Shown piece by piece: positions 1 through 47,312 of a DNA stretch of 47,312 nucleotides. Each line of letters begins with the position of its first letter. The first letter of the stretch is position 1. The notes below the pieces were generated by a model. The model saw only the letters and a list, made by a program, of their open reading frames with translations, was not told where the DNA came from and made no database searches. The translations under genes were made by a program, and so were the position numbers. The stretch spans positions 1-47,312 of the forward strand of contig JAOZVV010000097.1 in assembly GCA_025869365.1 (NCBI GenBank), written 5' to 3'. The stretch comes from Pseudonocardia sp. GTDB taxonomy: Bacteria > Actinomycetota > Actinomycetes > Mycobacteriales > Pseudonocardiaceae.

Positions 1-53
1 CCCCTGACCTTCTCGATGCGAACGAGACGCGCTACCAACTGCGCTACAGCCCC
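1..53 (-). tRNA. tRNA-Ala (anticodon CGC), 3' part cut by window edge
   Basis: Read on the minus strand from position 53, the sequence starts with a seven-base acceptor strand GGGGCTG. A D-arm (GCGC, loop AGTTGGTA, GCGC) follows. The anticodon stem TCTCG/CGAGA encloses the loop TTCGCAT, giving anticodon CGC at 20-18, so the tRNA reads Ala codon GCG. The variable region and first T-stem bases run off the window at position 1, so the T-arm and 3' acceptor are not visible. Confidence 0.93.
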
Positions 54-96
54 AGACCGCCCGCCTTCCGACGGGCAGGAGGAACCATATCAGCCG

Positions 97-1422
97 CTAT
101 TCACCGGCTGCACGGCGGTAGGTGCGCGCTCCGGGCCGGGCGTCCTCGACGAGGACGTCCTCCTCCTCGTCGACGTCCACGAGCTGCGTTCCCGCAGGCA
201 GCGGGGGTGCGGGGGCCGGCTGCAGGCGGGGCAGGGCGGACTCGATCTCGTCCGCGGAGTCCTCGTCGTCGTCCGCGCGGGCCGTGCGGCGGCGGGCGGG
301 CAGGACGCCGATCGGCTCGCCGGTCCCGCGCACCCGCTCGGGGGTGGCGTCGTCGGTGGTCCAGTCCTCGTCGTCCGCCTCGGTGGCGTCGTGGGCACCC
401 TCGGGCGCAGTGTCGTCGGCGGTGTCGTCGGCGGTGTCGTCGGCGTCCGCACCGCCGTAGTAGCCGGAGTAGCCGTCCTCCTCGTCCCGGGTGGTGGCGT
501 CGCGACCACGCCGGGACCGGTCGTCGAGCTCCGGGTCGTCGGCCGCGGGGGCGCGCCGGGACCCGGCCATGCGGGCGGACCGGCGCTCCCGGATCGCCTC
601 CTCCATCCGGACCTGGCGGCGCAGGTACACGAGATACCCGACGAGGGAGACGTCGATCAGGGCGTGCGGCCACCAGACCGCGGGCACCGCGATCACGGCG
701 ACGAGCGCGGTGACGACGGCACCGACCAGCAGCCCGATCACGACGCGCTGGCGGAACGCGTACCGGGCGCGGGCGGTGAGCGCGGCGGCCTCGGGATCGA
801 ACCCGCCGCGGCCGGGCCGGAAGTGGGCGGGCGGGCGCTCCCAGTCGCGGTCGTCCGCGTCCCGGTCGCCCCTGTCGTTCCTGTCGTCCCGCTCGCCTCT
901 GTCGTCCCGCTCGCCTCTGTCGTCCCGGTCCTCGCGGTCGTCCCGGTCCTCGCGGTCGTGGGCGCCGACCCGGACCGAGCCGGACGAGTCCTGGTCGCGG
1001 TCGTCGTCCCGGTCCCCGGTGCGGTCGTCGTCCCGGTCCTCGTCCCGGTCCTCGTCGTCGTACCCGTCGAGCTCGAGTTCGGCGTCCAGCTCGTCGTCGA
1101 GATCGTCCCGGTCGTCCGGGCCCGCGAGGACGTCCTCCCGACCGCCCCCGGTCCGCGCCGGTGCCGGGATCCGGGCCGAGGGGACCCGGACCGGTTCGGC
1201 ACGCGTCGCGACGGCACGGGCCGTACGGGACTCGATCGGGGTATCGGACTCGTCCATCTGGTCCACCTCCTGGATCCGGTGCCGCACCGGCCGCGCGAGC
1301 ACCCGACCGGCGAGAGCGGCCTCGCTGGGCCGGGCCACCTCCTGCTGGCGCCGCGCAACCGCCGGAACGAGGATGAGCAGCCACACCACCACGAGACCCA
1401 CGAAGATCAGAGAGCTGGGCAC
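97..1422 (-). CDS. glpR: GlpR/SepX-type divisome membrane protein
   Basis: Membrane protein of 441 residues with an N-terminal transmembrane segment (about 4-22), a long charged linker, two further hydrophobic segments (about 227-250 and 253-266) and an acidic C-terminal tail. The linker at about 103-195 is almost entirely Asp and Arg, with DDREDR/DDRGER-type hexads. Family knowledge: corynebacterial GlpR is the membrane receptor of the MoeA-like protein Glp and, like Streptomyces SepX, acts at the division septum. A glp gene lies two genes away and the locus matches M. tuberculosis Rv0996, which supports the call. The start is GTG 1422, with a GGGGGGAGG ribosome site 8 bases upstream and the hydrophobic segment beginning at once. 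The 265-bp gap to rimJ suggests it may have its own promoter. Function here is inferred from topology and context. Confidence 0.8.
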   Translation of the reverse strand: MPSSLIFVGLVVVWLLILVPAVARRQQEVARPSEAALAGRVLARPVRHRIQEVDQMDESDTPIESRTARAVATRAEPVRVPSARIPAPARTGGGREDVLAGPDDRDDLDDELDAELELDGYDDEDRDEDRDDDRTGDRDDDRDQDSSGSVRVGAHDREDRDDREDRDDRGERDDRGERDDRNDRGDRDADDRDWERPPAHFRPGRGGFDPEAAALTARARYAFRQRVVIGLLVGAVVTALVAVIAVPAVWWPHALIDVSLVGYLVYLRRQVRMEEAIRERRSARMAGSRRAPAADDPELDDRSRRGRDATTRDEEDGYSGYYGGADADDTADDTADDTAPEGAHDATEADDEDWTTDDATPERVRGTGEPIGVLPARRRTARADDDEDSADEIESALPRLQPAPAPPLPAGTQLVDVDEEEDVLVEDARPGARTYRRAAGE

Positions 1423-1668
1423 GGCTGCTTCCTCCCCCCGAACGGCGCAGTCGAAACGTTCTCCGACGGCGCGGTCGCGAAGATCACCTCGCGCCCGGAA
1501 CCGCCAAGATCACGCCCGGACCACCACGGTAGTGAGCCCGAAGGCGGGAACCGGGCTGCGACGCGCCGTCATCACCCGGTTCTCCCATGATTCCACCGGG
1601 ACGTGAGTGACGAATGGTGCACAAGTGGGTACTGTCCGTATGTACGTTCCGTGATGAGACCGTGATCA

Positions 1669-1682
1669 CCTCGAAATCGAGG
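1669..1682 (-). terminator. short hairpin after rimJ
   Basis: Inverted repeat CCTCG-AAAT-CGAGG, starting 5 bases beyond the rimJ stop codon on the minus strand. A five-base stem is weak, and no T-run follows, as is usual in this GC range. It may separate rimJ from glpR, which starts 247 bases further on. Confidence 0.35.
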
Positions 1683-1687
1683 GGTGG

Positions 1688-2350
1688 TCAGGCCCGGGAG
1701 GCGCGGCCCTCCGCGACGAGCCGGGCGGCCAGCCCGCCGGCCGGGAGCTCCTCGACGGTCTGGGCGAAGCAGAGATGGTCCCGCCAGGCCCCGTCGACGT
1801 CGAGGTAGCGCCGGAAGAGCCCCTCCTGACGGAACCCGAGCTTCGCCAGCACGCGGAGGCTGGCGCCGTTCTCCGGGCGGACGGTGGCCTCGATCCGGTG
1901 CAGCCCGACGGCCGCGTAGCAGTGGTCGACGACCATCGCGACGGCCGCCGTCGTCACCCCGCCGCCGTTGACCCTGGCGTCGCACCAGTAGCCGACGTAG
2001 GCCGAGAGCAGCGGTTCGCGGACGACGTTGCCCACCATCACCTGCCCGACGAGACGGCCGTCGAGCAGGATCGCGAACGGCAGCGCCGCGCCCCTGCGGG
2101 CCGCGCCGCGCAGCAGCCACCAGCGCCCGGGCCATTCGACCGGGGCGTTGCGCCGGGCCCAGCCCCCGGAGGTCGTGGGCTCCCAGGGCGTGAGGTGCTG
2201 CTCGTCGCGGAGCCGGATCTCCGACCACGCCGAGCCGTCGGAGAGCTTGACCCCGCGCAGCGTCACCACACCGGCCGGGACGCGCAGGGGCCCGAGCTTG
2301 GCGGGCCATCCCGGGTGCCGGCCGACGTTCTCCGGCGGGCCGTACCGCAT
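1688..2350 (-). CDS. rimJ: RimJ/RimL-type GNAT N-acetyltransferase
   Basis: GNAT-fold acetyltransferase of 220 residues, of the family that uses acetyl-CoA to acetylate protein N-termini such as that of ribosomal S5. The N-terminal region HPGWPAKLG leads into a DEQHLTPWEP segment. The acetyl-CoA-binding region GYWCDARVNGGGVTTAAVAM and the HRIEATVRPENGASLRVLAKLGF core are typical of RimJ/RimL. ATG 2350 is chosen because it has GGAG just upstream and gives the usual N-terminus; GTG 2380 in the same frame is the alternative. The gene follows glp by 41 bases, in the order galU-glp-rimJ found in M. tuberculosis (Rv0993-Rv0995), so cotranscription is likely. The true substrate cannot be read from sequence. 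Confidence 0.85.
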   Translation of the reverse strand: MRYGPPENVGRHPGWPAKLGPLRVPAGVVTLRGVKLSDGSAWSEIRLRDEQHLTPWEPTTSGGWARRNAPVEWPGRWWLLRGAARRGAALPFAILLDGRLVGQVMVGNVVREPLLSAYVGYWCDARVNGGGVTTAAVAMVVDHCYAAVGLHRIEATVRPENGASLRVLAKLGFRQEGLFRRYLDVDGAWRDHLCFAQTVEELPAGGLAARLVAEGRASRA

Positions 2351-2391
2351 CGGCTCCGGCCCGGAGAGACTGTGTGCCACCGACGCGCCCG

Positions 2392-3615
2392 TCAGCGACG
2401 CGACGAGAGCAGCGCGACGTCCACCCGCTCGTCCACGGTCGCGTCGGTGACGTCCTCCCCGACGACGATCATGCCGTTGGCCTCGGCCAGTGAGGCGAGT
2501 AGGTGCGTGCCCCCGGTGGCGAGCGGCTGCACGAGGTAGTCCCCCGTCGCCTGCTCGCGCAGCAGCCGTCCACGCAGGTAGGAACGCCGCCCCTTCGGCG
2601 AGGAGATCGGCGACGTCAGGCGCGCGGAGACGACCTTGCGGTGCGGCTCGGCGCCCAGTCCCACCCGGATCGCCGGCCGGACGAGCACCTCGAAGAGCAC
2701 CAGCGCCGCCGCCGGCGACGACGGGAACAGGAAGGTGGGGACGGCGTCCCGGCCGAGCCGCACGAAAGCCTGCGACGAGCCGGGATGCATCGCCACCCGG
2801 GTCGCGTCGATCTCGCCCAGCCCGGCGAACGCCGCCTTGGCCTCGGCGCCCGCGTTCCCGCCCGCGCCGCCGGCCACGACGATGATCTCGCTCACCGGCA
2901 TCAGGTCCTCGACGGCCGCGCGCAGCTCCCGGGCGTCGCAGCGGACCGTCCGGGCCCGTGCGGTCTCGGCGCCGGCCTCCCGCGCGGCCGCGGTGAGGGC
3001 GTGCGAGCAGATGTCCGGGACCTGCCCGTTCGACGGCGGCCGGGCCACGTCGACGAGCTCGTCCCCGAGTGAGATCACCGAGACCCGGGGCCGCGGGTGC
3101 ACGAGTAGCTTGTCCCTGCCGGCCGCGGCCAGGAGCGCGACCTGGGCGGCACCGACGACGGCGTCCCGGCGGACCGCGACGTCCCCGGGCATGACGTCCT
3201 CGCCGACCCGCCGCACGAACGACGCCGACGGCACGCCGTGGAAGACCTGCAGGCGGGCCGAGCCGCCGTCGGTGTTGCTCAGCGGCACGACCGCGTCCGC
3301 GAGTGTGGGCAGCGGTGCGCCGGCGGTCACCCGCACGGCCTGGCCCGGCTGCAGGCGCAGCGGCTGGCGCGAGCCCGCCGGGATCTCCCCGACGACGGGG
3401 ATGCTCACGGGTTCGGCCTCGGTGGCGCCCGCCAGGTCCACCGCGCGCACGGCGTACCCGTCGATCGCGGCCTGGTCGAAACCGGGCATGGGCCGCGCCG
3501 TCACGACCTCCTCGGCGCTGCGCAGGCCCTGGGCGTCGGAGATCCCCACCCGCACGGGGGAGGGCCGCACCGCGATCTCCAGGACCCGGCGGAGCTGCTC
3601 GTCGACCGTCCGCAC
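2392..3615 (-). CDS. glp: Glp (gephyrin/MoeA-like) protein, catalytic signatures eroded
   Basis: MoeA-fold protein of 407 residues. The N-terminal half keeps the MoeA features FDQAAIDGYAVRA and the GEIPAGS segment. The central MoaB/MogA-like domain contains SVISLGDELVD and GQVPDICSHA. Motifs that carry molybdate insertion in true MoeA look altered: the SGGVSVG-type loop is GGAGGNAG, and the GLPGNPVS-type loop is FPSSPAAA. This matches the actinobacterial Glp branch, which in Corynebacterium binds FtsZ and the membrane receptor GlpR rather than only serving cofactor synthesis. The start is GTG 3615; its Shine-Dalgarno site GGAGGG straddles the galU stop, only 5 bases separate the two genes, and translation is probably coupled. 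An alternative reading is a diverged molybdopterin molybdotransferase (moeA1, Rv0994). Confidence 0.82.
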   Translation of the reverse strand: MRTVDEQLRRVLEIAVRPSPVRVGISDAQGLRSAEEVVTARPMPGFDQAAIDGYAVRAVDLAGATEAEPVSIPVVGEIPAGSRQPLRLQPGQAVRVTAGAPLPTLADAVVPLSNTDGGSARLQVFHGVPSASFVRRVGEDVMPGDVAVRRDAVVGAAQVALLAAAGRDKLLVHPRPRVSVISLGDELVDVARPPSNGQVPDICSHALTAAAREAGAETARARTVRCDARELRAAVEDLMPVSEIIVVAGGAGGNAGAEAKAAFAGLGEIDATRVAMHPGSSQAFVRLGRDAVPTFLFPSSPAAALVLFEVLVRPAIRVGLGAEPHRKVVSARLTSPISSPKGRRSYLRGRLLREQATGDYLVQPLATGGTHLLASLAEANGMIVVGEDVTDATVDERVDVALLSSRR

Positions 3616-3620
3616 GCTCG

Positions 3621-4508
3621 CTAACCCTCCAGTCGCGCGGCCAGCCAGCTGCGCAGTTCGTCACCGTAGTCCGGATGCTGCAGGGCGAAGTCCACGAACG
3701 CGCGGACGTACCCGCCCGGGTTACCGAGATCGTGCCGCCCGCCCCGGTGGACGACGACGTGCACGGGGTGTCCCTCCCCGATCAGCAGCTGCACCGCATC
3801 CGTCAGCTGCAGCTCGCCGCCGCTGCCCGGGGTGATCCTGCGCAGCGCGTCGAAGATCGCCCGGTCCAGGACGTAGCGGCCGGCCGCGGCGTAGGTCGAC
3901 GGCGCCTGTTCCGCGGACGGCTTCTCGACCATCCCGTGGACCTGCTTGACGTCCGGGTCGTCGGTGTCGGAGACGTCGAAGACCCCGTACGGCGAGATCT
4001 GCGCCTTCGGGATGTCGAAGGCGCACAGCACGCTGCCGCCCTTCTCCGCCCGCACCTGCGCCATCCGGCCGAGCACCCCGGTCGGGAGCACGAGGTCGTC
4101 CGGCAGGAGCACGGCGATGGCCTGCTCGTCGTCCGCCAACGCCTGTTCCGCCTGGGCGACGGCGTGCCCGAGCCCGAGCGGCTCGTACTGGTAGACGGTC
4201 CTCACCGTCAGCAGCGACGGCGCGCGGCGCACCGCGGCGAGCTGGGCGGTCTTGCCCTTCTCCTCGAGGTTCTTCTCGAGCTCGGGTGCGGCGTCGAAGT
4301 ACCCGGCGACGGACTCCTTGCCCGGCGAGGTGACGATCAGCAGCTGCTCGATGCCCGCCTCCGCCGCCTCGGCCGCGACGAGCTCGATGCCGGGCGTGTC
4401 CACGACGGGCAGCAGTTCCTTCGGCACGGACTTGGTGGCCGGCAGGAACCGGGTGCCCAGTCCCGCGGCGGGGACCACGGCCGAGCGGATGTCGGAGGGC
4501 GCGCTCAT
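3621..4508 (-). CDS. galU: UTP-glucose-1-phosphate uridylyltransferase
   Basis: GalU makes UDP-glucose from UTP and glucose-1-phosphate for cell-wall and trehalose pathways. The protein has 295 residues, close to the family size. The nucleotidyltransferase signature GLGTRFLPATKSVPKELLP lies at 16-34, with the G-x-G-T-R-F loop and the invariant Lys of the KSxPKE motif. Later family segments LLPDDLVLP, GMVEKPSAEQAPS and GSGGELQLTDA are intact. ATG 4508 is chosen because the nucleotide-binding loop then begins at the normal distance from the N-terminus. Longer in-frame starts upstream would add an Arg/Pro-rich tail and run toward the divergent cyclo-ligase. It is the first gene of the galU-glp-rimJ unit. 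The 118-bp divergent gap presumably holds promoters for both directions. Confidence 0.95.
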   Translation of the reverse strand: MSAPSDIRSAVVPAAGLGTRFLPATKSVPKELLPVVDTPGIELVAAEAAEAGIEQLLIVTSPGKESVAGYFDAAPELEKNLEEKGKTAQLAAVRRAPSLLTVRTVYQYEPLGLGHAVAQAEQALADDEQAIAVLLPDDLVLPTGVLGRMAQVRAEKGGSVLCAFDIPKAQISPYGVFDVSDTDDPDVKQVHGMVEKPSAEQAPSTYAAAGRYVLDRAIFDALRRITPGSGGELQLTDAVQLLIGEGHPVHVVVHRGGRHDLGNPGGYVRAFVDFALQHPDYGDELRSWLAARLEG

Positions 4509-4626
4509 GGTCGGCGAGCCTATCGGCGACCGGGGCACCGACGTGCGACGGCACGCACGACAGGGCGAGGATCGGGTGGGGATCCGCGGGAGAGTCACCC
4601 GCGGGGGGCGACGGGAGGGCACGCCC

Positions 4627-5250
4627 ATGACCGGCGATCGGGGTGATGTGACCCACATCGAGGAGGCCGGCGCGCGCAAGTCCCGGCTCCGCGCAGAGCT
4701 GCTGGCGGCCCGCCGTGCGCTCTCCGCGGAGACCCGCGCGGCCAGTGCGGAGGCGCTCCGGGAGCACGTGCTGGCGCTCGCCGCGGACGTCGGGGAGATC
4801 GTCTGTGCCTACCTCCCGATCGGCTCCGAGCCGGGTTCCACGGCCCTGCTCGACGCGCTGCGGGACGCGGGACACCGCGTGCTGCTGCCCGTGGTCCCGG
4901 CCGTGCCGGGGCCGTTGGACTGGGCGGAACACACCGGCCCGGACGGCATCGGCGCAGGTCCGCTGGGCCTGCGCGAGCCGCTGGGCCGCCGGCTCGGGAC
5001 CGAGGTGATCGCCTCGGCGTCACTGGTGCTCGTTCCGGGACTCGCCGCGGACCGGACCGGTGTCCGGCTCGGCAGGGGTGGTGGCTACTACGACCGGACG
5101 CTGCCCGCCGCCCGCCCGCTGACCCCCCTGGCCGTCCTGCTGCACGAGGGCGAGCTGATCGACGATCTCCCCGCGGACGCCTACGATGTCCGGGTGACCG
5201 CGGCGGTACTGCCGGTTCGCGGAACCGTTCCGCTGGGGAACAATCACTGA
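4627..5250 (+). CDS. 5-formyltetrahydrofolate cyclo-ligase
   Basis: Enzyme of 207 residues that uses ATP to turn 5-formyltetrahydrofolate into 5,10-methenyltetrahydrofolate in one-carbon metabolism. The N-terminal basic helix RKSRLRAELLAARRAL is typical. The nucleotide-binding and substrate loop RLGRGGGYYDRTL is the family hallmark and is complete. The C-terminal DVRVTAAVLPV segment also fits. ATG 4627 is used; GTG 4648 is a possible shorter start. It is divergent from galU, as in M. tuberculosis Rv0992c/Rv0993. It lies directly before the zinc-ribbon chaperone gene, but the CIRCE operator in the 57-bp gap gives that gene separate heat-shock control. Confidence 0.93.
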   Translation: MTGDRGDVTHIEEAGARKSRLRAELLAARRALSAETRAASAEALREHVLALAADVGEIVCAYLPIGSEPGSTALLDALRDAGHRVLLPVVPAVPGPLDWAEHTGPDGIGAGPLGLREPLGRRLGTEVIASASLVLVPGLAADRTGVRLGRGGGYYDRTLPAARPLTPLAVLLHEGELIDDLPADAYDVRVTAAVLPVRGTVPLGNNH

Positions 5251-5265
5251 CCCGCGCGGGTTATG

Positions 5266-5292
5266 CTGGCACTCGCCGTCTCGGAGTGCCAG
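5266..5292 (+). promoter_or_regulatory. CIRCE element (HrcA operator)
   Basis: Perfect inverted repeat CTGGCACTC - 9 bases - GAGTGCCAG. The nine-base arms and nine-base spacer match the CIRCE architecture bound by the heat-shock repressor HrcA (actinobacterial variant of TTAGCACTC-N9-GAGTGCTAA). It ends 15 bases before the GTG start of the zinc-ribbon gene, where a bound repressor would block transcription or sit at the transcript start. Confidence 0.9.
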
Positions 5293-5307
5293 TTCCCGGA
5301 GGATCAC

Positions 5308-5655
5308 GTGCCGACCTATCAGTACGCCTGTACAGCCTGTGACCACAGGTTCGAGGCGGTCCAGTCCTTCTCCGACGACGCACTGTCCGTGTGTCCGGAG
5401 TGCGGCGGGAAGCTCCGCAAGGTGTTCTCCTCCGTGGGCATCGTGTTCAAGGGCAGCGGCTTCTACCGCACGGACAGCCGCGCGGGCGCGGTCCCGGCCG
5501 GCGCCTCCGCCTCCTCGGACTCGGCCGGTTCCTCGAACGGCGAGTCCTCGAAGTCCGAGTCCTCGTCGAGCTCGTCGTCGGACTCCACGTCCTCCGGTTC
5601 GTCGGACACGAAGGTCGCGAGCACCTCGAGCTCCGCAGCCGCCGCGGCATCCTGA
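5308..5655 (+). CDS. ruc: FmdB-type zinc-ribbon protein, Ruc-like redox-regulated chaperone
   Basis: Protein of 115 residues with two parts. Residues 1-45 form an FmdB zinc ribbon with four cysteines in two CxxC pairs (C8/C11 and C29/C32). Residues from about 57 on are a disordered tail made mostly of Ser, with Ala, Gly, Asp and Glu. This matches M. tuberculosis Rv0991c (Ruc), a chaperone activated by oxidation of the zinc-binding cysteines and controlled by HrcA. Position next to the cyclo-ligase and the CIRCE site agree. GTG 5308 is preferred: GGAGG lies 5 bases upstream and it keeps CIRCE in the leader, whereas ATG 5263 would place CIRCE inside the coding region. FmdB-domain proteins are often annotated as regulators, but there is no DNA-binding motif beyond the ribbon. 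Confidence 0.85.
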   Translation: MPTYQYACTACDHRFEAVQSFSDDALSVCPECGGKLRKVFSSVGIVFKGSGFYRTDSRAGAVPAGASASSDSAGSSNGESSKSESSSSSSSDSTSSGSSDTKVASTSSSAAAAAS

Positions 5656-5664
5656 CACGCTCCC

Positions 5665-5682
5665 CCGCCGCGTACGCGGCGG
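5665..5682 (+). terminator. GC-rich hairpin after the zinc-ribbon gene
   Basis: Perfect 18-base palindrome, CCGCCGCG and CGCGGCGG around TA, starting 9 bases after the stop codon. No T-run follows. It is a likely terminator for the heat-shock gene. Confidence 0.55.
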
Positions 5683-5805
5683 ATCGTGCCTCGGGCCCGG
5701 AGTTGTCCACAGGGCGGCTCCACGATCCACAGGCGCGCCGTGCACCCGTGCGCACCACCCGTTTCCCCTTAGCGTCCCCCTGGGGCCTACACACCGGGGG
5801 TACGG

Positions 5806-6462
5806 ATGAACGAACGCGTCGGCACGGTGGCGCCGCGTCGGTGGCACCAGGCCGCTGACCTGGTGCACGGGCCGGGCTGGCGGCGGATGGCGGTGCTGCG
5901 CCGGGCGCTGGCGGTCGCGCTGCTCCTGTTGGCGGCGATCCTGGCGCTGGCCCCCACCCGGCCGGGCGTCGACGTGCTCGTGGCCGGACGGGACCTCTCG
6001 CCCGGCGCCACGATCGCCGCCGCGGACGTCGTCCTGCGCAGCTGGCCCGCCGAGCTCGTGCCGGCCGGGGTGCTGCATGCGGTGGCCGATGCCGACGGGC
6101 GGGTGCTCGCCGGGGCGGCCCGCGCCGGCGAACCCCTCACGGACCTGCGCCTGGCCGGGCCGGCGCTCGCCGCCGGGGCCACCGGCTCGCCGAACGCGAC
6201 GGGCGTCCCGGTGCGGCTGGCGGATCCGGACGTCGCCGCGCTGCTGGGTCCCGGGAGCCGGGTGGACGTCGTCACCACGGCCGCGGAGGGCGCCGAGCCG
6301 GTGGTGCTCGCCGCCGATGCCGTGGTGCTCACCGTCCTCGCGGACGACGGACGGGGTGCGGCGGGCCGCGGCCGGCTCGTCCTGGTGGCGCTTCCCCGGG
6401 AGATCGCGACGCGCGTCGCCGCTGCCTCGCTGACCGCCCAGGTGGCGGTTACCCTCCGCTGA
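5806..6462 (+). CDS. SAF-domain membrane-anchored protein (CpaB/RcpC-like)
   Basis: Protein of 218 residues with an N-terminal cytoplasmic stretch, one transmembrane helix (about 34-50) and an extracytoplasmic SAF domain (about 56-120). The SAF core is recognisable in the segment VLVAGRDLSPGATIAAADV followed by a LAGAARAGEPLT turn. The rest is a small Ala/Val-rich domain ending in a beta-rich region. SAF domains occur in CpaB/RcpC pilus-assembly proteins and in antifreeze-like proteins. No tad/flp pilus genes are present in the window, so a pilus role is not supported. Single-copy actinobacterial homologues commonly sit near the zinc-ribbon gene and mscL. It is followed 26 bases later by mscL and may be cotranscribed. 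Two DnaA-box-like sequences lie in its leader. Confidence 0.7.
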   Translation: MNERVGTVAPRRWHQAADLVHGPGWRRMAVLRRALAVALLLLAAILALAPTRPGVDVLVAGRDLSPGATIAAADVVLRSWPAELVPAGVLHAVADADGRVLAGAARAGEPLTDLRLAGPALAAGATGSPNATGVPVRLADPDVAALLGPGSRVDVVTTAAEGAEPVVLAADAVVLTVLADDGRGAAGRGRLVLVALPREIATRVAAASLTAQVAVTLR

Positions 6463-6488
6463 CCAGTGATCGGACGAGGGGACGCAAC

Positions 6489-6908
6489 ATGATCAAGGGC
6501 TTCAAGGACTTCATCCTGCGCGGCAACGTCGTCGATCTGGCGGTGGCCGTGGTCGTCGGAGCGGCGTTCTCCGCGATCGTCACCTCCTTCACCAGTGGCA
6601 TCATCCAGCCGCTGCTCAACGCGATCACGCCCCCGGACGTGCCCGCCCTGGGCGTGCAGCTCCAGGACGGCAAGCCGAGCACACTGATCAACTTCTCGGA
6701 CGTGATCGCCGCCGCGATCAACTTCGTCATCGTCGCGGCCGTCGTCTACTTCCTGATCGTGATGCCCTTGAACGCGCTGAAGAACCGCCGCAAGCGCGGC
6801 GAGGAGCCCGGTCCCGCCGAGCCGACGGACGTCGAGCTCCTCGCCGAGATCCGGGATCTGCTCAAGACGCAGGCCGCCGGCCAGGGCGACGGCAGGCACC
6901 AGGCCTGA
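6489..6908 (+). CDS. mscL: large-conductance mechanosensitive channel
   Basis: MscL opens under membrane tension during hypo-osmotic shock and releases solutes. The protein has 139 residues, the usual size. It starts with the amphipathic helix MIKGFKDFILRGNVVDLAVAV, followed by the pore helix TM1 (about 13-45, with the small-residue VVVGAAFSAIV lining). A periplasmic loop (about 46-72) precedes TM2 (about 73-96) and a charged C-terminal bundle KNRRKRGEEPGP. ATG 6489 has a purine-rich GAGGGGAC site upstream. The gene keeps its M. tuberculosis neighbourhood (Rv0985c), facing moaB2/pepD/mprAB. A GC-rich stem lies downstream. Confidence 0.97.
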   Translation: MIKGFKDFILRGNVVDLAVAVVVGAAFSAIVTSFTSGIIQPLLNAITPPDVPALGVQLQDGKPSTLINFSDVIAAAINFVIVAAVVYFLIVMPLNALKNRRKRGEEPGPAEPTDVELLAEIRDLLKTQAAGQGDGRHQA

Positions 6909-6936
6909 GCCACCGCTGCCGGCCGCGTCAGGAGAC

Positions 6937-6997
6937 CCGCCCGCCCGAACCGGCACCGGTCCCGGGAGTGCCGACACCGCGGACCCCGGGCGGGCGG
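6937..6997. terminator. possible stem-loop between convergent genes
   Basis: The arms CCGCCCGCCCG (6937-6947) and CGGGCGGGCGG (6987-6997) are exactly complementary over 11 bases, with a 39-base loop. It lies between mscL and the convergent small gene that ends at 7041. The loop is long, so the terminator role is tentative. Confidence 0.3.
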
Positions 6998-7040
6998 CGA
7001 GGTACTGTCCGGAACGATCACGGGGGCCGGCCGGCCGGGG

Positions 7041-7217
7041 TCAGTCCGTGTCGACGTGGTGCGGCGGCCGGTTCGCCCTGAGCCACTCCTCGTCCGCCCG
7101 CTCGGCCCCCGGGCGCTCGCCGCCGTCGTCCGCCAGCTCGTCCCGGGTCACGGACGGCAGCACCTCGCCGAAGATCTCGTCCAGCTTCCGGCGCAGTCGA
7201 TCCGGCAGTTCTGCCAT
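7041..7217 (-). CDS. small conserved acidic protein, function unknown
   Basis: Open frame of 58 codons encoding a highly charged protein. It begins MAELPDRLRRKLDEIFGEVLP and continues with an Asp/Glu-rich stretch (TRDELADDGGERPG) to a polar C-terminus. No signal peptide, cysteine pair or transmembrane helix is present. The predicted amphipathic helix at residues 5-20 and codon-position GC bias suggest a real gene. ATG 7217 is the likely start; a longer in-frame reading upstream would begin inside the divergent promoter region of the antitoxin-like gene. I do not recognise a function. Confidence 0.55.
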   Translation of the reverse strand: MAELPDRLRRKLDEIFGEVLPSVTRDELADDGGERPGAERADEEWLRANRPPHHVDTD

Positions 7218-7313
7218 GACCCCATGGTGCCGTATCCGCCGTGCCGGGCGATTCGGTGCCACCATGGATCGCAGCGGCCCCGTCGGCGGGCCGGGTGAGG
7301 ATCGGGGGCAGTC

Positions 7314-7874
7314 GTGGGTTTCCTGGACAAGGTGAAAGAGCTGGCGGACACCGCCATCGAGAAGGCGGGCCCGTACGCCGAGAAGGCCAAGGAGAAGGCC
7401 GGTCCCTACGCCGAGAAGGCCAAGGAGAAGGCCGGCCCCTACGCCGAGAAGGCGAAGCAGAAGGCTGGCCCGTACGTGGACAAGGCGACCGAGAAGGCCG
7501 GCCCGTACGCCGAGAAGGCCAAGCCGTACGCGGAGAAGGCGGCGGTGAAGGCCAGGGAGGGTCTCGGCAAGGCCGCCGAGAAGGCGGACAAGGCCACCGG
7601 CGGCAAGTACAGCGAGCAGATCGGCACGGTGAAGCACAAGGTCGACGAGGTGCTCGACCGCAAGTCCACGGGTGCGGCCGATCCCGCCCCGAACGTGGGC
7701 ACCCCGTCGGGCGGGGCCACCCCGGCTGCGCCGGGTGCGACCACGCCGACCACCACCCCGACCGGCGCCCCGCCGACCACCACCGCGGCGGACACGCCGA
7801 CCTCCACCGGGACGCCGATCACGCCCTCCGGCCCGACCGCCGGACCGGACGACCCGGACCAGAAGAAGGCCTGA
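7314..7874 (+). CDS. MT0933/Rv0909-type antitoxin-like protein with 11-residue repeats
   Basis: Protein of 186 residues in three parts. Residues 1-15 form MGFLDKVKELADTAI. Residues 16-70 are five consecutive 11-residue units of the form EKAGPYAEKAK, with the fourth diverged to QKAGPYVDKAT. Then come a Lys/Ala-rich helix and a TGGKYSEQI motif at 95-103, followed by a Thr/Pro/Gly tail from about 120. The MGFLDK start and TGGKYS motif are typical of the mycobacterial MT0933/Rv0909 antitoxin family. The Lys/Ala-rich 11-mer periodicity also resembles late-embryogenesis-abundant proteins. No toxin gene is adjacent: the divergent 58-codon gene is not a recognised toxin. A stand-alone stress-protective role is therefore equally possible. 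GTG 7314 follows a GGGGG purine tract. Confidence 0.65.
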   Translation: MGFLDKVKELADTAIEKAGPYAEKAKEKAGPYAEKAKEKAGPYAEKAKQKAGPYVDKATEKAGPYAEKAKPYAEKAAVKAREGLGKAAEKADKATGGKYSEQIGTVKHKVDEVLDRKSTGAADPAPNVGTPSGGATPAAPGATTPTTTPTGAPPTTTAADTPTSTGTPITPSGPTAGPDDPDQKKA

Positions 7875-7883
7875 CGTCCTGCG

Positions 7884-7907
7884 CCCGGCCGCGGCGTGGC
7901 GGCCGGG
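7884..7907. terminator. bidirectional hairpin between convergent genes
   Basis: Perfect nine-base stem, CCCGGCCGC (7884-7892) with GCGGCCGGG (7899-7907), and a six-base loop. It fills the 33-bp gap between the antitoxin-like gene and moaB2, which converge here. Confidence 0.6.
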
Positions 7908-8408
7908 TCAGTCCTCGTCGAGCCCGGAGAGCTCGCCGATCACGTGCGCGACCAGCGGGCTGAGCGTGGCCATGCCGTCGCGGACGGCCGCCCGGGAGGA
8001 CGCCAGGTTCACCACGAGGGTGCTGCCCGAGACCCCGACGAGCCCGCGGGACAGTCCGGCGTCGACCGCTCCGGCCGCCAGCCCGGAGGCGCGGATCGCC
8101 TCCGCGATACCGGGGATCGGTCGGTCCAGCACGCCCGCCGTCGCATCCGCGGTGACCGCCCGCGGGGACACACCGGTACCGCCGACGGTGATCACCAGGT
8201 CCACGCCGCCGATCACCGCGGTGTTCAGCGCGTTGCGGATCGCGACGGCCTCCCCCGGGACGACGACGACCGCGTCCACGACGAGGCCTGCCTCCTCGAG
8301 CAGTTCCTTGACCAGAGGGCCCGTGGCGTCCTGACGTTCACCGTGGCTCACCCGGTCGTCGACGATCACCACGAGGGCACGGCCGATCTGAGGGGGCGCC
8401 ATCTCCAT
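7908..8408 (-). CDS. moaB2: MoaB/MogA-family molybdopterin-binding protein
   Basis: Protein of 166 residues with the MoCF-binding fold, which binds or adenylylates molybdopterin during molybdenum-cofactor synthesis. It starts with GRALVVIVDDRVSHGER. The conserved molybdopterin loop is visible as LVITVGGTGVSPRAVTADA, and a second loop near SRGLVGVSGSTLVVNLASS matches the family. Order and strand match M. tuberculosis pepD-moaB2 (Rv0983-Rv0984), although here a 275-bp repeat-rich gap separates it from pepD. No other cofactor gene except the MoeA-like glp is in the window. The start is ATG 8408; ATG 8402 is also possible. Confidence 0.85.
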   Translation of the reverse strand: MEMAPPQIGRALVVIVDDRVSHGERQDATGPLVKELLEEAGLVVDAVVVVPGEAVAIRNALNTAVIGGVDLVITVGGTGVSPRAVTADATAGVLDRPIPGIAEAIRASGLAAGAVDAGLSRGLVGVSGSTLVVNLASSRAAVRDGMATLSPLVAHVIGELSGLDED

Positions 8409-8520
8409 GTGCTCACCGTAGTGGGACGGCGACGCGGCCCCGGCGGGGGGCCGCGCCGGCGCAGGGAGGGGGTTTCCGGCACCGACGCGACCCGCACAGG
8501 TCCCGTCGCGTGGGGCACCA

Positions 8521-8672
8521 CGATCCGGGACGGGCCGAACGACACCATGTTCCCCCTACGCGCGTCAACGAAACCTCCGGGCCGGATCCGGTCCGCACGG
8601 GCCGAGTCCCGGGGGGCCGGATCCGGACGGGCCGGGTTTCCCCGGACCGGATCCCTGCAGGCCGAATCCCCA
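8521..8672. repeat. degenerate tandem repeats between pepD and moaB2
   Basis: About four imperfect units of roughly 31-36 bases share a GCCGGATCC core followed by ACGGGCCGA/GGCCGAATCCC-like sequence (near 8521, 8580, 8615 and 8646). The cores contain the palindrome CCGGATCCGG, so each unit could form a small hairpin. The function is unknown; it lies in the 275-bp gap between two same-strand genes. Confidence 0.4.
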
Positions 8673-8683
8673 CAGGCGCCGTC

Positions 8684-10036
8684 CTACTGACCTTCCAGGG
8701 TCACCGGCACCGGCCGGCCATCTATGACCAACGTCACGACATCACCGACCGCGTGGTCCCGGACGGCCGCGACCAGCTCGTCGGAGTCCGTGACGGGCCG
8801 GTCGTCGATCCTGGTCACGACGTCCCCGGGGCGGATCCCGGCCTTGTCCGCGGGACCGCCGGGGTTGACCTGAGCGACGACCGCGCCGCCCGTGTCCGGC
8901 ACGCCGACGGTGGTCAGGCTCAGCCCGAGTGCGGGACGGGTCGCCCTGCCGGTGCGTTCCAGCTCGTCCGCGACGCGTGTGGCCTGGTTGATGGGGATGG
9001 AGAAGCCGACACCGATCGAGCCGCCCTGGGCGCCGCCGGTGCTCGCGATCGCCGAGTTGATCCCGACCACCCGGCCCCGGACGTCGACGAGCGGGCCACC
9101 GGAGTTGCCCGGGTTGATCGCGGCGTCGGTCTGCACGGCGTTGATCACCGTCGCGTCACCGCCGGACTCGCCCCCCACGCTGACCGCCCGGTCCAGCGCG
9201 CTGACGATGCCGGTGGTGACGGTGCCGCCGAGGCCGAGCGGCGATCCGATCGCGACGACCTGCTGCCCGACCCGCAGCGAGTCCGAGTTCCCCAGCTCGA
9301 TCGGCACGAGACCGGTGGCACCGTCCGCGCGGACGACCGCGATGTCCGAGCTGGGGTCCGTGCCGACGACGCGGACCGGCACCGTGCGCCCGTCCTGCAG
9401 CACGGCCGTGACGGTCGCCCCCGCTGCCGCGCCCTGCACCACGTGGTTGTTCGTGAGGATCAGCCCGTCGGCGCTGAGCACCATCCCCGAGCCCTCGCCC
9501 TGGGTCCCGTCGCCGATGCCCCTGCCCTTCACCCGGAGCTGGACGACACTCGGCAGCGCCTTGGCGGCGACGGCCTCGATGGGGCCGTCGCTGGGGTCGA
9601 CGTCCGGCAACGGGGCGCTCAGGACGCCGCGGTCCCCGCCGTTCCCGCCGCCCGCGAGGGCATGGCCGATCCCGCCGCCGACGGCCCCGGCGATCAGCGC
9701 GATGGCCAGCGCGGCGACGAGCGGGACGAGCCAGGCCGGCCGCGCGCGGCCGGCCGGTTCGTGCAGGCGGTGGTCCGCGGGCGGCTCCTCCTCGACCCGC
9801 GCGTGCGCGGGTCCCGGGGCGGGGACGGTGACCGGGATCCCCCCGGTGGGGGTCGGAGCCTCCGCGGCGCGGGCCGCTTCCGGCGACAGGACCTCCGCCC
9901 CGTGCGGCGGGGACGCAGGGGCCGTCGGGATCCCCTCCGCCGGGGTGCGCGGCTCGCCCCCGAGCTCGGTCGGGCCGGCCGTCACCTCCGGGTCGCGGAG
10001 GGGGTCGGGCTCGGCGCCGCTGCGGGCGTCGGTCAT
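8684..10036 (-). CDS. pepD: HtrA-type membrane serine protease with PDZ domain
   Basis: Envelope quality-control protease of 450 residues. Residues 1-100 are a Pro/Glu-rich cytoplasmic region, followed by one transmembrane helix (about 102-128, VPLVAALAIALIAGAVGGGI). The trypsin-like domain has its triad visible as NNHVVQGA (His), SSDIAVVRADG (Asp) and AINPGNSGGPLV (Ser). A C-terminal PDZ domain starts near RPALGLSLTTVG and includes PGGPADKAGIRPGDVV and IDDRPV. In mycobacteria MprAB directly activates pepD; here mprAB lies 1.4 kb away on the same strand. An arsR/SRPBCC pair on the other strand separates them, so direct cotranscription with mprAB is not possible in the usual way. The Asp/Pro-rich N-terminus fits the PepD group rather than soluble DegP. 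Confidence 0.92.
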   Translation of the reverse strand: MTDARSGAEPDPLRDPEVTAGPTELGGEPRTPAEGIPTAPASPPHGAEVLSPEAARAAEAPTPTGGIPVTVPAPGPAHARVEEEPPADHRLHEPAGRARPAWLVPLVAALAIALIAGAVGGGIGHALAGGGNGGDRGVLSAPLPDVDPSDGPIEAVAAKALPSVVQLRVKGRGIGDGTQGEGSGMVLSADGLILTNNHVVQGAAAGATVTAVLQDGRTVPVRVVGTDPSSDIAVVRADGATGLVPIELGNSDSLRVGQQVVAIGSPLGLGGTVTTGIVSALDRAVSVGGESGGDATVINAVQTDAAINPGNSGGPLVDVRGRVVGINSAIASTGGAQGGSIGVGFSIPINQATRVADELERTGRATRPALGLSLTTVGVPDTGGAVVAQVNPGGPADKAGIRPGDVVTRIDDRPVTDSDELVAAVRDHAVGDVVTLVIDGRPVPVTLEGQ

Positions 10037-10131
10037 GTACTCACCGTCTGTCCGGATCCGTGGGCCGGCGATCCCGGCCCGGAGGTGTCAGGAGGGTATG
10101 GCGAACCTCCCGGGCCCGCTCGGCCACCACC

Positions 10132-10147
10132 GACAACTTTTGTTGTC
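10132..10147. promoter_or_regulatory. dyad upstream of arsR-type gene
   Basis: Perfect inverted repeat GACAAC-TTTT-GTTGTC, AT-rich in a GC-rich background. It is followed directly by TTGACA (10148-10153), which resembles a -35 hexamer; no good -10 is seen at standard spacing. It lies 36 bases before the ArsR-family start and 95 bases before the divergent pepD start. It is probably the autoregulatory operator of the ArsR-type protein. Confidence 0.6.
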
Positions 10148-10183
10148 TTGACAGAATAATGCGTCGGTGGCACGGTCCACGAC

Positions 10184-10801
10184 ATGCAGGAGACGGGAGT
10201 GATCGCGGATCCGGCCGCGGCCGCCGTCGCGCTGGACCCCGTCCGGGCGCGGCTGCTGCACGAGCTGGCCGAGCCCTCCTCGGCCACCGCGCTGGGCCTC
10301 AAGGTGGGCCTGAGCAGACAGAAGGTGAACTACCACCTCCGCGCGCTGGAGGCGCACGGCCTCGTCGAGCTCGTCGAGGAGCGCCGCAAGGGCAACATGA
10401 CCGAGCGTGTGATGCGCGCCTCGGCCGGCGCGTACGTGATCTCGCCCGAGGCATGGGCCGTGGTCGCCCCGGACCCCGAGCACGCACCGGACCGGCTCTC
10501 CGCACAGTGGCTCCTCGCCGTCGCCGCGCGGCTCGTCCGGGACGTCGGCGCGCTGATCCTCGCGGGCGCCCGTGCCCGCAGACGGGTCGCCACCTTCGCC
10601 CTGGACGCCGAGGTGCGGTTCGCCTCGGCGGAGGACCGAGCGGCCTTCACCCGCGAGCTGACGGACGCCGTCGGCGGGCTCGTCGCGCGCTATCACGACC
10701 AGGGGGCGGAGGGCGGGCGCCGGCACCGCGTCGTCGTCGCGCTGCATCCGTCCATGGCACCCGAACCCCCGACAGCCCAGGAGGAACCCGATGTCCCGTG
10801 A
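10184..10801 (+). CDS. ArsR-family winged-helix transcriptional regulator
   Basis: Regulator of 205 residues. The N-terminal winged helix spans about 10-75: LDPVRARLLHELAEPSSATA, then the recognition region VGLSRQKVNYHLRALEAHGLVE and a wing ending in ERRKGNMTER. This helix-turn-helix with a YHL core is typical of ArsR/HTH_20 proteins. No metal-binding cysteines are present, so arsenic or metal sensing is not suggested. The C-terminal half (about 85-205) is a ligand or dimerisation region I do not recognise. The stop overlaps the start of the SRPBCC gene by 11 bases, the classic regulator/SRPBCC pairing. The GACAAC dyad in front suggests autoregulation. Confidence 0.85.
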   Translation: MQETGVIADPAAAAVALDPVRARLLHELAEPSSATALGLKVGLSRQKVNYHLRALEAHGLVELVEERRKGNMTERVMRASAGAYVISPEAWAVVAPDPEHAPDRLSAQWLLAVAARLVRDVGALILAGARARRRVATFALDAEVRFASAEDRAAFTRELTDAVGGLVARYHDQGAEGGRRHRVVVALHPSMAPEPPTAQEEPDVP

Positions 10802-11447
10802 GTTCGAGATCCGTCGCGAGGTCGCCCTCCCGGCCACCCCCGACCAGGTCCGGGCGGCCGTCTCCACGCCCGAGGGACTGGCGGGCTGGTTCATGCCGAT
10901 GGACATCCACGCCACCCCGGGCGCCGAGGTCGAGGAGTCCCCCGGCCGGCTCGCCGTCCGGGTCGGGACGGACGCGTTCGAGTACCTCATCGAGGGCCGG
11001 GACGGCTCGACGGTGCTCCGGTTCGTCCACAGCGGGATGCTCGGCGACGACTGGAGCGACGAGTTCGAGGGCATGACCGCCGCCGGCTGGTCCATGTACC
11101 TGCACACCCTGGGCCAGTACCTGGGCCACTTCGCCGACCGCCCCACGCTCTACGCGGAGGCGGACGCACCGGCGGACCCGGCCGTCTGGCCGGGCGTGCT
11201 CGCCGCGGTGACGGCATCGGCCGTGGGCGAGCCCGTCCACCTGGAGCTCGGCGACCGCGCCCTCGACGGGGAGATCGACTACCTGACGGAGAGCTTCGTC
11301 GGGTTCCGCACCGCGGACGCCCTCGTCCGCTTCCACGAACGTTCCGCGATCGGCATGCCGGTCGCGGTGAGCCATCACCACTTCGGCGCCGGCGAGAGCG
11401 CCGAGGCCCTCGGGGACGCGTGGCGGGCGTGGTTCGCCGGTCTCTGA
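10791..11447 (+). CDS. SRPBCC (AHSA1-like) domain protein
   Basis: Protein of 218 residues whose first 150 form an SRPBCC/AHSA1-type ligand-binding fold: REFEIRREVALPATPDQV, STPEGLAGWFMPM, and GWSMYLHTLGQYLGHFAD. The remaining part looks like a partial second copy or an accessory domain (VHLELGDRALDGEIDY). Such proteins bind hydrophobic ligands or interact with Hsp90-like chaperones, and many are of unknown function. ATG 10791 has an AGGAGG site 8 bases upstream and overlaps the end of the ArsR gene, so the two are translationally coupled. It converges on mprB with a 13-bp gap. Confidence 0.8.
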   Translation: MSREFEIRREVALPATPDQVRAAVSTPEGLAGWFMPMDIHATPGAEVEESPGRLAVRVGTDAFEYLIEGRDGSTVLRFVHSGMLGDDWSDEFEGMTAAGWSMYLHTLGQYLGHFADRPTLYAEADAPADPAVWPGVLAAVTASAVGEPVHLELGDRALDGEIDYLTESFVGFRTADALVRFHERSAIGMPVAVSHHHFGAGESAEALGDAWRAWFAGL

Positions 11448-11460
11448 CCGCCGGGTACCG

Positions 11461-12882
11461 CTAGGCCGGTCGACGCCCGGGCAGCCGGAGGCTGAGCAGC
11501 GCCCCGCCCTCCGGCGCCCGCGCCGCCCATACGGCGCCGCCGTGGCGCACCGCGACCTGGCGGACGATCGCCAGCCCGAGCCCGGAGCCGGGCATCGTGC
11601 GCGACGTGTCCGCCCGGTAGAAGCGGTCGAACACCCGTGGCAGGTCCTCCTCCGCGATCCCCGGGCCGGAGTCCGCGACCTCCAGCACGACCGTCCACTC
11701 GTCGACCGGGACCAGGGTGACCCGTACCGTGCCGCCGGCCGGGCTCCACTTCACGCCGTTGTCCAGCAGGTTCAGCACCGCGCGTTCCAGCGCCGTCGAG
11801 TCCCCGATCAGGGTCCACGGCGTGAGGTGCACGTCGAAGGTGACGTCCGTCGTGGCCCGGCGCCGGGCGCGTTCGAGGGCGCGCTCCACGATGTCGGTGA
11901 GCTCGACGGGTTCGATCATCACCATCTGCGGGTCGTCCCGGGCGAGCTCGACGAGGTCCCCGACGAGCTGGGTCAGCTCCTCCACCTGCGCGCGGACGTC
12001 GTCGAGCATCTCCCGGCGGTCCTCGTCCGGCAGCTCGGGCGCACCCGGGACGGCCGCGGCGGCGAGCAGTTCCAGGTTGGTGCGCAGCGACGTCAGCGGG
12101 GTGCGGAGCTCGTGTCCGGCGTCCGCGACGAGGCGTCGCTGCTGTTCCTGGGACGACGCGAGCGCACCGAGCATCTCGTTGAAGCTGATGGTGAGCCGGG
12201 CGAGCTCGTCGGACCCGGAGACCCGGATCGGCCGCAGGTCCCCCGTGGACGCGACGCGCTCGGTGGCGGTGGTCAGGCGCTGGACCGGCCGCAGCCCGGC
12301 CCGGGCGACGGCGACCCCCAGCGCCGCGGCCAGCGCGATCCCGATGCCCCCGATGACGGGCAGGGCGATCGCCAGCTTGGCGAGGACCTGCTGGGTGGAC
12401 TCCAGCTTCTGCGCCATGACGAGCGCGCGCCCCGGCCCCGCGGCGACGGCGACGACCTCGTAGTCCCCCGCCGTGCGCACGGAGTACGGCGCGGTGCCCT
12501 GGGCGACGGCGAGCTCGACGGGGCTCAACGGCGGCGACGACGCGAGCGCCTCGGCGGACTGCGCGAGGCCGGACGCGTAGAGGAGCGCGATCCGGATGTC
12601 CCCCGCGCCGAGCACCTCCGGCGAGGTGGTGGCGAGCTGCTCGGGATCGGCGAGCTCGCTCTGCGCGGCGGCGGTCGCGCGTTGCAGCAGGTTCTCGTCC
12701 AGCGTCTCCAGGATGGACTGTCGGACGATCAGGAACACCGCGGCGGAGACCAGCACCACCACCCCCGCGGCGACGCCGGCGGCGAGGATGCCGATCCGGG
12801 CGCGCAGGCTGAAGCGGTCCAGGCGTGCGTACCGCCCGTGCAGCTGACCCGCCCCGCTGTCGGTGGACGGCGCAGCCGTCAC
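11461..12882 (-). CDS. mprB: MprB-type sensor histidine kinase
   Basis: Sensor kinase of 473 residues. It has transmembrane helix 1 (about 30-52), an extracytoplasmic sensor region (about 53-170), transmembrane helix 2 (about 172-195), a HAMP linker, and a HisKA domain with the phospho-accepting His in [13 protein letters not shown]. The ATPase domain has the N-box [11 protein letters not shown]1 [20 protein letters not shown] and G2 [12 protein letters not shown] 12882 overlaps the mprA stop by four bases, giving coupled translation. Synteny with pepD and moaB2 and the paired regulator identify it as MprB, which in mycobacteria senses envelope stress and activates sigma-factor and pepD expression. 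Some annotators would name it only a HAMP sensor kinase. Confidence 0.92.
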
Positions 12883-13580
12883 GGTGGGGACTCGCGCAGC
12901 ACGTACCCCACGCCGCGCACGGTGTGGATCAGCCGCGGTTCGCCCTCCGCCTCGGTCTTGCGGCGCAGGTAGCCGATGTAGACCTCCAGCGCGTTCCCCG
13001 TCGTCGGGAAGTCGTAGCCCCACACCTGCTCGAGGATCTGCGAGCGGCTCAGCACCCGTCGCGGGTTGGTGAGCAGCAGTTCGAGCAGGGAGAACTCGGT
13101 GCGGGTCAGGCTGATCCGGCGTTCCCCGCGGCGCACCTCGCGGGTGTCCGGGTCCAGGGAGAGGTCCCCGAACTCCAGCGGCTTGCTCAGCCCGGCCGCC
13201 GCGGCGGCGATGTCGTCCAGGGACCGGCGGCGCAGCAGCGCGCGGAGCCGGGCGAGCAGCTCCTCCAGGGCGAAGGGCTTGGGCAGGTAGTCGTCCGCGC
13301 CCGCGTCGAGCCCGGCGACGCGGTCCGACACGGCGTCCCGCGCGGTGAGCACGAGGATCGGCAGCTCGTCCCCGGCCGCGCGCATGCGCCGGCACACCTC
13401 GAGGCCGTCGAGGCGGGGCATCATCACGTCCAGCACCATCGCGTCCGGCCGCTGGGCGAGCACGGCGTCGAGCGCCTGCTGTCCGTCACTCGCCAGCTCC
13501 ACCTGATAGCCGTTGAACGCGAGCGAACGGCGCAGGGACTCCCGCACGGAGCGGTCGTCGTCCACGACCAGGATTCGCAT
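12879..13580 (-). CDS. mprA: MprA response regulator (OmpR family)
   Basis: Response regulator of 233 residues. The receiver domain has the acidic cluster VVDDD (7-9), phospho-acceptor Asp 51 in [11 protein letters not shown], the T/Lys switch residues in VLTARD and [15 protein letters not shown], and is followed by a winged-helix DNA-binding domain. That domain shows [22 protein letters not shown], the recognition segment [16 protein letters not shown] and the [10 protein letters not shown] wing. The receiver closely resembles mycobacterial MprA. ATG 13580 begins at MRILVV with GGAG 9 bases upstream; GTG 13595 would add five residues. It is the first gene of the mprAB unit and likely autoregulated, but I cannot point to an MprA box with confidence. 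Confidence 0.95.
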
Positions 13581-13627
13581 GGGGCCAGTCTCCACCGGCC
13601 TTCTGAGACGCGCCTGAGAACCCCCAC

Positions 13628-13717
13628 CCCGCGAGTCGCGGTATTTCCGTCACCGAGTCGCGGTATCTCCGCGCGGATCCGGCACGACTCGGTGACGGGA
13701 ATACCCCGACTCGCGGG
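13628..13717. repeat. long imperfect inverted repeat at dehydrogenase/mprA gap
   Basis: The 33-base arms 13628-13660 and 13685-13717 pair at 31 of 33 positions around a 24-base loop. The right arm ends immediately before the dehydrogenase stop codon, and the element ends 48 bases before mprA. The submotif GAGTCGCGGTAT occurs twice in the left half. It could terminate the dehydrogenase transcript or be a copy of a dispersed palindromic repeat. Confidence 0.7.
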
Positions 13718-14593
13718 TCACTCGTCGAAGCTGGCGTAGTAGACGGCCGCGATGTCGTCCTCGGCGTGGCCCTGGTCCGCGGCGCGCCGGAAGCGGTCGA
13801 GCGCGGCCGGGGCGAGGTCCAGCCGGACACCCGAGGCCGTGGCCGCCTCCGTGATCAGGTCGAGGTCCTTGGCGCCGTTGGCGACGCTGAAGCTCGCGCT
13901 CATGTCCCCGGTGAGGATCGCCCCGGCCTTCATCCGCAGGTAGGGCAGGTCCAGCGAGCCGCCCTCGATCGTGTCGAGGAACGCCTGCGGGTCCACGCCC
14001 AGCCCCTTGGCCAGGGCCAGCGTCTCCCCGGTCGCGGCCGTCACCGCGAGCACCCAGCTGTTGGCGACGAGCTTGAGCCTGCTCGCCGCCGCCTCCTCGG
14101 CCTTCTCCCCCACCCACACCGTCCTGCTGCCGACGGCCTCGAAGACGGGCGCCAGAACCGCCCGGGCCGAGACCGGCCCGGCACCGAGGATCTGCAGCTG
14201 ACCGTCCTCCGCGGGCTTCTTCGTGCCCACCACCGGCGCGTCGACCAGCACCAGCCGGTGTGTCCCCGCGAACGCGACGAGCGCGTCGAGCGGCGCGACG
14301 CCGACCGTCGTCATCTGTGCCCACACCTGGCCCGCGTGCAGGCCCTCCGCCGCGGCCCCCATGACGTCGAGCACGTGGGCGCCGTCCCCGAGCATGGTGA
14401 CGACGACGTCCGCGCCCCGGACCGCGTCCGCCGGATCCTCGGCCAGCCGCGCGCCCGCGTCGACGAGGGGTCGGGCCTTGTCCGCGGTGCGGTTCCAGAC
14501 GGTCAGCGGCAGACCCGCGGCCAGGATGTTGCGGGCCATCCCGGTTCCCATGATCCCGGTGCCCAGCAGCGCGACGCTCGGTGTGTCGGTCAT
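13718..14593 (-). CDS. NAD(P)-dependent beta-hydroxyacid dehydrogenase
   Basis: Enzyme of 291 residues in the 3-hydroxyisobutyrate dehydrogenase / glyoxylate reductase family. It has an N-terminal Rossmann domain with the dinucleotide motif VALLGTGIMGTGMARNI (8-24). The substrate-binding segment is LVDAPVVGTKKPAEDGQL, equivalent to DAPVSGG in the family. The catalytic Lys lies in the RLKLVANSWV helix, and a C-terminal helical domain with SVANGAKDLDLI follows. The T-K-K in the substrate loop replaces the commoner S-G-G, so the preferred substrate may differ from 3-hydroxyisobutyrate or tartronate semialdehyde. ATG 14593 gives the canonical N-terminus. The gene stands alone, ending in the long hairpin before mprA. 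Confidence 0.88.
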   Translation of the reverse strand: MTDTPSVALLGTGIMGTGMARNILAAGLPLTVWNRTADKARPLVDAGARLAEDPADAVRGADVVVTMLGDGAHVLDVMGAAAEGLHAGQVWAQMTTVGVAPLDALVAFAGTHRLVLVDAPVVGTKKPAEDGQLQILGAGPVSARAVLAPVFEAVGSRTVWVGEKAEEAAASRLKLVANSWVLAVTAATGETLALAKGLGVDPQAFLDTIEGGSLDLPYLRMKAGAILTGDMSASFSVANGAKDLDLITEAATASGVRLDLAPAALDRFRRAADQGHAEDDIAAVYYASFDE

Positions 14594-14627
14594 GGTCTCG
14601 ACGGTAGCGGCGCCCGGGGCCCGTCGC

Positions 14628-15260
14628 TCAGCCCGCCACGACGCCCGGTCGCAGGACCAGCCGCACGCCGAGCACGCAGTGGGCGACCACGAGCCACGCA
14701 GCGCTGGCGTACACCGACGCCGTGCTCCCCAGAAGGATCTGCGCCACCATCGACACGGGGAACCACAGGCCGCAGAGCAGGGGCTGCCAACGGAGGAGGC
14801 CCCGGTAGCGGCCGACGACGGCGACGGCGACACCCAGCACCAGCAGGAGCAGCTGACCGAGCGGCCAGCACGCGTCGAGGATCATCAGCGGGGCCGGGAA
14901 CTCGTCGTGCGTCGCGTAGCCGAACGAGGCCGCGTTGAGCACGAACGCCCCGGCCAGCACCACCAGGAGCACGACGGGCAGCGCCCGGCCCTTCCCGGCA
15001 CCGGTGGCGCGGGTGGCGAGCACCAGCAGGGCCAATGCCGCGACGCCGACGAGGAAGGCCATCCCGGTGATCGTGTCCAGGGCGTGGATGCCCTCCTGGA
15101 TCCGATCGCCGACGATCACCGTGCCCACGGCCCAGGCCGCAGCTCCCGCGGCGAGCAGCAGGCCCGCGAGCCGTACGCGGCCGGGGCTCGGCGCGGGCGG
15201 AACGCCGGGACCTCGCGTCTCCTCCGGGTTCACACCGCTGGGCGTCAGGTGGACGGACAT
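14628..15260 (-). CDS. multi-pass membrane protein, function unknown
   Basis: Integral membrane protein of 210 residues. After a polar Pro-rich N-terminus (about 1-28) there are six predicted hydrophobic helices, including LAGLLLAAGAAAWAVGTVIV, MAFLVGVAALALLVLA, ALPVVLLVVLAGAFVLNAA and LGQLLLLVLGVAVAVVG. No transporter or enzyme motif is seen. ATG 15260 is chosen for its AGGAG site six bases upstream; GTG 15266 would add two residues. It is divergent from the histidine-kinase gene and shares the 187-bp region with two tandem palindromes, so the two-component system may regulate it. Confidence 0.75.
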   Translation of the reverse strand: MSVHLTPSGVNPEETRGPGVPPAPSPGRVRLAGLLLAAGAAAWAVGTVIVGDRIQEGIHALDTITGMAFLVGVAALALLVLATRATGAGKGRALPVVLLVVLAGAFVLNAASFGYATHDEFPAPLMILDACWPLGQLLLLVLGVAVAVVGRYRGLLRWQPLLCGLWFPVSMVAQILLGSTASVYASAAWLVVAHCVLGVRLVLRPGVVAG

Positions 15261-15384
15261 GCGCACTCCTCGATCTCGGGACTGGGTAGCGGGTCCACAC
15301 TCGACGGCCGGCGTCCCGGGCAGCCAGGGAACGGCGGGGGCTCGTTGTCACCGATCCGCCCGGACGGCGCAGGGACGGTCGTCA

Positions 15385-15419
15385 CGTCCCGATCGGGACG
15401 GTCCGGGACCGCGGTCCCG
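15385..15419. promoter_or_regulatory. two tandem 16-bp palindromes
   Basis: CGTCCCGATCGGGACG (15385-15400) and CGGGACCGCGGTCCCG (15404-15419) are each perfectly self-complementary, with centres 19 bases apart. They lie 28 bases before the kinase GTG start, in the divergent gap. They are a candidate operator for the adjacent NarL-type regulator, or for another dimeric regulator of both genes. Confidence 0.6.
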
Positions 15420-15447
15420 TGCTCGCGCGTCCGCGGTACGCCAGGCT

Positions 15448-17538
15448 GTGGGGGTGGATCTCCCGCGGGAACACACGGACCGCGCCCTGCGCGTCCTCGC
15501 CGCGGTGCTGGCGGCCGCCTGCCTGGTCGGCACCGCGGCCGGCATCGTGGCGGAGATCGTCGTCGGAGCTGCGCCCCGGCCGCCGGCACTCGACTGGGCG
15601 GCGTGGGCGTCGTCGGCCCCGGGGGCGGTGCTCGCCCTCTCGGGCGCGGTGCTCGTGGCCCGCCTGCCCCGGCACCCGATGGCCTGGCTGCTGCTCCTCG
15701 GCGGTGCCGTGACGTGCCTGAACGGGGTAGCCGCCGCTTACGCCGTCCTGTCCCTCGTGGAGCACGCCGGCACGCTGCCGCTCACCGTCGCGACGGTGCA
15801 GGCCGGAACCCGGCTGGGGCCGTTGCTCAACCTCGTCCCCCCGCTGCTCCTGCTCTTCTTCCCGGACGGACGGCTGCCGTCGCCGCGCTGGCGGTGGCCC
15901 GCGGCGGTGTCCCTCACGGCGACCGCGTTCGCGGCGCTGGTGCTGGTCACCGTTCCGTTGAGGCTCCTGGGGGTCGAGGACGCGGGGTTCCCGCCGCAGC
16001 CGTTCCCACTGCCGCTGCCGGACGCGACCTGGGCCGCGGCGCTGGCCGTCACCCCGTGGCTGATCGCCACGAGCCCGGTGATCCCGGTGATCGTCTTCGC
16101 CCAGCGCTTCCGCGGCGCGGACCGGGCCCGGCGGACGCAGCTGCGCTGGATGCTGCTGGCGGCGCTGCTGAACCTCGTGCTGATGGCCGTCCCGGCGGTG
16201 ACACCCGGGCTCGCGGCCGATCTCGCGTTCGTCGTGTCGACGGTGGCGCTGGCGGTGGCCGTGCTGGTCGCGGTCGGGCGCTACCGCCTCTACGACGTCG
16301 ACCTCCTGCTCGGCCGCACGCTCGTCTACGGAGGGCTCGCCGCGGCGGTCGTCGCCGTCGACCTCGCGCTGTTCGTCGGCGTGAGCGCGCTCGTGGACGA
16401 GCCGGTGGCCGCCGTCGTCGCCGCGGGGGTGGTCGCGGTGCTCTATGCGCCGCTGCGGAACCGCATCCAGGTCATGGTGAACCGGCTGCTCACCGGCCGC
16501 GCCGAGCCCTACGACCTGGTCTCCGAGCTGGCGGACCGGCTGGAACGGACGTCCGATCCGGAGGAGCTGCTGCTCGAGGTGGCGCGGACGGTGTCCGCGT
16601 CGTTCCGGTCTCCGTACGTGCGGGTCGAGCTCGACCGCGTCGACGGCACCACGGTGGTGGCCGAGCACGGTCTCCCCCGCGCCTCCGAGGTCGTCCTGCC
16701 CTTCGCCTACCGCGGTGCCCCGATCGGCCGGCTCGTGCTGGTCCCGGCGGCCGCGACGCGACCGTCCCCGGCCGATCAGCGGCTGCTCGCCGACGTCGTC
16801 CGGCAGGCGGCAGCCGCGGTCCGGGCGACCGCGCTGACCGAGGAGCTGCAGCGCAGCCGCGAGGACCTGGTGACCCGGGTGGCGGACGAGCGCCGGCGGC
16901 TGCGCCGGGATCTGCACGACGGACTCGGGCCCGCGCTCGCCGCGGCGGCGCTGAAGGTGCAGGCCGCACAGAACCTGACCCGCCGGGACGTCGACGCGGC
17001 CCGCGGCGCGCTCGACCAGGTCCGCGACGACCTGTCCACGGTGCTGTCGGACGTCCGGCGGCTGGTGCACGACCTGAGGCCGCCCGCGCTCGACCAGCTC
17101 GGCCTGGCCGGGGCGATACGCCACCAGGCCGCCGGCTTCGTCGGACCGGCCGCCGTCACCGTCCAGACCTCCGGTGACCTCTCCACACTGCCCGCGGCGG
17201 TCGAGGTCGCGGCGTACCGGATCGCCTGCGAGGCTCTCGCCAACGCCTCCCGACACGCCGCGGCGAGCCGGGTCGGGCTCGCGCTGACCGCGTTCCCGGA
17301 CCGCCTCGAGATCGAGATCGTCGACGACGGCCGCGGCGTCGGGCCGGGCGCATCGGTCGGGGTGGGGCTGGTGGCGATGCGGGAGCGGGCCGAGGAGCTC
17401 GGTGGGCGGTGCACGGTGACGAGCCACGGGGGCCGTGGCGCCCGGGTGCACGCGCTCCTCCCCTTCGGGCATCCTGTACGAGCCGCAGAACCGGCCGCGC
17501 CACACGTCGACGGCGTGCTGATCGAAGGACCGCCATGA
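15448..17538 (+). CDS. NarL-group sensor histidine kinase
   Basis: Sensor kinase of about 696 residues. The first half holds many transmembrane helices (about 10-330), including two short paired helices and the VGRYRLYDVDLLLGRTLVYG segment that commonly ends such sensors. A GAF-like region (about 355-465) follows. Next is a HisKA_3 dimerisation domain with the phospho-His in RRRLRRDLHDGLGPALAAA and the RRLVHDLRPPALDQLGL segment. The ATPase domain has EALANASRHAAAS, VDDGRGVG and GVGLVAMRERAEELGG. GTG 15448 is the likely start, with GTG 15454 also possible and no strong ribosome site for either. The stop overlaps the response-regulator ATG. The signal sensed is unknown. Confidence 0.88.
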   Translation: MGVDLPREHTDRALRVLAAVLAAACLVGTAAGIVAEIVVGAAPRPPALDWAAWASSAPGAVLALSGAVLVARLPRHPMAWLLLLGGAVTCLNGVAAAYAVLSLVEHAGTLPLTVATVQAGTRLGPLLNLVPPLLLLFFPDGRLPSPRWRWPAAVSLTATAFAALVLVTVPLRLLGVEDAGFPPQPFPLPLPDATWAAALAVTPWLIATSPVIPVIVFAQRFRGADRARRTQLRWMLLAALLNLVLMAVPAVTPGLAADLAFVVSTVALAVAVLVAVGRYRLYDVDLLLGRTLVYGGLAAAVVAVDLALFVGVSALVDEPVAAVVAAGVVAVLYAPLRNRIQVMVNRLLTGRAEPYDLVSELADRLERTSDPEELLLEVARTVSASFRSPYVRVELDRVDGTTVVAEHGLPRASEVVLPFAYRGAPIGRLVLVPAAATRPSPADQRLLADVVRQAAAAVRATALTEELQRSREDLVTRVADERRRLRRDLHDGLGPALAAAALKVQAAQNLTRRDVDAARGALDQVRDDLSTVLSDVRRLVHDLRPPALDQLGLAGAIRHQAAGFVGPAAVTVQTSGDLSTLPAAVEVAAYRIACEALANASRHAAASRVGLALTAFPDRLEIEIVDDGRGVGPGASVGVGLVAMRERAEELGGRCTVTSHGGRGARVHALLPFGHPVRAAEPAAPHVDGVLIEGPP

Positions 17539-18185
17539 CACCGCCGCGCGTTCTGCTGGCAGACGACCATCCCGTCTACCGCGACGGGCTGCGCATGATG
17601 TTGGACTCCTCCGGCGGCGCGGAGGTCGTCGGGACCGCCGCCGACGGCGCAGAGGCCGTGACGCTGGCCGCGAGGCTCCGGCCGGACGTCGTGGTGATGG
17701 ACCTGCAGATGCCCGGCCTCGACGGGATCACGGCCACTCGCCGCATCCTCGACGAGGACCCAGAGGTCGGCGTGCTGGTGCTGACCATGCACGACGACGA
17801 GGAGAACGTGTTCGCCGCCATGCTCGCGGGGGCCCGCGGCTATCTGGTCAAGGGCGCGGACCAGACCCAGATCCTGCGGGCGATCACCTCCGTGGCCGGC
17901 GGCGACGTCATCTTCGGCCCGGCGCTCGCCGCGCGCGTGACCCAGTACTTCGTGCAGCTCGCCGGCAGCAGGCCTGCGCCCGGGTCGTTCCCGCAGCTCA
18001 CGGTCCGTGAACGGGAGGTGCTGGACCTCATCGCCGCGGGCCTGTCCAACAGGCAGATCGCCGAACGCCTCGTGCTGTCCCCCAAGACCGTCCGCAACAA
18101 CGTCTCCACGGTGTTCGCCAAGCTCCAGGTCGCGGACCGGGCCCAGGCGATCGTCCGTGCCCGGGAGGCCGGCCTCGGCCGCTGA
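17535..18185 (+). CDS. NarL/LuxR-type response regulator
   Basis: Regulator of 216 residues. The receiver domain has the acidic pair LLADDHPVYRDGL (D9, D10), the phospho-acceptor Asp in VVMDLQMPGLDGI and the switch segment VLTMHDDEENVFAAMLAGARGYLVKGA. The C-terminal LuxR helix-turn-helix is LTVREREVLDLIAAGLSNRQIAERL, then LSPKTVRNNVSTVFAKLQV. It is coupled to the upstream kinase by an ATGA overlap and certainly forms its cognate pair. The tandem palindromes ahead of the kinase gene are a plausible binding site. Confidence 0.95.
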   Translation: MTPPRVLLADDHPVYRDGLRMMLDSSGGAEVVGTAADGAEAVTLAARLRPDVVVMDLQMPGLDGITATRRILDEDPEVGVLVLTMHDDEENVFAAMLAGARGYLVKGADQTQILRAITSVAGGDVIFGPALAARVTQYFVQLAGSRPAPGSFPQLTVREREVLDLIAAGLSNRQIAERLVLSPKTVRNNVSTVFAKLQVADRAQAIVRAREAGLGR

Positions 18186-18214
18186 CCCCGGAGAATCCTG
18201 GTTCACTGGAGATC

Positions 18215-18970
18215 GTGGCCGATCCCCTCCCCGCGGAGTTCACCTTCTCCAACCTCACCGGCAGGCCGCCGGGCCCGTTCGTCTCGCTGCTGTCCCGCGT
18301 CGTCGGCGGCGTGCGGGACGTCCAGGCGCAGACCGTGCCGTACGCGCAGGCCTGGGCGGCGCACAACCGGGACGCGATCGCCGCCACCGGACCGCTGTGG
18401 GTCGTGCTCGGGGACTCGATGTCCCAGGGCATCGGGGCGAGCCGGTTCGACCGCGGCTGGGTCGGGCGGCTCGCGCCGTCGCTCCCCGGACACCGCTGCG
18501 TCAACCTCTCGATGAGCGGCGGCCGGATCGACGACGTGCTGGCGCGCCAGCTCCCGGCGATGACGTCACTCGGCGCGACGCCGGCCCTGGTGACGGTGCT
18601 CATCGGGGCGAACGACCTGATGAGCCCGCGGTTCCGGGCAGGCGCGGCGGACCGGATGGCCGCGCTGCTGGAGCGGCTCCCGGCGGGGACCGTCGTCGGC
18701 AACCAGCCGGGCACGTACGCGGCCGCACTGGAGGTCAACCGCGTGATCGACGACACCGTGGCGGGCCGGGGCATGATCCTCGCCGAGTTCCGGGACCCGC
18801 GGATGCGGCACTGGAAGGGTCGGCTCGCGGCCGACCACTTCCATCCGAACGACACCGGCTACGCGGGGATGGCGGAGATCTTCGCCGAGGCGCTCACGCG
18901 GCACGGACCAGCGCCTCGTCGGCCGGCCGTGCGGGCGAGCGACGCTCCCACCAGCCGCCGAAGGCCATGA
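18215..18970 (+). CDS. SGNH/GDSL-type hydrolase
   Basis: Esterase/lipase-fold protein of 251 residues. All four SGNH blocks are present: WVVLGDSMSQGIG with the nucleophilic Ser (block I), SMSGGRIDDVL with the Gly (block II), VLIGANDLM with the Asn (block III) and DHFHPND with the catalytic Asp and His (block V). There is no signal peptide, so it is probably cytoplasmic. The C-terminal 25 residues are Arg/Pro-rich and overlap the 3' end of the convergent MFS gene by 77 bases, which may mark a lost stop codon and a run-on tail. GTG 18215 starts 29 bases after the response regulator, so cotranscription is possible. The substrate is unknown. Confidence 0.88.
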   Translation: MADPLPAEFTFSNLTGRPPGPFVSLLSRVVGGVRDVQAQTVPYAQAWAAHNRDAIAATGPLWVVLGDSMSQGIGASRFDRGWVGRLAPSLPGHRCVNLSMSGGRIDDVLARQLPAMTSLGATPALVTVLIGANDLMSPRFRAGAADRMAALLERLPAGTVVGNQPGTYAAALEVNRVIDDTVAGRGMILAEFRDPRMRHWKGRLAADHFHPNDTGYAGMAEIFAEALTRHGPAPRRPAVRASDAPTSRRRP

Positions 18971-20093
18971 TCGCGCCTCCGGCCAGGGCCAGCGCGGCCG
19001 CGACGAACGCCGGTGCCGTGTAGCCGAACCCCGCCGCGATGACGACCCCGCCCAGCCAGGCCCCGATGGCGTTGGCCACGTTGAAGGCCATGTGCATCGC
19101 CCCGGAGGCCATGTGCGGAGCCTCGCCGGCGCCGTTGATGATCCGCAGCTGGATGCCGGGGATGGTGGCGAACACCGAGACGGCGAAGAGGAACAGCACG
19201 ATCGCCGCGGTGACCGGGTGGCTCAGCGCGGGCACCAGCAGCAGCGCCAGCACGACGTCGACGGCGAAGAACGACACCACCGCCCGCACCGGGCCCCGGT
19301 CCGCGAGCCGCGCCCCGACCAGGTTGCCGATCGTCATGCCCAGGCCGAACAGCGCCAGGATCGGGGTGACGCCCGCCGGTGAGTAGCCGGCGACGTCCGT
19401 CAGCATCGGCGCGATGTAGCTGTAGACGGAGAACAGCGCCGCCCCACCGACGATGCAGACCAGCAGCGTGATCCACACGGGGAACCGGCGGAGCGCCTTG
19501 AGCTCCTCGATCAGCCGCGGCGCGGGCATCCCGCGCACGACCGGCACCGCGAACGTCACCGCGACCGCCGCCAGCAGTGCGATCAGGCCCACGACGCCGA
19601 ACACCCAGCGCCACCCGACGGTCTGCCCGAGCAGCGTCGAGGCCGGGACCCCCACGATGTTCGCGATCGTGAGGCCGGAGAACATCATCGCCATCGCCCG
19701 CGCCCGTTTCGACGGGTCCACCAGCCGGCCGGCGACGATCGCGCCGATGCCGAAGAAGGCGCCGTGCGGCAGGCCCGCGAGGAACCGCGCCACCAGCATC
19801 CAGCCGTAGTCCGGTGCGATCGCGGAGAGCAGGTGCGCGGCACCGTAGACCGAGATCAGGACGACGAGAGCGGTCCGCCGGGGCAGCCTGGTCGCCGCCG
19901 CGATCAGCAGAGGCGCCCCGGCGACCACGCCCAGGGCGTACGCCGAGATCAGCGTGCCCGCGCTCGGGATGCTCACCTGCAGGTCGCTCGCCGCCTCCGG
20001 CAGCAGGCCCATGATCGCGAACTCACCGGTCCCGATCGCGAAGGCCCCGATGGCCAGCGCCAGCAATGCCCAGCGGACATGCGTCTTCGTCAT
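18894..20093 (-). CDS. MFS exporter (DHA1, AraJ/Cmx-like)
   Basis: Major-facilitator transporter of 399 residues with twelve predicted helices. The start region ALAIGAFAIGTGEFAIMGLLPEAA is typical of the AraJ/Cmx sugar- or drug-efflux group. The loop 2-3 motif is reduced to TRLPRRTALV. Helix 4 LVARFLAGLPHGAFFGIGAIVAGRLV and helix 5 MFSGLTIANIVGVPASTLLGQ, with the antiporter-type GxPxS pattern, are well preserved. ATG 20093 has a strong AAGGAGG site. No specific drug or sugar can be assigned. Its last 25 codons overlap the convergent SGNH gene. Confidence 0.92.
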   Translation of the reverse strand: MTKTHVRWALLALAIGAFAIGTGEFAIMGLLPEAASDLQVSIPSAGTLISAYALGVVAGAPLLIAAATRLPRRTALVVLISVYGAAHLLSAIAPDYGWMLVARFLAGLPHGAFFGIGAIVAGRLVDPSKRARAMAMMFSGLTIANIVGVPASTLLGQTVGWRWVFGVVGLIALLAAVAVTFAVPVVRGMPAPRLIEELKALRRFPVWITLLVCIVGGAALFSVYSYIAPMLTDVAGYSPAGVTPILALFGLGMTIGNLVGARLADRGPVRAVVSFFAVDVVLALLLVPALSHPVTAAIVLFLFAVSVFATIPGIQLRIINGAGEAPHMASGAMHMAFNVANAIGAWLGGVVIAAGFGYTAPAFVAAALALAGGAIMAFGGWWERRSPARPADEALVRAA

Positions 20094-20192
20094 CCGTAGA
20101 TCCCTCCTTCCGTCTTTATGATGCCGAATGTCCACGGTAGGCGCCGTGCAAGATCGACTCAGTGTCCGATCGGTCACCCCTACGATTCGGTG

Positions 20193-20642
20193 ATGCCGAA
20201 GCCACCACCGGCGGACTCGCCGTTCTGGAAGCTCTTCCACCTCGGGACCCGGGTGAACCTCGTGCTGTTCCGCGCGACGAAGGGGAAGGTCGGCGGCAGG
20301 ATGGGAACCTCCCCGATCCTGCTGCTGCACCACGTCGGCCGGCGGAGCGGCGAGGCACGCGTCAGCCCGCTGAACTATCTGGACGACGCCCCCGATCTCG
20401 TCGTGGTCGCGTCGAAGGGCGGGGTGGACGCCCACCCGGCCTGGTTCCACAACCTGATGGCGATGGACTCCACCGAGGTCGAGCTACCGGGCGGGGAACG
20501 CCGACGGGTGCGCCCGCGCGTCGCCGAGGGTGCGGAGCGGGACGCCCTCTGGCCGCGGCTCGTGGAGATGTACAAGCCGTACGCCGAGTACGCGACCTAC
20601 ACGGAGCGCAGGATCCCGGTGGTCGTCCTCGAACCCGCCTGA
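20193..20642 (+). CDS. Ddn-family F420-dependent nitroreductase/quinone reductase-like protein
   Basis: Protein of 149 residues of the deazaflavin-dependent nitroreductase family (DUF385), a split beta-barrel that uses F420H2. Characteristic segments are NLVLFRATKGKVGGRM, LLLHHVGRRSGEARVSPLNYL, VVASKGGVDAHPAWFHNLMA and the C-terminal YAEYATYTERRIPVVVLEPA. These are the binding regions for F420 and the reaction core in mycobacterial Ddn. ATG 20193 is chosen because it begins just before the conserved region; GTG 20190 precedes it directly. It is divergent from the MFS gene with a 99-bp gap. Actinobacteria have many paralogues, so the physiological substrate is open. Confidence 0.88.
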   Translation: MPKPPPADSPFWKLFHLGTRVNLVLFRATKGKVGGRMGTSPILLLHHVGRRSGEARVSPLNYLDDAPDLVVVASKGGVDAHPAWFHNLMAMDSTEVELPGGERRRVRPRVAEGAERDALWPRLVEMYKPYAEYATYTERRIPVVVLEPA

Positions 20643-20719
20643 GGGCGGCGGGCCGGCCTGCTCTTATGTGGCCGGCCTCACGCGCCCTACCATCGCCTGC
20701 CCGGACATCGGAGGACGCG

Positions 20720-21112
20720 ATGAGCGAGCAGAACGTCAAGGTCGTCCAGGCCGTGTACGACAGCTTCGGTTCCGGCGACGTCGACGCCGTGTTCGCCGTG
20801 ATGACGCCCGACATCGAGTGGGACGAGTCCGAGGGAATGCCCTACGGCGGCGTCTACCACGGCCGCGAGGCCATCGTGGGCAATGTGTTCGGCCCGATCC
20901 TGTCCGACGTCGAGGGCTTCACCGCCACGCCCGACGAGATCCTGCCGCTGGACGACACCCGCGTCGTCGCGCTCGGGCGCCATGGTGGACAGGGCGCGAA
21001 CGGCCCGGTGCGCGCCAGGTTCGTCCATATCTGGACGGTGACCGACGGCCGGGTGGCGCGCTACCAGCAGCTGGCGGACACCCACACCTTCCGGGCCGCC
21101 GTCGGCAAGTAG
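20720..21112 (+). CDS. SnoaL/NTF2-like protein
   Basis: Protein of 130 residues with the cone-shaped NTF2/SnoaL fold: NVKVVQAVYDSFGSGDVDAVFAVM, then TPDIEWDESEGMPYGGVYHGREAIV, and C-terminal strands ARFVHIWTVTDGRVARYQQLADT. The WD/E and HGR elements place it in the SnoaL_3 ketosteroid-isomerase-like group. Such proteins are isomerases or binding proteins, and most have no known substrate. ATG 20720 follows GGAGG by six bases. It lies 77 bases upstream of tRNA-Arg. Confidence 0.88.
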   Translation: MSEQNVKVVQAVYDSFGSGDVDAVFAVMTPDIEWDESEGMPYGGVYHGREAIVGNVFGPILSDVEGFTATPDEILPLDDTRVVALGRHGGQGANGPVRARFVHIWTVTDGRVARYQQLADTHTFRAAVGK

Positions 21113-21188
21113 GCCGCAGATCCCCTGGTCATCGAGGACGAGGGCGGGCAGGCGGGGTCGGAAGGAAGCCACGGTAGTCTGCACGCAC

Positions 21189-21261
21189 GCCCTCGTAGCT
21201 CAGGGGATAGAGCACCGCTCTCCTAAAGCGGGTGCCGCAGGTTCGAATCCTGCCGGGGGCA
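21189..21261 (+). tRNA. tRNA-Arg (anticodon CCT)
   Basis: A complete 73-base cloverleaf. The acceptor GCCCTCG (21189-21195) pairs with CGGGGGC (21254-21260), with A at 21261. The D-arm is GCTC/GAGC, and the anticodon arm CCGCT/AGCGG has loop CTCCTAA, so the anticodon is CCT at 21222-21224. The T-arm is GCAGG-TTCGAAT-CCTGC. CCA is not encoded. An IS110-type element begins 13 bases downstream. Confidence 0.97.
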
Positions 21262-21289
21262 CACAGGTCATCCCTGAAGGAGCGGGGCC

Positions 21290-21720
21290 GGTCAACCCCC
21301 TGTTCTTGTTGTTGATGTTCTTCGCCGCGGCTGTTGAGCGCGCCGAAGTGGCGGCGGGGTCAAGGAGCGCCCGGAGGGCGCCCGCGTAGCGGCCGTAGGT
21401 CCTTGATGCCGTCGCGGCAGCGGCGTAAGGCTGTTCAGCTGGCGAAGATCGGGTGAGAGGTTGTCGTCGCTCCCTGCTCGCAGGGCGTGTGGGGTTCGGT
21501 TGTGCTGCGCCTGAAGCCGTGGTCCCGGCTCGATGTGGACGAAGCCCCCGTGGGGTCGTCGGTCATCCCTTCGCCGCGCCGACCTGCGGGTCGGGCGGCA
21601 TGGTGCGCTGCGACGAGAGTGCTGGGTGGCGGGTGGGATCAATCAGAAGGGGCGATCACGCCGAGCCGGCTCGGGGATCATGACCTGTGCGATCCGCGCC
21701 CACCACGATCTCGGGCCCGC
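21290..21720 (-). ncRNA. non-coding 3' flank of IS; candidate guide (seek/bridge) RNA region
   Basis: These 431 bases hold no convincing gene. They are rich in inverted repeats, for example TCAAGGA (21360-21366) against TCCTTGA (21399-21405) enclosing a GCGCCCGGAGGGCGC hairpin. IS110-family elements encode a structured RNA in their non-coding end that chooses the target, and in the IS1111 group this end is downstream of the transposase. The RNA itself, its ends and its strand are inferred, not seen. Confidence 0.3.
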
Positions 21721-22755
21721 TCACGCCGCATCGGCGGTGGGAGACAGACAGCGGATGCGGTGATCACGTATCCCGTAGAACACCAGCGTGAGCAGGTCTC
21801 GGGCCGCGGCGACGACCCCGATGTTGTGGCCCCGACGGTTCCCGACACGGTCACGGCGCTGTCCCAGTCTCGTGTGCGCGGGAACGCGTTGGACGGCCTC
21901 GACCGCCGCCCACCGGACCAGTCGGGAACCCTGTTTGGTGATCCGTCCCCGGTGGACGGAGGTGTCGGACTCGCGGTGTGTCGGAGTGAGCCCGGCCCAG
22001 GACGCCAGCTGCTGTGGGCGAGCGAAACGGGTGACATCGCCGATCTCGGCGACGAACACCGCGCCCAGCAGCGGCCCGACACCGGGGATGGTCTGGATGG
22101 CGATATAGCCGGGGTCGGTGCGCAACCGTCCGGCGACCAGGCGGGCGTAGGTGTCGATCTCGAAGTCCAGGGCGCCGATCAGCCGCAGCAACGAGTCCAC
22201 CCGCGCCCGCGACTCGACCGCGAGCCGGGTCGCGGCGAGCAGCTTCTGCCCGCCCGAGCTGAACAGGTCACTCATCGGGACCTGCACCCCGGCGCCGGCG
22301 AGGACGGCGTGGACCTGGCACTTCAGGTTGGACCGGATCCCGACGAGCTTTGCCCGGTGGCGCACCCAGCCGCGTAGCTCCCGCGTCGCGGGCGGAGCGA
22401 TCCACGCCTCCGGCAGACGACCCATCCGCAACAGATCAGCCAGATCAGCGGCGTCACGCTGGTCGTTCTTCACCCGCCGCAGAGAGAACATCTTCACCCC
22501 CAACGGATGCGCCAGATGCACGTTCGCGCCCAGCCCGGCGAGGGTGTCCGCGGCCCAGTACCAGCCGTAGGTGGCTTCCAGGACCACCTCCGGGCACTCC
22601 CCGGCCCGGGCCATCACCTGCGCCAGATAGTCCGGGTCGTTGGCGATCCGCACCGTCTCCAGATACTCCCCGGACTCGGTCATCCGCACCAACACCGACC
22701 GGCGCCGATGCAGATCCATCCCGACGATCTGCCGTCCCTCGTATGCTTCGCTCAC
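21721..22755 (-). CDS. IS110-family transposase
   Basis: Transposase of 344 residues. The N-terminal RuvC-like DEDD domain begins GMDLHRRRSVLVRM (first Asp about 14) and continues with VVLEATYGWYWAADTL (Glu) and VKNDQRDAADLADLLRMG (Asp pair). The C-terminal Tnp_20 domain contains QTIPGVGPLLGAVFVAEIGD, RFARPQQLASWAGLTP and the catalytic-Ser segment ITKQGSRLVRWAAVEAVQ. All key residues are present and the frame is open, so the element may be active. GTG 22755 has GGGGAGG upstream. Confidence 0.95.
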   Translation of the reverse strand: MSEAYEGRQIVGMDLHRRRSVLVRMTESGEYLETVRIANDPDYLAQVMARAGECPEVVLEATYGWYWAADTLAGLGANVHLAHPLGVKMFSLRRVKNDQRDAADLADLLRMGRLPEAWIAPPATRELRGWVRHRAKLVGIRSNLKCQVHAVLAGAGVQVPMSDLFSSGGQKLLAATRLAVESRARVDSLLRLIGALDFEIDTYARLVAGRLRTDPGYIAIQTIPGVGPLLGAVFVAEIGDVTRFARPQQLASWAGLTPTHRESDTSVHRGRITKQGSRLVRWAAVEAVQRVPAHTRLGQRRDRVGNRRGHNIGVVAAARDLLTLVFYGIRDHRIRCLSPTADAA

Positions 22756-22841
22756 AGGGGCCTCCCCAACTCGTTGGCGTGAAGCACCTCGAGCATGAGC
22801 CGAGGGTCACGAGGAGCGGGAGGCCCCGCTCCTTCATCGCA

Positions 22842-24218
22842 TCAGGGGAGGCGGGGGTACTGCAGATGGAAGTCGGTCACTCGCTGGAACGCGATGGCGG
22901 CCTGTGCGAGCACATGTTCCTGCCACGGCCCCGCGACGAGCTGCAGCCCGATGGGCAACCCTCCGGCGCCGAAGCCGCAGGGTATCGACGCGGCCGGGAC
23001 CCGAGCGGCGCTCCACGGGTAGGCGTACCGGGTCAAGGCATGGGTGGTGGTGATCGTGTCGGAGGGGTTGATCTCCGGTGCCTGTGTGGGAGTCGCCGGG
23101 ACCGCGATCAGGTCGACGGACTCGAAACATTCGAGCACCTCCGCCCGCCATGCCTGGAGTCCGCCGACGGCTCGCGCGACATCGACGCCTGACAGGTCGG
23201 CGCCGAGTTCGAGCCGGTCCCGGATATCGGGGTCGAACAGCTCCGGCGAGCGTGCCAGCCGCTCCTCGTGCAGTGCCAGCGCCTCCGCCAGGAGGAGGGT
23301 GTTGCAGGAGGCGCGCGCCTGGTCCGCCCCCCGGAGGGGGACACGAACGATCTCCGCGCCGAGATCCCGCAGCTGATCGACAGCGGTGGTCACAGCGTGA
23401 TGGATCTCACTGTCCGGAGAATGCCAGAACTCGTCGTCGGGGACTCCGATGCGAAGTCCCTCCAGAGTGGACTTGGGTGGCGTTCGACCGAAGTCCGCCG
23501 GTGGGGGTTGCGCCCACGGGTCTCGCGGGTCGTATCCGCGGATCACGGTGAACAGCGCCCAGACATCCTCGAAAAAGCGAGCCATCGGGCCTACCGTGTC
23601 GATCGATGGACCGAGCGGGAAGACTCCGCGGCTGCTGACGGCGCCGTGCGTCGGTCGGAGACCGCACACGCCGGTCAGTGCGGCTGGGATCCGCACCGAA
23701 CCGCCGGTGTCGGTGCCGAGCGCACCGACGGTCATGTTCGCCGCCACCGCGACCCCGGAACCGCCGCTCGAGCCTCCGGGCACGCGGTCGACATCCCAAG
23801 GGTTACGACACGCACCGAAATGATGGTTCTTCGTGGTCGCGCCGTAGGCGAACTCGTGTAGCTGTGACTTGCCGACGATGATGGCCCCCGCCTCTCGGAG
23901 ACGGGCGACAACGACGGCATCGCGGGCAGCGCGGTTGTCGAGCAGGAACGGCGAACCCGCAGTCGTGATGTAGCCGCCGATGTCGATGTTGTCCTTGACG
24001 GCGACGGTCATCCCGGCGAGGGGACTGACCAGGTGGCCGTCCGGGTCTGCTCGCAATCGGTGCGCATCGCGCCACGCGAGGTCGTCGGTGATGCTGACGA
24101 ATGCATTGAGAACCGGGTCCAGACGCGCGATCTTGTCCAGCGAATCCTGCACTGAGACGGCGACGTCGGCCTTCCGATGCGGCATCGTCACCCACCCGTG
24201 CGTCGACAATTCAGACAT
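22842..24218 (-). CDS. amidase-signature family hydrolase
   Basis: Enzyme of 458 residues that hydrolyses amide bonds with a Ser-cisSer-Lys triad. The Lys lies in AGMTVAVKDNIDIGGY, the glycine/serine core is VPGGSSGGSGVAVAANM, and the nucleophile region is GTDTGGSVRIPAALTGVCGLRPTHG. Full family length and the usual C-terminus show that it is not truncated, although the IS repeat ends only five bases after the stop. ATG 24218 has AAGGA six bases upstream. Codons are less GC-rich than in the neighbours, and with the adjacent IS and empty region this suggests recent acquisition. The substrate cannot be predicted; GatA is unlikely because no gatB/gatC is nearby. Confidence 0.9.
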   Translation of the reverse strand: MSELSTHGWVTMPHRKADVAVSVQDSLDKIARLDPVLNAFVSITDDLAWRDAHRLRADPDGHLVSPLAGMTVAVKDNIDIGGYITTAGSPFLLDNRAARDAVVVARLREAGAIIVGKSQLHEFAYGATTKNHHFGACRNPWDVDRVPGGSSGGSGVAVAANMTVGALGTDTGGSVRIPAALTGVCGLRPTHGAVSSRGVFPLGPSIDTVGPMARFFEDVWALFTVIRGYDPRDPWAQPPPADFGRTPPKSTLEGLRIGVPDDEFWHSPDSEIHHAVTTAVDQLRDLGAEIVRVPLRGADQARASCNTLLLAEALALHEERLARSPELFDPDIRDRLELGADLSGVDVARAVGGLQAWRAEVLECFESVDLIAVPATPTQAPEINPSDTITTTHALTRYAYPWSAARVPAASIPCGFGAGGLPIGLQLVAGPWQEHVLAQAAIAFQRVTDFHLQYPRLP

Positions 24219-24720
24219 GAGAAGTCCTTAGTGGTGCGGGAACTAGGGGGAGAACACACACCCGGGGAGCGTCGAGGTGGCGTTGGCGACCGGATCACTG
24301 TCGCGTCCGTTGCGAGAAGGCGCGACGGATACTCGGAGGCTGGGCGAGCGACCCGCACGAACCTACCGCGCGCCGTGCGCATCGGGCCAGCCCGAGCGCG
24401 TGGGATGCGTCGGTGCAGCGGCAGCCGGGAGCACCGCGGACTCGGCAAGTGCGCCCGCGCACGCGCGCAGCGCTCGCGGCCGCGGTGTCCCGGTGGGCGA
24501 CCGGGCCTCGGCAGGACGCGGTCTCCCCCGTCACCGGACGCAGCGCCCGCGCCTACGACAGCGCCGCCCGCAGTGCCGGTCGAGCACCTCGACGCCGACC
24601 CGACCCCCGAGCGTCGCCGCCAGGTCCACGCCCGTGCAGCCGTGGCGCGCTTCGTCGTGGACCTGCTCGACCACGTGCCGGGCCTGTCTGGGGTGAGACC
24701 CGACCCGCACTCGTCGGACG
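24219..24720. other. 500-bp stretch without a clear gene
   Basis: No reading frame here has a convincing start, ribosome site and domain. The part 24570-24720, read on the plus strand, gives a protein-like stretch (VPVEHLDADPTPERRRQVHARA, then VARFVVDLLDHV) that has no matching beginning. Frames upstream are Arg/Ala-rich and look like compositional noise. It may be the remains of a gene disrupted near the MarR unit. Confidence 0.35.
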
Positions 24721-25155
24721 CTACCGCCAGGGGTCGGTGACCTCGCGGAGATCGGTGAGGATCGCGCCCAACTGCCGGATCCGCCGGGACCCGAGGTGCG
24801 CGGCCCATTCCGCCTCCACCTCGGCGACCGTCTCCCGGGACGCCTCGACCGCACGCTCACCCCGGGGGGCGATCCGGATCAACCGGGCCCGCCCGTCGGC
24901 CGGGTCGGCCGCGCGCTCGACATAGCCCGACCGCTCCAGCTGGTCCACCAGGAACCCCACCGCCTGCTTGCTGGTCCCGGCCTGCTCGGCCAGGTCGGTC
25001 AGCCGGCTCCCGCCGGGAGCGATCCGCTGGAACACACGGGCCTGGGCCGGGGTGAAGTCGTCGAAGCCCGCCGCGGCCAACCCGGCGAACACCCGGGACT
25101 CCATCGCGCGGTAGGGCAGGAACAGCAGCACCCCGAGATTCAGCGTCTCCTCCAC
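24721..25155 (-). CDS. MarR-family transcriptional regulator
   Basis: Regulator of 144 residues with the MarR winged helix-turn-helix. The dimer helices are MEETLNLGVLLFLPYRAMES, and the DNA-binding core is FTPAQARVFQRIAPGGSRLTDLAEQAGTSKQAVGFLVDQLERSGYVER. The wing follows as AADPADGRARLIRIAPRGE. The divergent maleylpyruvate-isomerase-like gene begins 73 bases away, and the gap contains a near-perfect 45-bp dyad. The protein is therefore very likely the repressor of both genes. Confidence 0.92.
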   Translation of the reverse strand: MEETLNLGVLLFLPYRAMESRVFAGLAAAGFDDFTPAQARVFQRIAPGGSRLTDLAEQAGTSKQAVGFLVDQLERSGYVERAADPADGRARLIRIAPRGERAVEASRETVAEVEAEWAAHLGSRRIRQLGAILTDLREVTDPWR

Positions 25156-25170
25156 TTGACGAGCGTACGA

Positions 25171-25215
25171 GATGGTCAGAGACTTTGAGTAAATCAGTCA
25201 AAGTCCTTGACCATC
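25171..25215. promoter_or_regulatory. 45-bp dyad, likely MarR operator
   Basis: The left arm 25171-25188 and right arm 25198-25215 are complementary at 16 of 18 positions, around a nine-base AT-rich centre. Each arm also carries the subunit ACTTTGA. The sequence is much richer in A+T than its surroundings. It lies 15 bases before the marR start and 13 before the divergent gene, covering both promoter regions. Confidence 0.75.
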
Positions 25216-25228
25216 TTCTGAGGTACCG

Positions 25229-25864
25229 ATGGAACCGACCGAGAAGTGGGAGATCATCGCCACGCAGCGTCGCGCCCTGGCCGAGCTCCTCGACGGGCTC
25301 TCCGGACCGGAGTGGGAGGCACCCTCCCTCTGCCAGGGCTGGCGGACCCGCGACGTGGCCGCCCACCTCGCCCTGACACCCCGGTCGCCGAATGCGTTCC
25401 GCATCCTCATCGCAGGTGTGCGCACCGGCGGGGACTTCAACGCCCTGAACCGCGACCTCGCGATCGCCCACGCGAGCCGCCCCGACGCCGACCTCGTCCG
25501 CGAGCTGCGCAGCGATGCCGACAGCCGGCGAAAGCCCGCCATCACCACGCTCGACAACCTCGTCATGGACACCCTCGTCCACATCCAGGACATCGCAGTC
25601 CCCTTGGGCCGCACCGTGCCGATGCCGCCCGACGGCGTCCGGGCCGCCCTGGACCGCGTCTGGCGGATGGGATGGCCGTTCTGGGCCCGCAGGCGTTTCC
25701 GCGCCACCCGGGTCCTCGCGACCGACATCGACTGGACCGCGAACGACGGCGCATCCGATACCGAGATCCGCGGGCCCGCGGACGCCCTGCTGCTCCTGCT
25801 CACCGGCCGCACTGCCGCGGCCGGACCGCGGCTCACCGGAACCGGCGCTGCCCGTCTCCCCTGA
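25229..25864 (+). CDS. maleylpyruvate isomerase N-terminal/DinB-like family protein
   Basis: Protein of 211 residues with the four-helix DinB/mycothiol-dependent maleylpyruvate isomerase fold. It opens with EKWEIIATQRRALAELLDGLSGPEWEAPSLCQGW, then VRDVAAHLAL-like WRTRDVAAHLAL containing the first metal-binding His. The second metal site is HIQDIAVPLG (His and Asp). Mycothiol-dependent transferases of this fold detoxify electrophiles, and maleylpyruvate isomerase itself acts in gentisate breakdown. No other gentisate gene is in the window. Divergent MarR control fits a detoxification role. Confidence 0.82.
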   Translation: MEPTEKWEIIATQRRALAELLDGLSGPEWEAPSLCQGWRTRDVAAHLALTPRSPNAFRILIAGVRTGGDFNALNRDLAIAHASRPDADLVRELRSDADSRRKPAITTLDNLVMDTLVHIQDIAVPLGRTVPMPPDGVRAALDRVWRMGWPFWARRRFRATRVLATDIDWTANDGASDTEIRGPADALLLLLTGRTAAAGPRLTGTGAARLP

Positions 25865-25906
25865 GGCGGACGAGGACCGCTGCGGCGAGAACGGCGCGTC
25901 GCGGCG

Positions 25907-26956
25907 GTGGGTGTGAGCGACAATCGCGTGGTGCAGCAGCGGATCGATCGGGTGGTGCTGGCCGACGGTGCCGCCCTGTCGTACGCCACGGTCGGTACCG
26001 GCAGGCCCCTGGTCTACGTGACGGGTTGGCTCACGCACCTCGAGCTGAGCTGGGAACTGGCGGCCGAGCGGGCGCTCTACGAGGCGTTGGCGCCGGGCTG
26101 CCGACTCGTTCGCTACGACCGCGCCGGGTGCGGGTTGTCGCCGGCAGTGGATCGTCCGGCGTCGCTGGCGTTCGAGCTCGAGCAGCTCGGCGCGGTGACG
26201 GCGGCGCTCGGGGAGCCGTTCGACCTGATCGGCACCTCGATGGGGGCTCCGGTGGCCGTGGCATGGGCCGCGGCGCACCCCGAGACCGTCCGCCGTCTGG
26301 TGCTCTACGGCGGCTGGGTGCGCGGCGACGACCTGTCCCCGCCGGCCGTGCGGGAGCACGTCCTGGGCCTGGACGAGTCCCACTGGGGCCTGGGCTCCGA
26401 TGTGCTGACCGACATCTTCGCCCCCGACGCCGACCGCGCGACGCGCGCCGAGGTCGCCCGCTACCAACGCGCGTGCTCGACCGCGGCGACCGCGCGGGCG
26501 TTGCTCGCGCTGAGCTACGAGCTCGACGTCAGCGACCTCCTCGCTCAGGTGCGGGCGCCGACGTTGGTGGTGCACCGCATCGACGACCGCGCGGCGCCCG
26601 TCGCGCAGGCCGAAGCCCTCGCGGGCGGCATCGACGGCGCACAGCTGGCGCTCCTGCCCGGCCGGTCGCACCTCCCGTACGCGGGTGACCGGGACGAGCT
26701 GGTGCGGGTGATCCGCCGGTTCCTCGGCCTGCCCGTCGCCCGACGGCGGACCGACGGCTTGACGGCCCGGCAGCAGGAGGTGGCGGACCTGGTCAGCCAG
26801 GGCTGCACGAACCGGGAGATCGCGACGCGCCTGGGCATCAGCGAGCGCTCGGCCGAGGGCCATGTGGAGCGGATCAGGCTGCGCCTCGGCGTCCGCTCCC
26901 GCGCCCAGATCGCCACCTGGTTCAGCGCGCGGCGCGGACTCCGGGAACTGGGGTAG
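25907..26956 (+). CDS. alpha/beta hydrolase fused to a LuxR-type DNA-binding domain
   Basis: Protein of 349 residues with two domains. Residues about 15-270 are an alpha/beta hydrolase: the oxyanion region YVTGWLTHLE, the nucleophile elbow DLIGTSMGAPV, the acid residue in LVVHRIDDRAAP and the His in LLPGRSHLPYAGD are all visible. Residues about 283-349 are a LuxR helix-turn-helix: LTARQQEVADLVSQGCTNREIATRL, then GISERSAEGHVERIRLRLGV. The catalytic triad appears intact, so the hydrolase part may act as an enzyme or as a ligand sensor. The start is GTG 25907, with GTG 25913 also possible. It lies 43 bases after the isomerase-like gene. Its target genes are unknown. Confidence 0.87.
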   Translation: MGVSDNRVVQQRIDRVVLADGAALSYATVGTGRPLVYVTGWLTHLELSWELAAERALYEALAPGCRLVRYDRAGCGLSPAVDRPASLAFELEQLGAVTAALGEPFDLIGTSMGAPVAVAWAAAHPETVRRLVLYGGWVRGDDLSPPAVREHVLGLDESHWGLGSDVLTDIFAPDADRATRAEVARYQRACSTAATARALLALSYELDVSDLLAQVRAPTLVVHRIDDRAAPVAQAEALAGGIDGAQLALLPGRSHLPYAGDRDELVRVIRRFLGLPVARRRTDGLTARQQEVADLVSQGCTNREIATRLGISERSAEGHVERIRLRLGVRSRAQIATWFSARRGLRELG

Positions 26957-27023
26957 TTCCCCGCCTGACGTGCCGGCGGGTTCGGCGCAGAGTGCCGGTA
27001 CCGACCAGTGAGACGAGGAACCC

Positions 27024-27689
27024 GTGACCGACGACCAGACGGCAACCGCACCCGCGACCGACTTCGCCGTGCACCCCGCGCGCGGGGCCTTCAACGCCGC
27101 GTTCTTCAGCATGATGGGTCCGTACATCGAGTGGAACGTGCGCCGGCAGAAGCAGCGGGTGTTCGCCGACCTTCCCCCGACGGTCGTCGAGCTCGGCTCC
27201 GGGGTGGGCGCCAACCTGCGCTACCTGTCCCCGGGATCGACGCTCGTCGCCCTCGAACCCAACGTCCCGATGCACCGCCGGCTGCGGGCGGCCGCCGAGC
27301 GCCGCGAGGTGCGCCTCGATCTCCGCGAGCGGGTCGCCGAGCGCACCGGTCTCCCGGACGGGAGCGTCGACTGCGTGATCTCCTCGCTCGTGCTCTGCAC
27401 CGTGCCCGACCCCGCCGAGGTCCTCGCCGAGGTCCGGCGCATCCTGCGGCCCGGTGGCACCTACCGCTTCGTGGAACACGTCGTGGCGCGGGCGGGCACC
27501 CCCACCCGGGCCCTGCAGCGGGCGCTGCGCCGGCCGTGGGCCTGGACCTTCGAGGGGTGCTCGTGCGAACGGGACCTGGCCGTTCCGCTGCGGGCCGCCG
27601 GGTTCGCGCACGTGGACATCCAGCCGTACCGGCTGCACAGCCCGTTCGTCTCGTTCAACACGCAGATCGCCGGCGTCGCCCGGGCGTGA
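27024..27689 (+). CDS. class I SAM-dependent methyltransferase
   Basis: Methyltransferase of 221 residues. The N-terminal region HPARGAFNAAFFSMMGPYIEWNVRRQK resembles METTL7/UbiE-like enzymes. The SAM-binding motif I is VVELGSGVGANLRYLSPGS, the acidic residue after strand 2 is ALEPNVPMHRRL, and motif IV is DCVISSLVLCTVPDPAEVLAE. The RILRPGGTYRFVEHV segment is the typical post-motif. The start is GTG 27024, with a GAGGAAC purine tract upstream. The acceptor substrate is unknown; no biosynthetic partner is adjacent. Confidence 0.9.
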   Translation: MTDDQTATAPATDFAVHPARGAFNAAFFSMMGPYIEWNVRRQKQRVFADLPPTVVELGSGVGANLRYLSPGSTLVALEPNVPMHRRLRAAAERREVRLDLRERVAERTGLPDGSVDCVISSLVLCTVPDPAEVLAEVRRILRPGGTYRFVEHVVARAGTPTRALQRALRRPWAWTFEGCSCERDLAVPLRAAGFAHVDIQPYRLHSPFVSFNTQIAGVARA

Positions 27690-27728
27690 GATCCGCGGCG
27701 GCCCGCTGCGTCGGGGATGGCCGCAGGC

Positions 27729-28352
27729 TCAGACCGGGACGCCGGCGAACCGGCGCCCCTCGGCGAAGAACGTCGCGACCGCTCCGGCATCGGGCAGCTC
27801 GACCGCGGCGCGGCTCGCACCGAACGGGGCGTTCCAGAAGGTCCCGTGCCGGGGTGTCGCCGGGCCGACGTAGGCGTAGGGCCGGGGGACGTGGGCGTCC
27901 CCCGGTGACACCCCGTAGGTCACCTCGTCCAGCGTGACGGCCAGATCGAAGTGCTCCGGCCAGATCACCGGCTCGGCGTCCGGCGCGAGGATCCGCAGCG
28001 CCTCGTCGCCCCGGCCGAACCAGCCGGCCACGACCTCGGCGACCGCGGGGTCCACCACCAGCGGCTCGTCCAGGTGCACGCCGGAACCGTCGGGGTAGAG
28101 CCCGGCCGGACCGCCCGGGTCGACACCCGCGGCGACGGCGAGGTCCCGGCACGTATCGGCGATCGGCGCGCGCCCGCCGTCCCACACCAGCTCGGTGCCC
28201 TCGACCCGCAGGGCGAGGGCGACCCCGCCGAATCCACCGGGCGTGACGCGCAGCCTGATGGTGCCGGCGGCCCGGTGCTGCGGGCCGGCGATGACCAGCT
28301 CGGCGACGGCGTGCAGGGCCCGCCGGGTGCCGGCCGTCGACTTCTCGTCCAT
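27729..28352 (-). CDS. conserved hypothetical protein
   Basis: Soluble protein of 207 residues, without signal peptide or transmembrane segments. Recognisable features are HAVAELVIAGPQHRAAGTIRLRV and LEGVEGTEL-like beta strands. A segment VIWPEHFDLAVTLDEVTYGVSPGD is followed by PRPYAYVGPATPRHGTFWN. These segments recur in an actinobacterial family of unknown function. ATG 28352 follows an AGGAGGA site on the minus strand. It is divergent from the Rieske/glutamate-synthase gene with an 81-bp gap, in which GTAACG and CGTTAC half-sites occur near either end. Confidence 0.7.
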   Translation of the reverse strand: MDEKSTAGTRRALHAVAELVIAGPQHRAAGTIRLRVTPGGFGGVALALRVEGTELVWDGGRAPIADTCRDLAVAAGVDPGGPAGLYPDGSGVHLDEPLVVDPAVAEVVAGWFGRGDEALRILAPDAEPVIWPEHFDLAVTLDEVTYGVSPGDAHVPRPYAYVGPATPRHGTFWNAPFGASRAAVELPDAGAVATFFAEGRRFAGVPV

Positions 28353-28433
28353 CTCGTCCTCCTCGCGTAACGTCCGGGCGGGTCGAGGTCACTGTTTCCC
28401 GCAGTACGTGTCGGACGACGCCGGGAGCGTTAC

Positions 28434-30050
28434 ATGGACCTCAGTACCTTGATGCCGATCGCCCAGCTCGGTGAGCTCGCCGAGGACGTCCCCCACCACG
28501 CCGCGGTCGACGGCATCGACCTCGTGCTCGTGCGGCGGGGCACGCAGGTGCACGTCTTCGAGGGCCGCTGCCCGCACCGTGGCGCGCTGCTCGCCGACGG
28601 CCGGGTCGAGGGCGCCAACCTCATCTGCGGCGTGCACGGCTGGGACTACCGTCTCGACACCGGTGTCTCGGCCTACAACCCCGCGGAACGGATCTACAAG
28701 TTCGGCTGCCACGTGCGTGACGGCGAGGTGCTCGTCGACAAGGCGGACCTGGTCGAGTACCGCAGCATGCGGCCGGAACGCGCCGTGGTCTCCACCTACG
28801 ACCGGCTCTTCGACGACCCGCACCAGGACAGCGCGGAGGAGCCGTTCGTCTCCGAGATCCACGCCCTGGCGCGCAGCGGGCTCGCCGGTGCGCACGGCAA
28901 GGTCGCGGCGATGGGCGTGCCCCGGGCCGAGCTCCCGACCTGGGACGACCTGCAGGTGCTGACCGCGCAGCTCCACCGTTTCCCCCGTCTCGACGACGAC
29001 GCCGTCGACACGTCGGTGACCATCGGGCCGGCGGCCGCGAAGCCGCTGTGCCTGGACATCCCCGTCTTCGTGTCCGACATGAGCTTCGGCGCGCTGTCGG
29101 CGGAGGCCAAGACCGCGCTCGGCCGCGGCGCCGAGGGAGCGGGCACCGCGATCTGCTCGGGTGAGGGCGGCATGCTGCCCGAGGAGAAGGCGGAGTGCTC
29201 CCGCTATCTCTACGAGCTCGCCTCCGGCCGGTTCGGCTGGGACGAGATGCACCTCGACTCCGTGCAGGCGCTGCACCTCAAGCTCGGGCAGGGAGCGAAG
29301 ACGGGCACCGGAGGGCATCTTCCCGGTACCAAGGTCACCGGCCGGATCGCCGAGGTCCGCGGCCTGCCCGAGGGCGAGTCGGCCGTCTCCCCGGCGCGGT
29401 TCGTCGACTGGGTCATGCTGCTCGACGCGAGGTCGCTGGTGGACCGGATCCGCGAGCGGTCCGGCGGCATCCCGGTCGGGGTGAAGATGTCCGCCCAGCA
29501 CATCGAGGCCGATCTCGACGCCGCGCTCGACCTGGGTGTCGACTACGTGATCCTCGACGGCCGCGGCGGCGGGACCGGAGCCGCGCCGACGATCTTCCGC
29601 GACACGATCAGCGTGCCGACGATGGCCGCGTTGGCCCGCGCGCGCCGGCACCTCGATCTCGCCGGTGCGCGGGACGTGACCCTGGTGGCGACGGGTGGTT
29701 TCCGCCGGGCCCAGGACATGGTCAAGGCGCTCGCGCTGGGCGCGGACGCGATCGCGGTCTCCAACGTCGCCCTGCAGGCGATCGGCTGCGTCGGGATGCG
29801 GGCCTGCCACACCGACAACTGCCCGATGGGCATCGCGACGCAGAAGCCGCACCTGCGGGCGCGGCTCCCGGTGCAACGGGCCGCCGAGCAGCTCACCCGC
29901 TACCTCGGGGCGATCACCGAGCTGATGGTCGTGCTCGCCCGCGCGTGCGGGCACGACTCGCTGTCGCACTTCACACCGAGAGACCTGACGAGCTGGAAGC
30001 GCGACGTCGCCGACCTGGTCGGCGTCAGCTACGCGGGGGTGGGCGGATGA
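28434..30050 (+). CDS. Rieske domain fused to FMN-binding glutamate-synthase domain
   Basis: Protein of 538 residues. Residues about 5-105 are a Rieske [2Fe-2S] domain with the ligands CPH (C46, H48) and CGVH (C65, H68). Residues about 150-530 are a GltS-type TIM barrel that in glutamate synthase carries FMN: PVFVSDMSFGALSAEA, SGEGGMLPEE, KLGQGAKTGTGGHLPG and LDGRGGGTGAAP. It includes the [3Fe-4S] cysteines in CVGMRACHTDNC, spaced as in GltB. No glutaminase domain and no small subunit are present, so it is not a normal glutamate synthase. The Rieske domain probably passes electrons to FMN. ATG 28434 is supported by the conserved start. Its stop overlaps the next gene's ATG. Confidence 0.9.
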   Translation: MDLSTLMPIAQLGELAEDVPHHAAVDGIDLVLVRRGTQVHVFEGRCPHRGALLADGRVEGANLICGVHGWDYRLDTGVSAYNPAERIYKFGCHVRDGEVLVDKADLVEYRSMRPERAVVSTYDRLFDDPHQDSAEEPFVSEIHALARSGLAGAHGKVAAMGVPRAELPTWDDLQVLTAQLHRFPRLDDDAVDTSVTIGPAAAKPLCLDIPVFVSDMSFGALSAEAKTALGRGAEGAGTAICSGEGGMLPEEKAECSRYLYELASGRFGWDEMHLDSVQALHLKLGQGAKTGTGGHLPGTKVTGRIAEVRGLPEGESAVSPARFVDWVMLLDARSLVDRIRERSGGIPVGVKMSAQHIEADLDAALDLGVDYVILDGRGGGTGAAPTIFRDTISVPTMAALARARRHLDLAGARDVTLVATGGFRRAQDMVKALALGADAIAVSNVALQAIGCVGMRACHTDNCPMGIATQKPHLRARLPVQRAAEQLTRYLGAITELMVVLARACGHDSLSHFTPRDLTSWKRDVADLVGVSYAGVGG

Positions 30051-31853
30051 GCACGATGCCGGACAACACGAGGCCGGTGAACACGACGTGGCACCGGATC
30101 GACGGGGTCCCCGACGAGGGCCGGGTCCGGACCGCGATCGTCGACGGCCGCAGCGTCGCGGTCTCGCGCTGCGGCGGGCGGGTCAGCGCGCTCGACAACC
30201 ACTGCCCGCACCAGGGCGGCCCGCTCGGCGAGGGCTCGATCGAGAACGGGTTGCTGCGCTGCCCGTGGCACGGCTACGACTACGACCCGACGACGGGGAA
30301 GCCGCCGGAGGGCTTCTCCGACGCCCCGCACGCCTTCGCCGTCGAGGAGCGCGCCGACGGCACCTACGTCGAGCTTCCGGACGTGGTGGAGCGCCCGCGC
30401 AGCGTCTCGGACGTGCTGGTGGAGACGCTGGTGGCCTGGGGCGTCGACACCGTCTTCGGCATGGTCGGACACTCCAACCTCGGGTTCGCCGAAGCGCTGC
30501 GCGCGGTCGAGGAGCGCGGCGAGCTGCGCTACATCGGCATCCGCCACGAGGGTGCGGCCGCGTTCGCCGCGTCCGCCTACGGGAAGCTGACGGGCCGCCC
30601 CGCGGCCTGCTTCGCGATCGCCGGGCCGGGCTCGACCAACCTGCTGACCGGCCTGTACGACGCGCGGCTCGACGGCGCCCCGGTGCTCGCGATCTCCGGC
30701 CAGGTGCCGTCCAAGGTGCGGGGGCGCGGCGCGTTCCAGGACGTCGACCTGTCGGCCGTGTTCGGTGACGTCGCCCTCTCGACCGTGACCGTGACGGCCG
30801 GTTCCGACCACGCCGAGCTGGCGGCGACGGCGGTGAAACACGCGCTCGACGGCCGCGGGGTCGCGCATCTCGTCCTGCCCGACGAGGTCCAGGACCTGCC
30901 GAGCGATGCTCCGGCGATGCCGCCGCGCGGGCGTCGCGCCGACCGTGGGGTCGCGCTGTCTCCGGAGTCGCTGGCCGCGGCGACCAGCAGGATCCGCACC
31001 GCCACCCGGCCGGTGATCATCGTGGGCCAGGGTGCGCGGGTGGCCACGGCCGAGGTGCGTGAGCTCGCCGAACGGCTCGGTGCGCCCGTGCTCACGACGT
31101 TCCGCGCCAAGGGCCTGCTGCCCGACACCCATCCGCTCGGGGCGGGGGTGCTCGGACGTCGGCCTCCTCGGCGACGCCGCCGTCACCCTGCGGGCCCTGC
31201 TCGCCGGGCTCGACGAGGACCCGGCCGGGATCGCCGCGGTCGACCAGCACGGCGACGTCGCCGCCCGATGGGCGATCTGGCGGGCGGAGAAGCGGCGGCG
31301 CGCGATCGACGACCGCGGGCGCGGCGTCTCCAGCGCCGCCGTGTTCGCGGCCCTGTCCGCGCACTGCCCCGCGGACGCGACGATCGCCGTCGACGTCGGC
31401 AACCACGCCTACTCCTTCGGCCGCTACTTCGAGAGCGCGGGCCAACCCGTCCTGATGTCCGGCTACCTGGGCTCCATCGGCTTCGGCTATCCCGCGGCGC
31501 TGGGCGCGTGGGCCGCCGACCCGGCCCGGCCCGTGGTCGCCGTCACCGGCGACGGCGGGTTCGGCCAGTACCTCGCGGAGCTGACGACGGCGGTCAGGTA
31601 CGGGATCGCGGTCAAGCACGTCCTGCTCGACAACGGCGCCCTCGGCAAGATCAGCAAGGAGCAGCAGGCGGGCGGCTACCCCGTCTGGCAGACCTCGCTC
31701 GTCAACCCGGACTTCGCCGGCTACGCGGAGCTCTGCGGGGCGACGGGCATCCCGGTCCACCGCGCCGAGGACCTCGACGAGGGGATGAAGGCGCTCTTCG
31801 CCGCGGACGGACCCGCCCTCCTGCACGTCCACGCCGACGCCGAGCTGGTGTGA
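30047..31853 (+). pseudogene. Rieske domain fused to thiamine-diphosphate enzyme, internal deletion/frameshift
   Basis: ATG 30047 overlaps the previous stop as ATGA. Residues about 12-110 are a Rieske domain with CPH (C53, H55) and CPWH (C72, H75). An acetolactate-synthase-like ThDP domain follows, with the catalytic Glu in GIRHEGAAAFAASAYGKL and FAIAGPGSTNLLTGLYDARLDG. The frame runs to about 31155 (LPDTHPLGAGVLG) and then jumps by one frame to DVGLLGDAAVTLRALL. From there it continues to 31853 with the ThDP site VAVTGDGGFGQYLAEL and HVLLDNGALGKI. About 60 residues of the middle domain that family members have between these points are missing. It is therefore a deletion with frameshift, either real or an assembly fault. 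The intact form would presumably be a carboligase or decarboxylase. Confidence 0.85.
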
Positions 31854-31854
31854 C

Positions 31855-33030
31855 ATGTCCGCGGGCCTGGTGATCGTGCTGGCGGTGGCGGCGGGGGTGC
31901 CGCTGCTGCTCGGCCTGGTTCCCGCACTGCGGCTGCCGGGGGCGCTGCTGGAGATCATCGCGGGGGTGCTGATCGGGCCGTCCGTGCTCGGCTGGGTCAC
32001 CCCCGACGAGACGATCCGCGCGCTCTCCCTGCTGGGGCTGTCGTTCCTGCTGTTCCTCGCCGGATCGGAGGTCGACCTGCGCCGGTTCCGCGGGACCCTG
32101 GGACGGCGGGTCGCGCTGTCCGTGGCGTTGTCGCTCGGCGGTGCCGGGGTGGTCGTCGCGGTGCTGGTCGCGCTGGGCGTCAGCGGCGCGGCCCTGATCG
32201 GGGTGGCGCTGCTGGCGACGTCGCTCGGGCTGGTGGTACCGGTGCTGTTCGACGCGGGTGTGCTCGCCCGCCCGGTGGGCCGGCTGGCGGTCGCCGGGGC
32301 GTCGGCCGGTGAGGTGGTGGCGGTCGTCCTGCTGTCCGTCGGGCTCTCGGGGACGGACACCCCGCTGGCCGGCCGGCTGCTCCTCCTGGCCTTGCTGCTC
32401 GGCGCGCTGGGCGTGATCGCGCTGGTGGTGCTGGGCGCCGAGCATTCGGGCCGGTTGACCGGGGTGATCGCGAGGCTCGCCGACACGAGCGCGCAGATCC
32501 GCATCCGGCTGACGGTGCTCCTCGTGGCCGGGCTCGCGCTGGCCGCCGAGGCGCTGGGGTTCGAGGCCATCCTGGGCGCCTTCCTCGCCGGATTGCTCCT
32601 GCGCGCTCTCGATCCCGATCCCCAGGCCACGCACCCGCTCTACCCGGTGAAACTCGAGGCCGTCGGCTACGGGCTGCTGGTCCCGATCTTCTTCGTCACC
32701 AGCGGGCTGACGCTCGACCTGTCCGGCCTCCTCGAGCATCCGGCCGCCCTCGCCACCGTGCCGGGGTTCCTCCTCGCGCTGCTGCTGGTCCGTGCGGTTC
32801 CGGCGCTGGCGTTCCGCGGCGAGCTGTCCCGGCGCGAGCTGGTCGCCGTCGGCCTGCTGCAGGCGACGTCGTTGCCGTTCCTGCTGGCGGCGATCGAGAT
32901 CGGCGAGCGGATGGCGATCCTGGCCCCGGCGGTGGGCGCGGGACTGGTCGCCGCAGGGGTGATCTCGGTGCTGGTGTTCCCGGCGGTCGCGCTGGCGCTG
33001 CTGCCGCGACGGACGGCCCTTCGGGTGTGA
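31855..33030 (+). CDS. cation:proton antiporter (CPA2/Kef-like membrane domain)
   Basis: Membrane protein of 391 residues with about 12-13 hydrophobic helices and no soluble TrkA-N domain. Family features are LEIIAGVLIGPSVLGWV, LLGLSFLLFLAGSEVDLRRFRG, LLATSLGLVVPVLFDAG, GASAGEVVAVVLL (with the acidic residue where CPA2 proteins bind ions) and GFEAILGAFLAGLLLRALD. The start ATG 31855 lies one base after the previous stop, so translation is coupled. The genetic link with the two Rieske proteins suggests that ion or pH control supports their activity, but this is inference. Na+ versus K+ cannot be told. Confidence 0.87.
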   Translation: MSAGLVIVLAVAAGVPLLLGLVPALRLPGALLEIIAGVLIGPSVLGWVTPDETIRALSLLGLSFLLFLAGSEVDLRRFRGTLGRRVALSVALSLGGAGVVVAVLVALGVSGAALIGVALLATSLGLVVPVLFDAGVLARPVGRLAVAGASAGEVVAVVLLSVGLSGTDTPLAGRLLLLALLLGALGVIALVVLGAEHSGRLTGVIARLADTSAQIRIRLTVLLVAGLALAAEALGFEAILGAFLAGLLLRALDPDPQATHPLYPVKLEAVGYGLLVPIFFVTSGLTLDLSGLLEHPAALATVPGFLLALLLVRAVPALAFRGELSRRELVAVGLLQATSLPFLLAAIEIGERMAILAPAVGAGLVAAGVISVLVFPAVALALLPRRTALRV

Positions 33031-33164
33031 CGCCCACGCCACGCGCCCTCGCCTGCATCGAGCTGGTCGAGCTGCTCACCGACCACCGCGAGGACACGCT
33101 CCCACCCGAGGAGGTGGCCGCGGTCGACGCGCTGCTCGCGGCACTCCGGGACCGGCTCGGCTGA
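33027..33164 (+). CDS. small protein, 45 residues, end of the Rieske/ThDP/antiporter unit
   Basis: GTG 33027 overlaps the antiporter stop as GTGA and the frame continues to TGA at 33162. The product is a 45-residue, acidic, mostly helical peptide: the segment ALACIELVELLTDHREDTLP is followed by an amphipathic helix EEVAAVDALLAALRDRL. There are no membrane segments. The coupled start and the strong GC bias at the third codon position suggest it is translated. The function is unknown; it could regulate the antiporter or the enzymes. Confidence 0.55.
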   Translation: MTPTPRALACIELVELLTDHREDTLPPEEVAAVDALLAALRDRLG

Positions 33165-33188
33165 CGCCGCGGCGAGTACCGCGACCCC

Positions 33189-33200
33189 GTTACGGGTAAC
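33189..33200. promoter_or_regulatory. dyad upstream of desaturase
   Basis: Perfect inverted repeat GTTAC-GG-GTAAC in the 162-bp gap before the desaturase gene, 127 bases upstream of its ATG. The size fits a regulator half-site pair, but no regulator is identified. Confidence 0.35.
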
Positions 33201-33326
33201 CGGACATCACGGACCAGGCGGCCGATCCCGAATGCCGCGGACGCCCGTCTCCGCTCCGGACCTCGGCGGACCCGTCACGACGCACCAGCGTGTGACGCCC
33301 CGCCGATCCAGGAGCGCATACCGAGC

Positions 33327-34277
33327 ATGACTGTCAGCCCCACCACCGCAGGCCGCACCGCGGACGCCCCGGCCAAACCGGTGTTCGCCACCCCACGTCC
33401 ACAGGGCCAGGCCTGGCTGGTCTACCTCTTCACCCTCATCCCGATGCTCGCGCTCGTCGCGGCCGTACCGCTGGCCTGGGGGTGGGGCCTGTCCTGGCTC
33501 GACGTCGGGCTCGCGATCGGCTTCTACTTCCTGTCCGGGTTCGGGGTGACCGTCGGCTATCACCGCTACTTCACCCACCGCGCCTTCAAGGCGCGCAAGG
33601 GGTTGCGCAACGGCCTGGCCATCGCGGGCAGCCTCGCCATGCAGGGTGACGTCATCACCTGGGTCTCCGATCATCGGCGCCACCACGCCTTCACCGACAA
33701 GGAGGGCGACCCGCACTCACCGTGGCTCCACGGCACCACGCCGGTCGCCCTGGCCAAGGGCTTCTTCCACGCCCACCTCGGCTGGCTCTTCGGCCGTGAC
33801 CGCACCAACGCCGAACGCTTCGCCCCCGACCTGCTCGCCGACCGCGACATCACCCGGATCAGCGCGCTGTTCCCGCTGTGGACGGTGCTCAGCCTTCTCG
33901 CCCCGGCCCTGATCGGTGGCCTGGCCACCCAGACCTGGTGGGGCGCGCTGACCGCGTTCTTCTGGGCCGGCCTCGTCCGCGTCGCGCTCCTGCACCACGT
34001 GACCTGGTCCATCAACTCCATCTGCCACATGATCGGCGACCGCCCCTGGGACGCCCCCGGGAAGGCGACCAACGTCTGGCCCCTGGCGGTCCTGTCCATG
34101 GGCGAGTCCTGGCACAACCTGCACCACGCCGACCCCACCTGCGCCCGTCACGGCATCGGCCGCGGCCAGCTCGACATGACGGCCCGGTTCATCTGGGTCC
34201 TCGAGAAGCTCGGCTGGGCCCATTCCGTCCGCTGGCCCACCACCCGTCGCCTCGCCCGCCTCACGGCCCGCACCTGA
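33327..34277 (+). CDS. acyl-CoA/acyl-lipid delta-9-type desaturase
   Basis: Membrane di-iron desaturase of 316 residues that puts a double bond in fatty-acyl chains and so controls membrane fluidity. The three histidine boxes are complete: HRYFTH, HRRHH and HNLHH. An additional His region RVALLHHVTWSINSICHMIG, found in stearoyl-CoA-type desaturases, is also present. Hydrophobic pairs lie at about 30-72 and 185-225. ATG 33327 has AGGAG upstream. M. tuberculosis DesA3 is the best-known relative and receives electrons from an oxidoreductase; none is adjacent here. It may be an independent gene downstream of the Rieske unit. Confidence 0.93.
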   Translation: MTVSPTTAGRTADAPAKPVFATPRPQGQAWLVYLFTLIPMLALVAAVPLAWGWGLSWLDVGLAIGFYFLSGFGVTVGYHRYFTHRAFKARKGLRNGLAIAGSLAMQGDVITWVSDHRRHHAFTDKEGDPHSPWLHGTTPVALAKGFFHAHLGWLFGRDRTNAERFAPDLLADRDITRISALFPLWTVLSLLAPALIGGLATQTWWGALTAFFWAGLVRVALLHHVTWSINSICHMIGDRPWDAPGKATNVWPLAVLSMGESWHNLHHADPTCARHGIGRGQLDMTARFIWVLEKLGWAHSVRWPTTRRLARLTART

Positions 34278-34281
34278 CGCC

Positions 34282-34680
34282 TCACATGCCGAACTTCGCC
34301 CGCGCGGCGGGGCTGACCGGGGTGAACAGGTTGACCAGGTTGCCGTCCGGGTCGCGGAACAGCAGCGCGCGGTTGCCCTACGGCATGTCCGTGGGCTCGG
34401 TCACCACCTCGGTGAGCAGTCCCCGCAGCCGGGCGCGCTCCGCGTCGACGTCGTCGACGAGGAACTCGACGATCGCGCTGCGGTTGGCCGCCGGCTCGGC
34501 GCTGCCCTCGCCGAACAGCGGCACGGTCCTGTCGGAGCCGATGGCCAGGGTGCCGAGCGGTGTCGGGATCTCGGCGAACAACTCGTTGCCCCACACCGCG
34601 TCCGCCCCGGTCACCTTCTCGTAGAAGGAGACGAGTCGGGGCACGTCCGCGGTGATGATCCGTACCGAGATGAGCTTCAT
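34282..34680 (-). pseudogene. VOC-family (glyoxalase-like) gene with premature stop
   Basis: The frame from ATG 34680 gives a VOC fold: MKLISVRIITADVPRLVSFY, then GTLAIGSDRTVPLF and NRSAIVEFLVDDVDAERARL. TAG at 34378-34380 interrupts it at codon 101. Continuing in the same frame gives GNRALLFRDPDGNLVNLFTP and a natural TGA at 34282-34284, for 132 codons in all. Family members usually have PWGNR at this point, so TGG has changed to TAG by one transition. The truncated product would lack the last beta strands and the metal-binding Glu/Asn region. It is divergent from the WYL gene. Confidence 0.85.
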
Positions 34681-34813
34681 GGTGCCTCCACCCGCCGTCG
34701 ACGACGGCACTCGTCGTGCGCCGTGGGGCGCGGCGGTCCCCAGTGGACCGCACCCGGGACGCTGCCAGCGATACCGGACAGGATCCGCCCGGTATTCGTG
34801 GGATTCTTCGACC

Positions 34814-35812
34814 ATGACCCGCCCGACGACCCGTGTGCTGGCGCTGCTGGAGATCCTGCAGGCCGGCGGCACCCACACCGCCGCGGACCTCGCCGGCCGG
34901 CTGCGGGTCGACGAACGGACCGTGCGCCGCTACGTCGAGCACCTCCTCGCCCTCGACGTGCCGGTGTGGTCCGCGCGGGGGCGCCACGGCGGCTTCCGGC
35001 TCGCGCCCGGCTTCCGGATGCCCCCGCTCATGCTCACCGACGACGAGGCGCTCGCGGTCCTGCTGGGACTCCTCGCCACGGACCGTCTCGGGCTGGGGCC
35101 GTCGTCGGTCACCGCCGCGCAGAGCGCGACGGCGAAGGTGCGGCGCGTCCTGCCGCAACGGCTCGGCCGCCGCCTCGACGCGCTCCTGGAGACCGTCGGG
35201 TTCACCGGGCCGGCCCGGGCCCCGGTGACGCCGGAGACCGACGCCCTCCTGCTGTTCGCCCAGGCCGCTCGCGAGGGGCGAGCCGTGGCGATCGACCATC
35301 GCTCCGCCGACGGGGCGGTGAGCACCCGGACCCTGCACCTCTACGGCGTGGTCGCGCACGCGGGACGCTGGTACGTCACCGCCCGCGACTCGGCCAGCGG
35401 GGAGGACCGGACCTTCCGGCTGGACGGGGTGCGCAGCGCGACCCTGCTGCCGGACACCGTCGACCTCCCCGACGACCGCGACCCCGGCGAGCGGCTGCTC
35501 ACCACGCTGGCCGAGGCACCACGCCGGTACGCCGTCCGGGTGCTCGTGCGGGCCGACCGGTCGCATGTCGACCGTCGCGTCCCGCCCGGCCTCGCGGTCG
35601 TCGAGCCGGTCACGCCGCAGGAACAGCCCTCTGCGGACGGACCCTGGGTGCGGGTCCGTCTGCAGGCCGAGCAGCTGGAGTGGGTGCCCTCGCTGCTCGC
35701 CTGGATCGACCGGCCCTTCGTGGTCGAGGAGCCGGACGATCTGCGCCGGCACGTGCTGGCCCTCGCCGATCGCCTGACCCGGTCCGCCGTGCGGCCTCCG
35801 CCGCCACGGTGA
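34814..35812 (+). CDS. WYL-domain transcriptional regulator
   Basis: Regulator of 332 residues. The N-terminal helix-turn-helix is MTRPTTRVLALLEILQAGGTHTAADLA and GRLRVDERTVRRYVEHLLALDVPV. A linker domain (about 70-130) follows, and then a WYL domain (about 135-225): HRSADGAVSTRTLHLYGVVAHAGRWYV with the RWYV core, and RTFRLDGVRSATLL. The C-terminal WCX-like part ends in RPFVVEEPDDLRRHV. WYL proteins sense ligands or nucleic acids in regulation and defence; here there is no defence gene nearby. ATG 34814 lies 133 bases from the divergent VOC pseudogene, its probable target. Confidence 0.92.
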   Translation: MTRPTTRVLALLEILQAGGTHTAADLAGRLRVDERTVRRYVEHLLALDVPVWSARGRHGGFRLAPGFRMPPLMLTDDEALAVLLGLLATDRLGLGPSSVTAAQSATAKVRRVLPQRLGRRLDALLETVGFTGPARAPVTPETDALLLFAQAAREGRAVAIDHRSADGAVSTRTLHLYGVVAHAGRWYVTARDSASGEDRTFRLDGVRSATLLPDTVDLPDDRDPGERLLTTLAEAPRRYAVRVLVRADRSHVDRRVPPGLAVVEPVTPQEQPSADGPWVRVRLQAEQLEWVPSLLAWIDRPFVVEEPDDLRRHVLALADRLTRSAVRPPPPR

Positions 35813-35833
35813 GACCCACCGGCCGCCTCGTCC

Positions 35834-35854
35834 GTGCCGCCGGAAGGGCGGCAC
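35834..35854 (+). terminator. hairpin after WYL gene
   Basis: Perfect eight-base stem GTGCCGCC/GGCGGCAC with a five-base loop, starting 22 bases after the stop codon. A typical GC-rich actinobacterial terminator. Confidence 0.55.
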
Positions 35855-36123
35855 CGCCACGGTCGCAGGGTGCCGCCCGCCCGTATCACCGGGCCGGGAC
35901 GGGGGCTGCCATACCGGTCGCGGGACTCGAGGTCGTCCCACGCCGGACGATGTCACCGGGAGCCGGGGATCCGGGAGAACAGGACACGGAGTGGGACGGC
36001 TGCCGGGGTCTGGGGCGTACGCACGGGATATCCCGCCCGCAGCGCTTCAAACCTGCACGCGCGTCTCCCGCGCCGAACGGCGCTGCGACCGGGGCCCGAG
36101 ACGCGAAAAGAGCCCGAGACACG
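35855..36123. other. intergenic stretch, nothing identified
   Basis: Together with the two flanking hairpins this is a 360-bp gap between the ends of the WYL and cspA genes. No open frame with a plausible start is seen on either strand. A GAGCCCGAGAC segment at 36112-36122 partly repeats the neighbouring terminator arm. Confidence 0.4.
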
Positions 36124-36160
36124 GAAGAGCCCGCCTCCCGAAAGGGGAGACGGGCTCTTC
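36124..36160 (-). terminator. terminator of cspA
   Basis: GAAGAGCCCG (36124-36133) pairs with CGGGCTCTTC (36151-36160). One C/A mismatch is followed by a further CTCCC/GGGAG stem and a five-base loop. It begins 12 bases after the cspA stop on the minus strand, and a TTTT run follows the adjacent second GGGCTC segment. Confidence 0.75.
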
Positions 36161-36172
36161 AGCGAAGACTGA

Positions 36173-36376
36173 TCAGACGACGCGGACGCCCTGGGCCTGC
36201 GGGCCCTTCTGGCCCTGGCCGACCTCGAACTCCACGCGCTGACCCTCGTCGAGGCTGCGGAAGCCGCCGCCGTCGATCTCGGAGTAGTGGACGAAGACGT
36301 CGGCGCCGCCGCCGTCCTGGGCGATGAAGCCGAAGCCCTTCTCGCCGTTGAACCACTTCACGGTTCCCTGTGCCAT
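36173..36376 (-). CDS. cspA: cold-shock protein (CspA family)
   Basis: Single-domain OB-fold nucleic-acid chaperone of 67 residues. RNP1 is KGFGFI and RNP2 is VFVHYSEI, in the order [18 protein letters not shown] then DVFVHYSEI. The end [13 protein letters not shown] is also typical. It melts secondary structure in mRNA during cold shock or growth. ATG 36376 has AGAAGGAG seven bases upstream. A long untranslated leader, as in other csp genes, is likely, since the upstream 360 bp contain no other gene on this strand. Confidence 0.97.
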
Positions 36377-36736
36377 GTGTGTCTCCTTCTCAGGTGGGAG
36401 GACTCGCACGACATGTGCGGTCCGGCCGGCCCCTGAAGGCAATACGTGCCGGTCCTGATGACCTGCACGGCTTACCGCCAATTGTTTCTGCGGCGTGCGT
36501 ACACGAACACCGAAACCGAACGACCTACCGCGTACAGCATCGCACACCGCGGTTTCTTTCCCGGACCCGGATCCCCGTTCCCGGTCCTCGGTCCCCTCTC
36601 CGCGCGGTCGAGAGGGCCTCGAGCCGGCCCCCGTCCCGCTGGGTCGGGCCCGGCGGCGCCACGGTCTCACGGGAGCGGGGCCGCAGCCACGACGAACGGC
36701 GGGTCCGGACGGCGGGCCGCGCGCGATACTGCCGTC
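36377..36736. other. cspA leader/promoter region
   Basis: A 360-bp divergent gap between cspA and the TfoX-N gene. It holds the AT-richer block 36480-36560 (with AATTGTTTC and GGTTTCTTTC) where a cspA promoter or structured leader may lie. I see no gene and cannot fix a promoter. Confidence 0.4.
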
Positions 36737-37069
36737 ATGGCCTACGACGAGGACCTCGCCGACCGCGTCCGAACCCAGATCGGCGGTGAGCCCGGGCTCG
36801 CCGAGAAGGCGATGTTCGGCGGGCTCGCGTTCCTGCTCCACGGGCACATGACGGTGACCGTCAGCGGCGAGGGCGGGCTGCTGCTCCGTGTCGATCCGGC
36901 GCACGCCGATGAGCTGCTCGCGAGGCCCGGCGCCTCGCGGGCGGTGATGCGGGGACGCGCGATGACCGGGTGGCTGCGGGTCGCGGCCGAGGTCCTGGAC
37001 GAGGACCTCGACGGCTGGGTCCGCGAGGGGATCACCTACGTGCGCACTCTCCCGGCCAAGGAGGGCTGA
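36737..37069 (+). CDS. TfoX N-terminal domain protein
   Basis: Protein of 110 residues made only of the TfoX/Sxy N-terminal domain: [36 protein letters not shown] (with the MFGG core), [19 protein letters not shown] and [14 protein letters not shown]. Full TfoX regulates competence in proteobacteria; the stand-alone N-domain in actinobacteria has no assigned function. ATG 36737 is the natural start. The next gene on the plus strand is the IclR gene. Confidence 0.9.
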
Positions 37070-37163
37070 GGGACCGCACGTCGAGGAGGACGCGGCCACC
37101 GCCGGCCGAGGTCGACGATCCGGCGGCGTGGTGGTGGGCCGCGGTGGTGGGCTGTGGTGTGGG

Positions 37164-37994
37164 CTACGGCACCGTCGCCGTCGACGACCCGCCGGGTGGG
37201 GCGGACCCGGGCGTCGACGGCCCGGTGCTCGGCCCGGTGGAGGGTCCGGTGCTCGGATCCGTCGTGGTGGTGGGCGGGACCGTCGGCTCGGTGGTGGGCG
37301 GCTCGGTGGTGGGTGGCTCGGTGGTCGGCGGGACCGTCGGCTCGGTGGTCGGCGGCTCGGTGGTCGGCGGCTCGGTCGGCGGCGGGGCCGTCGGCGGCTG
37401 CTCGGTGACCGGCGGGACGGAGCCGGGCGGCTCGGGCACCGGGGGCCGTGTGGCCGGAGTGGCCCTGGGCGGCACCGTCGACGGGGGCCTCGCGAGCGGG
37501 ACCGCCGGAGCGCCCTCGGCGAGAGACGCGGGCGGGGGCGCCGCGGGCGAGGCCGTGGCGGGCGGGGCGCCGGTGGGCGGGGCCGGCGATACGGGCCGCG
37601 CGACCCTCGGACCTGCGACGACGACGGGAGGACGCCGCGTCGTCGGCACGGATCGGGTGGGAGACGGCGGCGGTGCGACGGCCGGCTCCGGGGCCGCCGC
37701 GACAGGAGGCGGTGTCGTCGGGCTCGGATCGTCCGCGGTGAGGGTGCTGGTCGGTGCGGTCGCGGAGAGGCCGGAGCGCGCCGGCGCCGCCACGACGTCC
37801 GCGGCCGACGTCCCGGCCGCCGCCCAGACCCCGACGAGCGCACCGATCCCGAGCACCGCCGTCACGACGGAGGCGATCGCCGTGGCCCGCGGGCTCGGCC
37901 GCGGCTCGGCGAATCTCGCGAGCATCCACAGCGCCAGGATCGCGAGCGCGAGAACGGCCAGGACCACCACGGCGACGCCGATCCGATGTGACAA
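37164..37994 (-). CDS. Pro/Thr-rich membrane protein
   Basis: About 276 residues. The N-terminal helix [20 protein letters not shown] is followed by a second helix [21 protein letters not shown] long Pro/Thr/Ala-rich tail ends in repeats of the type [14 protein letters not shown] and then Ser/Thr/Pro/Gly. The tail is disordered and probably extends outside the cell or into the wall. The start is uncertain: TTG 37994 with GGGAGG eight bases upstream is preferred, GTG 38042 is longer, and ATG 38099 would lie only five bases from the divergent IclR start. No function is recognised. Confidence 0.6.
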
Positions 37995-38104
37995 CTCCCC
38001 CGCCTCCCGCAGATCTGCGTCCAACCTACGCCGCGCGCGCACGCCGTCGTCCGGGCGTCGTTTCCCGCGCACGGGCCACGGGCCGCGAAGTAGGCTCACG
38101 CCCC

Positions 38105-38905
38105 ATGACGACCCGCGCCACCGCGGCGGAGGACGACGCCCCGGCGTCCCGGAACCGCCCGCTCCTGGTGCTCGGGAAGATCACCGAGATCCTCGACGCG
38201 TTCTCCCTCACCCGCCCGGAGCTGACCCTCGGGGAGATCCAGCAGGCCACCGGGATCCCCACCTCCACCGTGCAGCGACTGGTGTCCAACATGGTCGCCG
38301 AGGGCATGCTCGACCGGTCCGGCGAGCGGGTCCGGGTGGGGGTGCGGATGGCCTACTGGGCGGCGGCCGCGGCTCAGGGCGTCGACGTGCTGACGCTGGT
38401 CAACCCGATCCTGCGGGAGCTCCGGGACGCCACCGGCGAGACGGCCTGCCTGTTCCGTGCGGAGCAGGGCTACCGGGTCTGCGTCGCGGTCGCCGAGACG
38501 CGGCACGCGCTGCGCCGGGAGATGTTCGTCGGCAAGATCATGGCGCTGCACGCGGGGTCGGCCGGGCGGGTCCTGCTCGCCTGGAACCCCGAGCTGGCCG
38601 ACGCCGTGCTGGCCGGGCCGCTGCAGCGGTTCACCGAGGCCACCGTGACCAGTCCGGACGGGCTGCGCGAACTCCTCGCGGAGACCCGGCGGGACGGCTT
38701 CGCGATCACGGCCGGCGAGCGGGACGACGGCGCGTCCGGGCTGGCCGCGCCGGTCTTCGACTCCGCGACCGACGTGGTCGGCGCGCTGGCGATCAGCGGT
38801 CCGACGAGCCGGATGCCGCGCGAGCGGTGCGAGGCGTGGGTCGACCTGCTCGTCGCCCACGCCGACCAGCTCACCCGCACGCTCGGCGGCCGGCACCCGG
38901 GCTGA
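38105..38905 (+). CDS. IclR-family transcriptional regulator
   Basis: Regulator of 266 residues. The winged helix-turn-helix is VLGKITEILDAFSLTRPELTLGEIQQ, then ATGIPTSTVQRLVSNMVAEGML. The effector domain (about 90-260) shows RELRDATGETACLFRAEQGYRVCVAV, LHAGSAGRVLLAW and DDGASGLAAPVFDSATDVVGALAISG. The genes that converge or follow encode a class III CoA-transferase and an HMG-CoA-lyase-like enzyme, so it likely controls a CoA-ester catabolic module. Candidate operators lie at 41134-41166 between the transferase and VOC genes. Confidence 0.93.
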   Translation: MTTRATAAEDDAPASRNRPLLVLGKITEILDAFSLTRPELTLGEIQQATGIPTSTVQRLVSNMVAEGMLDRSGERVRVGVRMAYWAAAAAQGVDVLTLVNPILRELRDATGETACLFRAEQGYRVCVAVAETRHALRREMFVGKIMALHAGSAGRVLLAWNPELADAVLAGPLQRFTEATVTSPDGLRELLAETRRDGFAITAGERDDGASGLAAPVFDSATDVVGALAISGPTSRMPRERCEAWVDLLVAHADQLTRTLGGRHPG

Positions 38906-38919
38906 CCGGGGAGGGGGCC

Positions 38920-39834
38920 TCAGGCGGGGACGGTCCAGGGGAAGGCGGTGGCCGTCGAGCGGACGCCCTGGGCCGCGCGGGAGCGGTTGGGTTCGCCCAG
39001 CTCCGCGAGCAGGCCTTCGGTGAGGGTGACCATCTCGCCGAGCACCGCGGGCGTCAGCCAGTCCGGGCGCAGCGCGAAGAGCAGGTCCTCGCTCGAGGTG
39101 TTCCCGCTGGCCCCCGGCGCGAAGGGGCAGCCGCCGAGGCCGCCGAGCGCGCCGTCGACCATGTCCGCCCCGGCCTCCACCGCGGCGAGGGTGTTCGCGA
39201 CACCCTGGCCCCACGTGTCGTGCCCGTGGAACACGATCCGGCGCTGCGGCGTCTCCTGCCGGACCCGCGTGATCAGCGCGCGGACCTCACCGGGAGAGGC
39301 CTGCCCGAGCGTGTCCGCGATGACGATGTCCACCGCACCCGCGGTCCGCGGGTCGTTCGCGATGTCGACGACGCGCTGCGGGTCCACCGGCCCGTCGAAC
39401 GGGCAGGTGAAGGACGTGGCGAGGCACAGCTGGATCCGCCCGCCCGCGCCCAGGGCGTGCTCGGCGGCCGCCGGCATCGCGGCGAGGCTGGCCTCGGTGT
39501 CCCGGCCGATGTTGGCGCGGTTGTGGGCGTCGGAGACGGAGAAGCAGTACTGGACGTTGCGGGCGCCCGCCGCCACCGCCCGTTCGACGTGCCGGGGCGT
39601 GGCGACCCACAGCCAGCAGCTCTCGAGCTCCTCGGGCGTCAGCCGCGCCACCACGTCGAGGGAGTTCGCGAGCGGCGGGACCAGATCCGGCCGGGCCAGC
39701 GAGCCGATCTCCAGGCTCGGCACGCCGAGGCGCAGCAGCGTCCGGACGACCTCCACCTTGCGCTCGGCGTCCAGCGTCTTCCCCGTGAGCTGCAGCCCGT
39801 CCCGCAGCGTGACGTCCCTCAGCAGGGCGGTCAT
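38920..39834 (-). CDS. hydroxymethylglutaryl-CoA lyase-like enzyme
   Basis: TIM-barrel lyase of 304 residues. The metal/catalytic start is LLRDVTLRDGLQLTGK, the C-terminal metal-binding His region is RIVFHGHDTWGQGVANTLAA and the catalytic Cys loop is GALGGLGGCPFAPGASGNTSSEDLLF. These match HMG-CoA lyase, which splits HMG-CoA into acetyl-CoA and acetoacetate; citramalyl-CoA lyases of this group act similarly. ATG 39834 overlaps the transferase stop as ATGA. With the CoA-transferase directly upstream, the pair could activate a dicarboxylic acid such as HMG or citramalate and cleave it. It converges on the IclR gene, with a 14-bp gap. Confidence 0.88.
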   Translation of the reverse strand: MTALLRDVTLRDGLQLTGKTLDAERKVEVVRTLLRLGVPSLEIGSLARPDLVPPLANSLDVVARLTPEELESCWLWVATPRHVERAVAAGARNVQYCFSVSDAHNRANIGRDTEASLAAMPAAAEHALGAGGRIQLCLATSFTCPFDGPVDPQRVVDIANDPRTAGAVDIVIADTLGQASPGEVRALITRVRQETPQRRIVFHGHDTWGQGVANTLAAVEAGADMVDGALGGLGGCPFAPGASGNTSSEDLLFALRPDWLTPAVLGEMVTLTEGLLAELGEPNRSRAAQGVRSTATAFPWTVPA

Positions 39835-41060
39835 GGCGTCTCCGTTCCGGCGGCCGCGGCCACCTGCTCCTCGGTCAGGCCCAGCAGCCCGACCAGGATC
39901 TCGGCCGTGTGCGCGCCGAGGTCCGGGCCGAGCGAGCGGACCGCGACGGACTCCCCGCCGAACACCGGGACGATCCCCGGGAACCCGACGGACGCCGGCT
40001 CCGCCCCGCCGGTGTCGACGTCGAAGTACTGGATCATGTTGCGCGCCTTGTACTGCTCGTCCGCCACGATGTCCGCCGCGGTGTAGATCGGCCCGGCCGG
40101 GACCCCGGCCGCCTCCAGCGCGACGAGCACCTCGGCCCGCGGCAGCGACGACGTCCAGTCCCCGATCGCCTCGTCGAGCTCGTCGCGGCGCAGCCAGCGC
40201 CCGGCGTTGGCCAGCAACGACTCGTCCTTCGCCAGGTCCGGCCGGCCGATGAGCTCCATCAGGCGCAGGTAGATGCCGTCCCCGTTGCCGGCGATGACGA
40301 CGCTGCTCCCGTCCCCGCACGGATAGGCGTTGGACGGGGCGATGCCCTCCATCCGGCCCCCGACCCGTTCCCGGTTGACCCCGTAGGCGAGATGGTCCGG
40401 GACCAGGGACTCCATCATGGACAGCACGGCCTCGTTGAGCGCGACGTCGATGGTGCGGGAGGCGAGCGGCGCGACCGGCTGGCCGCGGCGGGACTCCCTC
40501 CGGAACAGGGCCATCACCGCGCCGAAGGCGGCGTAGAGACCCGCGATCGAGTCCCCGATCGACACCCCGACGCGGACGGGCTGGCGGTCCGGTTCCCCGA
40601 CGAGCTCGCGGAGCCCACCCATCGCCTCGGCGACCGCGGCGAACCCGGGGCGGGCGGACAGCGGCCCGGACTGGCCGAACGCGGAGATCCTCGCCAGGAC
40701 GACGTCCGGGTTGGCGGCGTTCATCTCCGCGGGCCCGATGCCCCACTTCTCCAGGGTGCCCGGGCGGAAGTTCTCCAGCACGACGTCGCTCTGCGCCACC
40801 AGCGCCAGGACCGCGTCCCTGCCCTCGGGCGTGCGCAGGTCCAGCACCACGGACTTCTTGTTGCGGTTCACCGTGCGGTAGAGCATCGAGGTCGTCCCGG
40901 CGTAGAGCCGCCAGTTGCGGAGCTCGTCGCCGGTGCGCGGGCGCTCGATCTTGATCACCTCGGCGCCGAAGTCCGCCAGGAGCCTCCCCGCCGTGGGCGC
41001 GGCGATGTAGTTCCCGAGCTCGAGGACGCGCACGCCGTCCAGCGGCAGGTCGGTGGTCAT
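39831..41060 (-). CDS. class III (CaiB/BaiF) CoA-transferase
   Basis: CoA-transferase of 409 residues that moves CoA between carboxylic acids. Family features are LDGVRVLELGNYIAAPTAGRLLADFGAEVIKIE, LRNWRLYAGTTSMLYRTVNRNKKS, the catalytic Asp in VGVSIGDSIAGLYAAFGAVM, and RTIDVALNEAVLSMMES. Human SUGCT and bacterial citramalate transferases belong here. Pairing with a lyase of HMG-CoA type suggests HMG, citramalate or itaconate-related acids as substrate. ATG 41060 lies about 107 bases from the divergent VOC gene; the gap has two dyads. Confidence 0.92.
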   Translation of the reverse strand: MTTDLPLDGVRVLELGNYIAAPTAGRLLADFGAEVIKIERPRTGDELRNWRLYAGTTSMLYRTVNRNKKSVVLDLRTPEGRDAVLALVAQSDVVLENFRPGTLEKWGIGPAEMNAANPDVVLARISAFGQSGPLSARPGFAAVAEAMGGLRELVGEPDRQPVRVGVSIGDSIAGLYAAFGAVMALFRRESRRGQPVAPLASRTIDVALNEAVLSMMESLVPDHLAYGVNRERVGGRMEGIAPSNAYPCGDGSSVVIAGNGDGIYLRLMELIGRPDLAKDESLLANAGRWLRRDELDEAIGDWTSSLPRAEVLVALEAAGVPAGPIYTAADIVADEQYKARNMIQYFDVDTGGAEPASVGFPGIVPVFGGESVAVRSLGPDLGAHTAEILVGLLGLTEEQVAAAAGTETP

Positions 41061-41133
41061 GGGCTCTCCTCTGTCGGACGACGGGCGGCAGGGTCGATTG
41101 TGCCGTCCGATCCACGACCCACATCATGAGCCG

Positions 41134-41166
41134 TTGCCCACCATATGGGCAATGAGAGCATCTCAT
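41134..41166. promoter_or_regulatory. two adjacent dyads between CoA-transferase and VOC genes
   Basis: TTGCCCA-CCATA-TGGGCAA (41134-41152) is a perfect seven-base repeat with a five-base centre. ATGAGA-GCA-TCTCAT (41152-41166) is a perfect six-base repeat. They share one base and fill the space before ATG 41168. They are probably operators for the IclR protein or another dimeric regulator of the divergent genes. Confidence 0.65.
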
Positions 41167-41167
41167 C

Positions 41168-41548
41168 ATGCGGATCGACCGGCTCGACCACCTCGTCCTC
41201 ACCGTCGCCGACCTGGACGCGACGATCACTTTCTACCGGGACGTCCTGGGCATGGAGGCGCAGACGTTCAAGGGCGGCCGGTGGGCGCTCACCTTCGGCA
41301 ACAGCAAGATCAATCTGCACGAGGCCGGGAAGTCGTTCAGCCCGTACGCGGCGGCGCCGACGCCGGGCTCCGCGGATGTGTGCCTGATCGTCGACGGCCC
41401 CCTCGACGACGTCGTGGCCGAGCTCGCCGCGTCGGGCGTCGCGATCGAGGAGGGCCCGGTCGAGCGGACCGGCGCCACGGGCCCGATCCGCAGCGTCTAC
41501 CTGCGGGACCCGGACCGGAACCTCGTCGAGCTCAGCGAGTACCTCTGA
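41168..41548 (+). CDS. VOC-family metalloenzyme-like protein
   Basis: Glyoxalase/bleomycin-resistance-fold protein of 126 residues. The first beta-alpha unit is MRIDRLDHLVLTVADLDATITFY with the metal-type His (H8). A later strand pair GSADVCLIVDGPLDDVVAEL follows, and the end IRSVYLRDPDRNLVELSEYL carries the Glu. The usual metal ligands H/E appear present, so it may be an active dioxygenase, isomerase or lyase. Divergent position next to the CoA-transferase with shared operators suggests it belongs to that catabolic module. Methylmalonyl-CoA epimerases have this fold, but the sequence is shorter. Confidence 0.88.
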   Translation: MRIDRLDHLVLTVADLDATITFYRDVLGMEAQTFKGGRWALTFGNSKINLHEAGKSFSPYAAAPTPGSADVCLIVDGPLDDVVAELAASGVAIEEGPVERTGATGPIRSVYLRDPDRNLVELSEYL

Positions 41549-41606
41549 CCGTGAACACCCCGATCGGGCGGACGGCGGGCCGTCGGCCGCGGTCCGGCAC
41601 GATGGG

Positions 41607-42401
41607 GTGGTGCGGCGGGGCTTCGGATGGGTCGTGGGGTTCGTGGTGGTCGTCGCGCTCGTCGTCGGCGGGGTGGTGTGGTGGACCTCCAGCAGGCCCG
41701 CACCCGGATGCGTCGTGACGGAGCCCGGCACCGGGCGGCAGATCACCTTCACCCTCGAACAGACGGACAACGCCGCGACGATCGCCGCCGTCGGGATCGC
41801 CGAGGGGATGCCGGACCACGCCGTCACCGTGGCGATCGCGACCGCGATGCAGGAGTCCCGGCTGCGGAACCTCCCGGACGGGGACCGGGACTCCGCCGGG
41901 CTGTTCCAGCAACGGCCGAGCCAGGGCTGGGGAACCTACGCGCAGGTCACCGAGCCGGTGTACGCGGCGAGGGCGTTCTACGCCGCGCTGCGGGAGCTGC
42001 CGGACTGGCAGACCGCGAGCGTCACCGAGGCGGCTCAGCTGGTCCAGCGGTCGGCCGCACCGGACGCCTACGCGCAGTGGGAGACGCAGGCGCGCGCCGC
42101 CGCGTCCGCCCTCACCGGTGAGCAGGTGGCGGCGCTGCGCTGCCAGGACGTCACCCTGGCGCAGCCGGGTGAGGACGTCGCCACCCTGGCCGCGCGGGAG
42201 CTCGGGGACGCGCGGCTCAGCGGTCCGCAGGCCACGCGACGCGGCTGGGCCGTCGCGAGCTGGCTCGTCGCGCACTCCGGGCGGCTCGGGCTGGACCAGG
42301 TCAGCTTCGACGGCCGGACGTGGACCGCGGACTCGGGATCCTGGGAGCGGACCGGGCCGCCGGACGGGACGCTCGCCCTGCACCGGGCGCAGGCCGGGTA
42401 G
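41607..42401 (+). CDS. membrane-anchored lysozyme/transglycosylase-like protein
   Basis: Protein of 264 residues with an N-terminal signal anchor (about 6-26, GWVVGFVVVVALVVGGVVWW) and an extracellular domain. The segment AVTVAIATAMQESRLRNLPDG contains a Glu at the place of the catalytic residue of lysozyme-like transglycosylases. The following DSAGLFQQRPSQGWGTYAQV is the S-x-G-L-x-Q motif of that fold. It may remodel peptidoglycan. The C-terminal part is an unrecognised beta-rich region. GTG 41607 precedes a second GTG. The last 101 bases overlap the convergent EamA pseudogene. Confidence 0.75.
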   Translation: MVRRGFGWVVGFVVVVALVVGGVVWWTSSRPAPGCVVTEPGTGRQITFTLEQTDNAATIAAVGIAEGMPDHAVTVAIATAMQESRLRNLPDGDRDSAGLFQQRPSQGWGTYAQVTEPVYAARAFYAALRELPDWQTASVTEAAQLVQRSAAPDAYAQWETQARAAASALTGEQVAALRCQDVTLAQPGEDVATLAARELGDARLSGPQATRRGWAVASWLVAHSGRLGLDQVSFDGRTWTADSGSWERTGPPDGTLALHRAQAG

Positions 42402-43165
42402 CACCCCGCACGGCGCCCACGCTCGCCGCGACCACCAGGCCGATGCCCAGCACCTGCAGCGCGGCCAGGCCCTGGCCCAGCACGACATAGCCGGCGACAG
42501 CCGCGATCGCGGGACCCAGGGCCGTCAGGACGGCGAAGGTGCCCGGCGGCATCGTCCGCAGCGCCCGCGGACGCGATCCCGAGCGGCAGGGTCGACAGCG
42601 CCGCGACGGCCATCGCGATCGCGAGGCCGTCCGTCTGCGGGAAACGGCTGCCGGTGCGCGAGCTCAGCAGGATGTAGCCGGCCCACAGGGCGCCCGCCGC
42701 GAGCGCCAGCCCGACGCCGGGCAGATCGAGCTCCCCCACCCCGGCCTCGCCCAGCAGCGCGACCCCACCCAGCGCGACGAGCGCACAGAGCCAGCTCACG
42801 AGCCGCCGGCCGGTCACCACGGAGAGCGTCAGCGGCCCGAGCACCTCGAGCCTGATCGCCACGCCGAGCGGGATCCGGCCGACGGCCGAGTAGAGCAGCG
42901 AGCTCATCCCGGCGAGGACGACGCCGAACCCGACGACCGTCAGCCAGTCCGCGCGGGAGTACCCGCGCAACCGCGGGCGGCACAGCCCCAGCAGCACCAC
43001 CGCCGCGATCGCGATCCGCAGGCTCACCGCCCCGAGCGGGCCGACGGTGGGGAACATCAGCACCCCGACCGCGGCCCCGGTGTGCACGGACAGGGCGCCA
43101 CCGAGCACCAGGCCTACCGGGGCGCCGAGTCCGGCACGCTGCTCCACGGACGTCCCGCTGCTCAC
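42301..43165 (-). pseudogene. EamA/RhaT-type exporter with internal deletion and frameshift
   Basis: From GTG 43165 the frame encodes the first seven or so helices of an EamA permease: GLVLGGALSVHTGAAVGVLMF, GAVSLRIAIAAVVLLGLC, VLAGMSSLLYSAVGRIPLGV and VGLALAAGALWAGYILL. At about 42555-42580 it leaves frame after LPLGIASAG. The other frame then gives MPPGTFAVLTALGPAIAAVAGYVVLGQ, the penultimate helices of the same family. Roughly 40 residues (the helix pair that normally contains SSALPYSLE-like sequence) are missing. The stop at 42301 gives a long tail that overlaps the convergent gene. Real decay or an assembly error are both possible. Confidence 0.8.
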
Positions 43166-43234
43166 GCGATCGACGCTACGAGCCGCCCAAGCATCCGTGA
43201 AATGCCCGATCATCTGCCGTTATGCTCACCGGTC

Positions 43235-44092
43235 ATGACTGCCGAGCTGCGCCATCTGCGGGGCTTCGTCGCCATCGCGGAGGAGCGGAACCTGACGCGG
43301 GCCGCCGCCCGCCTGCACCTCACCCAGCCCGCGCTCACCCGCACCCTGCAGCAGCTCGAGAAGCATCTCGGCGTCCGGCTGGTCGAGCGGTCGACCCATC
43401 ACCTGGAGCTCACCGCCGCGGGCCGGGTCTTCCTGGGGAGGGCACGGGTGGCGCTCTCCGCCGTCGACGACGCCCTCGATCCCGGCCGGGCCGGCACCTG
43501 GCCGCTGCGCCTGGGGCACGCCTGGTCCGCACTCGGCCGCCACACGACACCGGTGCTGCGGCGGTGGGCCGCCGAGCACCCGGACGTCCCGCTCGAGCTC
43601 GTGCGCCACGACGACCGGTCGGCCGGGCTGGACCGAGGCGCCGTCGACGCGGCGCTTCGCCGGGACCCCGAGCCCGCCCCGGACATGCGCACGGCCCTGC
43701 TCTACGACGAGGAGCGCTGGGCGGTGCTCCCGGACGACAGCCACCTCGCCGCCCGCGACCGGCTCTCCCTCGCCGATCTCGCCACCCGCCCGGTCGTGTG
43801 GAACTCCGTGTCCGGGTCCACCACGTCGAGGCTGTGGCCCGCCGACGCCCAGCCGCCGCGGTTCCTCCCCGTCGCCACGACCGACGACTGGCTCTCGATA
43901 ATCGCCGCGGGTGGCGGAGTGGGCGTCACGACCGCGGCGACGACGGTGCTGCACGCCTATCCGGGCGTGACCTACCGGCCGCTGACGGACGCCCCGCGGG
44001 TCGGCGTGTACCTGACCTGGCGGGAGCCGCCGGGGCACCCGGGCGTCGCGGACCTGCTGGAGCTGATCCGGGCCGTCGTCGGCGAGGACTGA
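43235..44092 (+). CDS. LysR-family transcriptional regulator
   Basis: Regulator of 285 residues. The helix-turn-helix is LRHLRGFVAIAEERNLTRAAARLHLTQPALTRTLQQLEKHLGVRLVER. The effector domain starts at about 90 (PLRLGHAWSALGRH), with WAVLPDDSHLAARDRLSLADLA and the glycine-rich turn SIIAAGGGVGVTTA. ATG 43235 gives the usual N-terminus. It is divergent from the broken EamA gene, a frequent arrangement in which LysR activates an exporter. A GCAT-N7-ATGC dyad lies at 43191-43205 in the 69-bp gap. Confidence 0.95.
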   Translation: MTAELRHLRGFVAIAEERNLTRAAARLHLTQPALTRTLQQLEKHLGVRLVERSTHHLELTAAGRVFLGRARVALSAVDDALDPGRAGTWPLRLGHAWSALGRHTTPVLRRWAAEHPDVPLELVRHDDRSAGLDRGAVDAALRRDPEPAPDMRTALLYDEERWAVLPDDSHLAARDRLSLADLATRPVVWNSVSGSTTSRLWPADAQPPRFLPVATTDDWLSIIAAGGGVGVTTAATTVLHAYPGVTYRPLTDAPRVGVYLTWREPPGHPGVADLLELIRAVVGED

Positions 44093-44195
44093 TCCGCCCG
44101 CGCCGCCAGGGCCGCCCGCCGGTGCGGGAGGGCCGTGCCGGCCGCCCGGACCGGCCCGCGGCACGCCGTCGCGGGCGCGGCATGATGGCCGGGCC

Positions 44196-45377
44196 ATGAC
44201 CGAGCCCGAGCACGCCCCCGCGGACGAGGACCTCGACCGCTACCGGGCGCTGCTCACCCCCGAGGGGCAGGCGATCCTCGGCGAGCTGCGCGGCCGGGAC
44301 GTCACCGGGGCGGAGGCGCTGCGCCTCGGGACCGAGCTGCGCCGCCGCTACCCGGCCGGGCTCGTCGTCGACGCGCTGGGGCAGCAGGAGCTCCGGCAGC
44401 GCGCCGCGGCGAAGTTCACCCGGGCCGCGGACATGTTCTTCACCCGCGCGGGCTGGGAGCAGGCGTCCGCGGAGGTCGTGGCCCGGCACCGGGCACCCCG
44501 GTTCGCCGGGACGTCGACCCTGGTCGAGCTGTGCTGCGGGATCGGCGGGGACCTCGTCGCCCTGGCCGCGGACCGGCACGTCCTCGCCGTCGATCTCGAT
44601 CCCGTGCACCTGTGGATGGCCGAGCAGAACGCACGGGCCTACGGGGTGGCGGAGAACGTGCGGACGCTGCGCGCGGACGTCCGCGACGCGCCCCTCGCGG
44701 GCGCCGACGCCGTGTTCGTCGATCCCGCGCGACGGACCGGGCGGGGGCGGCTGCGCACCGGGGAGAGCGAGCCGCCGCTGGACTGGTGCACCGCGCTGCC
44801 CGTGGAGAAGGTGGGGATCAAGGCCGCTCCCGGCCTGCCCCACGACGCGGTGCCGGCGGGCTGGGAGCTGGAGTTCGTGGCCGTCGACCGGGACCTGAAG
44901 GAGGCCGTCGCCTGGTCACCGGCGCTGGCGACCGCGCGGGCCCGGGCCACGCTGCTGCCCGGCGGGCACACGCTCGTCGCGCTCGACGGGGACGCCGTCG
45001 CGGTCCGGGCACCGGGTGAGTACCTGCTGGACCCCTCCCCGGCGGTGACCCGGGCCGGCGCGGTCGAGGAGCTCGCCCGCCGGATCGGGGCCTGGAAGAT
45101 CGACGACCGGATCGCGTTCCTGAGCGTCGACCGGCCTGTCGACACCCCGTTCGCCCGCACGCTGCGGGTGCTGGACTCGCGGCCCTGGAACCAGAAGAAG
45201 CTCCCCGCGCTGCTCCGGAGCCTCGACGTCGGATCCGTCGACATCCGGCGGCGCGGACTCGCCGGGGACGTCGACGCGCTGCACCGCACGTTCAAGCTCT
45301 CCGGCTCGCTGCGGGCGACGCTCGTCATGACCCGGGTCGACGACGCCCCGTGGGGCTTCGTGTGCGTGGAGCCCTGA
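44196..45377 (+). CDS. class I SAM methyltransferase with THUMP-like C-terminus
   Basis: Protein of 393 residues. The N-terminal helices include RQRAAAKFTRAADMFFTRAGWEQAS. SAM-binding motif I is LVELCCGIGGDLVALA and the acidic residue lies in VLAVDLDPVHLWMAEQNA. A motif IV of nucleic-acid type, FVDPARR, follows about 45 residues later. The C-terminal region (about 300-393) with WKIDDRIAFLSVD, PWNQKKLPALLRSLDVGSVDIRRRG and a final GFVCVEP is the THUMP-like domain. The combination suggests an RNA-modifying enzyme, though no target is known. ATG 44196 is the probable start. Confidence 0.88.
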   Translation: MTEPEHAPADEDLDRYRALLTPEGQAILGELRGRDVTGAEALRLGTELRRRYPAGLVVDALGQQELRQRAAAKFTRAADMFFTRAGWEQASAEVVARHRAPRFAGTSTLVELCCGIGGDLVALAADRHVLAVDLDPVHLWMAEQNARAYGVAENVRTLRADVRDAPLAGADAVFVDPARRTGRGRLRTGESEPPLDWCTALPVEKVGIKAAPGLPHDAVPAGWELEFVAVDRDLKEAVAWSPALATARARATLLPGGHTLVALDGDAVAVRAPGEYLLDPSPAVTRAGAVEELARRIGAWKIDDRIAFLSVDRPVDTPFARTLRVLDSRPWNQKKLPALLRSLDVGSVDIRRRGLAGDVDALHRTFKLSGSLRATLVMTRVDDAPWGFVCVEP

Positions 45378-45443
45378 CGGGCGAAATCCGTCGCGCCGGG
45401 CCGCCCGTTCCGCCACACTGACGATCTTGGAGGAGGTGTCGTG

Positions 45444-45911
45444 ATGAAGCTGGCGGAGGCGCTCGCGCTACGCGCGGACTCCCGGTGACGGGTGGAACAG
45501 CTGCGTGTGCGGATCACCGGGAACGCGCGCTACCAGGAGGGCACCGAGCCCGCGGAGGACGCGGCTGCGCTGCTCACCGAGGCGGACGCGCTGCTCGACG
45601 AGCTCGAGGGGCTGATCCGGCGGATCAACCGCACCAACTCCGCCACGGACCTCGGCGCCGACGGCACCATGACCGATGCCCTCGCCCGCCGGGACGCGCT
45701 GCGCATGCGGCACTCGGTGCTGGTCTCGGCCGCGGACGCCGCCGCGGGCCGGGACGCGAACGGATTCCGGCAGCTGCGCTCTGAGCTGCGGCAGTTCGCG
45801 GCGCTGCCGGTGGCGGAGCTGCGGGCGCGGGCGGACCGGGTGGCCCGGGACGTCCGGGAGCTGGACACGCGGATCCAGCAGGCGAACTGGAACGTCGAAC
45901 TGGTCGAGTAG
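45444..45911 (+). pseudogene. DIP1984-family gene with TGA at codon 15
   Basis: GGAGGAGG precedes ATG 45444, which encodes MKLAEALALRADSR; TGA then stands at 45486-45488. The same frame continues RVEQLRVRITGNARYQEGTE, LLDELEGLIRRINRTNSAT and RELDTRIQQANWNVEL to a normal stop. This is a full DIP1984-type coiled-coil protein of 155 residues. The stop replaces a basic residue, consistent with CGA to TGA. Translation could restart at GTG 45492, giving a protein that lacks the first helix. The family has no firm function (some are called septicolysin-like). Confidence 0.8.
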
Positions 45912-46143
45912 CGGGAGGAACGCGGGAGCGGGTAACCGGACGGGGAGCGGGCACACACCCGACGGGCCGGCGGGGGAATTCCGGCTCTGCACGGTGCGCT
46001 GCGGGCGGCGCCGGGGGTTCGACTCCCCCGTGCACGATGCACGCCCAGCACGACGCACATGTGATCGGTGCACACCGCACCGCGCACCACCACGTGTCGA
46101 TCCCGTCCGGCGAGGGTGGGTTCGGGGCACCCCGCGTTCTCCC

Positions 46144-46617
46144 CTACAGCGGCACCACGGCGTCGACGGCGCCGTCGTTGCCGGTCAAGGAGGCGCCGAG
46201 CGCGTCGAGGAGCCGGACGGCGGCGTGGTTGCCCGCCGTCGTCGAGGCCACGACCTGTGCGTAGCCCTCGGCGCGGGCCCGGGCCACGAGCAGCTCCGCC
46301 GCGGCTCGCCCGACACCCCGTCCGCGGGCACGGCGGCTCAGCCAGATCCCCATCTCGACCCCCGCGAGAACCGGTTGCAGGCGTGCGGCGCCCACGACGT
46401 CGTCCCCGGACCGGATCACCCAGGTGCTCTCGACGGGATCGGCCGTGGCGATCGACCGCGCCCGGTGGAACGCGCGGAAGGCCTCCCGCCGGGCCTCGGT
46501 CCAGCCGGGTGGGCCGTCGAGCGGGGGCATGACGTCGTCCGGCTCGGCGCCCTCGACGGCAGCGGCGAGGAGCAGCGGCAACGTCGACTCGTCCAGGGCG
46601 CGCAGCGTGACGGGCAC
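46144..46617 (-). CDS. GNAT-family N-acetyltransferase
   Basis: Acetyltransferase of 157 residues. The N-terminal part VTLRALDESTLPLLLAAAVEG and WVIRSGDDVVGAARLQ lead to the acetyl-CoA-binding motif RRARGRGVGRAAAELLVARA (R-x-x-G-x-G/A). The region VASTTAGNHAAVRLLDALGA is motif B, with the Asn. It resembles RimJ-type enzymes, but the substrate is unknown. GTG 46617 is chosen because it precedes VTLR; longer frames reach into the divergent kinase gene. Confidence 0.88.
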   Translation of the reverse strand: MPVTLRALDESTLPLLLAAAVEGAEPDDVMPPLDGPPGWTEARREAFRAFHRARSIATADPVESTWVIRSGDDVVGAARLQPVLAGVEMGIWLSRRARGRGVGRAAAELLVARARAEGYAQVVASTTAGNHAAVRLLDALGASLTGNDGAVDAVVPL

Positions 46618-46675
46618 CGGGGCAGTCTGCCGAGCGGGGCCGAGCGGCGCGAGCCGGATCCGGGCCCGGGAGAGG

Positions 46676-47197
46676 ATGCACCCCGTGATCGACGTCGCCG
46701 GGTTCGTGAAGGGGCGCCCCGGGCCCCCGGTGACCGTGGACGGGTTCTCCGGCTCCGGCAAGACGACGTTCGCCGCCGAGCTGGGACGGGCGCTGGGCGC
46801 CCCGGTGCTGTCCATGGAGGAGCTCTACGCGGGCTGGGACGGGCTCGCCGCGGCCGTTCCGCTCGCCGTCGAGTGGATCGCGGCGCCGCTCGCCGCCGGA
46901 CGCGCGGCCCGGTGGCGGCCGTGGGACTGGACGCGGGACGTCCGTGCCGAGGAGTGGCGGACCCGGCAACCGGCGCCGTTCGTGGTGCTGGAGGGGTGTG
47001 GAGCAGGCGCGGCGGCGCTGCGGCCGTACACCGGGACGTCGATCTGGCTGGAGTGCCCGCCGGAGGTACGCGACCGACGCCTGCGCGCCCGGGAGGACTG
47101 GCCGGGCTACGCACCCTTCCGGGAGCGCTGGAGCGCCCAGGAGCGCGCGCTGCTCTCCCCGGCCGGGGCCGATCTCGTCGTCCCCGGCACGGGGTGA
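46676..47197 (+). CDS. P-loop nucleoside/uridine-kinase-like protein
   Basis: Protein of 173 residues with a Walker A motif VDGFSGSGKTTFAAEL (GxxGxGKTT), a lid or base-binding stretch WDWTRDVRAEEWRTRQPAP and a Walker B-like segment FVVLEGCGAGAAALRPYT. A second conserved region is SIWLECPPEVRDRRLRAREDW. It is of the uridine-kinase/AAA_18 type and may phosphorylate a nucleoside or small molecule. ATG 46676 follows AGAGG directly. It is divergent from the GNAT gene. Confidence 0.85.
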   Translation: MHPVIDVAGFVKGRPGPPVTVDGFSGSGKTTFAAELGRALGAPVLSMEELYAGWDGLAAAVPLAVEWIAAPLAAGRAARWRPWDWTRDVRAEEWRTRQPAPFVVLEGCGAGAAALRPYTGTSIWLECPPEVRDRRLRAREDWPGYAPFRERWSAQERALLSPAGADLVVPGTG

Positions 47198-47257
47198 GGA
47201 CCAGGCGCTCGATGGCGGGCGCGGCTCGGCCGGGATGTTCCGAGTGAGCGTCCGTGA

Positions 47258-47312
47258 GTTCAGGAAAGCCACATTCATGTAAGGAATCTTCATGAATGTG
47301 GCTTTCCTGAAC
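47258..47312. repeat. perfect 22-bp inverted repeat at window end
   Basis: The arms 47258-47279 and 47291-47312 are perfectly complementary over 22 bases, with an 11-base centre. They begin GTTCAGGAAAGC and end GCTTTCCTGAAC. The element is AT-rich compared with the rest of the window and lies 60 bases after the kinase stop. It could terminate transcription, and it may be a dispersed palindromic repeat. Confidence 0.85.

Follow-up and report, generated by a model that had tools for sequence, protein, structure and literature searches.

A probably degraded or partly mis-assembled Pseudonocardia copy of a widespread Rieske-GltS/Rieske-ThDP operon

Genes for a Rieske-GltS and a Rieske-ThDP fusion protein are direct neighbours in many bacteria and in some archaea. 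One such locus lies in the stretch of DNA analysed here, 47,312 nt from Pseudonocardia sp. (assembly GCA_025869365.1, contig JAOZVV010000097.1, positions 1 to 47,312 of the forward strand), which we call the window. We consider it rather probable that a redox-stress operon of wide but patchy distribution, controlled by an ECF sigma factor and a zinc anti-sigma factor, is present in the window in degraded or partly mis-assembled form. The core of this operon would be Rieske-GltS plus Rieske-ThDP, often accompanied by a DUF5996-like protein and a CPA-type cation/proton antiporter. An ECF sigma factor would join it in actinobacteria and some alphaproteobacteria, probably followed by a zinc-finger anti-sigma factor of the RsrA/ZAS kind in the Pseudonocardia relatives and in one other actinobacterial genus. 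The present assembly lacks the sigma gene, retains only a truncated anti-sigma gene and shows a frameshift in the ThDP gene. The initial annotation had described an operon of four coupled genes, and two of its readings are corrected here: a gene that it treated as whole is broken, and what it read as a mini-gene is the relic of an anti-sigma gene. It also overlooked the link to ECF and anti-sigma factors and the divergent DUF5996-like gene. Its gene order and junctions were accurate: ATGA at 30047, a stop codon at 31851-31853 separated by one base from the ATG at 31855, and GTGA at 33027.

The proposal that the two Rieske fusions belong together is borne out by their distribution. Among 394 class-level genomes searched at E<=1e-120, a sample that includes several genomes of one genus and hence is not made up of independent cases, the GltS query was found in 10 (once in a CDGSH form), the ThDP query in 9 and both in 7, each time as adjacent genes. 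Two of these seven, the window's own genome and G188, have a damaged or partial ThDP gene. GltS occurs without ThDP in G156, G341 and G276 (the CDGSH form), and ThDP without GltS in G142 and G443. On plasmids, five of eight with GltS lack ThDP and two of five with ThDP lack GltS. We further analysed 80 GltS loci, several of them on short contigs, which lean to close relatives because they are the best-scoring of 590 confirmed ones. In 25 of the 80, spread over many phyla, Rieske-GltS has a ThDP match no more than 6 kb away. For L049, which is among them, the match is a relative that lacks Rieske, and in 24 the ThDP gene is on the GltS strand. None of the searched partners was found within 6 kb in 28 of the 80 loci, some of which are short. 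Neighbour genes were counted with HMMs built from the neighbour clusters of these same 80 loci, so that cluster members match by construction, and the matches were taken in six frames because ORF calling fails on the very high-GC loci L009, L010 and L090. Besides the ThDP enzyme and the DUF5996-like protein, the recurring partners are an antiporter, membrane Rieske proteins, an ECF sigma factor and, in a few loci, EgtB/EgtD. Of the 25 loci with ThDP, 6 have a third Rieske fusion within 6 kb, a ferric-reductase-like membrane protein; in the examples compared its Rieske part is 37-49% identical to that of the ThDP enzyme. On haloarchaeal plasmids the surroundings hold differing subsets of genes for a MerA-like reductase, a peroxiredoxin, pirin, DsrE and GST-N.

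The Rieske-GltS gene of the window (28434..30050, plus strand, 538 aa, ATG start) is intact. Its product matches Pfam Rieske at residues 7-85 (4.4e-15) and Glu_synthase at 196-507 (3.2e-90), the latter region being overlapped by FMN_dh and IMPDH matches. The metal ligands that the initial annotation called intact are in place, with C46/H48/C65/H68 in the Rieske domain and C452/C458/C463 in the [3Fe-4S] motif. As had been noted, a glutaminase domain is absent, since no GATase stands among the Pfam matches of the protein, and there is no C-terminal GXGXG domain among them. Conservation was counted over HMM matches above 450 bits only (96 GltS and 39 ThDP sequences). The Rieske ligands are kept in 93 of 96 GltS and 37 of 39 ThDP homologues, the ThDP figure being reached with a spacer widened after 13 of 39 had failed a narrower pattern, and the [3Fe-4S] cysteine pattern is present in 96 of 96. 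The pocket lysine Lys289 is kept in the aligned sequences, while His295 replaces a glutamine (GGH in 90 of 96), and in alignment SPARF stands where the GltS of the same genome has SPPPHH; these are positions that we take to bind 2-oxoglutarate. Two members, L121 and L132, have two CDGSH motifs in place of the Rieske domain before the GltS domain.

The Rieske-ThDP gene had been described as one open gene, and here the domains stand but the frame does not. Its 5' part (30047..31158, plus strand) encodes Rieske, TPP_enzyme_N and the start of TPP_enzyme_M, and its 3' part (31159..31853, plus strand) encodes TPP_enzyme_C (2.6e-34) in a different frame, within an ORF at 31032-31853. The frame opened at 30047 overruns 31853 through Arg/Pro-rich sequence to 31873. 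DNA alignment with three relatives (L089, L090 and L010) places the lesion on the plus strand at 31158..31159, give or take a few bases, where 158 bp within the central ThDP domain are missing and the frame shifts. A search of the own genome for an intact copy returned two half-matches only, followed by proteins of at most 40% identity. The gap, the frameshift and the two-frame match in its own genome rule out an intact Rieske-ThDP gene in this genome as assembled, and a second intact copy was not found elsewhere in the assembly. There is nearly an even chance that the frameshift stems from faulty assembly or sequencing and that the organism has an intact gene. The assembly is a draft of 200 contigs and 90% complete, and dN/dS of the two ThDP halves (0.207, and 0.159 for the 3' part) is not above that of the intact GltS gene (0.225 against L090). 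If the decay is real, these values make it recent. In favour of real decay, the neighbouring sigma gene is also gone and the anti-sigma relic has lost its zinc site, and a loss of 158 bp is untypical of base-calling slips. Among solved structures, the intact ThDP protein is closest to E. coli PoxB, with acetolactate synthase and pyruvate oxidases next. The ThDP match stays below the cut-off of every NCBIfam model among the best 25 of 57 matched, and the protein of relative L034 scores 396.6 bits against PRK08611, whose cut-off is 742.

Downstream of the antiporter gene, the 45-codon ORF at 33027..33164 (plus strand) is present as annotated. As a new small protein it is ruled out by its homology to zf-HC2 anti-sigma factors; it is the N-terminal remnant of a ZAS-type anti-sigma gene without the HxxxCxxC site. 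Over 36 aa it shares 67% of its residues with L090:13311-13418, and over 31 aa it shares 55% with L089; these relatives match zf-HC2 at E 2.3e-12 and 1.6e-9, respectively. The remnant itself reaches E 0.033 over profile positions 1-26 of 35, which is below the Pfam cut-off. In the two loci of the same genus, L089 and L090, an ECF sigma gene precedes the anti-sigma gene. Neither the sigma gene nor the HxxxCxxC site was found in the window, and elsewhere in the own genome there is no close ECF orthologue (best 38%). An ECF sigma gene lies near the system in only 5 of the 80 loci by the neighbour HMMs (L009, L030, L013, L021 and L041, with Pfam matches), and in L090, L124, L125, L130, L128 and L129 by HMM or tblastn. 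Comparing GltS loci with and without ThDP, ECF-bearing loci number 5 of 25 and 0 of 55. A zf-HC2 anti-sigma factor was found in L089, L090 and L124 by Pfam and in L125 and L130 by tblastn; in L124 the sigma factor was seen by HMM only. ECF sigma (regions 2 and 4) and zf-HC2 anti-sigma genes adjoin the operon in L090 and L009/L089. The L030 sigma factor is SigH_actino-like, at 238 bits below the equivalog cut-off of 251.55, and the L090 anti-sigma factor reaches 26.1 bits against the RsrA equivalog, below the cut-off of 62.5.

On the other side of the operon, a divergently transcribed gene (27729..28352, minus strand) encodes a protein of 207 aa with the motifs WPEHFD, YGVSPGD and PYAYV. It matches an HMM built from 11 Rieske-GltS neighbours of other genomes (cluster 6) at E 4.7e-7 and 29.3 bits. 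The HMM of DUF5996 proper (cluster 10) gave no match, and neither did Pfam at E<=1e-3, where the gathering score of DUF5996 (PF19459) was not reached. One intermediate, L014, exceeds the DUF5996 cut-off (30.4 vs 25), and the window protein is linked only through the HMM of such intermediates, which suggests a distant relationship to DUF5996. A DUF5996-like gene stands in the equivalent divergent position in L089, L090 and L010. By HMM it is found in 20 of the 80 GltS loci, 16 of which are training members of the HMM; the other four are L009, L010, L053 and L083, and the matches in L009 and L010 have only 29-31 bits. DUF5996 is also the top Pfam family, with 10 proteins, among the 25 most frequent of 114 families in the 127 neighbours surveyed (of 159 listed). 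In L083 the DUF5996-like protein and Rieske-ThDP form one frame of 941 residues, and in L037 a DUF5996-Rieske ORF precedes ThDP. By sequence, none of the solved structures is a credible relative of the DUF5996-like proteins (best E 0.063), and the Pfam name was not mentioned in the literature searched. The gene pair gives these proteins a concrete functional neighbourhood.

The 81-bp intergenic region between the divergent genes (28353..28433) carries an inverted GTAACG pair, at 28367-28372 on the plus strand and 28428-28433 on the minus strand. Two of the three copies of GTAACG/CGTTAC in the 47 kb window lie in this region. The identical pair is present in L089, L090 and L010, and L124, L125 and L130 have a single GTAACG upstream of the GltS domain, at a distance of about 300 bp; in four of the eleven loci checked (L126, L127, L012 and L016) it was not found upstream. 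The hexamer is not rare in L089, with 6 copies in 17 kb. We infer that the pair comprises candidate -35 elements of two ECF-type promoters. GTAAC-N17-CAC was rejected as a statistical promoter signal, with one window match at an unrelated place and 0.22 expected, a test that says little because its spacing is too short by one base to fit the site at 28433. In a looser scan this site is the sole match in the window. What stands from the promoter search is only the rarity and the pairing of GTAACG.

The third gene (31855..33030, plus strand, 391 aa) was correctly taken for an antiporter. It matches Na_H_Exchanger at 2.9e-49, with 168.3 bits against a Pfam cut-off of 26.2, and appears CPA2-like; it scores 117 bits with TIGR00932 (cut-off 238.3) and 40.5 of 752 bits with the KefC model. 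Orthologues directly follow Rieske-ThDP in L089 and L090; on plasmid L120 the orthologue, of the CPA2 type, lies about 3 kb from Rieske-ThDP. Of the 80 GltS loci, 14 have a cation/proton antiporter, of the CPA1 type in 13 and of the CPA2 type in 1; it is found near 11 of the 25 loci with ThDP vs 3 of the 55 without. In the haloarchaeal locus L117 a CPA1-like gene follows Rieske-ThDP immediately. The alphaproteobacterial antiporter of L019 resembles K+/H+ antiporters, below their cut-offs.

From these parts a mechanism can be outlined. Judged by RsrA, thiol or disulphide stress would free the sigma factor from the zinc anti-sigma factor, and the freed sigma factor may fire the divergent GTAACG promoters. 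The domains suggest that the PoxB-like ThDP enzyme would oxidatively decarboxylate a pyruvate-like 2-oxo acid, with the electrons leaving one at a time through the Rieske [2Fe-2S] cluster. The FMN/[3Fe-4S] GltS-type enzyme would load or unload electrons through its own Rieske domain, which occupies the place of the tandem CDGSH clusters in other family members. The antiporter may swap K+ or Na+ for H+ and shift the cytoplasmic pH, Kef-like, against electrophiles. More tentatively, and as a possibility to which we give clearly less than even weight, the locus would belong to a redox-defence system of bacteria and haloarchaea that has spread horizontally and has not been described so far. Stress-induced [2Fe-2S]-armed enzymes (Rieske-ThDP, Rieske- or CDGSH-GltS and a Rieske-haem membrane protein) together with the DUF5996-like protein would drain electrons from a 2-oxo acid for the repair or detoxification of a metabolite that is oxidised or electrophilic, the antiporter would adjust cytoplasmic pH, and the system's own zinc anti-sigma sensor would switch it on. 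The two genes have stayed together in different phyla and also on plasmids of archaea, their cofactor ligands are intact, domain fusions occur, and some copies come with a stress-type sigma factor of their own; this points strongly to a redox pathway not described before. The literature search, which covered few subscription papers, gave no paper on this gene set among the matches listed; allicin-resistance islands are treated in PMC7119367.

The wiring suggested by the initial annotation, in which the ThDP enzyme feeds electrons straight into the FMN/[3Fe-4S] enzyme by way of the two Rieske modules, as a dedicated two-enzyme chain, appears doubtful. The pair is adjacent wherever both occur in the sampled class and the Rieske ligands are intact in both enzymes; however, either enzyme is also found without the other, and the ferric-reductase-like Rieske fusion near some ThDP loci, with a Rieske part similar to that of the ThDP enzyme, makes a shared carrier or a membrane route equally possible. 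It is unlikely that the locus is a plain catabolic or nitrogen operon, in which the GltS-type enzyme makes or breaks an amino or imino acid, the ThDP enzyme takes a 2-oxo acid, and sigma factor and antiporter are mere local regulators or neighbours. In its favour, both enzyme families act on 2-oxo or imino acids, and the name methylamine-glutamate N-methyltransferase subunit C is given to the protein in some sources. The next gene in L030 encodes a Zn-alcohol dehydrogenase, and 6 of 81 loci contain an aldehyde dehydrogenase cluster. Against this, no amine or amino-acid pathway recurs among the 25 most frequent of 114 Pfam families in the 127 neighbours, the partners that do recur are those listed above, and the GltS pocket differs from that of a true glutamate synthase, with His295 replacing Gln and SPARF replacing SPPPHH. 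A module that makes glutamate under osmotic or pH stress, its Rieske-fed synthesis balanced by K+/H+ antiport, would suit the conserved [3Fe-4S] cysteines, the pocket lysine and the L019 antiporter, but is very improbable given the pocket differences, the lack of glutaminase and GXGXG domains among the window protein's Pfam matches, and the absence of ammonium or glutamine gene families from the same 25 neighbour families.

The redox-stress operon favoured here shares traits with several known systems. Like Kef K+/H+ efflux (PMC10224563), it has a cation/proton antiporter in a proposed stress setting, but the window antiporter is far below the KefC model and other copies have a CPA1-like protein. 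With SigR-RsrA and SigH-RshA (PMC4960319, PMC3489674) it shares an ECF sigma gene adjacent to a zf-HC2 anti-sigma gene in the Pseudonocardia relatives, and the mycobacterial sigma factor of this system is SigH_actino-like; it differs in scores under the equivalog cut-offs, in being tied to this operon and in the sigma gene lost from the window. PoxB and pyruvate oxidase (PDB 3ey9, 1pow) have the three-domain ThDP architecture found along the length of the intact relative, whereas the enzyme described here has an N-terminal Rieske domain, falls under the NCBIfam cut-offs listed and is broken in the window. The large chain of glutamate synthase (PDB 7mfm, 1ea0) has the same FMN/[3Fe-4S] domain with C-x5-C-x4-C and pocket lysine; the window protein, in contrast, has no glutaminase or GXGXG match, has His295 for Gln and carries a Rieske domain in front. 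A known architecture of this kind is the CDGSH-glutamate synthase fusion, named 'type 5 CISD' in PMC3174974, which likewise places an N-terminal [2Fe-2S] module on a stand-alone FMN glutamate-synthase domain. The pairing with Rieske-ThDP gives stand-alone GltS domains with [2Fe-2S] heads a testable partner. Unlike type 5 CISD, the window protein has a Rieske domain instead of two CDGSH motifs, and its gene is clustered with those for Rieske-ThDP, a DUF5996-like protein and an antiporter.

Re-reading of the window confirmed the coordinates, junctions and gene order of the initial annotation. The first gene (28434-30050, + strand) encodes, as had been proposed, a Rieske-GltS/FMN protein of 538 residues, in which Pfam recognizes an N-terminal Rieske domain and Glu_synthase (FMN/[3Fe-4S]). 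The [3Fe-4S] cysteine pattern is present in 96/96 GltS matches from the compared loci. The Rieske ligands (C-x-H...C-x2-H), whose conservation had been put forward as a test, are found in 93/96 of these and in 37/39 matches to the thiamine-diphosphate enzyme (ThDP). The GltS exceptions are a different paralogue in locus L049 and the proteins of L121 and L132, which carry tandem CDGSH instead; the two motifs occupy the N-terminal Rieske position of these GltS-domain proteins (L121:8680-10230; L132, near 8530-10063). The two ThDP exceptions have the ligands on a preceding ORF (L037) or a truncated gene (L125). The latter match (L125:10219-11277) starts only at query residue 288 and is thus a second partial copy.

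The two Rieske fusions recur as a pair in part of the genomes that were compared. In a class-level sample of 394 genomes (own included, E<=1e-120), ten match the Rieske-GltS query (one, G276, in the CDGSH form) and nine the Rieske-ThDP query. Seven match both, where independent occurrence of the two genes would give about 0.2 (the genomes themselves are not independent), and by coordinates the genes are adjacent in 7/7. Two of the seven ThDP genes, those of the window and of G188, are damaged or partial. GltS stands without ThDP in G156, G276 and G341, and ThDP without GltS in G142 and G443. Within the genus the GltS gene is patchy, since it occurs in 3 of 36 genomes (own included, 1e-100). 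Among the best-scoring 80 of 590 confirmed Rieske-GltS loci from genome_contigs, 25 have a ThDP match within 6 kb, on the same strand in 24 (exception L086), and 28 lack every partner that was searched for. Among the 25, L049 has a Rieske-less ThDP relative; in its segment 2527-9197, Rieske-GltS precedes a second GltS-type paralogue, the ThDP enzyme without Rieske and a gene of the aldehyde dehydrogenase cluster. Both genes are found together on three haloarchaeal plasmid records, at distances of about 1.4, 4 and 17 kb; 5 of 8 plasmid records with GltS lack ThDP and 2 of 5 with ThDP lack GltS. The haloarchaeal plasmid surroundings hold differing subsets of MerA-like reductase, peroxiredoxin, pirin, DsrE and GST-N genes. 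Some GltS and ThDP matches lie on contigs of identical length (436554, 926598 and 609729 are examples), which suggests that these may be the same contigs.

The second gene had been read as an intact Rieske-ThDP protein, and this reading has to be given up. From its opening at 30047 the frame follows the protein family as far as about 31158 and then continues outside it to 31873, and the C-terminal ThDP domain lies in a separate frame that ends at 31853. Alignment with L089 (P. autotrophica NRRL B-16064, the same record as L009), L090 (same genus) and L010 reveals 158 bp absent from the window at about 31158. No intact copy was found elsewhere in the own assembly, a draft of 200 contigs. The two halves have dN/dS values of 0.207 and 0.159, and the intact GltS gene 0.225. 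Because both halves are under the same constraint as their intact neighbour, the lesion either arose recently or reflects an assembly error.

Damage extends to the regulator. The 45-codon ORF at 33027-33164 had been taken for a gene of its own and is instead the relic of a zf-HC2 anti-sigma factor. A new small gene was ruled out by similarity to L090:13311-13418 (67% identity in 36 residues) and to the L089 protein (55% in 31). Both relatives have, behind the antiporter, first an ECF sigma factor (Sigma70 regions 2 and 4) and then the counterpart of the ORF, which matches zf-HC2 with E 2.3e-12 and 1.6e-9; the window copy reaches E 0.033 over positions 1-26 of 35. The window lacks this sigma gene; its anti-sigma frame begins, at GTGA, right against the antiporter and no longer has the HxxxCxxC stretch. 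The rest of the own genome contains no close ECF orthologue, the nearest ECF proteins being <=38% identical. ECF sigma genes stand beside the system in five of the best 80 of 590 loci (Pfam: L009, L030, alphaproteobacterial L013, L021 and L041), all within the 25 ThDP-bearing ones, and HMM or tblastn searches added L090, L124, L125, L130, L128 and L129. In L030 (Mycobacterium sp.) the sigma factor resembles SigH_actino (238 of 251.55 bits).

The antiporter (31855-33030, + strand) is a CPA2-like cation/proton antiporter as annotated, but its score falls below the TIGR00932 cut-off. Antiporters lie near 14 of the best 80 of 590 loci, in 11/25 with ThDP and 3/55 without; they are CPA1 in 13 and CPA2 in L009. 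The proposed linked system of two Rieske fusions and an antiporter stands and extends far beyond actinobacteria, but the antiporter belongs to only part of the loci. In Halorarius a CPA1-like gene directly follows Rieske-ThDP, and the mycobacterial plasmid L120 carries a CPA2 gene. The antiporter frame of L120 (7280-8899, - strand) has an N-terminal piece like sigma-70 region 4 (E 0.0028, under cut-off) and lies beside an ECF fragment.

A further partner lies outside the originally annotated span. The divergent gene at 27729-28352 encodes 207 aa without a Pfam match, and its product matches an HMM of Rieske-GltS neighbours from other phyla (E 4.7e-7). Unlike the window protein, some HMM intermediates (L014) pass the DUF5996 cut-off. 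Of the best 80 of 590 loci, 20 have a DUF5996-like gene at most 6 kb from Rieske-GltS, and 16 of these 20 trained the HMM itself. In L083 (Plesiocystis; 11627-14449), outside the training set, DUF5996-like, Rieske and ThDP regions form one frame of 941 residues, the first scoring 245 bits by HMM and only E 0.22 in Pfam; in L037:11620-14468 a ThDP ORF comes after an ORF with DUF5996 and Rieske. The 81 bp between the divergent gene and Rieske-GltS hold an inverted GTAACG pair, a motif with three occurrences in the 47 kb. The pair recurs in L089, L090 and L010, and a single copy lies upstream in L124, L125 and L130; it is absent upstream in L126, L127, L012 and L016, and not rare in L089 (six copies in 17 kb). 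The two copies are candidate -35 elements of divergent ECF promoters. The third GTAACG/CGTTAC of the window (33188-33193) lies just past the anti-sigma remnant and ahead of a gene for a fatty-acid desaturase (33327-34277).

Near 18 of the best 80 of 590 loci, six of them with ThDP, there is a third Rieske fusion, which is a membrane protein resembling ferric reductases. By the pair lies a three-gene membrane module (L011:13614-15824, L017:6272-8476, L047:13631-15874, L034:7612-9750) of a small membrane protein, a ferric-reductase-like protein with C-terminal Rieske domain and a Cys-rich protein (in L011, GEICDGKCYAGAMRPG...HKACADLC); for L056, the family member that was examined, Pfam gave no match. 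EgtB lies near five and EgtD near four of the best 80 of 590 loci (both in L050, L065 and L088, EgtD also in L080). In the window, an IS110-family transposase gene (21721-22755, - strand) sits inside a lower-G+C stretch (20001-24000).

The pair and its clusters are conserved, DUF5996-like, antiporter and ECF partners recur in part of the loci, and this copy is damaged. We lean towards reading it as a degraded or partly mis-assembled copy of a patchy redox-stress operon under an ECF factor and zinc anti-sigma. With ThDP gene and regulator damaged, the window is a poor representative of the system. In an intact operon, the zinc anti-sigma would provide induction by redox stress, the ThDP enzyme would carry out an oxidative decarboxylation with electrons leaving through its Rieske domain, the GltS-type FMN protein would carry out a redox reaction, and the antiporter might adjust pH or ions. 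A direct passage of electrons from one enzyme to the other is no more than a possibility, since each also occurs alone and the third Rieske protein shares some clusters.

Among the matches listed, no description of this gene set was found in the literature; its parts can be compared with known systems. Kef antiporters (PMC10224563) provide the analogy for pH or ion adjustment. RsrA, the zinc anti-sigma that responds to disulphide stress (PMC4960319), is matched weakly by the L090 anti-sigma (26.1 of 62.5). The nearest solved structure to an intact ThDP relative is E. coli PoxB. Rieske-GltS is a GltS-type FMN protein but probably not a glutamate synthase, because its pocket differs from that of the own-genome glutamate synthase (GAKTGTGGH for GAKPGEGGQ; SPARF for SPPPHH). 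Finally, the L121 and L132 proteins share the CDGSH-GltS architecture described as type 5 CISD (PMC3174974, PMC5859297).
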